Assembly: GCA_001664505.1 (NCBI GenBank)
Contig: CP011806.1
Span: 683,325 to 747,324 of the forward strand
Length of the DNA: 64,000 nt
Direction of reading: 5' to 3'
From: Acidobacteria bacterium Mor1
GTDB taxonomy: Bacteria; Acidobacteriota; Polarisedimenticolia; Polarisedimenticolales; Polarisedimenticolaceae
The notes beneath the pieces are model-generated. The model was not told the origin of the DNA. It was given only the letters and a program-made list of their open reading frames with translations, and did no database searches. Shown here piece after piece: positions 1 to 64,000 of this stretch (positions are counted from its first letter, which is position 1; every line of letters begins with the position of its first letter). A program made the translations under genes and the position numbers.

Positions 1-980
1 CGGCCGCCGTCGACGCCGAGCGACGTGCGCCGCGGGGAACCCTGAATCGGCTCGCCGACCAGGGCCTGGACCTCGATCAGGAGCGGGCGGCTGCCCTCGA
101 TGGCGGCGAGGACCGCGGAACCGGGAACCTGCTCCTGCCGCTCCGCAAGGAACAGCTCACTGGGGTTGGCCACCCCACTCAGCCCGCGCTCGCCCATGGA
201 GAAGACGCCGATCTCGTCGGTGGCGCCGAAGCGGTTCTTGATCGCCCGCAGGATGCGGTGGGCGTGATGCCGGTCACCCTCGAACTGGGCCACCGTATCG
301 ACGGCGTGTTCGAGGATTCGGGGGCCGGCCAGGGACCCCTCCTTGGTGACGTGACCGACCAGGACCACCGCGGTGCCGGTGCCCTTGGCGTAGGAGACGA
401 GCCTGGAGGCCGCCTCGCGCACCTGCCCGACCGAGCCGGGCACCGAACTCACGCTCGAGGACTGAACCGCCTGGATCGAGTCGACGATCATGACCCGGGG
501 GCTCCAGTCCCTTGCGGTGTCGACGATCCGCTCGATCTCGGTTTCGGCCAACACGCCGATCTCCCGGGAGTCGACACCCAGACGCCGCCCCCGCAGACGC
601 AACTGGGCAGGGGATTCCTCGCCGCTCACGTAGAGCACCCGGTCACCCCGGGAGGCCAGTTGCTCGGCCGCCTGCAGCAGCAGGGTGCTCTTGCCGACTC
701 CGGGTTCACCGCCGACGAGGACCACCATGCCGGGGACGAGCCCGCCGCCGAGTACCCGGTCCAGTTCGTCGATGCCGGTGACGATCCGCCGGGCGTCCGC
801 CTCCGGGATCTCCGGGAACGGGGTTACGGGCAGGGGGCGCGGGCGTCCGCCGCTTGCCGATGCGTCCTGCCGCACCTCGCTGAGAGAAGCCCAGGACCCG
901 CACTCGGGGCAGCGTCCCAACCACTTGGGGGAGACGTGGTCGCACTCCTCGCAGACGAAGGCGCTCTTCGGCTTGGCCAA
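1..980 (-). CDS. radA: DNA repair protein RadA (partial, C-terminus outside window)
   Basis: RadA/Sms is a RecA-like, DnaB-like ATPase that processes recombination intermediates and promotes branch migration. The N-terminal zinc finger is visible as CEEC followed by CPEC after a short SPKWLGR spacer. A Walker A motif GEPGVGKST lies near residue 91 and the RadA-specific KNRFG motif near residue 247. The TTG start at 980 is chosen because it gives the conserved MAKPKSAFVCEEC opening and has AGGAG about nine bases upstream. It follows dnaB by 10 nt on the same strand, so the two are probably co-transcribed. About 326 of the expected 450 or so residues are present; most of the C-terminal LonC-like domain runs off the window. 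Confidence 0.96.
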   Translation of the reverse strand, partial: MAKPKSAFVCEECDHVSPKWLGRCPECGSWASLSEVRQDASASGGRPRPLPVTPFPEIPEADARRIVTGIDELDRVLGGGLVPGMVVLVGGEPGVGKSTLLLQAAEQLASRGDRVLYVSGEESPAQLRLRGRRLGVDSREIGVLAETEIERIVDTARDWSPRVMIVDSIQAVQSSSVSSVPGSVGQVREAASRLVSYAKGTGTAVVLVGHVTKEGSLAGPRILEHAVDTVAQFEGDRHHAHRILRAIKNRFGATDEIGVFSMGERGLSGVANPSELFLAERQEQVPGSAVLAAIEGSRPLLIEVQALVGEPIQGSPRRTSLGVDGG

Positions 981-990
981 CGGGCGGCTC

Positions 991-2340
991 CTAGAACTCG
1001 CGGAACTCGGGGTTGACGAAGCGGGTGAACTCGCGGAGGAAGTGCAGGTCGACGGTTCCGATCGGGCCGTTACGCTGCTTGCCGATGATCAACTCCGCCT
1101 TGCCCTTGAGGTCCGGGTCGTCCTTCTTGTAGACCTCTTCGCGGAAGAGGAACATCACGACGTCGGCATCCTGCTCGATCGCTCCCGATTCACGCAGGTC
1201 GGAAAGCTGCGGCCGCGCTCCTCCCTGGCCGCCACGCTGTTCCGGGGCGCGTGAGAGCTGCGACAGGGAAACCACCGGGCAGTTCAGCTCCTTGGCCAGT
1301 TCCTTGAGCGAGCGGGAGATGTCGGAGATCTCCTGCTGACGGTTGTCGTAACGTCCACGGCCGCGCATCAGCTGCAGGTAGTCGACGACGATCATGTCGC
1401 AACCGTGCTCCAGCTTGAGCCGTCGGCACTTGGCGCGCATTTCCATGATGCCCACGCCGGGCGTGTCGTCGATGAACACCGGCGCATCGGACAATTCTCC
1501 GAAGGCCTTGATGATCCGCTGCCACTCATCCTTGCCGATGCGGCCGGTACGCAGCCGGTGGGCATCGACCTGGCCCACGGCGCAGAGCATGCGCATGAAG
1601 AGCTGGTGGTGCGACATCTCGAGGGAGAACACCCCGATCTTGGCACCTCCGTGCAGGGCCGCGTGGGTGATGATGTTGAGCGCGAAGGCGGTCTTGCCCA
1701 TCGACGGACGTGCCGCCAGGATGATCAGGTCACCCTTTTGCAGGCCGGCGGTCATCTCGTCGAACTGGGGAAAGCCGGTGGCCACGCCGGTGATCAGTTC
1801 GGCGCGTTCGGTCAATTCCTCGATCTGGGCCAGGCTCTCCTCGGCGGAGATGCGCAGGGGAATGAACCCCTTGCGGTGGCGATCCTCCGCCACCTGGAAG
1901 ATCGACTTCTCGGCCTCGTCGATGATCTCGGCGGTGGACTGGCCCGGCTGCATCGCCGTCTGCATGATTCCCTGGGCCGACTCGATCAGGGTGCGCAGAA
2001 TCGACTTTTCCTTGACGATCTCCGCGTAGTGCTCGACGTTGGACGACCGCGGAACCCCCTCGACCAGAGTGGCGAGGTAGGCGGGCCCGCCGCAGGCCGC
2101 GAGATCCCCGTGGTGGTCGAGGTACTCCTTGACGGTGATCAGGTCGACCGCCGTGCCCTTCTCCGACAGCTCTTCGAATGCCGCGAAGATCTTCTGGTTG
2201 CGACTGGAGTAGAACGCCGACGCGTCGAGAACTTCACGGGCCTTGTGGTACGAGACGTTGTTCAGCAGGATCGCTCCGAGGACCGAACGCTCCGCGTCTT
2301 CGGAATGGGGAAGGCTTGCCGCCGAACTCTCGAAGGCCAT
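991..2340 (-). CDS. dnaB: Replicative DNA helicase DnaB
   Basis: Hexameric 5'-3' replicative helicase that unwinds the fork and recruits primase. The protein is 449 residues, normal for the family. The N-terminal DnaB domain opens with PHSEDAERSVLGAIL; Walker A ARPSMGKT is at about residue 209, Walker B VVDYLQL at about 318, and the C-terminal RecA-like core ends normally, with no intein interrupting it. The ATG at 2340 is preceded by GGAG and matches the usual DnaB N-terminus; the reading frame stays open for another 133 codons upstream, but that stretch is low-complexity Arg/Pro and not credible. In many bacteria dnaB and radA sit next to rplI; here they are adjacent to each other but about 11 kb from rplI and on the opposite strand. 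Confidence 0.97.
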   Translation of the reverse strand: MAFESSAASLPHSEDAERSVLGAILLNNVSYHKAREVLDASAFYSSRNQKIFAAFEELSEKGTAVDLITVKEYLDHHGDLAACGGPAYLATLVEGVPRSSNVEHYAEIVKEKSILRTLIESAQGIMQTAMQPGQSTAEIIDEAEKSIFQVAEDRHRKGFIPLRISAEESLAQIEELTERAELITGVATGFPQFDEMTAGLQKGDLIILAARPSMGKTAFALNIITHAALHGGAKIGVFSLEMSHHQLFMRMLCAVGQVDAHRLRTGRIGKDEWQRIIKAFGELSDAPVFIDDTPGVGIMEMRAKCRRLKLEHGCDMIVVDYLQLMRGRGRYDNRQQEISDISRSLKELAKELNCPVVSLSQLSRAPEQRGGQGGARPQLSDLRESGAIEQDADVVMFLFREEVYKKDDPDLKGKAELIIGKQRNGPIGTVDLHFLREFTRFVNPEFREF

Positions 2341-2423
2341 CGATCTCCGCCGTGGATTCAGGGTGGAAGCGGCGATGTTAGCATAGGCGTGGCGCGCCGG
2401 AAGCGCCTCAGGACGGGGGCTTC

Positions 2424-3587
2424 TTGGTTTCGAATCGGCAACGTGTCGGCTTCCTGACCGCGGCAGTCGCGTACTGTCTGTCGGCCCTGGTCGGCGGTCT
2501 CGGCTGGGCCGAAGACAACGCCGCCCGGCTGCGTTCCCTCGAGCGTCAGATCGATCGACTGCAGGCGGAACTCGAGACGCTACGCGGCAACGAACGAACC
2601 GTGCTCGTCGATATCGAGGAGCTTCAGGTCGAGGCAACCCTGCGCCAGTCGGAAGTCGCGCGCACCCGCCGCCAGATCGCGGACCTCGAAGGGGACATCG
2701 CCGAACGGGACGCGCACCTGGAGTCGCTCCTGGCTTCACAGCAGGAGACCCGGCGCTACCTGGAGCGGCGGCTCGCCGAGATCTACAAGAGGGGAGACGG
2801 CTCCGGCATCCGGCGACTCCTGGGCGGCGAGAACGGCGACGGCTTCTGGCAAGGGGTGCGCTACGCCTCCTGGCTCAACAGCAAAGACTCGAGAGCCATC
2901 GCCGAGTTTCGCGCCCGGGAAGATGAAGTCCGGCTGGAGCGCCAGGGACTGGAAGAACGGCGCGAGGCACTTCAAACCGTACGTCGGCGTGGAGAGCGGC
3001 AGCGAGCCGCGGCGCTGGCGGCACGGGCCAGGCGGGAGGATGCCCTTCAGGATCTCCGTCTCGATCAGGACCGCCGGCGTGAGGCGGTGGCGGAACTCGA
3101 GGCCGCCGCGGCGCGGCTGGGGGATCTGGCCGCAGGGGGCGCAGATGCCGGGAGGCTGGATCCCGAGGGACTGGATCCGGAGAAGTTCCGCGGCCTGCTC
3201 GACTGGCCTGCCGAGGGAGACCTCGGCGCGGGTTTCGGCACGATCGTGCATCCGAAGTTCCGCACCGAGGTGCCGCACCCCGGCTTCGATATCGAGGCCG
3301 CCGAGGGGAGCGAATTCCGGGCGGTGTTCGAGGGGCGGGTGCTGTTCGCCTCGTGGCTGCGGAGCTACGGCCTGACCATCATCCTCGACCACGGCGGCGG
3401 TCTGGTCTCGGTCTACGCCCACGGGTCGGTGCTTCAGGTCGAGAAGGGGCAGCAGGTCTTGCGCAACGAGGTGCTGGGCCTGGTAGGGGACACCGGCTCC
3501 CTGCGCGGTCCGTTCCTCTACTTCGAGATGCGGGAGCGGGGAGAACCGGTGGATCCCTCCAAATGGCTCCGTCCGCGTCGCGAATAG
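2424..3587 (+). CDS. EnvC-like murein hydrolase activator (degenerate M23/LytM domain)
   Basis: EnvC-type proteins activate periplasmic N-acetylmuramoyl-L-alanine amidases during cell separation. The 387-residue protein has a signal peptide (residues 1-29), a long coiled coil (about 30-245, rich in Leu/Arg/Glu heptads) and a C-terminal LytM domain (about 268-385). In catalytic M23 enzymes zinc is bound by HxGxD and HxH. Here HPGFD (H285, D289) and the YAH histidine (H333) are kept, but the HLH position reads F364-L365-Y366, as in EnvC, so peptidase activity is unlikely. The TTG start at 2424 follows a GGGGG-type ribosome site and gives a full signal peptide. It lies upstream of an S41-family gene, an arrangement common in Gram-negative bacteria. 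It is divergent from dnaB. Confidence 0.85.
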   Translation: MVSNRQRVGFLTAAVAYCLSALVGGLGWAEDNAARLRSLERQIDRLQAELETLRGNERTVLVDIEELQVEATLRQSEVARTRRQIADLEGDIAERDAHLESLLASQQETRRYLERRLAEIYKRGDGSGIRRLLGGENGDGFWQGVRYASWLNSKDSRAIAEFRAREDEVRLERQGLEERREALQTVRRRGERQRAAALAARARREDALQDLRLDQDRRREAVAELEAAAARLGDLAAGGADAGRLDPEGLDPEKFRGLLDWPAEGDLGAGFGTIVHPKFRTEVPHPGFDIEAAEGSEFRAVFEGRVLFASWLRSYGLTIILDHGGGLVSVYAHGSVLQVEKGQQVLRNEVLGLVGDTGSLRGPFLYFEMRERGEPVDPSKWLRPRRE

Positions 3588-3688
3588 GGGCGTCGGCTCC
3601 GTTTCCGCCTGGATTTGCCAAGCAACAGGTCGCCGTGTAGGTTTGCTGAAGGGTGCCGCCGGAGGCACCTCATCATGGGAGGGCCCGC

Positions 3689-4873
3689 ATGGGACGCAGC
3701 CGAGTAGTTCTTCTCACCGCCTCCGCCACCATCGTCGTGGTGTTGCTGGCAGGCGGCCTCGGGCTCCGGGTCGGTGCCGCCGAGACCTCTTACGGAAAGG
3801 TGATCCTCTTTTCCGAGGTGCTCTCCCTCGTCTTGGATAACTATGTCGACCCTGTAGCCGCCGACGAGCTGATCACCGGTGCCTACGAGTCGATGCTCAG
3901 CGGCCTGGACGCCCATGGCGCCTACCTGACGCCCGACGAGGTCGCCCAGTGGAAGGCGACCCCGGACATCGCCTCGGCCGGGCCCGGCCTGGCGGTGCTC
4001 AAGGCCTACGGAGCCCTGCAGGTGGTCTCCGTCGAAGAAGGCTCCACCGCCGACACCGCCGGAATCGAGGCGGGGGATCAGATCCGGACCATCGACGGCG
4101 TCTCCCTGCGCGACCTGTCCCTCGAGCAGGGGCTCAAACTGCTGAACGGCCCCGAGGGCACCATGGTCACCCTGGGTCTGTTGCACCCCCGTGGCGATGT
4201 CCTCCGTGAGAGCATCGACGTGGAGCGGCGTAGCCCTTCGGCGCCGGCGCACGAGATCGAGATGGTCAAGGGGGTCGCGGTGCTGACGGTCCGCGACCTG
4301 GCCCGCCTCGAGGAGGACGGGCTACGCAGCGACCTCGACGGCGTTCGGGGCAAGGGCGCCTCGGCCTTGCTGGTCGACCTCAGGAATCTGGTCGAGCCGG
4401 ACAATCGCTTCGGCGCCGCGCTGGTGGCGCTGCTGCGCGACCGCACTCCGCTGCAGTTGAAGGACCGCGACGGCAAGGTGATCGAATCCTTGCAGCGGGA
4501 CGGTGCCGGCAGAGAGCTGTGGACCGGGAGCCTGGGGCTCCTGACCAACGGCGCCACCGCCGGTGCGGCCGAAGCCGCTGTTGCGCTCCTGCGGGATCAG
4601 GGCGTGCGGGTCTACGGGGAAGAGACCTTCGGCCTCGGTGCCGAGCCCAAGCTATTCGAACTCCCCGACGGCTCCGGCCTGCTGGTGTCGGCCCACATCT
4701 GGGAGACCGACGCCGGCACACGCTGGAACGGCGAGGGGCTGTCGCCCGACGAGGAGATCACCGTCGAGGGACGCGCCTTCGATGCAGCCTTCGAAGAGCA
4801 GCGTAGCCGGGCCGTTGACCAGTTCGTCACCGATACCGCCGACGCGTCCAAGGTGCGCCAGGAGGCGGCCTGA
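3689..4873 (+). CDS. S41-family C-terminal-processing-protease-like protein, catalytic residues missing
   Basis: Related to CtpA/Prc periplasmic proteases, which cut C-termini with a Ser/Lys dyad. The 394-residue protein has an N-terminal signal/anchor (residues 8-30), an S41 N-terminal segment, a PDZ domain (about 95-170, ending TLGLLHP) and an S41 core. The usual NxGSAS motif reads N287-G-A-T-A-G-A-A-E, and the FGKG lysine is replaced by Leu (F314-G-L316-G), so the dyad appears lost. The fold signature around it (VYGEETFGLGAEPK) is otherwise clear. The ATG at 3689 has GGGAGGG seven bases upstream; a longer frame from 3653 is less likely. It probably forms an operon with the EnvC-like gene upstream. 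Possible roles are a scaffold or PDZ adaptor; this is inference. Confidence 0.8.
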   Translation: MGRSRVVLLTASATIVVVLLAGGLGLRVGAAETSYGKVILFSEVLSLVLDNYVDPVAADELITGAYESMLSGLDAHGAYLTPDEVAQWKATPDIASAGPGLAVLKAYGALQVVSVEEGSTADTAGIEAGDQIRTIDGVSLRDLSLEQGLKLLNGPEGTMVTLGLLHPRGDVLRESIDVERRSPSAPAHEIEMVKGVAVLTVRDLARLEEDGLRSDLDGVRGKGASALLVDLRNLVEPDNRFGAALVALLRDRTPLQLKDRDGKVIESLQRDGAGRELWTGSLGLLTNGATAGAAEAAVALLRDQGVRVYGEETFGLGAEPKLFELPDGSGLLVSAHIWETDAGTRWNGEGLSPDEEITVEGRAFDAAFEEQRSRAVDQFVTDTADASKVRQEAA

Positions 4874-4920
4874 ACTCAGCGCTGGACCCGCCCGCAGGTG
4901 CTCTGCAAGATCTGATCGCA

Positions 4921-6294
4921 GTGGGCGTCGAGAGCCAGGCGTCCGCCTGGTCGACGCTGACCGGCCGTGCACTCCCGCAAGACCCCGGGCGGCCCGCCCG
5001 CTGGGAACGGGTCACCGATGCGTGTGAGCCCGGGAAGATATCCGAGTTGTTCGGCGCCGCCCCCGGCGACCGGGAGGTTCGCCGGCGCCTGCGGCTGACC
5101 CTCGATCCCTACGTCCGCCTGGCCGGTCGAGAGGTCTGGACCGAATGGAAGGCCCGGGCTGCGGAACTCTCCCGCCCCTCCCTGCCGATCCTTTGCGGAA
5201 TCGTCGATCCCGCAGAGCGGGAACGTGAGTGGCAGCAGCGCCTTTCGGCCGAGGGTGCGTTGGGACCTGTCTGGGCCGACGTCTTCGCGGTGCGGGATGA
5301 AGCCGCTCGACGGGCGGGGGCGGACGACCACCCGACCCTTGCGGCCGCCACCCACCCCGAGCCGCCGGCAGGAATCAGCTCCGCCTTCGAGCGGGAGGCC
5401 CTCGAGCCCCTCGACCGGCAGATCGCCCGAGCCGCCCGTGAGCGGGTCGCAAGGGCCCTGCAGGAGATTCCCGATGCCGGGGAGCCCGGCTCGTGGGGCG
5501 CACTTTGGAGCCTGGCCGATCACCGCGACCGCTTCGACGAACGCCGCACGGCGTCGACGCTGGATGCGCTGCATCGCGGTCTCGGCCTGGCCAGACGGCC
5601 CGGCCGGTTGGAAGTCGCCCGTGGCACCGGATGGTGGAGCACCCCCTTCGACCTCCTCGAAGGCGGGGCGGGCCTCGCCCTCGGCCGCTGCCCCGGGCCG
5701 GGAGGCCTGCGGCGGTCCCTTCAGGCCTTCGGAATTGCCCGGCGCGGAGCGTTCCTCGAGGCCGTGCGGGGGCTGTCCGGGCTCTCGGGCCTGGATCCCG
5801 CACTCAGAACCGCCACCGGGGTGGTCACCCGGCGCCTGATACAGAACCAGAGCTTTCTCGAATGGGCCGGAATCCCCGCCGACGAGGGGCTGTTGGCGGA
5901 TCTGCGGTTCGAGGAGTCCCTGGCTCCCCGATTGCGCTGGGCCTACCTTCAACTGGGGTGGATGCCGCCGGCGGCCTCGGGCGATACCGGGGAGGCGCAG
6001 CGGATTCGGACCCGGGCGACGGCCCGGGAGGCATCGCCGCGGCGGGTCGAGGGCCGGCCGGAGGGTGACGTCGAGGACGCCCGCCACCTGGTCGGGGAAG
6101 CCCTGGGCGCCCTGTACGAGGAGCGTCTCCTGCGGCGCCACGGCTCCCGCTGGTTTCTGGACCGGGAGGCCGGGCGCACCCTGGAGGCGATCTGGGACGC
6201 CGAGAGCGAGCTTTGCGAGGCGGCCGATGTGTCGCGGGAGCTGGACCTGGGTAGAATAGATTTCGCGCCGATTCTCGATCGCTTTCGCCCCTGA
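4921..6294 (+). CDS. Hypothetical protein, 457 aa, no recognised domain
   Basis: I do not recognise this protein. It is Arg/Glu/Leu-rich, apparently soluble and alpha-helical, with no signal peptide, no convincing membrane segment and no metal- or nucleotide-binding motif that I can identify. The start is uncertain: GTG at 4921 is the first clear start codon, but the frame is open back to 4873, immediately after the S41 stop, with GGAGG at 4861-4865, so a non-standard start nearer 4870 is possible. Its coding density, codon use and position between the S41-like gene and the TPR gene (gaps under 50 nt) support a real gene in the same operon. Confidence 0.6.
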   Translation: MGVESQASAWSTLTGRALPQDPGRPARWERVTDACEPGKISELFGAAPGDREVRRRLRLTLDPYVRLAGREVWTEWKARAAELSRPSLPILCGIVDPAEREREWQQRLSAEGALGPVWADVFAVRDEAARRAGADDHPTLAAATHPEPPAGISSAFEREALEPLDRQIARAARERVARALQEIPDAGEPGSWGALWSLADHRDRFDERRTASTLDALHRGLGLARRPGRLEVARGTGWWSTPFDLLEGGAGLALGRCPGPGGLRRSLQAFGIARRGAFLEAVRGLSGLSGLDPALRTATGVVTRRLIQNQSFLEWAGIPADEGLLADLRFEESLAPRLRWAYLQLGWMPPAASGDTGEAQRIRTRATAREASPRRVEGRPEGDVEDARHLVGEALGALYEERLLRRHGSRWFLDREAGRTLEAIWDAESELCEAADVSRELDLGRIDFAPILDRFRP

Positions 6295-6331
6295 TCGACG
6301 AACGTCGCCCGACTCTCCAGACGGAGCCCAC

Positions 6332-8368
6332 GTGCTGTTGAACATCAAGCGAGTCCCCACCCTCATCGCCGGTTTGAGCCTCCTGTTGGCCGCCGCGGGC
6401 GCGCCGGTTGCTGCCGACGAGACCTCCGGCGGCAACAAGAAGGGAAGCAAGGGCTTCAACCCGCCGATCGACGAACAGACCCTGCGCAAGGGCGAGGCCT
6501 ACTACCACCTGATGGAGGCGATGGTCGCGGCCCGAGAGGGGAGTCTGCGCGAGGCGGTATCCCGGATCGGCCGGGCCAGCCGGTCCCAGCCGGACTCCGC
6601 CGAACTCCAGGGCGAGGCGGCGCAACTGATGCTCGGCCTCGGCCAAAGAGCCGAGGCGGAGAAACTGGCCCGCCGGGCCCTCGAGCTGGACGACCGGGAA
6701 CCCAAGGCGCTGCGCCTGCTGGCCGACATCGCCGCCGGCCGCGCCCTCGGGGGGCTGCACAGCGACACCCGGCATCGAGACGAAGCGATCCGGCTCTACG
6801 AGAAACTTGCCGAGCGGGACGAGGTCGAGAACGAGGTACTGCGCAACCTGGCGAACCTCAGGGTTCAGGCAGGGGACATCGACGGTGCCGTCGCTGCCTC
6901 CAAGCGCCTCCTTGAACAGCTCCAGGGGGATGTGGTCATCGCCCGTTCGCTGACCCAGCTCCTGGCTCGCGAAGGCCGCGAGGGGGAGGCGCTGGAAACG
7001 GCCCTCGACTTCATCGTGCGCTACGGAGAAGAGGGCAGCCTGATCGGACTGGTCAGCGAACTCGCCGACCGCACCGGGAACTGGGAAGCAGTCGCCGTCG
7101 CGTTGACCGAGCGTGAAGCGGACGAGAGCGAAACCTCTCCCGCGTTGTTCCGCTTGCGGGGCGAGGCCAATCTCCAGACCGGCCGGTTCGTCCAGGCCGT
7201 CGGTGACTTCGAGCGGGCCTCCACCGCGTCGCCCGACGACCTGGCCCTGCGCTCCCGGCTCGTTCAGGCCTACGGCTTCGCCGGCAGGTTCGCCGACGCC
7301 TCGGGGCTCGCGCGCCAGCTGGCCGAGGACCTTCCGGAGCAACCACAGGTGCATGCCCTGCTGGGGCAGGCGCTGGCCCGTCAGCGGGACCACGAGGGTG
7401 CCCTGGCGGCGATGTCCGAGGCCGCCGCGGGAATGGCCGGCGGGGACGCTCGCCAGCGGGACTACCTGCACTGGCAGATCGCCGGCCTTCACCTGCAGGA
7501 AGACCGCCCCGACGCGGCGCTGGCCGAATTGGAGCGTCTGGCCGATCCTGAACACCCCGACGCTCTCGAGATGCGCTTCCGCATCGCCATGGCCAAGGGA
7601 GAGCTCGAGGCCGCCCAGGGAGTGGTCTCCCAACTGGACGCGGCGGGTTCCGGCGGCGTGGCCGCCCTGCTGGAAGGGCAGGTCTTCGTCGAGCAGGGAA
7701 GCCTGCGCAAGGCGGAGAAGTCCTTCGAGCGCGCCCTCCAGGACCTGGGTTACCCGGTGATCGGAGCCCGGGTCGCGGAAATCTGGCGAGACGCGGACCA
7801 GCCCGATCGCGGCGAGGCCGTGCTGATCGCGTGGCAAGCGCAAGACCCCGAGGGCAAGGACGCACAGGCTGCGTTCGCTCTGGGGCGGTACTACGAACGG
7901 CTGCAGCGGTTCGAACAGGCCGACCGGTTCCTGCGCCGGACCATCGAGCTCGAACCCGAGAACAGTGACGCCCTGAACTACCTGGGCTACAGCTTCGCCG
8001 ACCGCGGGGTGAACCTGGAAGAGGGACTCGAGCTGATTCAGCGGGCTCTCACCGCCGACCCGTGGAACGGAGCCTACCTGGACTCCCTGGGCTGGGCGCT
8101 GTTCAAGCTGGATCGCCTCGAAGAGGCCCGGCCTCCCCTGGAGCAGGCGGCTCTGGAGCATCCGTTCGATCCGACGGTGCTCGAACACCTGGGCGATCTC
8201 TACAGCCGCATCGGAGAGAACGGCCTGGCCGCCAACGCCTGGCGGCGTGCGCTGGCCGCAGGCCCCGAGGATCCGGACGCCCTCCGTTCGAAGGTCGAGA
8301 CGGCGGTCGCCCAGAAAGGGGAGCGGAGTGCCGAGGCGCAGCGCGAGCGCGAGATTCGTCCCGAGTAG
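6332..8368 (+). CDS. Exported TPR-repeat protein
   Basis: A 678-residue protein with a signal peptide (residues 1-28, ending near AGAPVAADE) and about a dozen tetratricopeptide repeats running almost end to end. Typical TPR signatures are visible, such as ALGRYYERLQRFEQADRFL and ELEPENSDALNYLGYSFAD in the C-terminal half. TPR arrays form protein-binding superhelices; a periplasmic or envelope scaffold role is likely. The GTG start at 6332 follows CGGAG. The stop overlaps the start of the lipoprotein gene by 41 nt. In Proteobacteria a comparable TPR gene is followed by lolB, ispE, prs, rplY and pth; the order is similar here except that ispE is absent and spoVG is present. The precise function is unknown. 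Confidence 0.85.
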   Translation: MLLNIKRVPTLIAGLSLLLAAAGAPVAADETSGGNKKGSKGFNPPIDEQTLRKGEAYYHLMEAMVAAREGSLREAVSRIGRASRSQPDSAELQGEAAQLMLGLGQRAEAEKLARRALELDDREPKALRLLADIAAGRALGGLHSDTRHRDEAIRLYEKLAERDEVENEVLRNLANLRVQAGDIDGAVAASKRLLEQLQGDVVIARSLTQLLAREGREGEALETALDFIVRYGEEGSLIGLVSELADRTGNWEAVAVALTEREADESETSPALFRLRGEANLQTGRFVQAVGDFERASTASPDDLALRSRLVQAYGFAGRFADASGLARQLAEDLPEQPQVHALLGQALARQRDHEGALAAMSEAAAGMAGGDARQRDYLHWQIAGLHLQEDRPDAALAELERLADPEHPDALEMRFRIAMAKGELEAAQGVVSQLDAAGSGGVAALLEGQVFVEQGSLRKAEKSFERALQDLGYPVIGARVAEIWRDADQPDRGEAVLIAWQAQDPEGKDAQAAFALGRYYERLQRFEQADRFLRRTIELEPENSDALNYLGYSFADRGVNLEEGLELIQRALTADPWNGAYLDSLGWALFKLDRLEEARPPLEQAALEHPFDPTVLEHLGDLYSRIGENGLAANAWRRALAAGPEDPDALRSKVETAVAQKGERSAEAQREREIRPE

Positions 8369-8972
8369 GCGTCGCGGGATCCTGCTCGCCTGCGCGGCCC
8401 TGTTGCTCCTGCCCCTGGGGGCGGGTTGCCCCGACCGTCGCCCGCTGCAGCTTCCACAGGCCGAGCCGGTGGAGATCGGGGTCTACAAGGCCCGGGTCAC
8501 CCGGGAGGACGGGCGCTCCCGTCGATTCCGGCTGCTGCTCTACGCCGAAGCACCGGACCGGCTCCACGCCGAGGCGGTGGCCCCCGTCGGCGGAACCCAG
8601 TTGATCGTCGACGGAAACGCCTCGAGGCTCTCCATCGCCCTGGTCCGGGACAAGCTGGCCTTCGCCGGGGAGCCGACCGGCTCCGACCTGGAGCGCATCG
8701 TCGGAAGCCCGGTGAGTCCGGCCGAGTTGGTTCGGGCGCTCCTCGAGGGCGCCCCGCCGTCAGACGCCGGCATCACCGTGGAACGGACCGGCGAAGGCGG
8801 GCTGCCCACGACCTTCAGCATCCGCTCAGGAGGACACCGCCTGGAGCTGGAGTTGCGCCGGACCGACCGCACCACGCCCAAGGGGGGACTGCTCGCCTCG
8901 GGGGAACCTCCCGACGGGTTCGAGACCTACCCGCTGTCCGATCTTGTCTGGGACTGGTTCGCTTCTGAGTAG
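8328..8972 (+). CDS. LolB-like outer-membrane lipoprotein
   Basis: A 214-residue predicted lipoprotein. The GTG start at 8328 is preceded by GGGGAG and gives a type II signal: arginines, a hydrophobic stretch (about residues 18-32) and the lipobox LGAGC. The mature part has alternating beta-strand patterns (YKARVTREDGRSRRFRLLLY, DRLHAEAVAPVGG) resembling LolB/DUF4292-type lipid-binding barrels. In Gram-negative bacteria LolB inserts lipoproteins into the outer membrane. It follows the TPR gene with a 41-nt overlap, the same order as TPR-lolB in Proteobacteria. The LolB identification rests on size, lipobox, strand pattern and synteny rather than a diagnostic motif. Confidence 0.65.
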   Translation: MPRRSASARFVPSRRRGILLACAALLLLPLGAGCPDRRPLQLPQAEPVEIGVYKARVTREDGRSRRFRLLLYAEAPDRLHAEAVAPVGGTQLIVDGNASRLSIALVRDKLAFAGEPTGSDLERIVGSPVSPAELVRALLEGAPPSDAGITVERTGEGGLPTTFSIRSGGHRLELELRRTDRTTPKGGLLASGEPPDGFETYPLSDLVWDWFASE

Positions 8973-9018
8973 CCTTCGTCCAGGTGTAAACCCGCCCGAT
9001 CGACCCCCCGCAAACCGA

Positions 9019-9047
9019 TTGACATCATGTGAAAAGGGTGTTAGCTT
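9019..9047 (+). promoter_or_regulatory. Sigma-70-type promoter for spoVG operon
   Basis: TTGACA at 9019-9024 (perfect -35), 17-nt spacer, TAGCTT at 9042-9047 (-10). It lies in the 208-nt gap between the lipoprotein and spoVG and would start a leader of about 125 nt that is G-rich and has no obvious terminator. Confidence 0.75.
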
Positions 9048-9180
9048 GGCGCCCGCCGGTTGGCATAAGTTCCGAGTATCAAAGGACTTCGGCTTACGAG
9101 GGCAGCCTGGGGAGGGGTGGCCCGAGAGGGGCACCCGGGGATGGCCGGGGGAGCCGAGCCTGGGGCAAGGTGGGCAAAAC

Positions 9181-9576
9181 ATGGACGTGACCCAAGTGAG
9201 GGTTTTTCCCGTCGAAGAGGAAAAGCTCAAGGCGTTCGTCTCGATCATCTTCGACGATTGCTTCGTCGTCAGCGATATCAAGATCATCCAGGGGGGGAGC
9301 GGGCTTTTCGTCTCGATGCCCAGCAAGAAACGCAAGAACGGGACCTTCAGGGATATCGCTCATCCCCTGAACAACGAGACGCGGCGCCGCATCGAGGCCA
9401 GCGTCATCGACAAGTACCGGGAGGTCATGGCCGACGAGGGGGTCGCCCTGGCCGAGTCCGAGCTGCGCGAGCTCCACGAGGAGGAGTCCGGGCACGCGCC
9501 GGCGGTGCACCCGACGGAGTACGGCATGGGTGCCGACGAGATGCCCGGGCGCCAAGAGAAAGACCTGCTGCGCTAG
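9181..9576 (+). CDS. spoVG: Septation/regulatory protein SpoVG
   Basis: SpoVG is a small nucleic-acid-binding regulator found in Firmicutes, Spirochaetes and several Gram-negative phyla. Residues 1-85 match the family: an N-terminal TQVRVFPVEEEKLKAFVSI strand, FVVSDIKIIQG, then FVSMPSKK and the DIAHPLN motif. At 131 residues it is longer than the usual 90-100; the extra C-terminal part is charged and rich in Glu and His. The ATG at 9181 has an AAGGTGG site upstream. It is first gene behind a strong promoter and is followed by prs, matching the spoVG-prs-ctc order known from other bacteria. Confidence 0.95.
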   Translation: MDVTQVRVFPVEEEKLKAFVSIIFDDCFVVSDIKIIQGGSGLFVSMPSKKRKNGTFRDIAHPLNNETRRRIEASVIDKYREVMADEGVALAESELRELHEEESGHAPAVHPTEYGMGADEMPGRQEKDLLR

Positions 9577-9618
9577 ATCACCCCTAGCGCCCGAGGGCCG
9601 CGACCGGTAAGTTCTCCC

Positions 9619-9635
9619 GGCACCGACTCGGTGCC
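9619..9635 (+). other. Small hairpin between spoVG and prs
   Basis: A perfect inverted repeat GGCACC-GACTC-GGTGCC lies 27 nt upstream of the prs start. There is no T-run directly after it, so it is more likely an mRNA processing or partial-termination hairpin than a full terminator. Confidence 0.4.
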
Positions 9636-9661
9636 GAACATCGCTTTAACCGGAAATCATC

Positions 9662-10603
9662 ATGAAGAGCGAACTGAAGGTCTTCTCCGGCAACGGAAAT
9701 CCGCGCCTGGCCGAGGCGATCTGCCGCTACCTGCGCCTGCCCCTCGGGCAGTGGAAACTCAGTCAGTTCAAGGACGGCGAGGTCTACTGCCAGATCCTGG
9801 AGAATGTGCGGGGGACCGACGTCTTCGTGATCCAGCCGACCTGCCCGCCGGTCAATGAAGCCCTGATGGAGCTGTTGATCGCCGTCGACGCGTTGAAGCG
9901 CTCTTCGGCGGCCCGGATCACGGCGGTCATTCCCTACTACGGCTACGCCCGGCAGGACCGGAAGGACAAGCCGCGGGTTCCGATTTCGGCCAAGCTCGTG
10001 GCCGATCTGCTCCAGGCGGCCGGGGTCAACCGCGTGCTGGCGATGGACCTCCACGCGCCGGCGATCCAGGGGTTCTTCGACGTTCCGGTGGACCACCTGC
10101 TGGCCGCTCCGGTCATGCTGGAATGGATCGAACAACAACGGTACAAGAACCTGACCATCGTCTCGCCGGATGCCGGGGGCGTGGAGCGGGCCCGTTTCCA
10201 TGCAAAGCGGCTCGGCGCCGACCTGGCGATCATCGACAAACGCCGGATCGAGGCCAACGTGGCCGAGACGATGAACGTGATCGGTGAGGTCTCCGGCCGC
10301 ACCTGCGTGATCGTCGACGACCTGATCGACACCGCCGGAACCTTCGTCGGATCCATCGACGCTTTGAAGAAGAAGGGGGCCGAAGCGGTCCTGGGCTGTT
10401 TCAGCCACGCCGTGCTGTCCGGACCGGCCATGGAGCGTCTGGCGAAGGCCGACCTTGAAGTGATGGCCGTGACTGATACCATACCGCTGCCCGAGGACAA
10501 GGCTAGCTTCTCCAAAATCAAGGTGTTGTCCGTTGCGAACCTCCTCGGAGAGGCCATCGCCCGGATCCACAGCAGCTCCTCGGTCAGTTCGCTGTTCGTC
10601 TAG
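9662..10603 (+). CDS. prs: Ribose-phosphate pyrophosphokinase
   Basis: Makes phosphoribosyl pyrophosphate from ribose-5-phosphate and ATP for nucleotide, His and Trp synthesis. The 313-residue protein has all class I features: N-terminal FSGNGNPRLAEAI, the ATP-loop YYGYARQDRK, DLHAPAIQGFF, PDAGGVERA, and the PRPP-binding loop VIVDDLIDTAGT. The ATG at 9662 gives the normal length. It sits between spoVG and rplY, a widely conserved arrangement. Confidence 0.97.
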   Translation: MKSELKVFSGNGNPRLAEAICRYLRLPLGQWKLSQFKDGEVYCQILENVRGTDVFVIQPTCPPVNEALMELLIAVDALKRSSAARITAVIPYYGYARQDRKDKPRVPISAKLVADLLQAAGVNRVLAMDLHAPAIQGFFDVPVDHLLAAPVMLEWIEQQRYKNLTIVSPDAGGVERARFHAKRLGADLAIIDKRRIEANVAETMNVIGEVSGRTCVIVDDLIDTAGTFVGSIDALKKKGAEAVLGCFSHAVLSGPAMERLAKADLEVMAVTDTIPLPEDKASFSKIKVLSVANLLGEAIARIHSSSSVSSLFV

Positions 10604-10687
10604 CACCCAGGCCGGCACCGAAGGGATTGGCGCCGTTTCGAGGGTTTTACGGGGTCCGGGTCACAGGGATCCGGTGGGGTAGAAGGC

Positions 10688-11347
10688 ATGATCAAGGACA
10701 TCGTCGTCGAGGTAGAACGCCGCAGCGAGACGGGCAAGAACGCCTGTCGCCGGATGCGCGCACAGGGCATGGTTCCGGGGGTCGTCTACGGCCTCGACAG
10801 CGATCCGTTCCCGGTGGCCGTCAGCCCCCGCCGCATCTCTCAGGTGCTGCGCGAGGAAACCGGGCGCAACACCATCTTCAAGCTGCAGCTGGCCGATGAC
10901 ACCGCCCAGCAGCGCTCGGTCATGCTGAAGGAACTGCAGCGCGACCCGATTACCGAGGACCTGCTGCACGTCGACTTCGTGCGCCTCGACCTGTCCCAGT
11001 CGATCCAGGTCCAGGTTCCCATCGAGCTCGTCGGAACGCCCGTCGGCGTCCAGCTCGAAGGGGGCATTCTGGACTTCATCCACCGCTCGGTGCTGATCGA
11101 GTGCCTGCCGTCGGACATCCCGGAGAACGTCCCGGTCGACGTCAGCGGCCTGCACAACAACCAGAACGTCTCCGTCGGCGACCTCCAGGAATCGGACAAG
11201 TTCAAGGTCATGGAGACCTCCGACACGATCATCGCGGTCGTGTCTGCGCCGAAGGAAGAAGCGGTCGAGGAGACCGAAGGCGAAGAGGGCGCCGAGGCCG
11301 CCGATGCACCGGAGGCGGAAGCGAAGGAAGGCGGCGAGTCGAGCTAG
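10688..11347 (+). CDS. rplY: Large ribosomal subunit protein L25 (long CTC form)
   Basis: Binds 5S rRNA. The 219-residue protein has an N-terminal L25 domain (about 1-95, with GMVPGVVYG and LLHVDFVRLD) and a C-terminal TL5/CTC beta-barrel domain (about 96-185, including QLEGGILDFIHRSVLIECLP). The last 35 or so residues form an acidic Glu/Ala tail. The ATG at 10688 is preceded by a GGGGTAGAAGG region. It is followed after 57 nt by pth, as in many bacteria. Confidence 0.95.
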   Translation: MIKDIVVEVERRSETGKNACRRMRAQGMVPGVVYGLDSDPFPVAVSPRRISQVLREETGRNTIFKLQLADDTAQQRSVMLKELQRDPITEDLLHVDFVRLDLSQSIQVQVPIELVGTPVGVQLEGGILDFIHRSVLIECLPSDIPENVPVDVSGLHNNQNVSVGDLQESDKFKVMETSDTIIAVVSAPKEEAVEETEGEEGAEAADAPEAEAKEGGESS

Positions 11348-11404
11348 TCTCGGCCCGGCCCGCATCGCAGGCTTCCCCGAGGCAACCGAATCGAGGGGCC
11401 GCTC

Positions 11405-12073
11405 TTGCACATCGTCCTCGGCCTGGGCAATCCCGGCGAGCAGTACCGCAACACCCGGCACAACCTGGGCTTCCGCGTGGTGGATCGCCTCGCGGAGCGG
11501 AGTGGTGCGTCCATCGACCGGGCGCGGCGCCGTGACCTGGGAGGGCGCTGCTGGACCCTGGATGTGGTCATCGGAGACCAGCAGGTAGTCCTGGCCAAAC
11601 CCCAGACCTTCATGAACCGCTCGGGGATCGCCGCCGCGGCGCTCTGCCGTGACCGGGGAATCGATCCGGCGAACCTGCTCGTCGTGTACGACGATGCCGA
11701 TCTGGCTCTCGGCCGAATCCGCCTGCGTCCGGGAGGCGGCGCCGGAGGGCACAACGGCATCCGCTCCCTGATCGAGTTCCTGGGAGAGGGGGATTTCGGC
11801 CGGATCAAGCTGGGGGTGCGCGGCGCCGGGCGGGAGTCCATGTCCCTGGCGGACTACGTGCTCGAGGACTTCGAGCAAGAGGAACTGCCCCTGGTCGACC
11901 GCCTGATCGACCTCGGGGCCGATGCAACCTCCGCGGCCCTCGCTGACGGCATTCCCGACGCGATGAACCGGTTCAACGGCCGCTCCGCCCAAGATCCTGC
12001 CCCTGCCCCTCAGCCTGCCCCGGGCCCCGATTCCGGCCCCGGATCCGACACGAACCCCGGCGGGAATCGCTGA
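11405..12073 (+). CDS. pth: Peptidyl-tRNA hydrolase
   Basis: Releases peptides from prematurely dissociated peptidyl-tRNA. The TTG start at 11405 follows GAGGGG and gives the canonical opening HIVLGLGNPGEQYRNTRHNLGF containing the catalytic Asn and His; the catalytic Asp sits in VVYDDADLALG and the GGHNGIRSLI loop is intact. At 222 residues it is about 30 longer than usual because of a Pro/Gly/Asp tail from about residue 195, probably disordered. Downstream is a 148-nt leader before rpsF. Confidence 0.96.
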   Translation: MHIVLGLGNPGEQYRNTRHNLGFRVVDRLAERSGASIDRARRRDLGGRCWTLDVVIGDQQVVLAKPQTFMNRSGIAAAALCRDRGIDPANLLVVYDDADLALGRIRLRPGGGAGGHNGIRSLIEFLGEGDFGRIKLGVRGAGRESMSLADYVLEDFEQEELPLVDRLIDLGADATSAALADGIPDAMNRFNGRSAQDPAPAPQPAPGPDSGPGSDTNPGGNR

Positions 12074-12094
12074 ATTTGCCCTCGGCGGCCACCT

Positions 12095-12123
12095 TTGCGG
12101 GTTCGGCCGGAGGGTGATAGAGT
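12095..12123 (+). promoter_or_regulatory. Candidate promoter for rpsF-rpsR-rplI
   Basis: TTGCGG (12095-12100), 17-nt spacer, TAGAGT (12118-12123). Both boxes are imperfect, but transcription would begin just before the two hairpins in the rpsF leader. Confidence 0.4.
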
Positions 12124-12133
12124 TCAGCGTTTA

Positions 12134-12168
12134 CCGAAGCAATTCGGCACCCCTTGCTCCCGGCAAGG
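12134..12168 (+). promoter_or_regulatory. Structured rpsF leader, possible S6:S18 autoregulatory RNA
   Basis: Two consecutive hairpins: CCGAA-GCAA-TTCGG (12134-12147, a GNRA-type tetraloop) and CCTTGC-TCCCG-GCAAGG (12152-12168). In many bacteria the rpsF leader folds into a motif that binds the S6:S18 complex and represses the operon. Position and structure fit, but I cannot confirm the consensus. Confidence 0.45.
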
Positions 12169-12221
12169 CACCCAATTCATGGGATCCCGGCCCGGGGGCG
12201 GTTACGCCGTAAGAGGTGCAA

Positions 12222-12740
12222 ATGGTTACGTACGAGACGATTATCGTCACGGCGCCCGTCTTGACTGAAGACGACGAGCGCACGCTGGTCGATGGGTTCG
12301 CCGACATCGTTACCGATGGTGGCGGTACCTTCTTCGCCCGCGATCGCATGGGCCGCCGCCGGCTGGCCTATCCCATCCGCAAGTTCGATGACGGGGTCTA
12401 CACCCGCTTCCTCTACGACTCCGAGGCTGCCGTGCCGACGGAGCTCGAGCGCCGGGTCAAGCTGTCGGACAAGGTCCTGCGCTGGATGACGGTCAAGCTC
12501 GAGAAGCAGTGGGCCGAGGACGCCAAGAAGGAAGCCGAGCGCGAGGCTCAGGCGAAGATCGAAGCCGAAGCCAAGGCCGCCGAGGAGGCCGCCCAGGCTG
12601 AGGCCCAGGCCGAAGCGAAGGCCGCTGCCGCCGCCGAGGCCGGCGAAACCGCCGAGGGCGCTGCCGAAGCCGAGGAAAGCCCCGCCGCAACCGAGGCCGC
12701 CGAAGCCTCCGACGTCGAGAAGGAGTCCAACGATGGCTAA
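12222..12740 (+). CDS. rpsF: Small ribosomal subunit protein S6 with long Ala/Glu tail
   Basis: S6 pairs with S18 on the 30S platform. Residues 1-95 carry the S6 fold ([34 protein letters not shown]). The rest, to residue 172, is a coiled-coil/low-complexity Ala-Glu-Lys tail, longer than in most bacteria. The ATG at 12222 is chosen over an upstream in-frame GTG because AAGAGGTG sits three bases before it. The last 8 nt overlap the rpsR start, suggesting translational coupling. Confidence 0.95.
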
Positions 12741-13020
12741 CGGAATGGGTGGACGTGGTGGTGGCGGTGGTCGCCGCGGGGGAGGCGGCGGTGGACGCCG
12801 TCGGTTCCTCTTTCGGCGCCGCAAGTACTGCAAGTTCTGCGAAGCCAAGGTGACCTACATCGACTACAAGGACCTCAAGACCCTCCAGAACTACACTCCG
12901 GAGCGGTCCAAGGTGCTTCCGCGCCGTATTTCCGGCACCTGCGCCATGCATCAGCGTGAGCTCGTCCGCGCCGTGAAGCGCGCGCGGATGATCGCCCTCC
13001 TGCCGTTCAGCAGCGATTGA
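12733..13020 (+). CDS. rpsR: Small ribosomal subunit protein S18
   Basis: Ninety-five residues. The core (about residues 28-90) is canonical: [21 protein letters not shown] and [24 protein letters not shown]. The CKFC pair plus the later Cys and His suggest the zinc-binding form. The N-terminus is an unusual run of Gly and Arg (about residues 5-27), which may be disordered and RNA-binding. The start overlaps the end of rpsF by 8 nt. Confidence 0.96.
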
Positions 13021-13032
13021 TCGAGGTTCGTG

Positions 13033-13512
13033 ATGAAAGTCGTACTGCGCGAGAACGTCGAGAAACTCGGGAGCCGCGGTGACGTCGTCAGCGTCGCCAA
13101 CGGTTACGCCCGCAACTACCTGCTTCCGCGAGGTCTGGCTCTCGAGGCCACCAGCGGGAACCTGAAGACCATCGAGAGCCAACGCCGCTCCTGGGCCGTC
13201 AAGGAGGCCAAGGAGGCCGAGGAAGCCCGCGCCATGGCGGCTCGCCTCGCCGAGGTCGAGGTGACCATCTCCAAGCGTGCCGGCGAGAACGACACGCTCT
13301 ACGGCTCGGTCACCAGCAGTGAGATCGCCGAGGTGCTGGCCGAAAAGGGTGTCGCGATCGATCGCCGCAAGCTGCAGCTGGCGGAACCGATCAAGGCCCT
13401 CGGTACCGTCGAGGTGCCGCTCAAGCTGCACCCCGAGGTCACCGGGACCATCAAGGTCAACGTGGTGCCCGAACAGATCCAGGCTTCCGAACAGGCTTCT
13501 GAAGAAGCGTAA
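13033..13512 (+). CDS. rplI: Large ribosomal subunit protein L9
   Basis: Binds 23S rRNA domain V. The 159-residue protein has the N-terminal L9 domain (MKVVLRENVEKLGSRGDVV, GYARNYLLPRGLA), a connecting helix and the C-terminal domain with TLYGSVTSSEIAE. The ATG at 13033 has GAGGTT upstream; an in-frame GTG three bases earlier is the alternative. It lies 12 nt after rpsR in the usual rpsF-rpsR-rplI order. Confidence 0.96.
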   Translation: MKVVLRENVEKLGSRGDVVSVANGYARNYLLPRGLALEATSGNLKTIESQRRSWAVKEAKEAEEARAMAARLAEVEVTISKRAGENDTLYGSVTSSEIAEVLAEKGVAIDRRKLQLAEPIKALGTVEVPLKLHPEVTGTIKVNVVPEQIQASEQASEEA

Positions 13513-13527
13513 GGCGGGACCCCGTCC

Positions 13528-14013
13528 ATGAGCGGCGCACAGGCCAGGTCCGCCGGGGCTAACGTTGCCGTAGGCAACGAGAAGGCGCTGCTGTACGTGC
13601 TTGCCGGTTGGTTGCTTCCCGGGCTCGGCCATTGGCTGCTCGGGAAGACCCGCCGGGCGGTCATCTTCGCCGTTCTCATCCTCGGTTCCTTCGGCCTGGG
13701 ACTGGCTCATGACGGGCGCCTGGCGCTGCGCGACCCCAAGCAACCGTTTCTGTCGAGCCTTCAGATCGTGGCCAACCTCGGGGTCGGCCCGCTGGACCTG
13801 GTGGCCCGCGGCATGGTCTACGGCGGGCTGAGCTTCACCCTGCCGGCCCACCGCATGTCCGACTCCGACGCCGCCCGGCGTGAGGAGATCTACCGGGATC
13901 GCACCCGCTCGGCCCTGTCGAACTACGGCACGGCCTACATCTGGACGGCCGGGCTGATGAATCTACTGCTGCTGTTCGACGTGTGGGATATCGCCCGCCG
14001 CAAGAAGGCCTGA
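13528..14013 (+). CDS. TM2-like small membrane protein (possible DUF6677)
   Basis: A 161-residue membrane protein with two or three hydrophobic segments: residues about 24-58 (LAGWLLPGLGHWLLGKTRRAV..., a TM2-like helical hairpin), about 80-100, and about 137-150. Function unknown. Its place directly after rplI (15 nt) and the next two coupled membrane genes suggests a conserved membrane cluster appended to the ribosomal operon. The DUF assignment is from memory of similar Acidobacteria proteins and is tentative. Confidence 0.7.
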   Translation: MSGAQARSAGANVAVGNEKALLYVLAGWLLPGLGHWLLGKTRRAVIFAVLILGSFGLGLAHDGRLALRDPKQPFLSSLQIVANLGVGPLDLVARGMVYGGLSFTLPAHRMSDSDAARREEIYRDRTRSALSNYGTAYIWTAGLMNLLLLFDVWDIARRKKA

Positions 14014-14015
14014 CC

Positions 14016-14189
14016 GTGGCGAGCCACCTTTTTCACATGCTGCTCTACTCGGCGATCGTGGCGATCTTCTTCGCCGTCCTGCTGCGCCGGGAACGCCGGG
14101 GCCAGCTACGCCTCGGTGCGATTCTGTGGTCCTCGATGGTCGGCGGGGCGCTGGCCCTGGCCTACCTGATGTTTCCCTTTCCCGGTTGA
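14016..14189 (+). CDS. Small membrane protein, 57 aa
   Basis: A short protein with two hydrophobic helices (about residues 7-22 and 34-53) separated by a basic loop (RRERRGQLR). The GTG start at 14016 has AAGAAGG upstream and is 2 nt after the previous stop. Its stop overlaps the TTG start of the next gene. Tight packing on both sides supports it being real; function unknown. Confidence 0.65.
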   Translation: MASHLFHMLLYSAIVAIFFAVLLRRERRGQLRLGAILWSSMVGGALALAYLMFPFPG

Positions 14190-14584
14190 GGCCGGGAGCT
14201 CCATCGCTCCGTCGCAGGCTCTCCCTGTGGATTCCTCCGGTTGCCTGCGCCCTCGCCATGTGGCTCGGCTCTTCGGACACCACCATCCAGTCCGAGGTCA
14301 TGCGCTACGACAAGCTGCTGCACGCCGGAGCGTACGGCCTCCTTCAGCTGTTGATGCTGCGCGCCTGCCACGGCGGCTTCACACCGGCCCGGCGAGCCGC
14401 GATGCTGACGGCCGCGGCGGCCAGCCTGAGCCACGGGGTGATCTCGGAAACCCTGCAATCCTTCATTCCAGGCCGCACCGCCAGCGTCTGGGATCTCGTT
14501 GCCGATATCGTCGGCATTCTGATCGCGAGTATCCTGTGGCTATTCGCAACCCCCCGGCTCACCGGATCGAGCCGCGGGCGCTAG
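14186..14584 (+). CDS. VanZ-like family membrane protein
   Basis: A 132-residue integral membrane protein matching the VanZ-like family: DKLLHAGAYGLLQLL, then a second helix, then a SETLQSFIPGRTASVWDLVADIVG motif (VanZ proteins usually read ElhQ.f.pgR.aS..D). VanZ gives low-level teicoplanin resistance in enterococci; chromosomal relatives are of unknown function. The TTG start at 14186 overlaps the previous stop in TTGA, implying coupled translation. Confidence 0.75.
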   Translation: MRPGAPSLRRRLSLWIPPVACALAMWLGSSDTTIQSEVMRYDKLLHAGAYGLLQLLMLRACHGGFTPARRAAMLTAAAASLSHGVISETLQSFIPGRTASVWDLVADIVGILIASILWLFATPRLTGSSRGR

Positions 14585-14600
14585 AGGGAGTTCGCTCGAG

Positions 14601-15656
14601 ATGAAGAAACGTTTCGCAATCGTTCCCGGGGACGGCATCGGCGTCGATGTGACCCGGGAGGCGGTCAAGACCCTGGAAGCCGCGTCCCGGCGGGGAGGGT
14701 TCGAGCTCGAACTCGAGCACTTCGAACTGAATGCCGACCGCTACCTCGAGACCGGCGTGACCATTCCGCCGGGAACCCACGACCGCTTCCGCGAGTTCGA
14801 CGCGGTCTACATGGGCGCCTTCGGCGACCCGCGGGTTCCCGACAGCGCGCACGCCCGGGATATCCTGCTGGGAACCCGCTTCGAGCTCGACCTGTACATC
14901 AACCTGCGCCCGATCCGCTGTATCTCCGACCGCCTCTGCCCGCTGCGGGACTTCCGGGCCAAGGACATCGACTTCACGGTCTTCCGCGAGAACACCGAAG
15001 GGATGTACGTGGGCATGGGCGGCATCTTCAAGAAGGGCACCCCCGACGAGGTCGCCGTTCAGGAAGACGTCAACACCCGCAAGGGGGTGGAGCGGGTGAT
15101 CCGCGCCGCCTTCGAATACGCCAAGGCCCAGGGCAAGACCCGGGTCACCATGGCGGACAAATCCAACGCCATGCGCTTCGGCCACGACCTCTGGCTGCGT
15201 TGCTTCCGCGAGGTCGCCGAGGAGTTCCAGGGCATCGAAGCCCAGCACCTCTACATCGACGCCATGGCCATGGAGCTGATCCGCAACCCTGCGGAGTTTC
15301 AGGTGATCGTGACCTGCAACCTGTTCGGCGACATCGTCACCGACCTCGGGGCGCAGCTCCAGGGAGGCCTGGGCATGGCGGCCTCGGGCAACATCCGCCC
15401 CGATGGCACCTCGATGTTCGAGCCGGTCCATGGATCGGCGCCGCCCCTCGCCGGCAAGGACAAGGCCAACCCCTTCGGCGCGGTGCTGACCGCGGCGATG
15501 ATGCTCGAGCACACCGGGCTGACCGACGCCGCCGGTTGGCTCGAGCAGGCCGTCGCTCAGTGCCTCGAGTCCGGAACCTGCACCGAAGACGTCGGCGGCA
15601 AGCTCGGCACCGCCGCCACCGGAGACGCCCTGGCGGCCCTTGTCCAGGGGCAGTAG
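14601..15656 (+). CDS. Isocitrate/isopropylmalate-type dehydrogenase
   Basis: NAD(P)-dependent beta-decarboxylating dehydrogenase acting on a 2-hydroxy acid. The 351-residue protein has the N-terminal GDGIGVDV, the substrate loop DLYINLRPIRC, FRENTEGMYVGMGG, the MADKSNAMRFGHDLW segment, the DAMAMELIRNP/CNLFGDIVTDLGA metal-binding aspartates and EPVHGSAPPLAGKDKANPFGA. The family includes LeuB, homoisocitrate, tartrate and NAD-isocitrate dehydrogenases; the sequence alone does not settle the substrate, and no leu genes are next to it. The ATG at 14601 has GAGGGAG upstream. Its 3' end (GGGGCAGTAG) is repeated 19 nt downstream. Confidence 0.88.
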   Translation: MKKRFAIVPGDGIGVDVTREAVKTLEAASRRGGFELELEHFELNADRYLETGVTIPPGTHDRFREFDAVYMGAFGDPRVPDSAHARDILLGTRFELDLYINLRPIRCISDRLCPLRDFRAKDIDFTVFRENTEGMYVGMGGIFKKGTPDEVAVQEDVNTRKGVERVIRAAFEYAKAQGKTRVTMADKSNAMRFGHDLWLRCFREVAEEFQGIEAQHLYIDAMAMELIRNPAEFQVIVTCNLFGDIVTDLGAQLQGGLGMAASGNIRPDGTSMFEPVHGSAPPLAGKDKANPFGAVLTAAMMLEHTGLTDAAGWLEQAVAQCLESGTCTEDVGGKLGTAATGDALAALVQGQ

Positions 15657-15723
15657 TCCGGCCGGGGGGCAGTAGCCCCGTAACCTGCGCCCTCGATCGC
15701 GCAGAGGTACTCAAGGAGAAACG

Positions 15724-16512
15724 ATGTCCGAACCCAGAGTCCGCGTCCTGAAGCACGACGGGATCGTCGTCCTCGAGCTCAACGCGCCGCCGGCGAACAC
15801 CTACAGCTACGAGATGATGCGGGAGCTCGACGACGCGGTCCTCGCAGCCCGCTTCGACCCCGACGTCCACGTGATCGTGCTCCGCGGAGCAGGGGAGAAG
15901 TTCTTCTGCGCCGGGGCCGATATCCGCATGCTCACCGACGCGGATCCGACCTACAAGTACTACTTCTGCCTCCACGCCAACGAGACCCTCAACCGGCTGG
16001 AACAGACTCCGAAGCTGGTCATCGCCGCCCTCAACGGCCACACCGTCGGCGGCGGCCTCGAGGTGGCTCTCGCCGCCGACCTGCGGATCGCCCGCCGGGG
16101 CGGGGGCAAGATCGGACTCCCCGAGGTCCATCTCGGCGTCCTGCCGGGGACCGGAGGCACCCAGCGCCTGGCCCGGTTGCTGGGTAAGGCCCGGTCCCTG
16201 GAGCTGATGGTCGGCGGCCGGAACTTCGACTTCGACGAGGCCCGTGAGCTCGGGATCGTCCAGCAGGTTTTCGACGGAGATGACTTCGACGAGCAGGTCT
16301 TGGAGTATGCTCGTCAATTCGTGCCGCCCGGCAAGGCGGGCAAGGCGGTCGGCCTGATCAAGCGGGCCGTCCAGTCCGGCCTCGAAGCGTCGTTCAGCGA
16401 AGGGCTGGCGTTGGAGCGGGAGCTCCAGCAGCAGCTATTCCAGAGCGAAGACGCCAAGGAAGGCCTCGCCGCCTACGTCGAGAAGCGCGCCCCCCAGTTC
16501 AAGGGGCGTTAG
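15724..16512 (+). CDS. Enoyl-CoA hydratase/isomerase family protein
   Basis: Crotonase-fold enzyme, usually hydrating trans-2-enoyl-CoA in beta-oxidation. The 262-residue protein has FFCAGADIRML (oxyanion hole strand), NGHTVGGGLEVALAADLRIA with a candidate catalytic Glu at about 113, and LPEVHLGVLPGTGGTQRLARLLG with the second Glu at about 134, so both acid residues of a hydratase appear kept. The ATG at 15724 follows AAGGAG. It lies between a dehydrogenase and an SLC1 symporter; no other beta-oxidation genes are adjacent. Confidence 0.9.
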   Translation: MSEPRVRVLKHDGIVVLELNAPPANTYSYEMMRELDDAVLAARFDPDVHVIVLRGAGEKFFCAGADIRMLTDADPTYKYYFCLHANETLNRLEQTPKLVIAALNGHTVGGGLEVALAADLRIARRGGGKIGLPEVHLGVLPGTGGTQRLARLLGKARSLELMVGGRNFDFDEARELGIVQQVFDGDDFDEQVLEYARQFVPPGKAGKAVGLIKRAVQSGLEASFSEGLALERELQQQLFQSEDAKEGLAAYVEKRAPQFKGR

Positions 16513-16530
16513 AGTTCAAGGGGCGGTGAG
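16496..16530 (+). repeat. Tandem duplication spanning the stop codon (17-nt period)
   Basis: AGTTCAAGGGGCG occurs at 16496-16508 and again at 16513-16525. The first copy encodes the last residues of the enoyl-CoA hydratase and the TAG stop lies between the copies. Confidence 0.85.
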
Positions 16531-16580
16531 AGGGCGGTGGATCCGTTCATCGGGCGTTGGGAGCAACCGCCGGAGGCGCC

Positions 16581-18026
16581 GTGAAGAAACTGCACAACCT
16601 GATCTTCCTCGGCATGATCGTCGGCGTGGCCGTCGGCATCCTGCTGTGGTGGTTCAAACGAGGCGCGATCGAGGCAGGGCAACCGACCCCGGGCTGGGTC
16701 GAGACCTCGATGTGGTGGCTCGACCTGCTGGGCCCGACCGTCTTCATGGGCGCCCTCAAGATGATCATCGCGCCGTTGATCCTGGCCAGCATCGTGGCCG
16801 GCGTCACCAGCTTGCCCAGCGTGCAGGAACTCGGATCGATCGGCTGGAAGACTCTGCTCTACTACATCGGTACGACCACCGTCGCCGTCGCCCTGGGACT
16901 GATCTTCGTTCTGGTCCTGCAGCCCGGGGAACGGGCGGGCTCGCAAAAGGTCCGCGAGAGCCGGGTGGCGGAACTCACCGAGCGGCGGGCCGAGTACAGC
17001 GCCTCCCAGGGCCAGGCCGCCCTGGATGCCCAGGGCAAGCCGACCGGGGAGTACCTGGCCTGGCTCAACCAGCGCGAAGGTTCCGCCGCGTCCGCCGGAA
17101 GCGATGCCCGGAAGTTCGCCCAGTTGGCCGGCGCCGAGGAACGCTCGGCAGGGGACGTCTTCAAGGACGACATCGTGCGGCCGCTCCTGACCAATCCGTT
17201 CACCTCCCTCGCCGCCAGCCCGCCCAACGCCCTGGGGATCATCTTCTTCGGACTGCTGCTCGGGATCGCCTGCGCGGTGATCGGCCACGAGACGGCGGGG
17301 CCGGTGATCCGCTTCTTCCAGGGCCTCAACGCGGTGATGATGAAGATCACCGGCTGGATGATGTCGATCGCTCCCGTGGCCATCGGCTGCATCATGGCCA
17401 AGCTGGTCGCGGAGAACGGACCGGAGATCTTCGAAAGCCTGGGCTGGTACTGCGCCACCGTCGTCGGCGGCATCGCCGTCCACGTGGCGTTCCTCTTCGG
17501 CGTCGCCGCGACCCTGGGCGGGACCGATCCGATCCGGCTCTGGCGGGGCGTGCGGGAGGCCTGGATGATCGCCTTCACCACCCGCTCCAGCGCGGCGACC
17601 CTGCCGGTGACCATCGAGAACGTGACCCGCAAGCTGGGGGTCTCACCCAAGGTGGCGAACTTCTCCCTGCCTCTGGGCGCCACCATGAACATGGACGGTA
17701 CCGCGCTCTACGAGGGTGTCGCCGTGATCTTCCTGATCCAGACCTACGGCGGGCTCGACGACGTTTCCATCGGGCTGACGGCGATCTCGACTTTCACCAT
17801 CTTCATCACCGCGGTGCTGGCCTCGGTCGGCGCCGCCGCGGTGCCCAATGCCGGGCTGGTGACCATGGTCCTGGTCGCATCAGCGGTGCACCTGCCGATC
17901 TACTACATCCCGCTGATCTTCGCGGTAGACGCGGTCCTGGACATGTTCCGCACCTCGACCAACGTGCTGGGAGATTCGGTGGGAGCGGTGGTGGTGAACC
18001 GGCTGGAACGGGGAAAACTGGGCTGA
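16581..18026 (+). CDS. Dicarboxylate/amino acid:cation symporter (SLC1/DAACS) with internal insertion
   Basis: Sodium- or proton-coupled uptake of dicarboxylates or amino acids across the inner membrane. The 481-residue protein has the family's signature elements: TRSSAATLPVTIENV (HP1), the NMDGTALYEG motif in TM7 and the C-terminal VDAVLDMFRTSTNVLGD (TM8). Between TM3 and TM4 is an unusual hydrophilic insertion of about 80 residues (118-198), rich in Arg/Glu/Ala/Gln; typical DctA/GltP proteins lack it. The GTG start at 16581 has GGAGG five bases upstream. Substrate cannot be assigned. Confidence 0.9.
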   Translation: MKKLHNLIFLGMIVGVAVGILLWWFKRGAIEAGQPTPGWVETSMWWLDLLGPTVFMGALKMIIAPLILASIVAGVTSLPSVQELGSIGWKTLLYYIGTTTVAVALGLIFVLVLQPGERAGSQKVRESRVAELTERRAEYSASQGQAALDAQGKPTGEYLAWLNQREGSAASAGSDARKFAQLAGAEERSAGDVFKDDIVRPLLTNPFTSLAASPPNALGIIFFGLLLGIACAVIGHETAGPVIRFFQGLNAVMMKITGWMMSIAPVAIGCIMAKLVAENGPEIFESLGWYCATVVGGIAVHVAFLFGVAATLGGTDPIRLWRGVREAWMIAFTTRSSAATLPVTIENVTRKLGVSPKVANFSLPLGATMNMDGTALYEGVAVIFLIQTYGGLDDVSIGLTAISTFTIFITAVLASVGAAAVPNAGLVTMVLVASAVHLPIYYIPLIFAVDAVLDMFRTSTNVLGDSVGAVVVNRLERGKLG

Positions 18027-18143
18027 ATCGGCCCGATTTTCCCTTTCCACGGCGCATCCGGACCCCACTAGCCCGGCCGGGCGGCGGGGCCTATGTTTCC
18101 CCCTGGCCTCTAATTCTCTAACCAGGAGGCCCAGGAGCGCGCC

Positions 18144-19097
18144 GTGCGATTGCTGGTTGCTGAGGATGTAGCGGTTTCCCGAACGATGCTGGTCTCGGCC
18201 CTGCGACGGATGGGGCATGAGGTCGTCGCCACCGCCGACGGCAAGGAAGCCTGGCAGGTCCTCTGCAACGAGCCGATCCGGCTGGTCATCGCCGACTGGG
18301 ACATGCCGGAGATGGACGGCATCGAATTGGTCAAGCGCATCCGCCAGGCCAAGAACGAGTACTACACCTACGTCATCCTGCTGACGGCCAAGAGCACACA
18401 GGAGGACTGCATCACCGGTCTGGAAGCCGGCGCCGACGACTACATCGTCAAGCCCTTCGACCCTCAGGAACTGATGTTCCGGGTCCGCTCCGGTGAAAGG
18501 GTGGTGCGCCTCGAGGAGGAGCTGGCCCGCCGCAACGAACAGTTGGCGGAACTGGCGATGGTCGACGAGTTGACCGGCATCCGCAACCGCCGCAGCTTCG
18601 ACGAGAGTTACGCCAAGCTGTTGGCCCAGGCCAAACGCTACGGCCTGCAGCTCGGACTGGCGATGATCGATATCGACCAGTTCAAGAGCTACAACGACAC
18701 CTTCGGCCATGAGGCCGGCGATGACGTGCTGGCCACCGTGGCCTCGACCCTCAGCGCCAATCTGCGCACCGCGGATCTGGTCTTCCGCTACGGCGGCGAG
18801 GAGTTCGTCTGCCTCTGGCCGATGACCGGCGTACGCGGCGCCCGGGTAGTGGCCGAGCGTCTACGCCGGGCCGTGGAGTCGGTCGGCATCCCGCATCCGG
18901 GCAACCCGCCTCACGGCGTGGTCAGCATCAGCCTCGGGTACGCCTGCTACGACCGGGAAAGCGAGTGCGTCGGAGACGACCTGCTGCGTCTCGCCGACGA
19001 CGCGCTCTACCGCTGCAAGCGCAACGGCCGCAACCGAATCCTCGCGTCCAACGAGGAGATCGACGAGAGCGAAACGCCGGCCGAAGAGGCGGTCTAG
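18144..19097 (+). CDS. Response regulator with GGDEF diguanylate cyclase domain (PleD/WspR-like)
   Basis: Predicted to make cyclic di-GMP when phosphorylated. Residues 1-118 form a REC domain with acidic pocket E7-D8, phospho-acceptor D51 (in ADWDMP), Thr in LLTAK and Lys in IVKPF. A coiled-coil linker (about 116-140) leads to a GGDEF domain with an intact GGEEF active site at 217-221 and an RTAD inhibitory I-site nine residues before it, so product inhibition is expected. The GTG start at 18144 has AGGAG upstream. No histidine kinase is adjacent. Confidence 0.95.
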   Translation: MRLLVAEDVAVSRTMLVSALRRMGHEVVATADGKEAWQVLCNEPIRLVIADWDMPEMDGIELVKRIRQAKNEYYTYVILLTAKSTQEDCITGLEAGADDYIVKPFDPQELMFRVRSGERVVRLEEELARRNEQLAELAMVDELTGIRNRRSFDESYAKLLAQAKRYGLQLGLAMIDIDQFKSYNDTFGHEAGDDVLATVASTLSANLRTADLVFRYGGEEFVCLWPMTGVRGARVVAERLRRAVESVGIPHPGNPPHGVVSISLGYACYDRESECVGDDLLRLADDALYRCKRNGRNRILASNEEIDESETPAEEAV

Positions 19098-19171
19098 CCT
19101 CAGGTCGCCCGGCCTCAGGTCGCCCGGCCTCGGGCCTCCCGGACTCGGGCCGCCCGGCCTCAGGCGGTCCG
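19097..19171. repeat. Five 15-bp tandem repeats at convergent gene ends
   Basis: Units of the form GCCTCAGGTCGCCCG begin at the last base of the GGDEF stop codon and run for five increasingly diverged copies into the last codons of the convergent aminotransferase gene. Confidence 0.85.
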
Positions 19172-20365
19172 CCCCGGATACGCGGCGAGCGCCCGGGTGA
19201 AGATCTCCATCGAGCGGGCCATCGATTCCCGGTTGAGGACGTAGGCGATGCGCAGCTCGTTACGGCCCAGCCCCTCGGTGGCGTAAAAGCCGTCGGCGGG
19301 GGCGATCATCACCGTTTCGCCATCCACATCGAAATCGCGCAGCAGGAACTCGGCGAACTTCTGGCTGTCGTCGACGGGCACCCGCGGGCAGAGGTAGAAC
19401 GCCCCCTCGGGTTTGCGCATCAGCACCCCCGGCACGTCGGCCAGCGCGTCGACCACCACGTTGCGGCGTGCCTCGTACTCGGTGATCACATCCCGCATGT
19501 AGCTCTCGGGGACCTCGTTGAGCCCGGCGGCGAGGAACTGCTCCAGGGTCGGCGGACAGAGCCGGGCCTGACCGAACTTCAACACGCTCTCCATCACCTG
19601 CCGGTTGCGGCAAACGATCCAACCCACCCGGGCGCCGCACATCGAGACCCGCTTGGACAGGCTGTCGGTCACGATCACCCGGTCCGCGATCTCGTCGAAC
19701 TCGAGGGCGGAAACGTGGGACAGGCCGTCGTAGGTGAACTCCCGGTAGACCTCGTCGGAAACCAGGAACAGCCCGTGACGCTGACAGACCGAGACGACCC
19801 GTTGGAGTTCCTCGCGGCTGTAGACGGTGCCGGTCGGATTGTTGGGGGAGCAGAGCACGATCGCCCGGGTGCGCTCTCCCACCGCGGCCTCGATCTCCTC
19901 CTCCGAGGGCAGGTGATAGCCGTCCTCGGCCCGGGTCTGCAGGGGCACGCTACGCACCCCGACCAGTCCGGCGAAGCCGTTGTAGTTGGTGTAGAAGGGC
20001 TCGAAGACGATGACCTCGTCTCCGGGGTCGGCGATGGCACCGAAGACGAAGAGCAGCGCCTCGCTGCCGCCGGTGGTCACGAAGATGTCCTCGGTCTCGA
20101 CCGGGAGGCCGATACGCTGCTGATAGACCCGAACCGCCTCGACGAACTCCGGCAAGCCCTGGGAAGGACCGTAGGCCAGGTTCGGGGCGTCGAAGCGAGC
20201 CATGCGGCCGAGAATCGCCTCGGGCGTCGGAATATCCGGCTGGCCGATGTTGAGCGGATAGACCTTCTTGCCCGCTTCGCGGGCGGCGTTGGCCAGCGGG
20301 GCCAGGCGCCGGATCGGCGAGGCGGGCATCGACCGGGCGCGGTGGGACAACCGGGGCATCGTCAT
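19160..20365 (-). CDS. PLP-dependent aminotransferase, class I/II
   Basis: A 401-residue fold-type I aminotransferase. It shows the N-terminal NIGQPDIPTP substrate loop, LAYGPSQGLPEFVEAV, TTGGSEAL, the CSPNNPTGTVYS motif with the conserved Asn, SDEVYREF, and the PLP-binding lysine K238 in DSLSKRVSMCGARVGW. The C-terminal Arg that binds the substrate carboxylate is in NELRIAYVL. This pattern fits aspartate/aromatic-type enzymes; the exact substrate is not evident. The ATG at 20365 has AGGAGG six bases upstream. It is divergent from the carboxylase operon. Confidence 0.92.
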   Translation of the reverse strand: MTMPRLSHRARSMPASPIRRLAPLANAAREAGKKVYPLNIGQPDIPTPEAILGRMARFDAPNLAYGPSQGLPEFVEAVRVYQQRIGLPVETEDIFVTTGGSEALLFVFGAIADPGDEVIVFEPFYTNYNGFAGLVGVRSVPLQTRAEDGYHLPSEEEIEAAVGERTRAIVLCSPNNPTGTVYSREELQRVVSVCQRHGLFLVSDEVYREFTYDGLSHVSALEFDEIADRVIVTDSLSKRVSMCGARVGWIVCRNRQVMESVLKFGQARLCPPTLEQFLAAGLNEVPESYMRDVITEYEARRNVVVDALADVPGVLMRKPEGAFYLCPRVPVDDSQKFAEFLLRDFDVDGETVMIAPADGFYATEGLGRNELRIAYVLNRESMARSMEIFTRALAAYPGRTA

Positions 20366-20428
20366 GGGTTCCTCCTGGAGGCAGGATTATCCGCTCGATG
20401 GACCGATCTTTCCAGCATTCTGCAGCGC

Positions 20429-20458
20429 TTGTGGCGCTTTCCCGCGCCCTGCTAGACT
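20429..20458 (+). promoter_or_regulatory. Candidate promoter for acyl-CoA carboxylase operon
   Basis: TTGTGG (20429-20434), 18-nt spacer, TGC-TAGACT (extended -10, hexamer 20453-20458). It lies in the gap between the divergent aminotransferase and accC. Confidence 0.4.
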
Positions 20459-20566
20459 TTCCCTCTTGCCTGGGCGCCGGCGCGCCGACGAGAGTCTCGC
20501 CGAAGCGACCGGGCCGCAATCGCGGGGTGCCGGCGACTGCCCGGCGCCGGCCGCGAGGGGAGCGAC

Positions 20567-21937
20567 GTGTTCCGACGGATCCTTGTGGCCAATCGTGGGG
20601 AGATCGCTCTGCGGGTGCTGCGCGCCTGCCGTGAGCTCGGCGTCGAGAGCGTCATCGTCTATTCCGAGGCGGACCGGGACGCCCCCTGGCTGGAACATGC
20701 GGACCAGCGGGTCTGCATCGGCCCCGCCCGGGCCGACCGCTCGTACCTCGACGCCGGAGCCATTCTCCAGGCCGCCGAACAGACCGATGCCCGGGCGATT
20801 CACCCCGGGTACGGCTTCCTCTCGGAAAACGCCGTGTTCGCCGCCCGCTGTGAACAACAGGGCATCACCTTCATCGGGCCCGGCCCCGACGCCATCCGCC
20901 GCATGGGAGACAAGGCCGAGGCCAAGCGCACTATCGCGGGGGCAGGCCTGCCGACCATTCCCGGGTCCAAGGACGTGCTTCCGGACACCGCCGCCGCGGC
21001 AGAACTGGCCGACGAGATCGGCTTCCCGGTGCTGCTCAAGGCGACCGCCGGCGGCGGGGGCAAGGGCATGCGCCGCTGCGACTCGGCGGACGACCTGGTG
21101 CGGGCTTTCTCCGAGGCGAGCATCGAAGCCGAGAAGGCCTTCGGCAACCCGGGCCTTTATATGGAGCGTTTCCTCGAGGGTGGGCGCCACGTCGAGTTCC
21201 AGATCCTGTGCGACACCGCGGGCCAGGGGATTCACCTGGGCGAGCGGGAGTGCTCGGTCCAGCGGAACCACCAGAAGCTCATCGAGGAGTCACCTTCGCC
21301 CGGCGTCAGCGCGGAACTGCGCAAGACCATGGGCGAGCGGGTGGCCCAGGCTTCGGCGGCCATCGGCTACCGCAATGCCGGGACCGTCGAATTCCTGATG
21401 GACGCCGAGGGACGGCTCTACTTCATGGAGATGAACACCCGGCTGCAGGTCGAGCACCCGGTCACCGAGATGGTCACCGGCGTCGATCTGGTGGAGCAAC
21501 AGCTCCGGGTAGCCGCCGGCCAGCCGCTGGCCCTGTCCCAGCAGGACATCACTCTCGAAGGGCACGCCATCGAGCTGCGGATCAACGCCGAGGATCCCGA
21601 ACAGAACTTCCGTCCGGACCCCGGCGAGATCTCCCACTTCGCACCGCCGCCAGAGGAGATCGCGGGCGCCAAGGTTCGTTGGGACTCGGCCATACGCAGC
21701 GGGTACCGCATCCCTCCCCACTACGATTCAATGATCGGCAAGCTGATCGTTCACGGCCCCGACCGGCCGCGGACCATCGACGCCGCCATCGCCGCACTGG
21801 ATGCGATGGAGTTGCGCGGGATCCACAGCACCGTGGCGCTTCAGCGGCGCATTCTCGACCACCCCGACTTTCGTTCGGGCCAGTACGACGTCAACTTCCT
21901 CGGGCGCAGCGGATTGTTGCCGGCGTCCAACGGCTAG
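20567..21937 (+). CDS. accC: Biotin carboxylase subunit of an acyl-CoA carboxylase
   Basis: Carboxylates biotin using ATP and bicarbonate. The 456-residue protein has the biotin carboxylase N-domain ([15 protein letters not shown]), [12 protein letters not shown], the ATP-grasp loop [29 protein letters not shown], the catalytic [18 protein letters not shown] and the C-terminal domain with [10 protein letters not shown]. Every key residue seems present. The GTG start at 20567 has GAGGGGAG upstream. It is followed by the carboxyltransferase and a biotin carrier gene, so this probably belongs to a propionyl/methylmalonyl-type or other acyl-CoA carboxylase rather than the standard AccABCD acetyl-CoA carboxylase. 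Confidence 0.95.
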
Positions 21938-21950
21938 AGAAGGGAGCTCC

Positions 21951-23666
<1,716 letters not shown>

Positions 23667-23697
23667 GGCCCGGCGGCCCGCAGACCGAGGAGCAACG

Positions 23698-24279
23698 TTG
23701 CGAACCGTCGAGAACGTGAATGTGACCGTGGCGCCGGGTCCCGACGGCACCGTGCGCCTGCTCTCTCCGGGAGTCGGCTACTGGTTCGATCTGCCGCGTA
23801 GCGGCGACCTGCTCGCCCCGGCGCAGACCCTGGGCTATCTGGAGCAACTCGGACGGCGGGTGCGGCTCACGCTGCCTGCAGGGGTCCAGGGCCAGGTGCG
23901 GGGCTTCGACCCCGCAGACCGGCGTGTTGCGGTGAGTTTCGGCGACGAACTTCTGGTGCTGCATCCGCCCGAAGGGGAGAGCGCCTTCCAGGCCGATGCT
24001 GCCGGGGGCGAATCCCTCGACGCCGGCCAGGCGGCGGTGCGGGCACCTACCGACGGAGTGTTCTATCGCCGCCCGTCTCCCGATGCACCCGCCTTCGTCG
24101 AGGCAGGGCAGCGGGTGCGGGGTGGACAACCGGTCGGACTGGTCGAGGTGATGAAGACCTTCAACCAGGTACGTTACGGGGGCGACGATCTACCCGACGA
24201 GGCCGAGGTGGTCGAGATTCGCGCCGACGACGGCCAGGAGGTCCAGGCGGGCCAGGTGCTGATCGTCGTCAAGGGCTAG
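23698..24279 (+). CDS. Biotin carboxyl carrier protein with a second, degenerate biotinyl-like domain
   Basis: Carries biotin between the two enzymes encoded upstream. The C-terminal half (about residues 118-193) is a biotinyl domain with APTDGVFYRR, the biotinylation motif VEVMKTFN (K153) and EVQAGQVLIVV. The N-terminal half (about 15-90) looks like the same fold: SPGVGYWFDLP, LLAPAQTLGYLEQLGRRV, then GVQGQVRGF and FGDELLVL, but has no MK lysine. It may be a degenerate duplicate acting as a structural or docking domain. The TTG start at 23698 has GAGGAG upstream. The gene ends convergently with the cNMP-binding gene. Confidence 0.85.
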   Translation: MRTVENVNVTVAPGPDGTVRLLSPGVGYWFDLPRSGDLLAPAQTLGYLEQLGRRVRLTLPAGVQGQVRGFDPADRRVAVSFGDELLVLHPPEGESAFQADAAGGESLDAGQAAVRAPTDGVFYRRPSPDAPAFVEAGQRVRGGQPVGLVEVMKTFNQVRYGGDDLPDEAEVVEIRADDGQEVQAGQVLIVVKG

Positions 24280-24310
24280 GCCCAGTCAGCAAAGGCTACG
24301 CCCAGTCAGC
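24274..24310. repeat. Duplicated gene end between convergent genes (20-bp period)
   Basis: GGCTAGGCCCAGTCAGC (24274-24290) and GGCTACGCCCAGTCAGC (24294-24310) differ at one position. The first contains the biotin-carrier stop codon; the second contains the stop of the minus-strand gene. Read on the minus strand both copies end in Ala-Asp-Trp-Ala-stop. Confidence 0.85.
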
Positions 24311-24745
24311 CAGGGCGCGATCGATCCGCCGTAACTTGCGGCCCAGGCCCACGGCCAGGTTGCGATAGAGCACCATCCCGATCGACGGGTCCTCACCGAT
24401 GCACAGCTCGAGAGCCTCGCGGGACCAGACCGCGGCGTGGACCGGCTCCACGACCCGAACCGTCGCGGTATGCGGCTCTCCGGTAATCAGCGAGACCTCG
24501 CCGACGGTGTCTCCGGCGCCGACCTGACCGAGGGGTTCGCGCCCCTCGCCGACCACGATCGAGACTCGGCCCTCGATCAGGATGTAGAGCGCCTTCGACG
24601 GGTCTCCCTGCTCGAACAGCGCCTCGTCCCGGGCCATGCGGGTCGAGCGGCACCCGGTGGCCACCGTCGCGACCTGTTCCGCGTCCAACCCCCGGAACAG
24701 GGCAAGCTCACGGATAACCCGGGCGGTCTGGTCGTCGGAACTCAT
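24296..24745 (-). CDS. Cyclic-nucleotide-binding-domain (CAP_ED) protein, no DNA-binding domain
   Basis: A 149-residue single-domain protein: jelly-roll signature ARDEALFEQGDPSKALYILIEGRVSIV, GAGDTVGEVSLITGEPHTATVRV with the phosphate-binding-cassette-like segment, then a short C-terminal helical part. There is no helix-turn-helix, so it is not a CRP-type activator by itself; it may be a regulatory subunit. The usual Arg-Ser pair of the cAMP pocket is not clear (PHTATVRV), so ligand binding is uncertain. The ATG at 24745 lies 7 nt after a perfect TATAAT, indicating a leaderless message. It is divergent from proC. Confidence 0.85.
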   Translation of the reverse strand: MSSDDQTARVIRELALFRGLDAEQVATVATGCRSTRMARDEALFEQGDPSKALYILIEGRVSIVVGEGREPLGQVGAGDTVGEVSLITGEPHTATVRVVEPVHAAVWSREALELCIGEDPSIGMVLYRNLAVGLGRKLRRIDRALADWA

Positions 24746-24752
24746 CGGGATG

Positions 24753-24760
24753 ATTATACT
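24753..24760. promoter_or_regulatory. Symmetric bidirectional -10 element
   Basis: ATTATACT reads TATACT on the plus strand (24755-24760, toward proC) and TATAAT on the minus strand (24758-24753, toward the cNMP-binding gene). No good -35 box is visible on either side. Confidence 0.6.
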
Positions 24761-24844
24761 CGCCGCCTCCCACGCCCCCCGGGAATGTCTCCGGCGGGAG
24801 CGGGCAATCCTCGGCTTCGGCCTCACCGGCCTCGGAGAGCAGCG

Positions 24845-25702
24845 ATGGCGAACCACGACTCGGCCAGCGACAGCCAAACGACCCGGCCGGCCATTCCCCG
24901 GCTGGCCATCCTCGGTACAGGAAACATCGGGCGCGCCCTCGCTTGCGGGCTGGTCGCCTCCGGCCGCTACGCGGCCAGCGACGTCATCCTGACCCGGCGG
25001 AACGTCGATCGACTCGCCGACCTCGCCGATCAGGGCTTCACCGTCCTGGACGACAACCGGCAAGCGACCCGGCAGGCGTCCACGGTCGTCGTCGCCGTCG
25101 AGCCGCTCCAACTGAACGGAGTGCTCCGCGAGATCCGGGAAGATCTGGACCCCGAAGTGCACGTCGTGCTCTCGGTGGTTTCCGGCGCATCGATCGCCGC
25201 GATGCAGGCCCAGATCGACAAGGCGATTCCAGTGGCCCGCGCCATGCCCAATACGGCGGTAGCGCTACGGCAATCGATGACCTGCCTCGCTGCACGGCCG
25301 GGGGATGATCGCGCCCTGGGTCGCGCCCGGGAGGTCTTCGATCAGGTCGGAATGACCGTGGCCATCGACGAGGAGAAGATGGTCCCCGCCACCGCCCTCT
25401 GTGCCTGCGGCCTGGCCTTCTTCTTGCGCTCGGTTCGTGCCGCGTCCCAGGGAGGGATCGAGATCGGATTTCATCCCGAAGACGCGCTCACCATGGCGGC
25501 CCAGACCGCTCTCGGTGCGGCCGCCCTGGTGTTGGACCGCGGGCGGCATCCCGAGCGTGAGATCGATGCGGTCACAACACCCCGTGGATGCACCATCGCC
25601 GGGCTCAACGAGATGGAGCACCAGGGGTTCAGCTCGGCGATGATCAAGGGGATCGTCACCTCTGCGATCAAGGCGGACTCGCTCTACACCCGAGACGACT
25701 AG
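24845..25702 (+). CDS. proC: Pyrroline-5-carboxylate reductase family protein
   Basis: Last step of proline synthesis, reducing pyrroline-5-carboxylate with NAD(P)H. The 285-residue protein has the Rossmann opening LAILGTGNIGRALACGLVASG (residues about 19-39), VVVAVEPLQL, SVVSGASIAAM, RAMPNTAVALRQSMTCLA and the C-terminal TTPRGCTIAGLNEME signature. The start-proximal segment of about 15 residues is variable. The ATG at 24845 follows GGAGAGC. The stop lies inside a CTAG shared with the stop of the convergent gene. Confidence 0.92.
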   Translation: MANHDSASDSQTTRPAIPRLAILGTGNIGRALACGLVASGRYAASDVILTRRNVDRLADLADQGFTVLDDNRQATRQASTVVVAVEPLQLNGVLREIREDLDPEVHVVLSVVSGASIAAMQAQIDKAIPVARAMPNTAVALRQSMTCLAARPGDDRALGRAREVFDQVGMTVAIDEEKMVPATALCACGLAFFLRSVRAASQGGIEIGFHPEDALTMAAQTALGAAALVLDRGRHPEREIDAVTTPRGCTIAGLNEMEHQGFSSAMIKGIVTSAIKADSLYTRDD

Positions 25703-26649
25703 TCGGTCTGAAGATCCAGGGTGAAGACCAGGAGCGAGGCCTGATCCTCGGAGTAGAGCTGGCGGGGCGCGACGATTCGCGAACCGACGGCGCGAGCGGG
25801 TCCGATCAGGCGTCCTTCTCCCTCGCCCAGACGGTAGCGGGCGATGCGCCGGCCGGTGCGGGGCTCGAACACCAGGATCGTGCGCCCGCCGTCGGGGACC
25901 AGCAGCACCAGATCGGTCGCCGGCTCCGCGGGAGCGGGGACCGGAATGGTGCCGCGCCAGAGGGTCGGCGGAAAGGGGAGCCGTTCGCTGAGGTCCACCG
26001 ACCACAGGCGGTGCCCGTTGCGGGTGCGGAAGGCGTAGAGCTGATTGTCCAGGCCGCCGACGAACAGATCGTCGTTGCGCACCAGAGGCAGCGCGCCGGC
26101 ACCTGCCGGAATGCGCCCGCGCCAGCTCCGCCGCCAGGTGCGCCGGCAGGAGCGGCAGGCACGCTGGGCCTCGACCCGGCCGTTGTCCCAGGTGCGGAAG
26201 CGCCGTTTCCCGTCGGGGGTCGAGACCCAGGCCGAAGCCCCCGGGTCGATGGAAGTTTCCTCAGCCCCGCCCCCGGTCTCGTACCCGTTCGTGCCGGGGG
26301 CCTCGGGGATCCCGGCGCCCCCCTCGATGCGCAGCAGGCCGCTGGCGGGATGGATCACCGCGACGCCGCCGGCGACTCCCAGCCGAACCTCGTCGAACTC
26401 GTCGTCGACGACAAGCGGGCCCGCAGGGAGCGGGCCGGGCAGGGGAATCTCCCGCTCGGTTCTGAGGACCAGGGGCGGGATCCAGGCGGTCTCACGCCCG
26501 GCGTCCCGGGTCTGGAAGTCCACGTTGCGGAACGGGTCATCCCCGCCGTACTGAGCCAGGGCCGAACCGCCGCACAGCAGCCCCGCCGCCACGAGGACGG
26601 AGAGGATTGCCGGGGCTGCGCCCGGAAAGCGTTGAAAACGTTGAACCAA
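25699..26649 (-). CDS. Exported PQQ-type beta-propeller-like protein
   Basis: A 316-residue protein with a signal peptide (about residues 12-33, ending SALAQYGG) and weak PQQ/propeller repeats such as LFVGGLDNQLYAFRTRNGHRLWSVDL and ILVFEPRTGRRIARYRL in the C-terminal half. A Cys-rich basic patch RACRSCRRTWRRSWRGR sits near residue 165. Four or so blades are visible, fewer than a full propeller, so it may be a partial or divergent one. The TTG start at 26649 lies 9 nt after TACAAT. It overlaps the proC stop by 4 nt. Function unknown. Confidence 0.7.
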   Translation of the reverse strand: MVQRFQRFPGAAPAILSVLVAAGLLCGGSALAQYGGDDPFRNVDFQTRDAGRETAWIPPLVLRTEREIPLPGPLPAGPLVVDDEFDEVRLGVAGGVAVIHPASGLLRIEGGAGIPEAPGTNGYETGGGAEETSIDPGASAWVSTPDGKRRFRTWDNGRVEAQRACRSCRRTWRRSWRGRIPAGAGALPLVRNDDLFVGGLDNQLYAFRTRNGHRLWSVDLSERLPFPPTLWRGTIPVPAPAEPATDLVLLVPDGGRTILVFEPRTGRRIARYRLGEGEGRLIGPARAVGSRIVAPRQLYSEDQASLLVFTLDLQTD

Positions 26650-26658
26650 AGCCCGCCG

Positions 26659-26664
26659 ATTGTA
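26659..26664 (-). promoter_or_regulatory. Candidate -10 element giving a near-leaderless message
   Basis: TACAAT on the minus strand, 9 nt before the TTG start of the PQQ-like gene. No -35 box is evident. Confidence 0.4.
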
Positions 26665-26702
26665 GACCCTGGGGAGGCCGCGCGCCCGTGCCGCGGCGGG
26701 GT

Positions 26703-26732
26703 TTGGCAGTGCCCCGAAGCGTGTGTTACAAG
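26703..26732 (+). promoter_or_regulatory. Candidate promoter for aspS
   Basis: TTGGCA (26703-26708), 18-nt spacer, TACAAG (26727-26732), about 54 nt before the aspS start. Between them and the gene is a short direct repeat of TTGGATTCTC. Confidence 0.5.
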
Positions 26733-26786
26733 CGGGGTTTGGATTCTCCCGCGTGCCTTGGATTCTCGCGGGCGAGCGGAGGGTGC

Positions 26787-28600
<1,814 letters not shown>

Positions 28601-28604
<4 letters not shown>

Positions 28605-28629
28605 CCCCCCTACGGCGGCGTGTTAGCGT
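28601..28629 (+). promoter_or_regulatory. Candidate promoter for the phoH-ybeY-era operon
   Basis: TTGACC (28601-28606, overlapping the aspS stop), 17-nt spacer, TAGCGT (28624-28629). The -10 is poor but resembles the TAGCTT of the spoVG promoter. Confidence 0.35.
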
Positions 28630-28653
28630 TCGCCCGCAGTCGACAACACACCC

Positions 28654-29661
28654 ATGAAGACGATGAATCTGGGCGGCAAGGTCCTCGAGGCGCTTGCGGG
28701 CCACCATGACGAGGCGCTCCGACTGATCGAGGAGCGGTTCGGTGTGCGTGTCTCGGCACGCGGCGACGAGGTCACCGTCAACGGCACTCCTGAGAGCGGC
28801 GATCCCGTGGGCATGGAGACGCGGGTCGAGGCATTGCTGCGCCAACTCGCCGAACTCCACGAGATCGGGATCCCGCTCGGGCGGGAAGACCTCAAGACGG
28901 CGATCAAGATCTTCGAGCGGGACCCGGAAGCCCAGCTCGCCGACCACTTCGTCGATTCCCGCATCACGCCGTCGGCCAAGAAGGCGGTGGTGCCCAAGTC
29001 GTCCAATCAACGCCGGTACATCGAGGCGATCCGGCGCAACGACATGGTGTTCGGCATCGGGCCCGCGGGTACGGGCAAGACCTACCTGGCCGTCGCCATG
29101 GCGGTCGCCATGTTCAACGAGCGGCGGGTCAAGCGAATCGTGCTGGCCCGTCCGGCGGTCGAGGCCGGCGAACGGCTCGGCTTCCTCCCCGGAGATATCG
29201 CGGCCAAGGTCGACCCCTATCTGCGTCCGCTCTACGACGCGCTCTACGACCTGCTGGAGCCGGAACGGGCGGAACGCCTGCTCGAACGGGGCACTATCGA
29301 AGTCGCGCCGCTGGCCTTCATGCGCGGCCGCACCCTCAACGAAGCGTTCGTGATCCTCGACGAGGCCCAGAACACCACCCCGGAACAGATGAAGATGTTC
29401 CTGACCCGGATCGGATTCGATTCCAAGGCGGTGGTCACCGGAGACGTGACCCAGATCGACCTGCCCGACGAACGGAAGTCCGGGCTGATCGAGGCCAGCC
29501 GGGTCGTCTCCGGCATTCCGGGCATCGCCTTCGTGCGTTTCGATCAGGCCGATGTCGTGCGTCATCCGCTGGTGCAGCGCATCATCGTCGCCTACGAGAA
29601 GGATCGCGCTCAGCGAGACGCGAAGCAAGAGCCCGATCAAGAGGCAAAGCAAGAGACGTGA
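28654..29661 (+). CDS. ybeZ: PhoH-family ATPase (YbeZ)
   Basis: PhoH-like P-loop ATPase with predicted RNA-related function, working with YbeY in ribosome/rRNA metabolism. The 335-residue protein has a small N-terminal KH-like domain (about 1-80), Walker A GPAGTGKT at about 136, LARPAVEAGERLGFLPGD, and Walker B VILDEAQN followed by TGDVTQIDLP. The Lys/Gln/Asp tail (last 20 residues) is low complexity. The stop overlaps the ybeY GTG in GTGA, so the pair is translationally coupled. Confidence 0.95.
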   Translation: MKTMNLGGKVLEALAGHHDEALRLIEERFGVRVSARGDEVTVNGTPESGDPVGMETRVEALLRQLAELHEIGIPLGREDLKTAIKIFERDPEAQLADHFVDSRITPSAKKAVVPKSSNQRRYIEAIRRNDMVFGIGPAGTGKTYLAVAMAVAMFNERRVKRIVLARPAVEAGERLGFLPGDIAAKVDPYLRPLYDALYDLLEPERAERLLERGTIEVAPLAFMRGRTLNEAFVILDEAQNTTPEQMKMFLTRIGFDSKAVVTGDVTQIDLPDERKSGLIEASRVVSGIPGIAFVRFDQADVVRHPLVQRIIVAYEKDRAQRDAKQEPDQEAKQET

Positions 29662-30095
29662 CGCCGCCCCGGGTCCAGGTAACCGTGCTCAATCGCCAAA
29701 GACGCCACCCGGTGGACCGGGCCGGCCTCGGCGAACTCGCGGCCGAGGTACTGGGCGCCCTCGAGTGCGACGCCGACGAAGCCGCGATCTGCCTGGTTTC
29801 CGATCGCAGGATGCGGCAGATGAACCGGGACTTCCGCGCCAAGGACCGCACCACCGACGTGTTGTCCTTCCCCTGCGACGAAACGCTGCCCGAGGGGGAA
29901 CGCCACCTGGGAGACATCGTGATCTCGGTGGAGCAGGCCGCCCGGCAGGCTCGCGCCGGCCTTGAACACGAGTTGAAAGTGCTGACGATCCACGGCCTGC
30001 TGCACCTGATGGGACATGACCACGAGACCGACGACGGCGCGATGATGCGGCTGCAGAAGCGGCTCGTGCGCCGCTTCGCACCGGCGGCAAGTTGA
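29658..30095 (+). CDS. ybeY: Endoribonuclease YbeY
   Basis: Zinc-dependent endoribonuclease for 16S rRNA 3' maturation and ribosome quality control. The 145-residue protein has RAKDRTTDVLSFP, LGDIVISVEQA and the zinc motif HGLLHLMGHDHE with its three histidines. The GTG start overlaps the phoH stop by 4 nt and the stop overlaps the next start by 4 nt. Confidence 0.96.
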   Translation: MTPPRVQVTVLNRQRRHPVDRAGLGELAAEVLGALECDADEAAICLVSDRRMRQMNRDFRAKDRTTDVLSFPCDETLPEGERHLGDIVISVEQAARQARAGLEHELKVLTIHGLLHLMGHDHETDDGAMMRLQKRLVRRFAPAAS

Positions 30096-31363
30096 ACGCG
30101 GGAGAACAGACCACCTGGTTGATCGTCGCCGGAGTCGGCGCCTCGATCCTGTTCCTGCTCGAGTTGTCCCTGGCGGTCGTGCTGGTGGCGGTCTCCGCCC
30201 TTACCCGGGTCGCCGTCCAGCGGGTCAGCGGCGATCAGACCAACGGCCTGCGATTCCTCAACGAACTGAAGGAACCCTCTTCCAGCTACCGCACCTCGCT
30301 GCTCCTGGCGAAACAACTCAGCCTGATCGGAGGATGTCTGCTGCTCGGCGCCATGGCCCAGGCGGTCGGCCTGGAGACACCCTGGCTGATCGGGCTCGTC
30401 GCCGGGGCGGGCACCGGCATCCTGCTGCTCGAGGTGGTCGCCGCGCGGGTCATCGCCCTCCGGAACCCTCGAGGCGCCCTGCGTGCCTGCGCCCCGATCG
30501 TGCGGGCGGTGCACCTGATCCTGCTTCCGATCGTCGCGCCGCTTTCGGGGCTCCTGCGCCGGATCGAACCGCCGGAGCAGAGCGAAGACGATCGGGAGAC
30601 CGAGCAGGAAGAGGAGGTCGAGGCCTTTATCGAAGCGGGAGAGCGGGAGGGGCTGCTCGAAAAAGAAGAAGGGGAGATGATGCGGGGCATCGTCGACCTC
30701 GACGAGACCCGGGTGCGGGAGATCATGACGCCGCGCACCGACATCGTGTCGCTGTCCGCCGAGGCCACCGTCGCCGAGGCCCGTAGCGGCGTGCTGGACG
30801 GCGGACACTCCAAGCTGCCGGTGTACCAGGGCACCATCGACAACGTCGTCGGCGTGATGCACGCCCGGGACCTGTTCCGCGCCTGGCGGGACGGCCAGGA
30901 GCAGGCGCGGGTCAGCGACTACGCCCGCACGGTCCTGTTCGTCCCCGAGACGCTGACCGCCGCCGACCTCCTGCGGGAGATGCGCCTGCGCACCCAGCTC
31001 GCCATCGTGGTCGACGAGTACGGCGGCATCGCCGGCCTGGTGACCCTGGAAGATCTCCTGGAGGAGATCGTGGGTGACATCCGCGACGAGCACGATCCCG
31101 AGGAATCCCTGGTTCAGCAGGAGCAGGACGGTTCCTGGCTGGTGAGCGCCCTGGCTCACGTGCGCCAGATCGAGACCCTGTTCGAGATCGAGATCGGCGA
31201 GCGGGACTTCGACACCGTGGGCGGACTGGTGGTCTCCGCATTCGGCCGGGTGCCTCAGGGGGGCGAGGTGATCGAACGCTACGGGCTCCACTTCGAAACC
31301 CTCGAGGCGGACAAACGGCGGGTCTACCGGGTGCGCATCCGGGGGCCGGTAGCAGGTTCATGA
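30092..31363 (+). CDS. CNNM/CBS-domain transporter (HlyC/CorC family)
   Basis: Family linked to Mg2+/Co2+ efflux. The 423-residue membrane protein has a CNNM transmembrane domain (residues about 8-170, four hydrophobic segments), an acidic linker, a CBS pair (about 205-335, [60 protein letters not shown]) and a C-terminal CorC_HlyC domain (about 345-423). The TTG start overlaps ybeY in TTGA. The phoH-ybeY-corC-era order is widely conserved. Confidence 0.93.
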
Positions 31364-32253
31364 GCGGCTTCCGATCAGGCTTCGTGGCCCTCTGCGGCTG
31401 GACCAACGTCGGCAAGTCGACGCTGCTGAACCGCTTTGTCGGCGAGAAGGTGTCCGCCGTCGCCGACGTGCCCCAGACGACCCGCAACCGGATCACCGGT
31501 GTCTGCGCCGTGCCCGACCGCGCCCAGGTGGTCTTCGTCGACACACCCGGGTTCCACAAACCGAAGCACCGGATGAATCACGCCATGATCGAAACCGCCC
31601 GCGAGACGCTGCGGTCGGTGGATCTGGTGCTGCACGTGATCGACGCATCGCGCGGCGCCGGGCCCGGCGACCGCCGGACCGCCGAGCTTCTCGCTCACGT
31701 GGAGCAACCGAAGATCGGCGTGCTGAACAAGGTCGACCGGGTGCACCCCAAGGAAAAGCTCCTGCCGATGCTCGGCCTCGTGGTCGACGGCTGGGGCTAC
31801 CCCGAAGCGGTCCCGGTCTCGGCCCGAACCGGAAACGGTTGCGAACGCCTGCTCGAACGCATCATCGATCATCTGCCCGAAGGGCCGCCGCTGTTTCCCG
31901 ACGACCAGTACACCGACCAGCCGGAGCGGGCCCTGGCCGCCGAGTGGATCCGCGAGAAGGTGCTGCATCACACCCGGGAGGAGCTGCCCCATGCCACCGC
32001 GGTGTTGATCGAACGCTGGAAGGACACCGATCGGGCACTGGTCGAGATCGACGCCACCATCCTGGTCGAGCGGGACTCGCAGAAGGGGATCGTCATCGGC
32101 AAGGAGGGGGGCCTCCTGCGGACCATCGGCAGCGAGGCCAGGGCGGATCTGGAGGCCCTGCTGGACACCCGGGTCATGCTGCGCCTCTGGGTGCGGGTCC
32201 GGCCCGCCTGGCGGGATGACGCCAGGACCCTCCACGAACTCGGAATCGACTGA
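31360..32253 (+). CDS. era: GTPase Era
   Basis: Assembly GTPase binding the 16S rRNA 3' end. The 297-residue protein has G1 GWTNVGKST (family usually GRPNVGKST, so Arg-Pro became Trp-Thr outside the invariant residues), G2 region QTTRNRITG, G3 DTPGFHKPKH, G4 NKVD, G5 VSARTGNG and a C-terminal KH domain with GIVIGKEGGLLRTIG. The ATG overlaps the preceding stop by 4 nt. Confidence 0.96.
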   Translation: MSGFRSGFVALCGWTNVGKSTLLNRFVGEKVSAVADVPQTTRNRITGVCAVPDRAQVVFVDTPGFHKPKHRMNHAMIETARETLRSVDLVLHVIDASRGAGPGDRRTAELLAHVEQPKIGVLNKVDRVHPKEKLLPMLGLVVDGWGYPEAVPVSARTGNGCERLLERIIDHLPEGPPLFPDDQYTDQPERALAAEWIREKVLHHTREELPHATAVLIERWKDTDRALVEIDATILVERDSQKGIVIGKEGGLLRTIGSEARADLEALLDTRVMLRLWVRVRPAWRDDARTLHELGID

Positions 32254-32262
32254 TGGTAGAAT
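32254..32262 (+). promoter_or_regulatory. Extended -10 element upstream of recO
   Basis: TGG-TAGAAT (hexamer 32257-32262) directly after the era stop and 21 nt before the recO TTG. No -35 is obvious. Confidence 0.45.
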
Positions 32263-32283
32263 CCCGCCTTTGCGAGCACGCTC

Positions 32284-33117
32284 TTGAGACAGCAACGGGA
32301 CGAGGCATTCGTGTTGGGGACCCACCAGCTCGGTGAGACCGATCTGATCGTCACCCTGCTGACGGCGCGCACCGGAACCGTGCGTGGCGTCGCCCGTGCC
32401 GCCCGTCGCAGCCGCAAGCGCTTCGGCGGCGCTCTCGAGCCGATGACCCGGGTGGCCGCCGAGTGGAGCGAGCGTAGCGGCCGGGATCTCCACCGCATCG
32501 ACACCCTCGAGGCCCGCCGCAGTTTCGCCGGCATGCAGGCCGAGCCGGTTCACCAGGCCGCCTGCGCGATCCTCTGCGAGGTCGCCGGGGCGATGGTGCG
32601 GGAAGGGGAATCCGATCACGCCATGTTCCGGCTGCTCGCCGCCGTTCTCGAGGCGCTCGAGGCGGGCATGCCTCCCGAGGTGGCCGTGCGCTACTTCGAA
32701 CTCTGGACGCTCAAACTCCACGGGCTGTTGCCGGAGATCCGTCGCTGCAACGGCTGCGGTGTCGATCTGGGCGAACGCTGCTGGGTGTCCGCCGACGAGG
32801 GGCTCGTCTGCCCCGGATGCGCCCGCAGTGAAGGGCGCTCGGCCCGCCTGCTCCACAAAGGCGAACGGGCCTTCCTCGTCGACGCCATCCGGCGCCCTCC
32901 GGCGGAACTCGCCGATCACCGTGAAGCCTCGCGTCCCGGCGGCGCTCTGGAGTTGCTCCTGCGGGGAACCCTGCAGGCCTTCGTCGAGCGCGGCTTCCGC
33001 TCCTATCGACACTTCGACGCGGCGCTGCGCGCCCTGGGTACGAGCCCGAACAACTTGGGTACGAGCCCGAACAACCAGCCGACCGGGGATGATGCCCCGG
33101 CCGAGGAGACTCCGTGA
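32284..33117 (+). CDS. recO: DNA repair protein RecO
   Basis: Loads RecA onto SSB-coated DNA with RecR. The 277-residue protein has the N-terminal OB fold ([23 protein letters not shown]), helical core and a zinc finger CNGC...CPGC at about residues 156-179. The last 25 residues contain a duplicated GTSPNN segment from a 21-bp DNA repeat. The TTG start at 32284 gives the conserved N-terminus. The stop overlaps the glyQ GTG. Confidence 0.93.
33035..33075 (+). repeat. 21-bp tandem duplication in the recO 3' end
   Basis: TGGGTACGAGCCCGAACAAC occurs at 33035-33054 and again, identically, at 33056-33075, encoding the duplicated Gly-Thr-Ser-Pro-Asn-Asn. Confidence 0.95.
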
Positions 33118-34022
33118 ACTTCCAACAGCTACTTCAAGGGATCCAGCGCTACTGGGGTGACCTTGGCTGTGTCCTGCAGCAACCCTACGACCTCGAGGTC
33201 GGCGCCGGCACCATGGCGCCGGACACCTTCTTCCGGGTGCTGGGGCCCGAGCCCTGGCGGGTTGCCTACTGCCAGCCCTCCCGCCGCCCGGTGGACGGAC
33301 GGTACGGCGAGAACCCGATGCGGGTCTACAAGCACTACCAGTTCCAGGTGGTCTTGAAGCCGGCCCCCCTCGACGTGCAGGAGCTGTACCTCAAGTCGCT
33401 GGAGGCCTTCGGCATCGATCCGCTGGAGCACGACATCCGCTTCGAGGAGGACAACTGGGAGTCGCCGACCCTCGGCGCCGCCGGCGTCGGCTGGCAGGTG
33501 GTGATGGACGGCATGGAGATCTCGCAGTTCACCTACTTCCAGCAGTCGGGGGGTAAGGAGCTCTCGCCGATCTCCGTCGAGCTGACCTACGGCATCGAGC
33601 GAATCTGCATGTTCCTCAACGACATTCGAAACATCTTTGATATCCCGTGGAACGACCGGCTGACCTACGGGGACGTGCGCCACGCCGAAGAGGTCGAGCA
33701 CTCGATCTACTCGTTCGAGGAGGCGGACATCGATCTGTTGCGGCGCACCTTCGAGAGCTGGGAGTCCGAGGCGGGGCGGCTGTTGAAGCGTGAGCAGGAG
33801 GGCGAACCGGCACCCTTGCCGCTTCCCGCGTACGAGGCGACCCTCAAATGCTCGCATCTGTTCAACGTCCTCGACGCCCGGGGGGCGCTGAGCGTCACCG
33901 AGCGCGCCGCGTTCATCGGCCGGGTGCGGCGCCTGGCCTGTTCCGTTGCCGACGCCTACCTGGTGCGGCGCGAAGCGGCCGGGTTCCCGTTGCTGGGTGA
34001 CGCCGTGGCGAAGGAGGCCTAG
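33114..34022 (+). CDS. glyQ: Glycyl-tRNA synthetase alpha subunit
   Basis: Catalytic subunit of the bacterial alpha2beta2 GlyRS. The 302-residue protein opens [24 protein letters not shown] and contains [54 protein letters not shown] and ELTYGIERI. The GTG start overlaps recO in GTGA, giving a coupled recO-glyQ-glyS unit. Confidence 0.97.
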
Positions 34023-34026
34023 CCCG

Positions 34027-36134
34027 ATGAGCTCCAACGGCGCGATGAAAGCACCCCTGCTGATCGAGATCGGTTGCGAGGAAATTCCCTCGCGAATGAT
34101 CGAGGCCGCCGCTGCCGACCTCGAAGGACGCATCCTGCGTATCCTCGAACAGGGCCGGATGGAACATGGCGCCGCGAGGAACCTCGGTGGGTCCAGGCGG
34201 CTCGCCGTGATCGTGGACCAGGTCCAGACCCGGCAGGAAGACCGCGAGGAGTTGGTCCTGGGGCCGCCGGCAAAGATCGCCTTCGACGAGTCCGGCGCCC
34301 CGAGCAAGGCGGCGGTCGGGTTCGCCCGCAAGCAGGGAATCGACCCCGGCGAACTACGCAAGATCGAAAACGACAAGGGGGCCTACGCGGCCTTCGACCG
34401 CAAGGTCACCGGCCTCGACATCGGCGATCTTCTGGCCCGGGAACTACCCGCCGCCGTCGTCGGCATGTCCTTTCCCAAGACCATGCGCTGGGCCGAAGGC
34501 ACCCATCGCTGGGTGCGGCCGGTGCACTGGCTGGTCGCTCTCCACGGCGAGCGCACCCTGCCGCTGGAGTTGTTCGGCGTCAAGGCCGGGAATCGATCGC
34601 GGGGGCACCGCTTCCTCGGAGAACGGGATGTCGCGGTAGCGAGCCCCGCAGACTACGAGTCCGCCCTGGAGTCGGTGTTCGTCGTCGCCCTGCCGTCGCG
34701 CCGCCGCGAGACTCTGGCAGAGCGCCTTGCGGCCGGGGCGGAAAGCCTCGGCGGGCAGATCGTCGACGATCCGGACCTGCTCGACGAGATCGCCGACCTG
34801 GCCGAATGGCCGGCGGTGGTGGCCGGCGGCTTCGAAGCGGATTTCCTGGCGCTTCCCAAGGAGATCCTCGTCACCACCCTGCGCTATCACCAGAAGTGCT
34901 TCTCGGTGCAGGACGGGGCGGGCAAGCTGCTGCCCGGGTTTCTGGCCGTGGCCAACACCGACCGCGACCCCTCGGGGCACATTCGCCGGGGCAACGAGTG
35001 GGTAGTCAGCGGGCGTCTGGAGGATGCCCGCTTCTTCTGGGCCGAAGATCGCAAGCGTTCCCTGGAGGAGCATGGACGGCGGCTGGAGCAGGTCGTGTTC
35101 CACGCCAAGATCGGCACCTACGCCGAGAAAGCCGAGCGGGTCTCCGGTTTGGCCGCGGCCCTGGCCGGGGCGGTCGGACTGGACAAGGCTGCCGCCGTGA
35201 TCTGTGGCAGGGCTGCCCGGTTGTGCAAGAACGACCTGGTCACCGGGACCGTCGGCGAGTTTCCCGAACTCCAGGGGATCGTCGGCGGACTGCTGCTCCG
35301 CGAAGAAGGGGAGCCCGAGTCGCTCTGTTCCGCGGTCTACGAGCACTACCGCCCGCAAGGACCCGAGGACGACCTGCCGGCCAGCGCCGAGGGGGCGGTC
35401 GTCGCCATCGCCGATAAGCTCGACACCTCGGTGCGGCTGGTCGCCGCCGGTGAGGTGCCCAGCGGCTCTCGCGATCCCTTCGGACTACGCCGAGCGACCA
35501 GCGGCATCTACCGTACCGCCATCGAGCGGGGCTGGCCGATCAGCCTGACCGATCTCAACCGGCTCGCCGACGGCAACGACGCGACCCTGTCCTTCCTTGC
35601 CGAGCGGCTACGCAGCTACCTCCGCGAGAGCGGGTGGGCGGTCAACGAGGTGCGGGCGGTGCTGCCCGATGACGGAGATGAAGCGACCGGCTGCACCCTT
35701 CCCGATATCTCCGAACGGCTGCGGGCGATCCAGACCGTTCGCGCTCGGGAAGACTTCGCCCGCCTCGTGGAACTGACCAAGCGGGTGGACAACATCCTGG
35801 TCAAGAGCGCCGGCGAGGCCAGTCCGCCGGCGGAGCGGCCGCCGGCGGACTGGAAAGAGCCTGACGAGACCGCGCAGGCGCTTGCCGCAGCCCTCGAGCG
35901 CGGCGAGGCCGAACTCGGCGCGCTGATCGCGAAGCGGGACTACGCCGGGGTGATCGACGGCCTGGCGGCCTTCGCGGCACCGGTGGACCTGTTCTTCGAG
36001 AAGGTACTGGTCAACGATCCCGACGATCCCGCTTCATCCAGCGGCCGCAAGGCGATGCTGGGGAGGCTGCGAAGCCTCTTGATCCGATGCTTCGATATCC
36101 GGGAACTCGCGGGCCAGGCGGAAAGGAGAGACTG

Positions 36135-36135
<1 letters not shown>
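34027..36135 (+). CDS. glyS: Glycyl-tRNA synthetase beta subunit
   Basis: The 702-residue beta subunit carries tRNA recognition. It starts LLIEIGCEEIPSRMIEAA after a short leader and has FPKTMRWAEGTHRWVRPVHW, an HD-like domain around SGLAAALAGAVGLD, the DPFGLRRATSGIYR segment and the C-terminal anticodon-binding domain with VLVNDPD. The ATG at 34027 has AGGAGG upstream and lies 4 nt after glyQ. The stop overlaps the ppdK ATG by one base. Confidence 0.96.
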
Positions 36136-38870
<2,735 letters not shown>

Positions 38871-38923
38871 GTCGCCCTCCGGGGCCCCTTGCAGGTCCGC
38901 TTGCAGGTCCCCATGAATGCGTC

Positions 38924-38952
38924 TTGACGGCTTCGGGGGCGGAGTTTATATT
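38924..38952 (+). promoter_or_regulatory. Strong sigma-70-type promoter for the H1/DksA gene
   Basis: TTGACG (38924-38929), 17-nt spacer, TATATT (38947-38952); transcription would start near 38959, leaving a leader of about 73 nt. Confidence 0.75.
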
Positions 38953-39031
38953 TGCGCGCCCTTTGGGCCCGGGTTATCGCGGGTCCGGCTGCCGCCGGGG
39001 GCAAGGCGGCACTTGAACTGGAGGTACGCTC

Positions 39032-40027
39032 GTGGCGAAAACCGCCAAGCGCAAGGTCGCGGCAAAGAAGAAGGCCGCCAAGAAAACCACCAAGAAAGCC
39101 GCCCCCAAGAAGACGGTAAAGAAGAAGGCTGCGTCCAAGAAGGCCACCAAGAAGGCAGCGCCCAAGAAGGCCGCCGCCAAGAAGGTAGCCAAGAAGAAAG
39201 TAGCCAAGAAGAAGGCGGCCCCGAAGAAGGCGGCCAAGAAGGTCGCGAAGAAGGCGCCTGCGAAAAAAGCCGCCGCCAAGAAAGCGACTGCAAAGGTAGC
39301 CAAGAAGGCCGCCCCCAAGAAGGTCGACAAGAAGGCCACCAAGAAGGTCGTCAAGAAGACGGCGGCCAAGGCCGCCCCGGCCCCGAAGAATCCGGCCCCG
39401 AAGAAGAAGGCGACGCCTGCTTCGACCAAACCGGCTCCGAAAAAAACTGCAACCAAGTCGAAGGCGACCGAACCGTCGGCCAAGAAGCCGAAGGCGAAGA
39501 AGCCCGTCAAGAGAAGGCCGCTGACATCCCAGATGAAGCACTACGAGGAGTTGCTGCTCCAGAAACAGCGGGAGCTGACCCAGGCGTATCACGCCTCCAA
39601 GGGTGACACCCGAGCACGGCTCGACGACGGAACCGAGGATTACATCGACTACGCGGTCAGTTCCTACGCGAGGGAGTTCCTGCTCTCGCTGAGCGAGCTC
39701 GATCGCGAACAACTCCGCCTGGTCGACGACGCCCTCAAGCGTTTGCGGCGAGGGGACTTCGGCATTTGCCGCCCCTGCGGGGAACCGATTGCCGAGAAGC
39801 GTCTCGAAGTCGCTCCCTGGGCACCGTACTGTATACAGTGTCAATCCCTCGACGAGCAGGGCCTGTTGAGCGATTCGCCGGCGGCACGCCAGTCCGACGA
39901 CGATGACGATATCGACGACGACTCGACAGAGGCAGATGCGGAGGACGAGGGGGACGAGGACTCCTACGCCGATGCCGACGATGACATCGAGGACGACGAC
40001 TCGCTGGACGATGACGACGACGACTGA
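39032..40027 (+). CDS. Histone H1-like / DksA-TraR zinc finger / acidic-tail fusion protein
   Basis: A 331-residue three-part protein. Residues 1-167 are a Lys/Ala/Pro repeat (KKAAPKK, AKKVAKK) like eukaryotic H1 C-tails and bacterial Hc1-like proteins, expected to bind DNA non-specifically. Residues about 168-275 form a DksA/TraR domain: a coiled coil whose tip reads D203-Y-I-D206-Y-A208 (the DxxDxA of DksA) and a zinc finger C246-x2-C249-x17-C267-x2-C270. Residues about 279-331 are almost entirely Asp/Glu. DksA inserts its coiled coil into the RNA polymerase secondary channel and cooperates with ppGpp. The GTG start at 39032 has TGGAGG upstream and a strong promoter. The oppositely charged ends could interact. 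Confidence 0.92.
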   Translation: MAKTAKRKVAAKKKAAKKTTKKAAPKKTVKKKAASKKATKKAAPKKAAAKKVAKKKVAKKKAAPKKAAKKVAKKAPAKKAAAKKATAKVAKKAAPKKVDKKATKKVVKKTAAKAAPAPKNPAPKKKATPASTKPAPKKTATKSKATEPSAKKPKAKKPVKRRPLTSQMKHYEELLLQKQRELTQAYHASKGDTRARLDDGTEDYIDYAVSSYAREFLLSLSELDREQLRLVDDALKRLRRGDFGICRPCGEPIAEKRLEVAPWAPYCIQCQSLDEQGLLSDSPAARQSDDDDDIDDDSTEADAEDEGDEDSYADADDDIEDDDSLDDDDDD

Positions 40028-40088
40028 CGGATAGCGCCCTCGTCACCCGCGGTCCGAGTCCCGAAGCGCGTCGCGCAACGGGACCACC

Positions 40089-43000
40089 ATGAGTACGCCC
40101 CCGACGCCACAGGCGCCAAAGCGGCCCAAAGGGCCCGGAGCAAAACGCCCCCGCACCGGGCGGGCGCGGCGGTTGTTGCGTCGGCTGCTCTGGGGGGTCG
40201 CCGCGCTCCTGGTCGTTTGCCTTACCTCCCTGTTTCTGCTCAGAGACCGCCTCGACGGGTGGGTCCGGGACCGCATCCAGCACGAGATCGAGCAGGCGCT
40301 GCCCGACGCCCGGGTCTCCCTGGACCGGGTCGACATCGGATTCTACGGTCCACGGCTGGACTTTCATGGTTTCTCGCTGGAGTTGGACGGCCTGCCTGAC
40401 CGGATCTCTTTCGAGAAGGCCAGGATCCGGCCCAAGCTGAGCGGTTTTGGCGGCCTGCTGGCGCGGCGCATCCACCTCTCCGAGGTGACGATCCAACGAC
40501 CGGACGTCGTACTCACGGCCGAGGGCCTCGCGCGTCTGGGAGCGGGACCCTCCGAGGAGGGGAGCGAGCCCGCCGAGTTTCCCGATCTCAGGATTCGCCG
40601 CTTTGACGTGAGCCAGGGGGCCTTCACCTATGAAGACAGGAGCATCCCGCTCACCCTGGAACTGACGGACCTGGACCTGGATGCCCGGGGTCGGGTTCTG
40701 GCCGACGGCGGGCGGGGTGGCGTGCGCCTCTCGGCGACGGTGCTCCACAGCCCTATCGAGCGCCCGCTCCCGCTGAAGATCCGGGCCGAGCTCAACTACA
40801 GCGGCCAGCGCCTCCAGCTCAGCGGCCTCCACGCCGAGGGGGACGGGGTGCGGCTGGACGGCAACGCCGTACTGTTCCTCAGCGACCCGTTCCGGGTGCG
40901 TGGCGAAACCCAGGTGCAGGCGGACCTTGCGACCATCGCTCCCGTACTGGATGAAGCCTGGCGGGATCTGCGGGGACGGGTCGAGGGCCCGTTGAGTTGG
41001 TCCTATGCCGATGGTGAAGGCTTCCGGCTCGACGGAGAGCTGGTCGGTCAGCGGGTTCGCTACGGCGACCTCAGCGCCTCACGCCTCTCGACCCGTCTGG
41101 AAATCACACCCGGCCGCCTGCGTTTCGGCGAACTGGATCTCGACGCCTGGGACGGCTCCGTTCGGGGAGAACTGGAGCTGGCTCTCGACGGCCCGATCCG
41201 CTTCGAGGCGGACGTCGAGGGCCGGGGGCTCGATGCCCACAGCCTGGGGAGCCTGGCCGGCCTGCCGTTGCCCTTCGCCGCCCGGGCCGATGCCGTAGCC
41301 CGGCTGTCCGGCCTCGTCGACCGGAGGAGCACCTGGCGGGGTGGAGGCAGCGCGACCTTCCAGGGGGACCCGGACGATGCGCAGCCGATCCCACTGGACG
41401 GCGCTGGCGATTTCACCATCGTCGACGGAGTGCTGAGCGCCTCCGCGCCGGCGGTGCAGGCGGCGGGTGCTGCTCTCAGCTTCGGTCTCGAGGCGGATCT
41501 CGGCGGTGACGGCCGAGGCTGGGTCGAACTGGACGGCGAGACCAGCAACGCAGCCTCGACCCACCGGGCGACCCTGGCGGTACTCGAATCCCTGGATGTG
41601 GAAATCCCCGCCGACCTTCGCCGGCCGATCACCGGCCGCGGCCCGCTGGACGTGCGGGTGGGCTTCGGCGGCGAGCCGGACGCCGGCGGTGGCCGGGTCG
41701 ACCTCGGTCTCGAGTTCACGGCCGGCAGCCTGGACGGAACCGCCTTCGACCGGCTCTCACTGGATCTGGCCCTGGCCGGAGATCAACTCAAGATCGAGTC
41801 ACTCGACGCCGAGGCGCCGGACTGGCAGCTCCGGGGCGCGCTCTCCTACGACCTCTCCAACGATACGATCGAGCGGCTCGAAGGGGAGGCCGAGGAGGTC
41901 CAGCTTCCGGTCCTGCTGGGATTGATCCCCGAGGCGCCCGCGGTCGAGGGCACCCTCAGCGGCTCGTTGCTGCTTGCGGGCCCGTTGAACCGTCTGACCG
42001 GCGAGGGCCGGGTGGCGATTTCCGAGCTGCGCTGGGAGGGGGAGTACCTCGAACGCCTCGAGTCTCCGGTGCGGGTGCTCGATGGCGCCTGGACTCTCCC
42101 TGAGCTCACCGCCGCCGGACCTGCGATCCGCCTGGGCGGACAGGTGGCCTTCGCTCCCGACGGAGACCGGATCGAGATCGAGTTACGGGACACGTCGCTG
42201 CAGCTCGACGCCCTGAGCGCCCTCCAGGGTGCGGGGGTCGAAGGAACGTTGGATCTCGACGGCCGCCTGCAATTATCGGGGGGGAGCTCCACGGGAGAGA
42301 TCGGCGTCGAGGCGCGCGGCCTGATCGCCTCGGGGATCGATCTCGGCTCCGCCAGCGGCGTCATCCGCCCGGAGAGCGAGCGGGTCGTGGCCGAGCTCAA
42401 CGCACCCCGCCGCAGCGCCCGCGCCCAGGCCACCCTCGGCCTGGGAAGCGACCTGCCCCTGGAGGTCCAGGTGCAGCTGGACGGCAGCGACTTCGATCTG
42501 ATCGACCAGGATGGCTACGGCGGAGCCTGGGTCCGGCTCGACGGCGAACTGCGCTACGCCGCGGCACTCGGAGAGACCCGCCCGGCGGACCTGGCCGGCG
42601 TGTTCAGCGGTATCGAGCTCCACCTCGGCAGCCGTGTCTTGCGCAGCGGCGAACCCTGCCAGGCCCACCTGGACGGCGACCGCCTCTCGGTGGGTCCGAT
42701 GCGGCTCGAGGGGGACGGGACCGCCCTGGAGCTGGCGCTGCTCTACGAGTTCGGTAGCGCGGCCCTCGATGGTTACGGCCGTGGAAACCTCGACCTCGGG
42801 GCGGCGGCGGCGCTGGTTCCCGAGCTGCGCGCCGCAGGTCCCGTCGATGTGGATCTGCGCCTGAGCGGAACCGGAGAGGCGCCGAGACTCGACGGGTCCC
42901 TATCGCTCGAAGGGGGCAGGCTGCGGCTCCTCGGCTTCCCGCACACCCTCGAGCAAACCAGCGCCCGCATCGAGTTCGGAGGGGACACCGCGCGCCTCGA

Positions 43001-46000
43001 GCGGCTGGAAGGCATCCTCGGCAGCGGTGAAGTCACCGGGAGCGGCGAGGCGCGCCTGGAGGGCCTCGCCCTGGGTGACCACCGTTTCGAGCTCAGCGCC
43101 CGCTCGCTGCGGATCCGCTTCCCCGACGAGTTTCGCGGCATCTATGACGGCGAGTTGGTCCTGGGCGGCGACGCCGATCAGTCGACCCTGTCGGGAACCG
43201 TCAACGTGCTGCGAGGGATCTACAGCCAGGACTTCGAACTCTTCTCGCTCCTCGGGGTCGGAACCCGGGAGGTCGCGGCCAGCGATGAAGGATTGCTGCC
43301 CGACGTGGGCCTCGATATCCGGCTGGTGGCGCGAGACGGCATCTGGATGAAGAACGATCTGGCCGACGTCGAGTCCCGCTTCGACCTGCGGCTCGGCGGC
43401 GACCTGAACCGGCCCGAGCTGTCAGGCCGCCTGACCCTGCTCGAGGGTGGGGAGCTGCGTTTCCGGGATGTCGACTACACCATCACCTCGGGCAGTCTCG
43501 ACTTCGTCGAACTGGACAGCTGGCTGCCCGAGATCGAGATGCGCGCAGAGACGACCGTCCGCGAATACGCCGTCTTCCTGCGCATCTCCGGGACCGTCGA
43601 TCAGTTCGAGTACGAGTTGACCAGCTCACCGGATCTTTCTCAGCAGGACATCATCGCGCTGCTGACCACCGGAAAGACCATGCAGGAGTTGAGCGCCGAG
43701 TCGGGAGGTTCCGGCTTCACCGGCGATCTCGCCGCCAACTACTTCGCCGGTGCGCTGACCGGCACGTTCAGCAAACAGCTGCAGCGCCTGCTTGCCGTCG
43801 AGCGCCTGCGCATCGACCCGCTGCTGGCCCAGGAAGACGCCGAGCCGACCGCCCGGGTCACCATCGGAAAGGAGGTCGCCGACGACCTGTTCCTGATCTA
43901 TTCCACCGACATCGGTGCCGAGGAACGCCAGCTCTATCAGGTGGAGTGGCAGGCCTCGCGCAAGATGCGCGTGATCGCCGAGCGGGACGTCACCGGCGCG
44001 CTGGGAGGGGACGTGCGCTTCCGGGAGCGCTTCTGGTGGAAGCGCCCTGCCTCCGCACCCCGAGCAAAGAAGAAGTCCGGCGCGTCCGAAGCCGGCGCCG
44101 ACGGCAAAGAGACGGTGCAGGTCGCCTCGGTACGGTTCGAGGGCATCGGCGACGATGCGGCCGCCGAGCTGCGCAAGAAGCTGTCGATCGCCCGCGGCAC
44201 CCCTTACCGCCGCTCGGTGGCCATCGAAGGCGCCGAGGCAATCCGGCGCTACTACGCCGGGCAGGCGCGTATCGAGGCGGAGGTCGGCTGGCGGACCGAG
44301 GGGCCGGAGGACCGGCCGACGGTGGTCTACAGCATCGTGCCCGGGCGGGTGACCGAGGTCGTGCTGGCCGGCATCGACCGCAAGCATGAGAAGCGCATCC
44401 GCGAACTGCTCGAGGATCACTGGGTCGAATCGATCATCGGCGAGGACCTGCTCGACGATGCGGCGGAGATCATCCGGGACTACTTCCAGGAGCGCGGCTT
44501 CTACACCGTCGACGTCTCGGTCGACGAGACCCTGGACGACGGCCTGCATCGGGTCGAGTTCGTGATCGATACCGGCAAGACCGTGCGCATCCGGTCGGTC
44601 GAGATCGAGGGCGCCGAGGCCATCGACGAGGACCGGCTGCGCCGCCAGTTCCTTACCGGCCGCCGCACCCTGTTGCAGCGCTCGGCGATCCTGCCCCGGG
44701 TGTTGCGGGAGGACCTGGCCGCGCTGCGCACCCTGTACCGCAACGAGGGCTTTCTCGAGGTCCTGATCGACCAGCCGCGGGTGCGGCTCTCGGCGGAAGC
44801 GGACCGGGCCGACGTGACCATCCGCATCGAGGAAGGACCGCGGTTCTACATCAGGACCCTCGAGTTCGAGAACCCCGACGGGGAGCTGCCCTACAGCCGC
44901 GCAGAGCTTCTCGAGTGGTCCGGACTGGCGACCGGGAAGGTCTACTCTCCGCCGGAACTGCTCGAGGCCGAGAGCCGCCTACGCAGCGCTCTCGACAGCC
45001 GCGGCTATCCGACTGCCCGGGCACGGGGCCGGGTCGAACTGGGCGAGGCGGAGGCGCGCATTCGCTTCACCATCCGCCCCGGACAACAGCTGCGCATCCA
45101 GGAAGTCGCCCTGCGCGGCAACGACCTGACCAAGGACCGGATCATCAAGGGGGAACTCGAGCTCGAAGAGGGGGATCTGATTTCCCGGGACACCTTGCTG
45201 CGCAACCAACACCGTCTCTATCGCCTGGGGATCTTCCGCAGCGTCGACGTGGGCTACGAACCGGTCGACGGGGGAGAGCCGGGTCAACAGCGGGTGGTCG
45301 TCGACATCGAGGAGGCCCAGCCGCTGAGCCTGACCGTCGGTGCCGGTTTCGACAGCGAAGCCGGCCTGCGGGGCAATCTGGCCCTCAGTCACGACAACAT
45401 CGGCGGATGGGATCGCACCGCCGGTTTCCAGGCCAGCGTCAGTGACCTGCAGCGCCGCGGACAGGTCACCTTCGGCGAGCCCAGGCTGTTCGGCTTCGAT
45501 CTGCCGACCGTCGTCAGTCTCGGCCAATCGGATACCGAGGAGAACGACTTCACCGTCAAACGCCGCTCGGTCGGTGTCCGCATCGACCACCGGCTGTCGC
45601 CACGCTGGAACGCCTTCGGCCGCTACGCCTTCCAGCGAGTCGACCTACGAGACGTCGTCGATCCGCTCCGCGTGCAGGAAGAGAAGCTCGAAGATGTGGT
45701 GCTCGGGGACGTGAGTTACGGTCTGCTGCTCGACAGCCGGGACGATCCGTTCCTGCCGACCCAGGGACAGTACGCCACCATGGAGGTGCAGCTCTTCGCC
45801 GAACCCTTCGGCTCGGAGCAGGAGTTCCTCAAGGGCTTCTTCCAGAACACCTACACCCACACCTTCGGCAACGGGCACACCTTCGCCACCGCGATCCGCG
45901 TCGGCTTCGCCCGGCGGCTCGGGGCCACCACCCGGGTGCCGCTCTCCGAGCGTTTCTTCGCCGGGGGAGATTCCACCCTGCGCGGCTTCGACCGCGATAC

Positions 46001-46295
46001 CGTCGGTCCGCGGATCGGCGACGTCGCCGCCGGCGGCGAGGGGTTGCTGCTGCTCAACCAGGAGTGGCGCGTTCCGCTGTGGGGCCGCCTCAAGGGCGTG
46101 CTGTTCTACGACGCCGGCAACGTGTTCGACCGAGCAGGAGATATCGACCCCTTCGACCTGCGGCACGTGCTGGGCCTGGGGGTGCGTCTCGAGACGCCGA
46201 TCGGACCGCTGCGCCTCGAATACGGCAGCAAGCTCGACCGGGTAGGCGACGAGTCCCGGGGAGAGCTCTTCATCGCCATCGGATCGGCGTTCTAG
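40089..46295 (+). CDS. TamB (DUF490) - five POTRA - Omp85/BamA barrel single-chain fusion
   Basis: A 2068-residue protein. Residues 1-30 are basic, followed by one inner-membrane helix (about 32-53). Residues 54 to about 1095 are repetitive beta-rich AsmA/TamB-type segments. About 1097-1317 is the TamB C-terminal (DUF490) domain, with TSSPDLSQQDIIALLTTGKT and the ending RFWWKRP. A 25-residue Lys/Ala linker leads to five POTRA domains (starting near 1343, 1420, 1498, 1586 and 1668) and an Omp85 barrel from 1746 with the L6 signature LRGF at 1964 and a terminal Phe. In Proteobacteria TamA and TamB are separate proteins linking outer and inner membranes. The reading frame is continuous through the junction (about 44030-44115), with no stop or frameshift. 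Five POTRAs resemble BamA; TamA has three. The ATG at 40089 has only a weak ribosome site. Confidence 0.93.
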   Translation: MSTPPTPQAPKRPKGPGAKRPRTGRARRLLRRLLWGVAALLVVCLTSLFLLRDRLDGWVRDRIQHEIEQALPDARVSLDRVDIGFYGPRLDFHGFSLELDGLPDRISFEKARIRPKLSGFGGLLARRIHLSEVTIQRPDVVLTAEGLARLGAGPSEEGSEPAEFPDLRIRRFDVSQGAFTYEDRSIPLTLELTDLDLDARGRVLADGGRGGVRLSATVLHSPIERPLPLKIRAELNYSGQRLQLSGLHAEGDGVRLDGNAVLFLSDPFRVRGETQVQADLATIAPVLDEAWRDLRGRVEGPLSWSYADGEGFRLDGELVGQRVRYGDLSASRLSTRLEITPGRLRFGELDLDAWDGSVRGELELALDGPIRFEADVEGRGLDAHSLGSLAGLPLPFAARADAVARLSGLVDRRSTWRGGGSATFQGDPDDAQPIPLDGAGDFTIVDGVLSASAPAVQAAGAALSFGLEADLGGDGRGWVELDGETSNAASTHRATLAVLESLDVEIPADLRRPITGRGPLDVRVGFGGEPDAGGGRVDLGLEFTAGSLDGTAFDRLSLDLALAGDQLKIESLDAEAPDWQLRGALSYDLSNDTIERLEGEAEEVQLPVLLGLIPEAPAVEGTLSGSLLLAGPLNRLTGEGRVAISELRWEGEYLERLESPVRVLDGAWTLPELTAAGPAIRLGGQVAFAPDGDRIEIELRDTSLQLDALSALQGAGVEGTLDLDGRLQLSGGSSTGEIGVEARGLIASGIDLGSASGVIRPESERVVAELNAPRRSARAQATLGLGSDLPLEVQVQLDGSDFDLIDQDGYGGAWVRLDGELRYAAALGETRPADLAGVFSGIELHLGSRVLRSGEPCQAHLDGDRLSVGPMRLEGDGTALELALLYEFGSAALDGYGRGNLDLGAAAALVPELRAAGPVDVDLRLSGTGEAPRLDGSLSLEGGRLRLLGFPHTLEQTSARIEFGGDTARLERLEGILGSGEVTGSGEARLEGLALGDHRFELSARSLRIRFPDEFRGIYDGELVLGGDADQSTLSGTVNVLRGIYSQDFELFSLLGVGTREVAASDEGLLPDVGLDIRLVARDGIWMKNDLADVESRFDLRLGGDLNRPELSGRLTLLEGGELRFRDVDYTITSGSLDFVELDSWLPEIEMRAETTVREYAVFLRISGTVDQFEYELTSSPDLSQQDIIALLTTGKTMQELSAESGGSGFTGDLAANYFAGALTGTFSKQLQRLLAVERLRIDPLLAQEDAEPTARVTIGKEVADDLFLIYSTDIGAEERQLYQVEWQASRKMRVIAERDVTGALGGDVRFRERFWWKRPASAPRAKKKSGASEAGADGKETVQVASVRFEGIGDDAAAELRKKLSIARGTPYRRSVAIEGAEAIRRYYAGQARIEAEVGWRTEGPEDRPTVVYSIVPGRVTEVVLAGIDRKHEKRIRELLEDHWVESIIGEDLLDDAAEIIRDYFQERGFYTVDVSVDETLDDGLHRVEFVIDTGKTVRIRSVEIEGAEAIDEDRLRRQFLTGRRTLLQRSAILPRVLREDLAALRTLYRNEGFLEVLIDQPRVRLSAEADRADVTIRIEEGPRFYIRTLEFENPDGELPYSRAELLEWSGLATGKVYSPPELLEAESRLRSALDSRGYPTARARGRVELGEAEARIRFTIRPGQQLRIQEVALRGNDLTKDRIIKGELELEEGDLISRDTLLRNQHRLYRLGIFRSVDVGYEPVDGGEPGQQRVVVDIEEAQPLSLTVGAGFDSEAGLRGNLALSHDNIGGWDRTAGFQASVSDLQRRGQVTFGEPRLFGFDLPTVVSLGQSDTEENDFTVKRRSVGVRIDHRLSPRWNAFGRYAFQRVDLRDVVDPLRVQEEKLEDVVLGDVSYGLLLDSRDDPFLPTQGQYATMEVQLFAEPFGSEQEFLKGFFQNTYTHTFGNGHTFATAIRVGFARRLGATTRVPLSERFFAGGDSTLRGFDRDTVGPRIGDVAAGGEGLLLLNQEWRVPLWGRLKGVLFYDAGNVFDRAGDIDPFDLRHVLGLGVRLETPIGPLRLEYGSKLDRVGDESRGELFIAIGSAF

Positions 46296-46310
46296 TCGCC
46301 GGCTCGCCCC

Positions 46311-46362
46311 AGAAAAAGGAGAGCCCGCAGCCGCCGAGGGGGGATTCGACGAAAGCGGGCTC
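46311..46362 (-). terminator. Intrinsic terminator of the sigma region-4 gene
   Basis: Read on the minus strand: GAGCCCGC, 26-nt loop, GCGGGCTC (8-bp perfect stem, 46362-46355 and 46328-46321) followed by TCCTTTTT. The A-run on the plus strand means it is not an intrinsic terminator for the fusion gene. Confidence 0.7.
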
Positions 46363-46414
46363 CAGGGGAGGAAAAAAGGAATCTCAGGATCAGGTGTTTG
46401 TCATGTCCATGCGT

Positions 46415-46774
46415 TTAGACGAGGGAGAAGCGAACCTGCCCTTGGTACTGCTGGAGAATCTCCCGCAGCTTGCGTTTGGCATCGCGCTCCAGTTGGCGCA
46501 CCCGCTCGCGGCTCAGGCCGAGGCTCTTGCCGATCTCCTCGAGGGTCAACTCCTTGCCGCCCAGAAGACCGAAACGATTGCGGATGATGTGGCGCTCGCG
46601 CTCATCCAGGGAGACCAACGCCTCACGCACCAGGCTGCGAACTTCCTGGCCGTAGATGCGGTCTTCCTGACTCGCCGTGGATTTGTCTGCGAGCAGCGCC
46701 GAGAGGCGACACCCTTCATCGTGATCCACGAACTCATCGATCGAACGCTCTTTCATCAAAAGCGGAATGAGCAT
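46415..46774 (-). CDS. Stand-alone sigma-70 region 4 protein
   Basis: A 119-residue protein matching only the end of a sigma-70/sigma-32 factor: an acidic region-3.2-like segment (HDEGCRLSALLADKSTASQEDRIYGQ), region 4.1 (SLDERERHIIRNRFGLLGG) and region 4.2 with the helix-turn-helix TLEEIGKSLGLSRERVRQLERDAKRKLREIL. Region 4.2 normally contacts the -35 box; regions 2 and 3 are absent. Searching the three minus-strand frames upstream (46775 to about 47000) shows no sigma region 2, so this does not look like a frameshifted full sigma. The ATG at 46774 has GGAGGTTCG before it, a strong ribosome site. It has its own terminator. It could be a -35-binding regulator or a two-part sigma subunit. Confidence 0.85.
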   Translation of the reverse strand: MLIPLLMKERSIDEFVDHDEGCRLSALLADKSTASQEDRIYGQEVRSLVREALVSLDERERHIIRNRFGLLGGKELTLEEIGKSLGLSRERVRQLERDAKRKLREILQQYQGQVRFSLV

Positions 46775-47141
46775 CGAACCTCCAGTTCCCCTCGCGCCAT
46801 GTACAACGCAACTCCCGTGCCGGGAATTCCGAGCCGGGCCCGAGAGCCGGTTCGCCGCGGATTTCGTGCAGCATTCCCCGTTTTTCGCCTGTTTTTGCCA
46901 CTGTTTCGTCCGTTTTGAGAGACACCTGCGTACCCTACTGATTCCATAGGGTTTACAGGGTTAGGCCGTTCCGGCCCCGGCGGATGCCGGTCTGACATCC
47001 CGAAGCGGCACGGCCGCGCAAAAATGGCGCGCCGGCGCCCTCCGTTTCCTGCAGCATTCGCGATGCTAGAATCGCGTCCTTCCCCCGGGTTCAGGGGTTA
47101 TCCCGGGCGGCCGCGCCCATCTCACGTTCGGAGCTCCATCC
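46775..47141. other. Divergent intergenic region with phased A-tracts and inverted repeat
   Basis: A 367-nt gap between the sigma region-4 gene (minus) and mutL (plus). It contains four T-runs at 46881-46885, 46892-46896, 46903-46905 and 46913-46916 whose centres are about 10-11 bp apart, a pattern that bends DNA. An inverted repeat ACCCTA-N9-TAGGGT lies at 46932-46952. The mutL-side extended -10 is at 47064-47072. I see no further gene. Confidence 0.65.
47064..47072 (+). promoter_or_regulatory. Extended -10 element upstream of mutL
   Basis: TGC-TAGAAT (hexamer 47067-47072), about 70 nt before the mutL TTG. No clear -35. Confidence 0.45.
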
Positions 47142-49007
47142 TTGGGTCGAATCAAGCGCCTCGACGATCACCTGATCAACCGGATAGCCGCGGGGGAGGT
47201 TGTCGAGCGGCCTGCCTCGGTGCTCAAGGAGCTGGTCGAGAACAGTCTCGACTCCGGGGCGCGCTTCATCGACATCGTCGTACAGAGCGGCGGCAAGCGG
47301 TCGATTCGTATCGACGATGACGGTTGCGGCATGGAGGCGGACGATGCCCGTCTGGCCCTCGAGCGACACGCCACCAGCAAGCTCCGCACACCCGAAGATC
47401 TGGACGCCATCCGCACCCTCGGGTTTCGCGGTGAGGCCTTGCCCAGTATCGCGGCGGTCTCCTGCTTCACTCTCAGCACCGCCACCGAAGATGGCGCCGG
47501 CACCGAGATTCGAGTAGAGGGTGGGGACATCGTCGAGACCACCGAGGTCGGTCGGCCACGCGGAACCACCGTGCGCGTCGAACGATTGTTCTTCAACGTG
47601 CCGGCGCGACGGAAGTTCCTCAAGGCGGACGCCACCGAGCTGTCCCACATCGTGCGCCATGTCACGCGCTTCGCCCTGGTCAACCCGACGGTCCGCTTCC
47701 GTCTGGCCAGCAAGAACAAGACCCTGCTCGACGCCCCGGCCGCCAACGATCTGCTGGAACGCATCGGCCAGATTTACGGCGAGGCCTTCGTCGAGAAACT
47801 GTTGCCCTTTGAAGCCTCGGCCACCGATCGCTCGATCCAGGGCTTCGCCGGCCGACCGGCAGAGACCCTGCCGCGCCGGGACATGCAGCACGTGTTCGTC
47901 AACGGCCGCGCCGTTCAGGACCGGGTGCTGATGCATGCCCTGCGGCAAGCCTACGGCAACACCATGCCGCGGGACCGGCATCCGGCGATGTTCCTGTTCA
48001 TCGACCTCGACCCTGCGCTGGTTGATGTCAATGTCCACCCGCAGAAGAGCGAAGTCCGTTTCCGGGATTCCGGAGAGATGCACCGCACCGTGCGGGAGGC
48101 GATCGGCTCCGCACTTTCCCAGGAGCGGGCCGTGCCTGAGCTTTCCGATCTGCGACCCCAGGCCGGGCTGCCCGAAGTGGGTCGCGGAACAGGGGCCGCC
48201 GGGGCGGGGCCGCTTGCGGCGCACCGAAGCGGCGTCGGCGAAGCCCTTGCCGGCTACACCGCCCGTGTGCCCCTGGACGGGTCAGCCATGGACCGGTCAG
48301 CCATGGACCGGTCAGCCATGGACCGGCCGCCGATGGGCGGCGCCCCCGCGAGACAGGCTCCGGGAGCGCCACCCGGATCCGAGTTGCCCTGGCCGACCTC
48401 TCCGGCGCCGGCGCCGGAGATGCTTCGAGAGGGATCGGCCAAGGTGATCGGCCAGTACCTGGACGCCTACATCGTGGCCCAGGATGACCGGGGCCTGCTG
48501 GTGCTCGATCAACACGCGGCCCATGAGCGGGTGCTGTTCGAAAAGTTCCTGGATGCCGCCGACCGGGGCGAGGTTGAGATCCAACGGCTGGCCTTCCCGA
48601 TCACCCTCGAACTGACCCGGGAGGAGACTCTACTGCTCGAGGGAGAGCAGGAGGAGTTCCGCCGGCTGGGCTTCCTGATCGAGCCCTTCGGCGCGACCAC
48701 CTGGCGCATCGACGGCATCCCCGCGGTTACCGGGGAGCTCGATCCCGGATCGCTGCTGCGGGAGCTGATCGGCGATGCCGCCCAGGTGCGGAGCGCCGCT
48801 TCGGACGTGGCGGTACTGCGCCGCCGGCTGGTGACCAACGCCGCCTGCCAGGCTGCGATCAAGATCAACCACCGGCTGACCCGGGAGGGGATGCAGAAGC
48901 TGGTCGATGACCTCTACGGCCTGCGCAGCCCCACGACCTGTCCTCACGGGCGGCCGCTGATCTTCCGGGTCGCCCGGGAGCAGATCATGCGGGCCTTCGA
49001 TCGCTGA
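47142..49007 (+). CDS. mutL: DNA mismatch repair protein MutL (endonuclease type)
   Basis: The 621-residue protein has a GHKL ATPase domain (LVENSLDSGA, IDDDGCGM, TLGFRGEALPSI) and a C-terminal domain with the endonuclease metal motif DQHAAHERVLFE starting at residue 456, plus NAACQAAIK and CPHGRP (from 600). Possession of this motif means it nicks DNA itself, as expected where MutH is absent. A disordered linker (about 340-430) contains MDRSA repeats. The TTG start at 47142 has GGAG upstream and gives the normal GRIKRLDDHLINRIAAGEV opening. mutS is not in the window. Confidence 0.96.
   Translation: MGRIKRLDDHLINRIAAGEVVERPASVLKELVENSLDSGARFIDIVVQSGGKRSIRIDDDGCGMEADDARLALERHATSKLRTPEDLDAIRTLGFRGEALPSIAAVSCFTLSTATEDGAGTEIRVEGGDIVETTEVGRPRGTTVRVERLFFNVPARRKFLKADATELSHIVRHVTRFALVNPTVRFRLASKNKTLLDAPAANDLLERIGQIYGEAFVEKLLPFEASATDRSIQGFAGRPAETLPRRDMQHVFVNGRAVQDRVLMHALRQAYGNTMPRDRHPAMFLFIDLDPALVDVNVHPQKSEVRFRDSGEMHRTVREAIGSALSQERAVPELSDLRPQAGLPEVGRGTGAAGAGPLAAHRSGVGEALAGYTARVPLDGSAMDRSAMDRSAMDRPPMGGAPARQAPGAPPGSELPWPTSPAPAPEMLREGSAKVIGQYLDAYIVAQDDRGLLVLDQHAAHERVLFEKFLDAADRGEVEIQRLAFPITLELTREETLLLEGEQEEFRRLGFLIEPFGATTWRIDGIPAVTGELDPGSLLRELIGDAAQVRSAASDVAVLRRRLVTNAACQAAIKINHRLTREGMQKLVDDLYGLRSPTTCPHGRPLIFRVAREQIMRAFDR
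48276..48326 (+). repeat. 15-bp tandem repeat in the mutL linker
   Basis: GACCGGTCAGCCATG-type unit repeated about 3.4 times, encoding Asp-Arg/Gly-Ser-Ala-Met. It stays in frame, so copy-number change would only alter linker length. Confidence 0.95.
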
Positions 49008-49017
49008 TCCCGCCGAG

Positions 49018-49046
49018 TTGACGGACCGCAGAGCGTCCCGTATAAA
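49018..49046 (+). promoter_or_regulatory. Promoter of the lytic transglycosylase gene (leaderless)
   Basis: TTGACG (49018-49023), 17-nt spacer, TATAAA (49041-49046). The ATG follows only 8 nt after the -10 box, so the message should begin at or next to the start codon. Confidence 0.75.
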
Positions 49047-49054
49047 TCGTTAAC

Positions 49055-49765
49055 ATGCGTGTTTCCAACCGTTTGGTGCTCCAGGCCCTCGTCGTGGCCG
49101 CCTCCCTGGGGTTCGCCGCAGGGGGCGGGCTCATGGCGGATGACTGGGTCGAGTTCCACAACGGACGGATCCTGCGGGTCCAGGCCGCCGTTCTGGACGG
49201 TGCCACCCTGCACCTGGATCTCGGAGGGGGAGGCACCCTCAGCGTGCCGCTGGCCCGGGTCGCCCGGCTCGAGACCGTGATCGAGGACGAGCCCTCCGAG
49301 GCCGAGCCTGCCTCCGACCTCGCCGCGGCGGCCGGCTCCGACGAAGATCCGCCCCGATGGCGCCATATGGCCGGCGAATATGCGGATTTGATCGCGAAAA
49401 CCGCAAAAAAGCACAACCTGGACCCGATGCTGCTGGCCTCGGTGGCCCACGCCGAGTCCCGCTTCAACCCGTTGGCAATCTCCCACGCCAACGCCCGGGG
49501 CATGCTGCAGCTGATCCCCGCCACAGCCGAGCGATTCGGGGTCGAGGACGTGTTCGATCCCGAGCAAAACGTCGACGGCGGGGCTCGGTACCTGCGCTGG
49601 CTCCTCGACCGCTACGAGGGGGATACCGCCCTGGCGCTGGCGGCCTACAACGCCGGAGAGGGCGCCGTGGACCGCTATGACGGGGTTCCGCCCTATCGGG
49701 AGACCATCAAGTACGTCTCGGGGATCCTGGACAATCTCCTGGCCGAGGAGCTGCCCACCCGCTAA
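49055..49765 (+). CDS. Periplasmic lytic transglycosylase (SLT family)
   Basis: Cleaves the MurNAc-GlcNAc bond of peptidoglycan to give 1,6-anhydro ends. The 236-residue protein has a signal peptide (1-28), a small beta domain (about 30-70) and an SLT domain (about 103-225) with catalytic Glu 134 in HAESRFNPLAIS, ARGMLQLIPATAERFGV and AAYNAGEGAVDRYDGVPPYRET. No ribosome site is seen before the ATG; the promoter position indicates leaderless translation. Confidence 0.92.
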   Translation: MRVSNRLVLQALVVAASLGFAAGGGLMADDWVEFHNGRILRVQAAVLDGATLHLDLGGGGTLSVPLARVARLETVIEDEPSEAEPASDLAAAAGSDEDPPRWRHMAGEYADLIAKTAKKHNLDPMLLASVAHAESRFNPLAISHANARGMLQLIPATAERFGVEDVFDPEQNVDGGARYLRWLLDRYEGDTALALAAYNAGEGAVDRYDGVPPYRETIKYVSGILDNLLAEELPTR

Positions 49766-49836
49766 GCCCCCCACCGCCTTGGTCCGGCCGTGTCACCAGG
49801 CCTTCACCCGTCCCCGGCTCCCAGCTTCCCGGCCCT

Positions 49837-49878
49837 CCCCGTTGCCTCTTTCCGGCGCCCCGTTGCCTCTTTCCGGCG
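49837..49878 (+). repeat. 21-bp tandem duplication upstream of the DUF4388 gene
   Basis: CCCCGTTGCCTCTTTCCGGCG is present twice, identically and head to tail, in the 157-nt gap after the transglycosylase gene. Confidence 0.95.
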
Positions 49879-49922
49879 GAAGTCCTATGTATTGGCCCGG
49901 GAGTAGTCTCCAGGACGAGGGC

Positions 49923-51395
49923 ATGGAATCCAGTTTCAGTAGCCACACGCTCGCGGAAGTCTTTCGGGACCTCTACCGCGGAGAACAGTCGGGTGTCCTG
50001 CACCTGACCCGGGGCGACGTTGAAAAGCGCCTCTACTTCGACCGCGGGATGCTGGTCTATTCGGAGTCTCCGGTGGCCGAGGAAGACCTCGGGCGCCGGT
50101 TGGTCCACGAGGGCAAGATCTCCTCGGGCGCGCTCAACGAGGCGGAAGCCGCCATCAGTGAGAGCAAGGACCTGGCCCAGACCCTGATCAACCGGGGCCT
50201 GATCGGCAAGGAAGCGCTCTCCCATACCGTCCAGTTCATCGTCGAGCGCACCGTGCAGTCGGTCTTTCAGTGGGAAGGCGGCCAGGCACGCTTCAGCGAG
50301 GGCTGGTTCGCCCAGGACATCGTCGAGGGAGACATCCTCAGCACCTTCGAGTCGATCCTGCGCGGCGTCTCGCGGATGACCGACTTCGAGCCGGTAGGGG
50401 AGGCCCTCCGGGGCACCGCCAGCCGCCTGCGCTTGCGGGAGCAACTCCCCGTCCCGGTGGAGCGTCTCGCGCTCTCCCGGTCCAACGGGTACATCCTGTC
50501 CCGGATCGACGGGGCGTCGACGGTGCGGGACATCCTCTCGCTGCTGGAGCCTCACGAAGAAGATCAGGCGATGCGTTTCCTGTACGGCCTCTTGGTCATG
50601 GGCGTACTGGAATGCGAGCCGCCTGTGAGTGAGGGGCCGTTCAAGATCACCGACCTGTTGCGGGATCACGCCGACAGCGTGGCCCTCGAGACCCAGCAGG
50701 AGAAGATGATCGAGGCGACCTATCACCGCATCCAGGGGCTCAATCACTATCAGCTGCTGGACGTGACCCCCGAGGCCACCCGCCAGGAGATCGAGCGGGC
50801 CTACGAGGACGCGAAGCGCCCCTTCAGCCGGGATCGAATCACCCCGAAGGTGCGGGAGAAGCTGCGGAGCCAGCTGGCGGTCGTGGAGAGCCGGCTGGTC
50901 GAGGCGTTCCTGACCCTGAGCAACTCCGATTCGTCCCGCCAGAGCAGCCAGGAGGCGGACGACGAGGTCCGCGGCGGCGACCTGTTGATGCGGGTCGAGG
51001 CGGACAAGACCGCCGGCGCCAAGGAGGCCGACGAGGCCAAGAAGGTCGCCGAGCAGTACTACCTGAAGGGGCGGAAGTTCCTGCGGGACGCCGACTACTA
51101 CAACGCGATCCAGTACGGGAAACTGGCGATTTCCTACTGCTCCGAGGACGCCCGCTTCTACTTCCTGCTGGCCGAGTGCCAGACCCGCAACCCGGATGCC
51201 CGCTGGCAGCGGATGGCCGAGAAGAACTTCTGCAAGGCCACCGAGCTCGACCCCTGGAACCCGGACTACTGGCTGAATCTGGGCCGGTTCTACAAGCACC
51301 GGGGGCTAACCCTGAGGGCCCGCAAGCAGTTCGAGGAAGTGCTGAAGATCGCCCCGTCCCACGAGGAGGCGGTCTCGGAGCTCAAGGCGCTCTGA
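49923..51395 (+). CDS. DUF4388 - degenerate J-like - TPR protein
   Basis: A 490-residue soluble protein. Residues about 1-100 form a DUF4388 domain (HTLAEVFRDLYRGEQSGVLHLTRG, KRLYFDRGMLVYSES), a family common in Myxococcota and Acidobacteriota and often in signalling proteins. A winged-helix-like middle part (about 175-235) leads to a J-domain-like segment (NHYQLLDVTPEATRQEIERAYEDAKRPF) lacking the HPD tripeptide needed to stimulate DnaK, then Ala/Lys linker and C-terminal TPRs (about 370-490). ATG 49923 is chosen because GGACGAGG precedes it; an in-frame ATG at 49887 is the alternative. Function unknown. Confidence 0.8.
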   Translation: MESSFSSHTLAEVFRDLYRGEQSGVLHLTRGDVEKRLYFDRGMLVYSESPVAEEDLGRRLVHEGKISSGALNEAEAAISESKDLAQTLINRGLIGKEALSHTVQFIVERTVQSVFQWEGGQARFSEGWFAQDIVEGDILSTFESILRGVSRMTDFEPVGEALRGTASRLRLREQLPVPVERLALSRSNGYILSRIDGASTVRDILSLLEPHEEDQAMRFLYGLLVMGVLECEPPVSEGPFKITDLLRDHADSVALETQQEKMIEATYHRIQGLNHYQLLDVTPEATRQEIERAYEDAKRPFSRDRITPKVREKLRSQLAVVESRLVEAFLTLSNSDSSRQSSQEADDEVRGGDLLMRVEADKTAGAKEADEAKKVAEQYYLKGRKFLRDADYYNAIQYGKLAISYCSEDARFYFLLAECQTRNPDARWQRMAEKNFCKATELDPWNPDYWLNLGRFYKHRGLTLRARKQFEEVLKIAPSHEEAVSELKAL

Positions 51396-51440
51396 CACCC
51401 GGCCCTTTTTGCGGCCCCTAGCCCCCATGTCCCCATTCTC

Positions 51441-51460
51441 GGCCCCTATTAGGGCCCTTT
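51441..51460 (+). terminator. Candidate terminator after the DUF4388 gene
   Basis: GGCCC-CTATTA-GGGCC hairpin (51441-51456) followed by CTTT. Short stem and short T-run, so weak. Confidence 0.35.
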
Positions 51461-51470
51461 CTCGGCCTCG

Positions 51471-51530
51471 GTTTCGGTCCGAGTTTCGGTCCGAGTTTCG
51501 GCCCAGGTTTAGGACCAGGTTTCGGCCCAG
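51471..51530 (+). repeat. Five 12-bp tandem repeats upstream of yceD
   Basis: Units GTTTCGGTCCGA (twice), then GTTTCGGCCCAG, GTTTAGGACCAG and GTTTCGGCCCAG, head to tail. They lie about 50 nt upstream of the -35 box of the fatty-acid operon promoter. Confidence 0.9.
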
Positions 51531-51582
51531 GGCCGCCCGGGTGGTTCGATTCCGCTCGGGTGGATCGATTCGGGCCAGGAAT

Positions 51583-51610
51583 TTGACGAAAAAGGGCCGG
51601 GTGCTATAAT
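51583..51610 (+). promoter_or_regulatory. Strong promoter for the yceD-rpmF-fab operon
   Basis: TTGACG (51583-51588), 16-nt spacer, perfect TATAAT (51605-51610). The yceD ATG is 24 nt downstream. Confidence 0.8.
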
Positions 51611-51633
51611 CCGCCGTTCGTCCGGCAGGCGTT

Positions 51634-52155
51634 ATGTTCCTGGAATTAAGCAACATAGGCCCCGATGGGTTCGAGTTGGATCGAACCTTCGAGGCAATCG
51701 AGTTGTCCTTAGGGCCCAATGAGCCGGTGACGGCGGGGCCTGTACGGATCCAGGGGGCAGGGCGCCGGGAGCGGCTCGGGGTTCGCCTGGAGGCAAGTCT
51801 CGATGCGCAGGTCGAATTGACCTGTTGCCGTTGCCTGGATCCCTACCGGATGAAGATCGAGGATCGCTTCTTCCTGATTCTCACCGGCGACGCCATGGAG
51901 CTGCCGTCGGGAGAGCAGGAGGTGCCTGACGACCGAGTGGCCATGTTCCACGCGACCGAAGGCAAGGTCCGGGTGGAGGATATCTGCACCGAGCAGATCT
52001 ACCTTCATCTTCCGTTGAAGCCGGTCTGCCGGGAAGATTGCGCGGGGCTCTGCCCCGAATGCGGGACGAACCGGAACCGGGAACAGTGCAGTTGCCGCGA
52101 GCATGCGGTGGACCCGCGGCTCGCACCGCTGCTAAAATTCCGAGATTCCGAGTAG
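51634..52155 (+). CDS. yceD: DUF177 / YceD family protein (23S rRNA accumulation)
   Basis: YceD-family proteins are needed for normal 23S rRNA levels in bacteria and plastids and are almost always encoded next to rpmF. The 173-residue protein has ELTCCRCLDPY and the C-terminal VCREDCAGLCPECGTNRNREQC Cys motif. The ATG at 51634 is 24 nt after the promoter. The stop lies inside a repeated TCCGAGTAGCG sequence. Confidence 0.93.
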   Translation: MFLELSNIGPDGFELDRTFEAIELSLGPNEPVTAGPVRIQGAGRRERLGVRLEASLDAQVELTCCRCLDPYRMKIEDRFFLILTGDAMELPSGEQEVPDDRVAMFHATEGKVRVEDICTEQIYLHLPLKPVCREDCAGLCPECGTNRNREQCSCREHAVDPRLAPLLKFRDSE

Positions 52156-52184
52156 CGGGGTGCCGAGTGGGACTCCGAGTAGCG
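52147..52184 (+). repeat. Duplicated yceD gene end (27-bp period)
   Basis: TCCGAGTAGCG, which contains the yceD stop codon, recurs at 52174-52184, with a partial CCGAGT at 52163. Both full copies read Ser-Glu-stop in the same frame. Confidence 0.75.
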
Positions 52185-52200
52185 AGAACAGGACGAAATC

Positions 52201-52383
52201 ATGGCTAACCCGAAGCGCCGTCACTCCAAAGCCCGCCGCGACAAGCGTCGCGCCCATGACGCCCTGCCGCGTCAAGGCCTGTCGAACTGCCCGAACTGCC
52301 ACGAGCGCAAGCTCCCGCATCGGGTCTGTCCGCACTGCGGCTATTACAAGGGCCGCGAAATCGTCAAGGTGTCGGCGATCTAG
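52201..52383 (+). CDS. rpmF: Large ribosomal subunit protein L32
   Basis: Sixty residues, [21 protein letters not shown] followed by a zinc-ribbon with two CxxC pairs (CPNC, CPHC), the zinc-binding form. It is directly after yceD (45 nt), the standard order. Confidence 0.97.
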
Positions 52384-52407
52384 TCGGCCGTAGCGAATCG
52401 GACCGGA

Positions 52408-53499
52408 TTGAGTTCGCGCCGCGCCATCATCACCGGCACGGGAATGAGCGTTCCCGAGCAGGTGCTGACCAACCGAGAGTTGGAGCAACGGGTCGAGACC
52501 AGCGATCAGTGGATCGCGACCCGCACGGGCATCCACGAGCGCCGCATCGCCGCCGAGGGGGATCTGCTCTCGGACTACGCGACCGAGGCCTCCCGTCAAG
52601 CACTGGAGAACGCCGGCGTCGACCCGCTCGACGTCGACCTGATCCTGCTTGCCACGGTCACGCCGGACATGCCCATCCCCGCGACCGCCTGCACCATCCA
52701 GCACAAACTCGGATGCCGCAACGCCACTGCTTTCGACATGCAGGCAGGGTGCTCCGGCTTCATCTTTGCCCAGTCGGTGGCCAAGCAGTTCTTGCTGACC
52801 GAGCGCTACCGGCATGTGCTGGTGATCGGCGCCGAGTTGCTCAGCAAGTACGTCAACTGGGAAGACCGCACGACCTGCGTGATTTTCGCCGACGGCGCGG
52901 GCGCGGTGCTGATGAGCCAGGGGAGTCTCGAGGAAGAGGGCAGTCTCGAGGGAGAGGGCAGTCTCGATTCAGAGAGAGGCCTGGAGGCGGAGGGAGAAGG
53001 GGAATCCTCGACCGAAACCGCCGCAGACAAGTCCCCGCGAGGGGTGCTGGCCTCGGCGATGCACACCGACGGCAGCATGGCGGACTTCATCTGCCGTCCC
53101 GGAGGCGGCGTCATGCACCCGCCGAGCCGGGAGATGATCGACGAAAAACTTCACTTCATACGGATGCGCGGCAACGAGACTTTCAAGATGGCGGTCCGCT
53201 CCATCGAAGAGGTCTGCCGCGAGGTGCTGGACGCCGCGGGGCTCACCCCCGGCGACGTCGACTGGTTCATCCCGCATCAGGCCAATCGCCGGATCATCGA
53301 CGCCGTCGGAAACCGTCTCGGCGTTCCCGCCGAGCGCTGTTACCTGAACATCGATCGTTACGGCAACACATCGGCGGCCTCGATCCCCATCGCCCTCCAC
53401 GAGGCGGTGCAGGAGGGCAAGGTCCGCCGGGGGGATGTGGTGCTGATGGCCGCCTTCGGCGCGGGCCTGACCTGGGCCGGGTCGGTGGTGCGCTGGTAG
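52408..53499 (+). CDS. fabH: 3-oxoacyl-ACP synthase III with acidic insertion
   Basis: Starts fatty-acid chains by condensing acetyl-CoA with malonyl-ACP. The 363-residue protein keeps the catalytic triad Cys115 (MQAGCSGF), His290 (WFIPHQANRR) and Asn320 (RYGNTSAAS). It is about 35-40 residues longer than usual because of a Glu/Ser/Gly-rich insertion (about residues 170-210) encoded by an 18-bp repeat. The TTG start at 52408 gives the normal SRRAIITGTGMSVPEQVL opening. plsX, usually between rpmF and fabH, is absent. Confidence 0.95.
   Translation: MSSRRAIITGTGMSVPEQVLTNRELEQRVETSDQWIATRTGIHERRIAAEGDLLSDYATEASRQALENAGVDPLDVDLILLATVTPDMPIPATACTIQHKLGCRNATAFDMQAGCSGFIFAQSVAKQFLLTERYRHVLVIGAELLSKYVNWEDRTTCVIFADGAGAVLMSQGSLEEEGSLEGEGSLDSERGLEAEGEGESSTETAADKSPRGVLASAMHTDGSMADFICRPGGGVMHPPSREMIDEKLHFIRMRGNETFKMAVRSIEEVCREVLDAAGLTPGDVDWFIPHQANRRIIDAVGNRLGVPAERCYLNIDRYGNTSAASIPIALHEAVQEGKVRRGDVVLMAAFGAGLTWAGSVVRW
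52920..52980 (+). repeat. Imperfect 18-bp tandem repeat inside fabH
   Basis: About three copies of GGCAGTCTCGAGGRAGAG, encoding Gly-Ser-Leu-Glu-Glu/Gly-Glu. It accounts for the acidic insertion in the middle of FabH. Confidence 0.9.
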
Positions 53500-53570
53500 C
53501 TTGCCTCCGGCTCGCCCCCACTGGTAGTTTGGCGCCTGAGATTGTTGGTCGGCCCGACGGTCGGCCGCCG

Positions 53571-53680
53571 GCCAGTCGGTCGCCAGTCGGTGGCCAGTCG
53601 GTTCGAGAGGAGTCGATTCGAGAAGAGTCGATTCGAGAGGAATCGATTCGCCAGTCGACTGATTCGCCAGTCGACTCGAG
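53571..53680 (+). repeat. Compound tandem-repeat array between fabH and fabD
   Basis: Three successive blocks: 11-bp GCCAGTCGGTN x3 (53571-53603), 15-bp CGAGAGGAGTCGATT x3 (53604-53648) and 16-bp CGCCAGTCGACTNNNN x2 (53649-53680). They fill most of the 195-nt gap and end just before the fabD ribosome site. Confidence 0.9.
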
Positions 53681-53694
53681 AGGACCTGACTAAC

Positions 53695-54642
53695 ATGGCA
53701 GAACGATACGCGTTCCTCTTTCCCGGCCAGGGCTCCCAGGCGCCCGGCATGGGGAAGGAACTCTGTGAGGCCTACCCGGAGAGCCGCCAGGTCTTCGAGG
53801 CCGCGGACAGCGCACTGGAGACCGAGCTCTCCAAGACCTGCTTCGAAGGGACCAAGGAACAGCTGGCGCTGACCGAGACCACCCAACCGGCGATCCTGAC
53901 CGTCTCCACGGCGGCGCTGCGCGCCCTCGAGGCACGGGGCCTTCGCCCCGCCGCAGTGGCCGGACACAGCCTCGGTGAGTACAGCGCCCATGTCGCCGCG
54001 GGAACTATCGATTTCGAGGACGCCGTGCGAGCGGTACGCCTGCGCGGCCGCTTCATGCAGGACGCGGTTCCGGTGGGTCTCGGCGCCATGGCCGCAATCC
54101 TCGGCGGGGACACCGCCATGGTGGAAGAGGCCTGCCGCGTCGAGGCGGGCGACGAGATCTGTGCGGCGGCCAACCTCAACAGCCCCGGCCAGGTCGTGAT
54201 CGCCGGGCACCGTACCGCCGTCGAGCGTGCGGTGGAGCGCCTCAAGGGAGAGGGCATTCGCAAGGCCGCCTTCCTACCGGTGAGCGCGCCGTTCCACTGC
54301 GATCTGATGCAGCCCGCCGCCGAGAAGCTGGCGCCGGTGCTCGCCGCCATTGACTTCGGGGATTCCGATATCCCGGTCTATGTCAACGTCGATGCCGAGC
54401 CGGTGCAGGACGGCTCCGCCGCGCGGCGGGCCCTGATCCGCCAGGTCGCCTCCACCGTGCGCTGGCATGAGTTGATCGAGCTGATGGTCAAGGACGGGAT
54501 CGAAACCTTCGTCGAGGTCGGCCCGGGCCGCGTACTGGCCGGCCTGATGCGCCGAATCCACAAACCCGCCAAGGTGCTGACCGTCGAGGACCCCGCCGGG
54601 GTCGAGGCGGCGGTTGAAGCGCTGGGAGGAAACCAGGCATGA
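53695..54642 (+). CDS. fabD: Malonyl-CoA:ACP acyltransferase
   Basis: Loads malonyl groups onto ACP. The 315-residue protein has FLFPGQGSQAPGMG, the nucleophile Ser92 in GHSLGE and His201 in PFHCDLM, at the same numbering as E. coli FabD. The ATG at 53695 matches the family start; the frame is open another 51 codons upstream through the repeat array (SRFER-type peptides), but no ribosome site supports that extension. Its stop overlaps fabG. Confidence 0.96.
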   Translation: MAERYAFLFPGQGSQAPGMGKELCEAYPESRQVFEAADSALETELSKTCFEGTKEQLALTETTQPAILTVSTAALRALEARGLRPAAVAGHSLGEYSAHVAAGTIDFEDAVRAVRLRGRFMQDAVPVGLGAMAAILGGDTAMVEEACRVEAGDEICAAANLNSPGQVVIAGHRTAVERAVERLKGEGIRKAAFLPVSAPFHCDLMQPAAEKLAPVLAAIDFGDSDIPVYVNVDAEPVQDGSAARRALIRQVASTVRWHELIELMVKDGIETFVEVGPGRVLAGLMRRIHKPAKVLTVEDPAGVEAAVEALGGNQA

Positions 54643-55418
54643 GCACGTTCGAGGGGCCGGCGACTTCCGAGGGCCCAGCGTCTTTCGAGGGCAAGGTCGC
54701 CCTGGTGACCGGAGGGTCCCGCGGGATCGGCCGGGGCATCTCCCAGGCACTGGCCGACAGCGGTGCCGAGGTGGTCGTCGCGGCCCGGGGACTCGAGGGG
54801 GCAGAGCGAACCGCTGCCGAGATCGTCGAGTCGGGCGGCAAGGCCCGGGGCATATCACTGGATATCGGCGACGACGCTTCGGTCGAGGCCGGGGTCAAAG
54901 CCCTGGTCAGCGACTATGGTACAATCCCGCTTCTCGTGAACAACGCAGGGATCACCCGCGATAACCTGTTGTTGCGCATGAAGAAAGACGAATGGGATCA
55001 TGTTATCGGGACCAACCTGACGGGCATCTACCGGATGTGCCGCGCGGTGGTTCCTAGCATGGTAAAGAAACGCTTCGGACGCATCGTCAACGTCACCTCG
55101 GTGGTCGGGTCGATGGGGAATCCCGGCCAGTCCAACTACGCAGCGTCCAAGTCGGGGATTGAAGGATTCTCACGTAGCCTCGCTCGCGAACTCGCCTCAC
55201 GGAACATCACCGTCAACTGCGTCGCTCCCGGTTTCATCGAGACCGACATGACGGCGGACCTGGGCGAGGACACGCGCAAGAAGCTACTGGATCAGGTTCC
55301 GATCAAACGTCTCGGAACCCCGCAGGATGTGGCTGCCGCCGTGAGCTTCCTGCTGGGAGACGGGGCGAGCTACATCACCGGCTGTACGCTGGAAGTCAAC
55401 GGCGGCATGTACATGTAA
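54639..55418 (+). CDS. fabG: 3-oxoacyl-ACP reductase
   Basis: NADPH-dependent reductase of the elongation cycle. The 259-residue SDR has TGGSRGIGRG, NNAGITRDNLL, the catalytic Ser, Tyr167 and Lys171 (SNYAASKSG), and the family ending SYITGCTLEVNGGMYM. A short N-terminal extension (FEGPATSEGPASFEGK) repeats the FEG.. motif. The ATG overlaps fabD in ATGA. Confidence 0.96.
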   Translation: MSTFEGPATSEGPASFEGKVALVTGGSRGIGRGISQALADSGAEVVVAARGLEGAERTAAEIVESGGKARGISLDIGDDASVEAGVKALVSDYGTIPLLVNNAGITRDNLLLRMKKDEWDHVIGTNLTGIYRMCRAVVPSMVKKRFGRIVNVTSVVGSMGNPGQSNYAASKSGIEGFSRSLARELASRNITVNCVAPGFIETDMTADLGEDTRKKLLDQVPIKRLGTPQDVAAAVSFLLGDGASYITGCTLEVNGGMYM

Positions 55419-55451
55419 TCGCCCTCGGGCGACTCAACCACAGTCAGTAAC

Positions 55452-55478
55452 TTGCCGGAAACGTCAAAGCTCCGGCAA
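55452..55478 (+). other. Perfect hairpin in the acpP leader
   Basis: TTGCCGGA, 11-nt loop, TCCGGCAA. It sits 97 nt before acpP and is followed by an AT-rich, unusually A/G-rich stretch (55479-55535) with no T-run, so it is an mRNA structure or operator rather than a terminator. Confidence 0.6.
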
Positions 55479-55574
55479 ACTGAAAGTAGCAATAAGCAAG
55501 CAGCAATTAGAAGTTGCAAGTGATGAAAGCGTCGGAAAGCGGGCATCCCGCGGACGGCGTGGAGGTAGAAATTC

Positions 55575-55811
55575 ATGGCTTCGGTCGCAGAAAAGGTCAA
55601 ACACATCATCGTGGAGCAACTGGGAGTCGATGAGGAGGAGGTCAAGGAAGCGGCCTCGTTCGTCGACGATCTCGGTGCGGATTCCCTCGATGTCGTCGAG
55701 CTGGTCATGGCTCTCGAAGAAGAGTTCGGAATGGAGATCAGCGACGAGGACGCCGAGAAGCTGTCCACGGTCAAAGAGGCAATCAGCTACATCGAAAGCA
55801 AACAGAAGTAG
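55575..55811 (+). CDS. acpP: Acyl carrier protein
   Basis: Seventy-eight residues with the phosphopantetheine site Ser37 in [14 protein letters not shown]. The acidic helices and length are normal. The ATG at 55575 has GGAGG upstream. It has its own 156-nt leader, consistent with the high expression typical of ACP. Confidence 0.98.
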
Positions 55812-55961
55812 CAAGTTGCTTGAGCTTTCTGCGGCCGCGGCGCGAGTTCCTCCGGGGGCCGTCGCGGCTGCTTTGTGTCTGGCCGAAACAGCTCCGGCCG
55901 ATCCAAGTCCGGCCTCGTTGAACGGGAGGTCGGCAGGCAGCGAAGAAAGGATGCGTCGCGG

Positions 55962-57200
55962 ATGAAGCGTCGAGTCGTCGTCACCGGCATGGGCGTCCTC
56001 TCGCCTCTGGGCCACAGCACCGGGGAAACCTGGAACGCGCTGGTCGAGGGGCGGAGCGGCATCGGCCCGATCACTCATTTCGATCCGGAAGCCTACCCGA
56101 CCCGCATCGCGGGGGAGGTCAAGGACTTCGACGTCTCCAAGTTCCTCGACAAGAAGGCGGCCCGCAAGATGGACCGCTTCAGCCACTTCGCTATCGCCGC
56201 CACCAAGGAGGCGCTGGAAGACGCCTCGCTCACCATCGACGAGAGCAACGCCGAGCGCATCGGCGTCTACCTCGGGTCGGGCATCGGCGGTCTGCCGCTA
56301 CTGGAAGAACAACACAAGGTCTTGATGGCGCGAGGGCCGCGGCGCATGTCGCCGTTCTTCATCCCCGGCATGATCGTCAACCTGGCTGCCGGGCAGGTGT
56401 CGATTTTCTTCGGCGCCAAGGGACCCAACCTGGCGGTCGCCACCGCCTGCGCCACCGGCTCTCACGCCATCGGCGAATCCTTTCGGTTGATCCGCGAAGG
56501 CTATGCCGACGGTATGATCTGCGGCGGCACCGAGGCGGTGATCACCGAAATGTCCGTCGGCGGCTTCTGCGCCATGAAGGCGATGTCCACCCGCAACGAC
56601 GAACCGGAACGGGCCAGCCGTCCCTTCGACAGCGAGCGGGACGGCTTCGTCATGGGAGAAGGCGCAGGCGTCCTCATTCTCGAGGAGCGGGAGTATGCGA
56701 TCTCCCGTGGGGCACGGATCCTGGCCGAGGTGCTGGGCTACGGCATGTCCGGCGACGCGTACCACATCTCCGCACCCTCGGCCGACGGCGACGGACCGAT
56801 CCGGGCCATGCGCATCGCGTTGAACGATGCGAATCTCTCGCCCGACTCGATCGACTACATCAACGCCCACGGCACCTCGACTCCCGCCGGTGACAAGGCG
56901 GAGACCCTCGCGGTCAAGAAGGTTTTCGGCGATCACGCGCAGAAGCTCGCTTTCGCCTCGACCAAGTCGATGACCGGGCACCTGCTCGGAGCGGCCGGGG
57001 GGCTGGAGACCGCCGTCAGCGTCCTCGCGGTTCACCACGACGTCATCCCGCCGACGATCAACTACGAGAACCCGGACCCCGAGTGCGATCTCGACTGCGT
57101 GCCCAACGAGGCACGCCGCACCGAGGTCAACGTGGCGCTGAACAACTCCTTCGGCTTCGGCGGCACCAACGCCACCCTGATCCTGGGCAAGCACCGCTAA
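55962..57200 (+). CDS. fabF: 3-oxoacyl-ACP synthase II
   Basis: Elongating condensing enzyme. The 412-residue protein has the triad Cys163 (ATACATGSHA), His in NAHGTSTPAGD and His in KSMTGHLLGAAGG, and ends NNSFGFGGTNATLIL. The ATG at 55962 gives the usual KRRVVVTGMGVLSPLG opening. It closes the operon fabH-fabD-fabG-acpP-fabF. Confidence 0.97.
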   Translation: MKRRVVVTGMGVLSPLGHSTGETWNALVEGRSGIGPITHFDPEAYPTRIAGEVKDFDVSKFLDKKAARKMDRFSHFAIAATKEALEDASLTIDESNAERIGVYLGSGIGGLPLLEEQHKVLMARGPRRMSPFFIPGMIVNLAAGQVSIFFGAKGPNLAVATACATGSHAIGESFRLIREGYADGMICGGTEAVITEMSVGGFCAMKAMSTRNDEPERASRPFDSERDGFVMGEGAGVLILEEREYAISRGARILAEVLGYGMSGDAYHISAPSADGDGPIRAMRIALNDANLSPDSIDYINAHGTSTPAGDKAETLAVKKVFGDHAQKLAFASTKSMTGHLLGAAGGLETAVSVLAVHHDVIPPTINYENPDPECDLDCVPNEARRTEVNVALNNSFGFGGTNATLILGKHR

Positions 57201-57300
57201 CCGGCAGCACGGCGGGTTCGGCCGGGCAGGCCGGCGTTCTTGAGACTCGGAGCGAGCATCGAACTCGGGGAGCTCCGTGGACCGACGCGCCGGACTCGGC

Positions 57301-59319
57301 CTACGCCAGACGCCGCTCGTTGCGGTACCAGCTAGCGAGATCCTTGCGTCCGAGGCGCCACAGCAGCCCCAGCGGCGCCCTACCGCGGCATCGAGCCAGA
57401 CCTCCGTGCTCCCCGCGCTGATGGTGAAAGCGGCACAAGCAGATCCGATTCGCCGGGTCGCTGGGGTCCCCGCCACGGGATCGGTACTGCACGTGGTGAT
57501 CCTCGAGGTTGCGGCGTGACGTGCACCCCGGTGCGGCGCAGCGCCAACCATCCCGCACGTAGATCGCTTCAGCCCGGGGTTTGGCCCCCTGGCGCCTGTC
57601 CCAGGTGGCGGAGAAGTCCTCGAGCATCGCCAGCAGCCCGACCCAGGCGGGCACTCGCCGGCACCTGGAGGTGAACTGCCATGCCATGTGAACCGCGACG
57701 GCGTGTTCCCCGGGAGAGGGCTCCGTATCCCAGGGGAGTTCTTCCGCCGCCCTCCCGATTAGCCGCCGCGCGGATTCGATAGCGCCGAGGAGTTCGTCGG
57801 CAAGACCGGACTCGAGGCGGAACCGGAGGAAAACGTCCGAGGACGTGCCAGCCCGCGAGCACCGCTCGACGGCCGCGTTGGTGTCCCCGACGCGCAGCTC
57901 CAGTGCACGATGCCAGCTCTCGTCGGTCGGCGGGGCCGCGGAAGCTGCGTCTGAGGGCCTGGGCCCGAGGCCAAGCGCCGCAACCTCGTCCCGCAAGCGC
58001 TTGACGGTGACCTCGCGGGCCCGTCGAACCCAGGCGTCGCGAATGCCAGGGTCTTTCGCCGCCGGCGCCCCATGGCCTCCAGGCATGCGCTCCGACCGTC
58101 CTATCGCCCGAAGCGCAAGGAGCGCTGCCTCCGTTCCCAGTTGACCGGACTCGTACGCTTCCTCGAGAGTCGGCACCCTCGTCGCTCGGCGCGCGATACG
58201 AGCCCGGGTTTCGAGGGAGGTGCGCGACATTCCGAGACGTTCTTCGGCGTAGTGCCCGGCACAGGAGAATCCCAACTGCCGCCATGCACCACGGCGGCTC
58301 ATCTCGGCGAGCACGCGGCCCAGCCTGCGCTCCAGCTCGCCGACCAGAGCCAGCAACCGGCGCAGCCGGTCGTGTAGCCCGGCCGGATCCGTAGGTGACC
58401 CGGCGGCGCGCAGCCTCATGAAGTCTCGCAACGCAGCGTCCTGGAACATCAACCCGAGCACCGATGCGTCATCGCTCGGTGGAGTCAGCAATGACCAACG
58501 GCCGGAGGATCGCTCGAGCAGGGCCTCGATCTCGGCACGGGACGGGGAACGACGCAGGGGTTCCGCGACGACGTCGGGTGGATGGGGGCCGGCGTGAGCC
58601 TCAGCCAGCATCGCCTCGAGGAACTCGCTCACAGGAAGGTCCGACCCGCTGACCGCTCTGAACAACTTGAGGCAGGCGTCAAACGCATCTCTTATCGAGG
58701 AGGGCAATCCGATCCGCACGAGCCGCCTATCGGTGTCGGAGGTTTCGGCGCGCGCCCCCTCAGAGTCTCCCGAAGCCGGTGCCTGCTGCTTCGCCGCGCC
58801 GATCGCGCCACGCAACTCCCGAACGGTCATCGAGCGGGCGCGAGCCAACCAAGTGTCGAGGGTCCCTTCGCTGGCGACATCCAGCACCAACGTCGCAGCA
58901 ACCCACCCGAGAGGGCGCTCGCCATCGCTCCCATCGAGGGCCTGGCCGAGGCGGGGGAAGCGCTCCAGCCCGCGACCGAGCCGCGCCATATCTCGCAGCC
59001 AGCGGCCGCTTCGTCCGAGGCACTCCCGGGTGTAGTCGTCGCAACGGGCGTGGCCGAATAGGACCCAGATCTTTTTCTCGACCACCTGGGCGGCTGCCTT
59101 GGCGACCAACGGCACAACCTGATCCGCCGCTTGCCGAAGAAGCAGCGTTGCGGTGTCGAGCTGAAACACGTCTCCGGCTTGCCGGAGCCAATCGCTGTGC
59201 GGGTCGAGTCCGGGGAGAGGCACCGAACCCGAGCCGGAGGCACCTCTTCGGGAGCCGGGCGCACCGAGTCGGGATGAGCGTTGTGCGGCTCGTGACCCTG
59301 ATTGAGTGGAGTGATTCAC
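57301..59319 (-). CDS. HNH endonuclease-domain protein (DUF222-like)
   Basis: A protein of about 672 residues. The C-terminal HNH module is clear: YVRDGWRCAAPGCTSRRNLEDHHVQYRSRGGD followed by CLCRFHHQRGEHG, with the zinc Cys residues and the DHH metal site. The long N-terminal helical part resembles DUF222-type regions common in actinobacterial and acidobacterial HNH proteins. I place the start at GTG 59319 because a TACAAT box ends 7 nt before it; an ATG at 59328 overlaps that box. A palindrome GAGTGATTCACTC (59309-59321) covers the start. It may be a mobile or selfish element-derived gene; target unknown. Confidence 0.8.
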   Translation of the reverse strand: MNHSTQSGSRAAQRSSRLGAPGSRRGASGSGSVPLPGLDPHSDWLRQAGDVFQLDTATLLLRQAADQVVPLVAKAAAQVVEKKIWVLFGHARCDDYTRECLGRSGRWLRDMARLGRGLERFPRLGQALDGSDGERPLGWVAATLVLDVASEGTLDTWLARARSMTVRELRGAIGAAKQQAPASGDSEGARAETSDTDRRLVRIGLPSSIRDAFDACLKLFRAVSGSDLPVSEFLEAMLAEAHAGPHPPDVVAEPLRRSPSRAEIEALLERSSGRWSLLTPPSDDASVLGLMFQDAALRDFMRLRAAGSPTDPAGLHDRLRRLLALVGELERRLGRVLAEMSRRGAWRQLGFSCAGHYAEERLGMSRTSLETRARIARRATRVPTLEEAYESGQLGTEAALLALRAIGRSERMPGGHGAPAAKDPGIRDAWVRRAREVTVKRLRDEVAALGLGPRPSDAASAAPPTDESWHRALELRVGDTNAAVERCSRAGTSSDVFLRFRLESGLADELLGAIESARRLIGRAAEELPWDTEPSPGEHAVAVHMAWQFTSRCRRVPAWVGLLAMLEDFSATWDRRQGAKPRAEAIYVRDGWRCAAPGCTSRRNLEDHHVQYRSRGGDPSDPANRICLCRFHHQRGEHGGLARCRGRAPLGLLWRLGRKDLASWYRNERRLA

Positions 59320-59332
59320 TCGAAGCATTGTA
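59309..59332 (-). promoter_or_regulatory. -10 element and overlapping palindrome at the HNH gene start
   Basis: TACAAT on the minus strand at 59332-59327 and the palindrome GAGTGATTCACTC at 59309-59321, which would overlap the transcription start; possible operator. No -35 seen. Confidence 0.45.
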
Positions 59333-59485
59333 TGAAGGGCAGGGGACGGAAGGCAGTGGTCAAGGAGGTTCCCGGGTTCGCGATCGAAAACGAAAACAAC
59401 GCGCCAACACCTGGATCGTCGTGCAACGCACCACCACGATGAATGGTGCGAAGCACTACCTCAACGGGCATCACCCCCCACCAAC

Positions 59486-59513
59486 GAAAAGAGGCCGCCG
59501 AAGGCGGCCCCTC
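59486..59513 (-). terminator. Intrinsic terminator of the GAPDH gene
   Basis: On the minus strand GAGGGGCCGCC-TTC-GGCGGCCTC followed by TTTTCG: a stable GC stem with a tight loop and T-run, about 35 nt after the stop codon. Confidence 0.85.
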
Positions 59514-59547
59514 TGCGGCGCCTCAGCGCCGGGCTACGAACGAAGCG

Positions 59548-60621
59548 CTAGACTTCGTCGTAGAAGTAGTCCTTCAGGCACTGCACTCTCTCCTCGTAAT
59601 CATCCGGGTAGATGAACCAGGTCGCCGCGGCGATCGACGAGAGCAGCGAGTTACCGTCCTGGGGCGTGAAGCAGTAGCCGACGATCTCGTGGTCGTTGCG
59701 CACCGTCAGGGTCGGGGCCGACACCACCGTCACATTGAGAATGCGGCCGTAGTGGCCCTGGTCGCGGCCGAAGGAGAACACCGCGTTGGCCGAGCTCTTG
59801 TAGGTGATGGCCATGCGGTCGTTGGCGTCGATGCGCTCACGCAGCTTCTCGACGGTCGTGGGGTTCTTGACCCGGATGTCGAAGTAGATGGTGTGCATGT
59901 ACTGGGTGTTGAGCTTGATCGCCGACGAGAACAGGTTCAGGTCGTGGCCCATGGTGTTGAACAGGTGCCAGGCATCCCGGGCGTGGTGGGTGCCGAAGCG
60001 GGCGTCCTTGTGCTTGCCGACCTGGGGGGAGGGGACGAAGCTGCCGTCCTGGGAGATGTCGTTGGAGCGGCGCATGCAGATGAAGCGCCCCTCGACGACG
60101 TTTTCCGGGCCGCCGTCTTCCAGCGCCAGGGTGTCGATCAGGATCGACAGGTTGTGGGTGTTGCAGGACACGACCTGGATGTATTGATCCTCACCCCGCT
60201 TGAGGGTGTTGTCGTTGATGCCCCGGGCGTAAGGCTTGCCGAAGCCGAACTCACTGCCCTGGGCGATGAAGCCGAGGGTGTTGTTGGCGAATTTCTCGTA
60301 GTACTGGGACTTGTTCTGGGTGCCGACACCCGACGGGGTGCAGTCGATCACGACCGCGGCCCGTTCGATCGCTTCCTCGGTTTCGTAAGAAGGTTCCATG
60401 CCCAGATCCTGGAAACCCTTGACCGAGGGGCTGTCGGTGACCAGCTTCGCGCCGCGCTTGATCAGGTTCACCACCTTGGAACGGTCGGTCAGCAGCGGCG
60501 TCCGCTTGTGGAAGGTGACCTCCTCGAGGCCAAGGGCATCCTTGTACTCGGTGAGCAGTCCGGTAAGCGGCTCACCGATGGTTCCGGTGCCGACGACATG
60601 CACGATGGGGCGCACACCCAT
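59548..60621 (-). CDS. Archaeal-type (type II) glyceraldehyde-3-phosphate dehydrogenase
   Basis: Oxidises glyceraldehyde-3-phosphate with phosphate and NAD(P). The 357-residue protein does not have the bacterial SCTTNCL motif; instead it shows the archaeal pattern: VVGTGTIGEPL at the N-terminus, IDCTPSGVGTQNK, the nucleophile Cys153 in VVSCNTHNL, CMRRSNDIS and GTHHARDAWHL. The sequence is diverged from classical archaeal enzymes, so cofactor preference and direction are uncertain. The ATG at 60621 has AAGGAG eight bases upstream. It is divergent from the hprK-PTS operon. Confidence 0.85.
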   Translation of the reverse strand: MGVRPIVHVVGTGTIGEPLTGLLTEYKDALGLEEVTFHKRTPLLTDRSKVVNLIKRGAKLVTDSPSVKGFQDLGMEPSYETEEAIERAAVVIDCTPSGVGTQNKSQYYEKFANNTLGFIAQGSEFGFGKPYARGINDNTLKRGEDQYIQVVSCNTHNLSILIDTLALEDGGPENVVEGRFICMRRSNDISQDGSFVPSPQVGKHKDARFGTHHARDAWHLFNTMGHDLNLFSSAIKLNTQYMHTIYFDIRVKNPTTVEKLRERIDANDRMAITYKSSANAVFSFGRDQGHYGRILNVTVVSAPTLTVRNDHEIVGYCFTPQDGNSLLSSIAAATWFIYPDDYEERVQCLKDYFYDEV

Positions 60622-60714
60622 GATCTGACTCCTTCTCGGAGGGCCTAAACAGGGCGAAATCCGAGGATTAGTGGTGAATCGATTGTTCCGCCCCAGAAGG
60701 GCTGCAGACCCGCT

Positions 60715-60743
60715 AGTATCGCAAGGGGGATTTTGCTTGTCAA
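60715..60743 (-). promoter_or_regulatory. Promoter for the GAPDH gene
   Basis: Minus strand TTGACA (60743-60738), 17-nt spacer, GATACT (60720-60715), giving a leader of about 85 nt. Confidence 0.65.
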
Positions 60744-60761
60744 AGGCCATCGGCGGGCTCC

Positions 60762-60791
60762 TTGACAGCCCCGGCCGGCGACTCCTATGAT
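60762..60791 (+). promoter_or_regulatory. Promoter for the hprK-rapZ-PTS operon
   Basis: TTGACA (60762-60767), 18-nt spacer, TATGAT (60786-60791). The -35 box starts 18 nt from the outer edge of the divergent GAPDH promoter, so the two polymerases cannot bind independently. Confidence 0.75.
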
Positions 60792-60829
60792 GCCAAAGGT
60801 CTAGCCCCTTCAACGACTTGGAGCCATTG

Positions 60830-61870
60830 GTGGGACAGCACGAAAGCTGCGCCATCCCGACGATGCTGGTGCGCGAACTGCTCACCGACGAGTCGGCCGA
60901 AAGCCTGGGGCTGTCGTTGATCGGCGGCGAGTCCGGCCTGGACAACGTGATCAACCGGGCCCGGATCCAAAAGCCCGGCCTCGCCCTCGCCGGCTTCCTC
61001 GAATACATCCACGCCGGCCGGGTCCAGGTACTGGGCAAGTCCGAGATGACCTTTCTCGGCGAGCGCACCCCGGCGGAGCGGGGCCGCATCATCTCCCAGC
61101 TCTGCCGCCACGGGGTCAGCTGCTTCGTGCTGACCACGAATCTCGAGCCGCCCGAGGAACTCTGCGAGCAGAGCGAACATCACCAGGTGCCGGTTCTCGG
61201 AACCGAGCTTTCCTCCTCCGAGGCGATCGACCGGCTGACCCGCTATCTCGAAGACCGCCTGGCGCCTCGTTCGGTAACCCACGGCGTGCTGCTCGACGTT
61301 TACGGCCTGGGTGTCCTGCTCCTCGGCGACAGCGGCATGGGCAAGAGCGAGTGCGCCCTGGACCTGGTGGTTCGCGGCCACCGGCTGGTCTCCGACGACG
61401 TGGTGGAGATGAGGCGCCGCGGCGGCATGATCGTCGGCACCGGTCCTGAGTTGACCCGCTACCACATGGAGCTGCGCGGGGTCGGCATCATCAACGTCAA
61501 GGACCTGTTCGGCGTGGCCTCGGTCCGCCACAGCAAGTACGTCGAGTACGTCATCCGCCTCGACCCCTGGCAGCCTGGGAAGCGCTACGACCGTCTCGGC
61601 CTCGACGAGCAGGGCTACGACGTGCTCGGCATCGAGTTGCCCTACGTCGAGATGCCCGTGGGTCCCGGCAGGAACCTGTCGGTCCTGATCGAGGTAGCGG
61701 CCCGCAACCACCTTTTGAAGCTCAAGGGGTATCATCCTGCTCGTCAGCTGGCCCGCAAGCTGGGCGAACAGCTCCAGCCCGGCCGGTTCGAGGACGCCCC
61801 GGAGGTCGAGCCGGAAGAGGAAGAGGTCCGGGCCAACACCCGCAGCCCTGAACGGGACGAGGAAGACTGA
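60830..61870 (+). CDS. hprK: HPr kinase/phosphorylase
   Basis: Phosphorylates or dephosphorylates HPr on Ser46 in response to metabolites. The 346-residue protein has an N-terminal DRTGG-like domain, Walker A GDSGMGKS at 166-173 and the family signature MELRGVGIINVKDLFG. The acidic C-terminal tail (EVEPEEEEVRANTRSPERDEED) is longer than usual. The GTG at 60830 is chosen because GGAG sits six bases before it; TTG at 60818 is an alternative. Confidence 0.94.
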   Translation: MGQHESCAIPTMLVRELLTDESAESLGLSLIGGESGLDNVINRARIQKPGLALAGFLEYIHAGRVQVLGKSEMTFLGERTPAERGRIISQLCRHGVSCFVLTTNLEPPEELCEQSEHHQVPVLGTELSSSEAIDRLTRYLEDRLAPRSVTHGVLLDVYGLGVLLLGDSGMGKSECALDLVVRGHRLVSDDVVEMRRRGGMIVGTGPELTRYHMELRGVGIINVKDLFGVASVRHSKYVEYVIRLDPWQPGKRYDRLGLDEQGYDVLGIELPYVEMPVGPGRNLSVLIEVAARNHLLKLKGYHPARQLARKLGEQLQPGRFEDAPEVEPEEEEVRANTRSPERDEED

Positions 61871-61872
61871 CC

Positions 61873-62736
61873 GTGGAACGACTGGTGATCATCACGGGCC
61901 TGTCCGGTTCCGGAAAGTCCCTGGCCGCCCAGGCCTTCGAAGACCTCGGCTACTTCTGCGTCGACAACCTGCCGGTGGCGCTGATTCCCCGTTTCTACGA
62001 ACTGATCCAGCGCAGCGCCGAGCAGATTCCCCGTGCGGCCCTGGTCGTCGACATCCGCGAGAAGGACTTCCTCGACCACGTACCCGAGGCGCTCAAGGAG
62101 TTGCGCAACCTCGGGGCTCCGGTGAAGGTCACCTTCTTCGAGTGCGAGGACGAGATCCTCAAGCGCCGCTTCAGCACGACCCGGCGTCCGCATCCGATGG
62201 CCGCCACCTCGGGGTCCCTGGAGCAGGCGATTCACGATGAGCGCAAGGCGTTGGCGGCCCTGCGCGCGGAAGCGGACCGCATCATCGACACCAGCCGCTT
62301 CACCGCCCACGAACTTCGCGCGTTCCTGAAGAACGCCTACGGCGACCAGGAAGCGACCCGGGGCCCCAACATCAACGTGATGTCCTTCGGCTTCAAGTAC
62401 GGGCTGCCTTCGGAAGCGGACCTGGTCTTCGACGTGCGCTTCCTGCCCAACCCGTACTTCGTCGAGGATCTGCGCCCGCTCAACGGCCGCAACGAGCCGG
62501 TGCAGGAATTCCTGGAGAGCAAACCCGAGACTCACGAGTTCCTCGGACGGCTCAAGACCTTCCTCGACTTCCTGATGCCGCTGTACGCGGCCGAGGGGAA
62601 GACCTATCTCACCATCGCGGTCGGCTGCACCGGCGGAAAGCACCGTTCGGTGATGCTGGCCGAAAGACTGCTCGAACACTTCAGTCAGACCGACCGGCCG
62701 GTCAGCGTCAGCCACCGGGATCTCGGCAAGGAATAG
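61873..62736 (+). CDS. rapZ: RNase adapter protein RapZ
   Basis: In enterobacteria RapZ guides RNase E to GlmZ sRNA to control glucosamine-6-phosphate synthesis. The 287-residue protein has the P-loop GLSGSGKS (residues 9-16), DNLPVALIPRF, and the C-terminal VGCTGGKHRSVMLAERL. The GTG start is 2 nt after hprK. Confidence 0.95.
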   Translation: MERLVIITGLSGSGKSLAAQAFEDLGYFCVDNLPVALIPRFYELIQRSAEQIPRAALVVDIREKDFLDHVPEALKELRNLGAPVKVTFFECEDEILKRRFSTTRRPHPMAATSGSLEQAIHDERKALAALRAEADRIIDTSRFTAHELRAFLKNAYGDQEATRGPNINVMSFGFKYGLPSEADLVFDVRFLPNPYFVEDLRPLNGRNEPVQEFLESKPETHEFLGRLKTFLDFLMPLYAAEGKTYLTIAVGCTGGKHRSVMLAERLLEHFSQTDRPVSVSHRDLGKE

Positions 62737-62744
62737 AGGATCGC

Positions 62745-63164
62745 ATGCTCGGATTGATCGTGGTGACCCACGGCGGCGTCGCCGAAGAATTGGTTAAGGC
62801 CGCCAAGAAGATCCTGGGGGAGGTCGAATCCCTCGAAGCCGTCTCCATCGACTGGGACGACGACGTGAGCGACGCCACCACCCGGGTCGAGAAGGCGATC
62901 AAGCAGGTCGACCAGGGAGAGGGCGTGCTGGTGCTGACCGACATGTTCGGCGGCACCCCGACCAACCTGTCCCTGGCGTTGCTCGAACCCGGCCGGGTCG
63001 ACATCGTCACCGGGGTCAACCTGCCGATGCTGATCAAGTTCACCAACCACCGTGACCAGTACGCCCTGACCGACGCCGCCGGCCATATCGCCGAGCAGGG
63101 CCGTCAGGCGATTCACGTAGCGTCGGAACTGCTCGAGCGCAGCACCGACGGAGAACCGAATTGA
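62745..63164 (+). CDS. PTS EIIA component, mannose/fructose family
   Basis: A single-domain EIIA(Man) of 139 residues, phosphorylated on His9 (LIVVTHGGVAEEL), with LTDMFGGTPTN in the active site region. No EIIB, EIIC or EIID genes are present in the window, so a regulatory rather than transport role is likely. The ATG at 62745 has AGAGG upstream. Its stop overlaps the ptsH TTG. Confidence 0.93.
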   Translation: MLGLIVVTHGGVAEELVKAAKKILGEVESLEAVSIDWDDDVSDATTRVEKAIKQVDQGEGVLVLTDMFGGTPTNLSLALLEPGRVDIVTGVNLPMLIKFTNHRDQYALTDAAGHIAEQGRQAIHVASELLERSTDGEPN

Positions 63165-63430
63165 CCGAGGTAACCGTTCAGATCCAGAACCGGCTGGGGC
63201 TGCACGCCCGGGCCGCCGCGAAATTCGTCCACCTGGCCAACAGCTTCGAGGCCCGCATCTCGGTGACCAAGGACGGCGCCCGGGTCGACGGCAAATCGAT
63301 CCTGGGCCTGCTTACGTTGGCCGCCGCCAAGGGCACCAAGCTGCAGTTGGCCGCTGACGGCAACGACGAAGAAGCCGCCATCGAGGAGCTGGCCAAGCTG
63401 GTCCGCAGCGGGTTCGGCGAGGGCAAGTAG
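63161..63430 (+). CDS. ptsH: Phosphocarrier protein HPr
   Basis: Eighty-nine residues with both phosphorylation sites: His15 (GLHARAAAKF) for PEP/EI-dependent transfer and Ser46 (DGKSILGLLTLAA) for HprK. The TTG start overlaps the EIIA stop in TTGA. Confidence 0.96.
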   Translation: MTEVTVQIQNRLGLHARAAAKFVHLANSFEARISVTKDGARVDGKSILGLLTLAAAKGTKLQLAADGNDEEAAIEELAKLVRSGFGEGK

Positions 63431-64000
63431 TTGTCCGAGCGCCTCGAGGGACTGGGGGTTTCCGCCGGCGTCGCCGTCGGGACCGCGGTGCTGCTGCATG
63501 CTCAGACCGTCCCCGTGGTGCCCAAGCCGGTTCCGCCGGAGCGGGTCGCCGATGAGATCCAGCGCTTCCACGACGCCCGGGCTCAGGCCCGCAAAGAGAT
63601 CGAGAGTCTGAGAGAGCGGGTCCGCGACCAGCTCGGCGAGCAGTACGCCGGCATTCTCGATGCCCAGCTGCTGATCGTCGACGACCGGCGGCTGGTCTCG
63701 TTGACCGCCCAGAAGATCCGCATCGGCCGGGTCTCCGCCGGTTGGGCCCTCTCCGAGGTCTCCGGAGAGTTCCTGCGGGCCTTCGATCAGGTCGAGGACG
63801 AGTACATCCGGGAGCGCGGGGGAGAGCTGCGGGACGTCCAGCAGCGACTGCTGCGCATCCTCGGCGGCAACCAGACACCCAAGACCGAGATGCGCGACGG
63901 CCCCAAGGTGATCGTCGCCCACAACCTGGGTCCAACCGACGCCATCGCCCTGGCTCAGCAGAACGTCGTGGGCCTGGCCACCGACGTGGGGGGCCGCACC
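63431..64000 (+). CDS. ptsI: PTS enzyme I (partial, C-terminus outside window)
   Basis: The TTG start at 63431 directly follows the ptsH stop. The 190 residues visible are the N-terminal HPr-binding helical domain and the start of the phosphohistidine domain; the window ends exactly at VGGRT, just before the expected catalytic His of the GGRTSH motif. The N-terminal LGVSAGVAVG and ILDAQLLIVDD segments are typical of EI. Confidence 0.94.
   Translation, partial: MSERLEGLGVSAGVAVGTAVLLHAQTVPVVPKPVPPERVADEIQRFHDARAQARKEIESLRERVRDQLGEQYAGILDAQLLIVDDRRLVSLTAQKIRIGRVSAGWALSEVSGEFLRAFDQVEDEYIRERGGELRDVQQRLLRILGGNQTPKTEMRDGPKVIVAHNLGPTDAIALAQQNVVGLATDVGGRT

Follow-up and report, generated by a model that had tools for sequence, protein, structure and literature searches.

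Can the TamB and Omp85 components of an envelope system, which in Proteobacteria are two proteins, be made as one polypeptide, and what would such a protein do? This question is raised by a gene at 40089..46295 (+) of the window, by which we mean the whole 64,000-nucleotide stretch of the Acidobacteria bacterium Mor1 genome that was analysed. The frame is indeed uninterrupted, as a preliminary description of this DNA had claimed: 2068 codons run from ATG to TAG and encode a fused TamB-Omp85 protein of 2068 aa, in a frame that is kept across the junction in relatives. GC3 lies at 0.82-0.94 along the whole gene, with no break in codon-position composition at the junction. The gene begins 61 nt after that of a DksA/TraR-type zinc-finger protein (39032..40027, +), and mutL (47142..49007, +) lies downstream.

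The domains follow one another along the chain as the preliminary description had read them. The only strong hydrophobic segment, by hydropathy, is at residues 29-55 (40173..40253, on the + strand like all features below); it is preceded by a basic N-terminus, corresponds to a helix at 31-70 in the structure model and is the predicted inner-membrane signal-anchor. No lipobox or Ala-X-Ala cleavage motif was seen at this helix. There follow the N-terminal and middle beta-strand rod of TamB (residues 74-977; 40308..43019), modelled as a long series of strands, hydrophobic on one face, and weakly matched by the DUF748/YhdP models of Pfam, and the C-terminal TamB/DUF490 domain (978-1315; 43020..44033), which PF04357 recognises with 131.5 bits against a cut-off of 22.4. 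The final TamB strand, GGDVRFRERF, ends at about F1315 ('RFWWKRP' being residues 1314-1320) and 753 residues follow, so this domain is not the C-terminus of the protein. Beyond a linker (1316-1343; 44034..44117) come the five claimed POTRA domains (44118..45332; residues ~1344-1420, 1421-1498, 1499-1583, 1584-1664 and 1665-1748), found as five stretches of PF07244 (131.5 bits, cut-off 21.3), also in a scan of the organism's own genome, and as POTRA1-5 in an AlphaFold2 model. The chain ends as an Omp85 outer-membrane barrel (1749-2068; 45333..46292), matched by PF01103 at 1770-2066 (148.8 bits, cut-off 24), with LRGF at 1964-1967 and a C-terminal Phe; having a barrel and at least one POTRA, it belongs to the Omp85 superfamily. 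Since one chain has an anchor at its N-terminus and a barrel at its C-terminus, the natural reading of the predicted topology is a covalent inner-to-outer-membrane bridge, and the fusion appears to tie both bacterial membranes together in a single molecule.

The linker had been described as short and Lys/Ala. It is exposed and Lys/Ala-rich here; its size we put at ~28 residues in this protein and 13-32 (median 17.5) across 48 fusions. In an alignment of the class it is unconserved (mean majority-residue fraction 0.18, versus 0.40-0.54 in the domains on either side) and it has no hydrophobic stretch, no conserved cleavage motif and, by hydropathy, no signal peptide at the place where a separate Omp85 would carry one. 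The last TamB strand is kept in the fusions, with its conservation, though it is no longer the C-terminus.

The explanation that had been named beforehand as dissolving the fusion into two genes, a shifted frame or a faulty assembly at 44040-44110, was sought among relatives in a survey covering the Acidobacteriota. The genome itself, which belongs to the family of Candidatus Polarisedimenticola, is a single contig (5.985 Mb; completeness 99.98%). In 29 of the 41 genomes of its class the reading frame continues through the junction without a break (28 open over the whole 389-position junction model and one cut by a contig end), and no clear separate tamB-omp85 pair was seen among these 41, most of the remaining genomes being fragmentary or without a match. 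Outside the class, in a sample of 297 genomes of the phylum, the intact fusion occurs in at least 38 genomes of at least 16 families; fetched examples from many of these families have TamB, POTRA and barrel all in one frame. Assembly error is excluded because of this recurrence. Two genes with stops near the junction, as some relatives have, are what a frameshift, stop-loss or assembly artefact would lead one to expect; nevertheless the recurrence of the same uninterrupted frame in 67 or more genomes belonging to 27 or more families, the conserved linker spacing and the lack of a residual signal peptide at the junction refute such an artefact, to which we give practically no credence.

Separate genes are also found in the phylum: elsewhere in the Acidobacteriota, tamB and omp85 are adjoining, with omp85 downstream of tamB in 15 of 20 fetched pairs and upstream in the other 5. 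The separate tamB stops directly after the last strand (e.g. ...GFDVRYTKRF), the same place where the linker starts in the fusions. Among the matches listed, several genomes have a fusion and a separate pair together, and two fusions each are present in G176, G180 and G197. Scanning the genome collection with a four-row alignment returned three named relatives, those from named genomes including Candidatus Polarisedimenticola svalbardensis and an uncultured acidobacterium; the full fusion protein as query gave no match in that collection. Two oddities were set aside: in G037 a short paralogue (L185) that seemed to join a TamB end to an Omp85 proved to be a scaffold gap of Ns and was dropped, and in G029 a 'split' copy (L187), which groups as sister of a fused one, has its stop beside unresolved bases and is probably a sequence error.

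Is the Omp85 half a TamA or a BamA? Judged by sequence, the fusion is a TAM by its parts and is not a TamA: it has five POTRAs and fails the equivalog cut-off, with NCBIfam NF047950 (TamA) giving 128.3 bits against 625. NF047952 (ATportTamB) likewise gives 53.5 bits against an equivalog cut-off of 825. Both lie far below their cut-offs, in which the fusion differs from the TAM of Proteobacteria, as it does in being one chain rather than two proteins and in having five POTRAs against the three of TamA; it shares with that system the TamB rod, the N-terminal anchor, the DUF490 end, the 1:1 Omp85 partner and the last TamB strand (PMC12800296). The BamA-like character proposed earlier stands for POTRA number and for NCBI's BamA profile, TIGR03303, which scores 340.9 bits over its equivalog cut-off of 297.15 (461.5 bits for the canonical BamA of the same genome). 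It does not extend to descent. An Omp85 tree separates a canonical BamA clade of the phylum (31 rows) from a TamB-associated clade of fused and unfused proteins (72 rows), each with an SH-aLRT support of 99, and the barrel half studied here falls in the latter, with canonical BamA encoded elsewhere. On the evidence of this tree the Omp85 half is not an orthologue of canonical BamA, despite its profile score. E. coli TamA, whose branch is very long, groups with the TamB-associated side (support 85).

The tree of the TamB halves recovers the same fusion groups as that of the Omp85 halves; both halves are co-inherited. With the halves concatenated, 48 sampled fusions form one clade (support 80, which is weak), made up of the class of the present genome (support 99) and a second group (support 100), while fusion L121 (family f20) is placed among unfused pairs. 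This joined tree suggests that fusion happened once long ago and at least once more independently. For the two halves together, an AU test rejected a single origin of all 49 fusions, L121 included (p 0.0001); for the TamB half alone it did not (p 0.32). The trees of the two halves disagree on the attachment of the split clade; all are quick trees without bootstraps, the single-half trees do not decide the sisterhood of the two big fusion clades, and none of the trees tells gain from loss.

Which other envelope proteins could share the work in this organism? PF04357 was found once in the genome, in the fusion, which is its only TamB. The canonical BamA is separate, in a bamA-skp-lpxD-fabZ-lpxA cluster; two further Omp85s are of patatin type (PlpD-like), and a 997-aa protein with PD40 and peptidase-MA domains has a weak Omp85 match. 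AsmA, YhdP and DUF748 models matched, all below cut-off, the fusion itself, one 747-aa frame and, in a short weak match, a 320-aa frame; a profile search of the genome found no YhdP above cut-off. The genome also encodes two proteins with MlaD domains. Sequence searches, which may miss remote relatives, thus leave the fusion as the genome's only long candidate of TamB/YhdP type.

Structure models bear on the two halves of the chain to different degrees. AlphaFold2 on residues 985-2068, using only four sequences, gave POTRA1-5, with most pLDDT values at 62-84 for the blocks around 1345-1740 and lower ones for POTRA3, and an unusable barrel and TamB C-terminus (mean pLDDT of this half 40.7). The model of the N-terminal half, with a mean pLDDT of only 58, places 64 strands over residues 74-1139 after the helix. 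Hydrophobic residues alternate along the TamB rod with a value of 2.82 versus 1.56 in shuffles, and none of 2000 shuffles reaches it. A fold search with the N-terminal model matched LPD-3, a bridge-like lipid-transfer protein, over model residues 33-356 (Z 11.8, rmsd 5.9) and the N-terminus of Vps13 (Z 7.2), both to be read against that low pLDDT; the likeness of these first 350 residues fits the report of a Chorein-N lipid-transfer domain at the N-terminus of TamB (PMC6791001). ApoB, an unrelated lipid-binding protein, was also among the top matches, and the fold matches are therefore taken as a shared arrangement and not as a shared function. Solved TamB and TamA structures were absent from the matches of this low-quality model.

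We consider it probable that the fusion is a translocation and assembly module (TAM) that occurs naturally as one chain, bridging the membranes for phospholipids and able to pair its TamB end with its own barrel. The N-terminal helix would remain in the inner membrane; the TamB beta rod would span the periplasm, its continuous hydrophobic groove carrying phospholipids outward; and the POTRA arm and Omp85 barrel would anchor the far end in the outer membrane. There the last TamB strand could pair with the first barrel strand of the same molecule, giving a hybrid barrel that would open a lateral gate into the outer membrane for lipids and perhaps for barrel substrates too. In E. coli, strand 6 of TamB pairs with strand 1 of TamA (cross-links T267-E1258 and E269-Q1256), a pairing seen by cryo-EM in about half the particles (PMC12800296). 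From the order of these contacts we infer that pairing would be antiparallel and would bring the C-terminus of TamB to the periplasmic side; a linker running from there to POTRA1 is therefore topologically allowed. The shorter linkers, of 13-17 residues, reach at most about 45-60 angstrom and may be too short to run from the lateral gate to POTRA1, unless the five-POTRA arm curls up or the pairing is intermolecular. That the fusion is inserted in both membranes, conducts lipids or OMPs and closes a hybrid barrel in cis is likewise what we infer, by its homology with E. coli TamAB.

The same architecture could serve mainly for OMP assembly, with the TamB rod guarding unfolded barrels and passing them to the fused BamA-like insertase, and lipid transfer being minor. 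The five POTRAs and the BamA profile score agree with this, as do the binding of BamA by Borrelia TamB (PMC13382580) and the catalysis of OMP assembly in vitro that is reported for E. coli TAM (PMC11341756). Nevertheless, the canonical BamA is encoded elsewhere with skp-lpxD-fabZ-lpxA and falls in its own clade, the N-terminus of the fusion resembles the mouths of lipid bridges, and the genome has no other long AsmA-family lipid-bridge candidate above cut-off; we consider a mainly OMP-assembling role unlikely, if deserving of attention. Cutting in the linker after export would instead make the fusion a polyprotein, yielding a separate TamB and a five-POTRA Omp85, so that being fused would only fix their stoichiometry. 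An exposed, unconserved, Lys/Ala-rich linker would suit such a cut, yet it has neither a conserved cleavage motif nor an internal signal peptide, and its length is held at 13-32 residues across two deep fusion clades, beyond the need of a mere cut site; we find processing of this kind improbable.

For the reading that we prefer, a single-chain lipid bridge, the closest functional parallel of a chain inserted in both membranes is the long MlaD of Veillonella parvula, which also combines an inner-membrane helix with a C-terminal outer-membrane barrel and is a proposed lipid bridge (PMC10665443). That protein is of an unrelated family and differs in its MCE domains, helical middle, 10-strand barrel, hexameric state and opposite proposed direction. 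In the hybrid BAM-TAM of Borrelia, a five-POTRA BamA works with TamB, which is predicted to complete the barrel; the proteins there are separate and the BamA is the canonical and only one (PMC13382580). Omp85 WD40-like proteins, which have been likened to a fusion of BamA with BamB, join an Omp85 barrel to a partner domain in one chain, although that partner is WD40 and there is no inner-membrane anchor or TamB rod (PMC4104836). Within the phylum, Heinz et al. (2015) traced the likely origin of TAM to the second acidobacterial BamA and noted operons (PMC4494059). In the present tree the fused Omp85 belongs to the TamB-associated group. Their paper describes this second BamA and TamB as operon neighbours only: the words 'fusion' and 'fused' are absent from it. 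In the open-licence literature, we found no published description of a TamB-Omp85 fusion.

The fusion thus supports the partnership of TamB with a second Omp85 in Acidobacteria that was proposed in 2015 from gene neighbourhood. It bears on the open question of the phospholipid route to the outer membrane, and of whether the links made by TamB-type proteins are lasting bridges or passing contacts; since it is covalent by nature, it fixes the stoichiometry, names the partner and limits the topology, the TamB end lying within short-linker reach of POTRA1. We suggest tentatively, as a possibility that we would not yet favour, that in this class the chief route of phospholipids to the outer membrane is one polypeptide inserted in both membranes, which BAM folds while its other end is still held in the inner membrane and which uses its own TamB end to close a hybrid barrel; with the second, independent fusion, this would allow the pairing of TamB with Omp85 in Acidobacteriota to be inferred directly, in the Rosetta-stone manner. 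Such a protein poses a puzzle of biogenesis, since its barrel has to enter the outer membrane although the N-terminus is still held in the inner one; being encoded by one gene, it lends itself to structural work and to tests of hybrid-barrel models. From its score on NCBI's BamA profile, the fusion may be annotated publicly as BamA.

The TamB-Omp85 fusion of locus L121 (G048:C5:122000-139000, 6279-13133, minus strand) is independent of the main fusion clade and is placed amid unfused pairs of neighbouring tamB and omp85 genes. Two fusion frames of family f72, of 2239 and 2245 residues (G277:C95 and G265:C20), may belong to this same second fusion lineage. Among the matches listed, two fusions are found in one genome in G176, G180 and G197, and a fusion together with a separate tamB-omp85 pair in G115, G129, G192, G257, G131 and others; this suggests that one cell can have two TAM-like systems in parallel.

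An unfused TamB-associated Omp85 of the Acidobacteriota (locus L104, 8516-11671, plus strand) has six POTRA stretches by Pfam, versus five in the window's fusion, and therefore distal POTRAs may have been lost along with fusion.

Genome G044 holds a second TamB-barrel fusion (L183, G044:C185:1-4500, 3-3158, plus strand), whose frame is already open at the contig start and begins outside the contig. Its barrel follows almost directly after TamB; Pfam detects no POTRA in it, and our own HMM at most one POTRA-like stretch (residues 633-708).

Outside the window, the window's own genome encodes two patatin-Omp85 (PlpD-like) proteins (L038, 5518-8247, and L040, 3765-6098, both minus strand), and a 997-residue protein with peptidase-MA and PD40 repeats (L039, 2184-5174, plus strand), for which the genome search gave a weak hit to the Omp85 barrel model. 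Within the window, a 572-residue DUF4388 and TPR protein is encoded two genes downstream of the fusion (49677-51395, plus strand).
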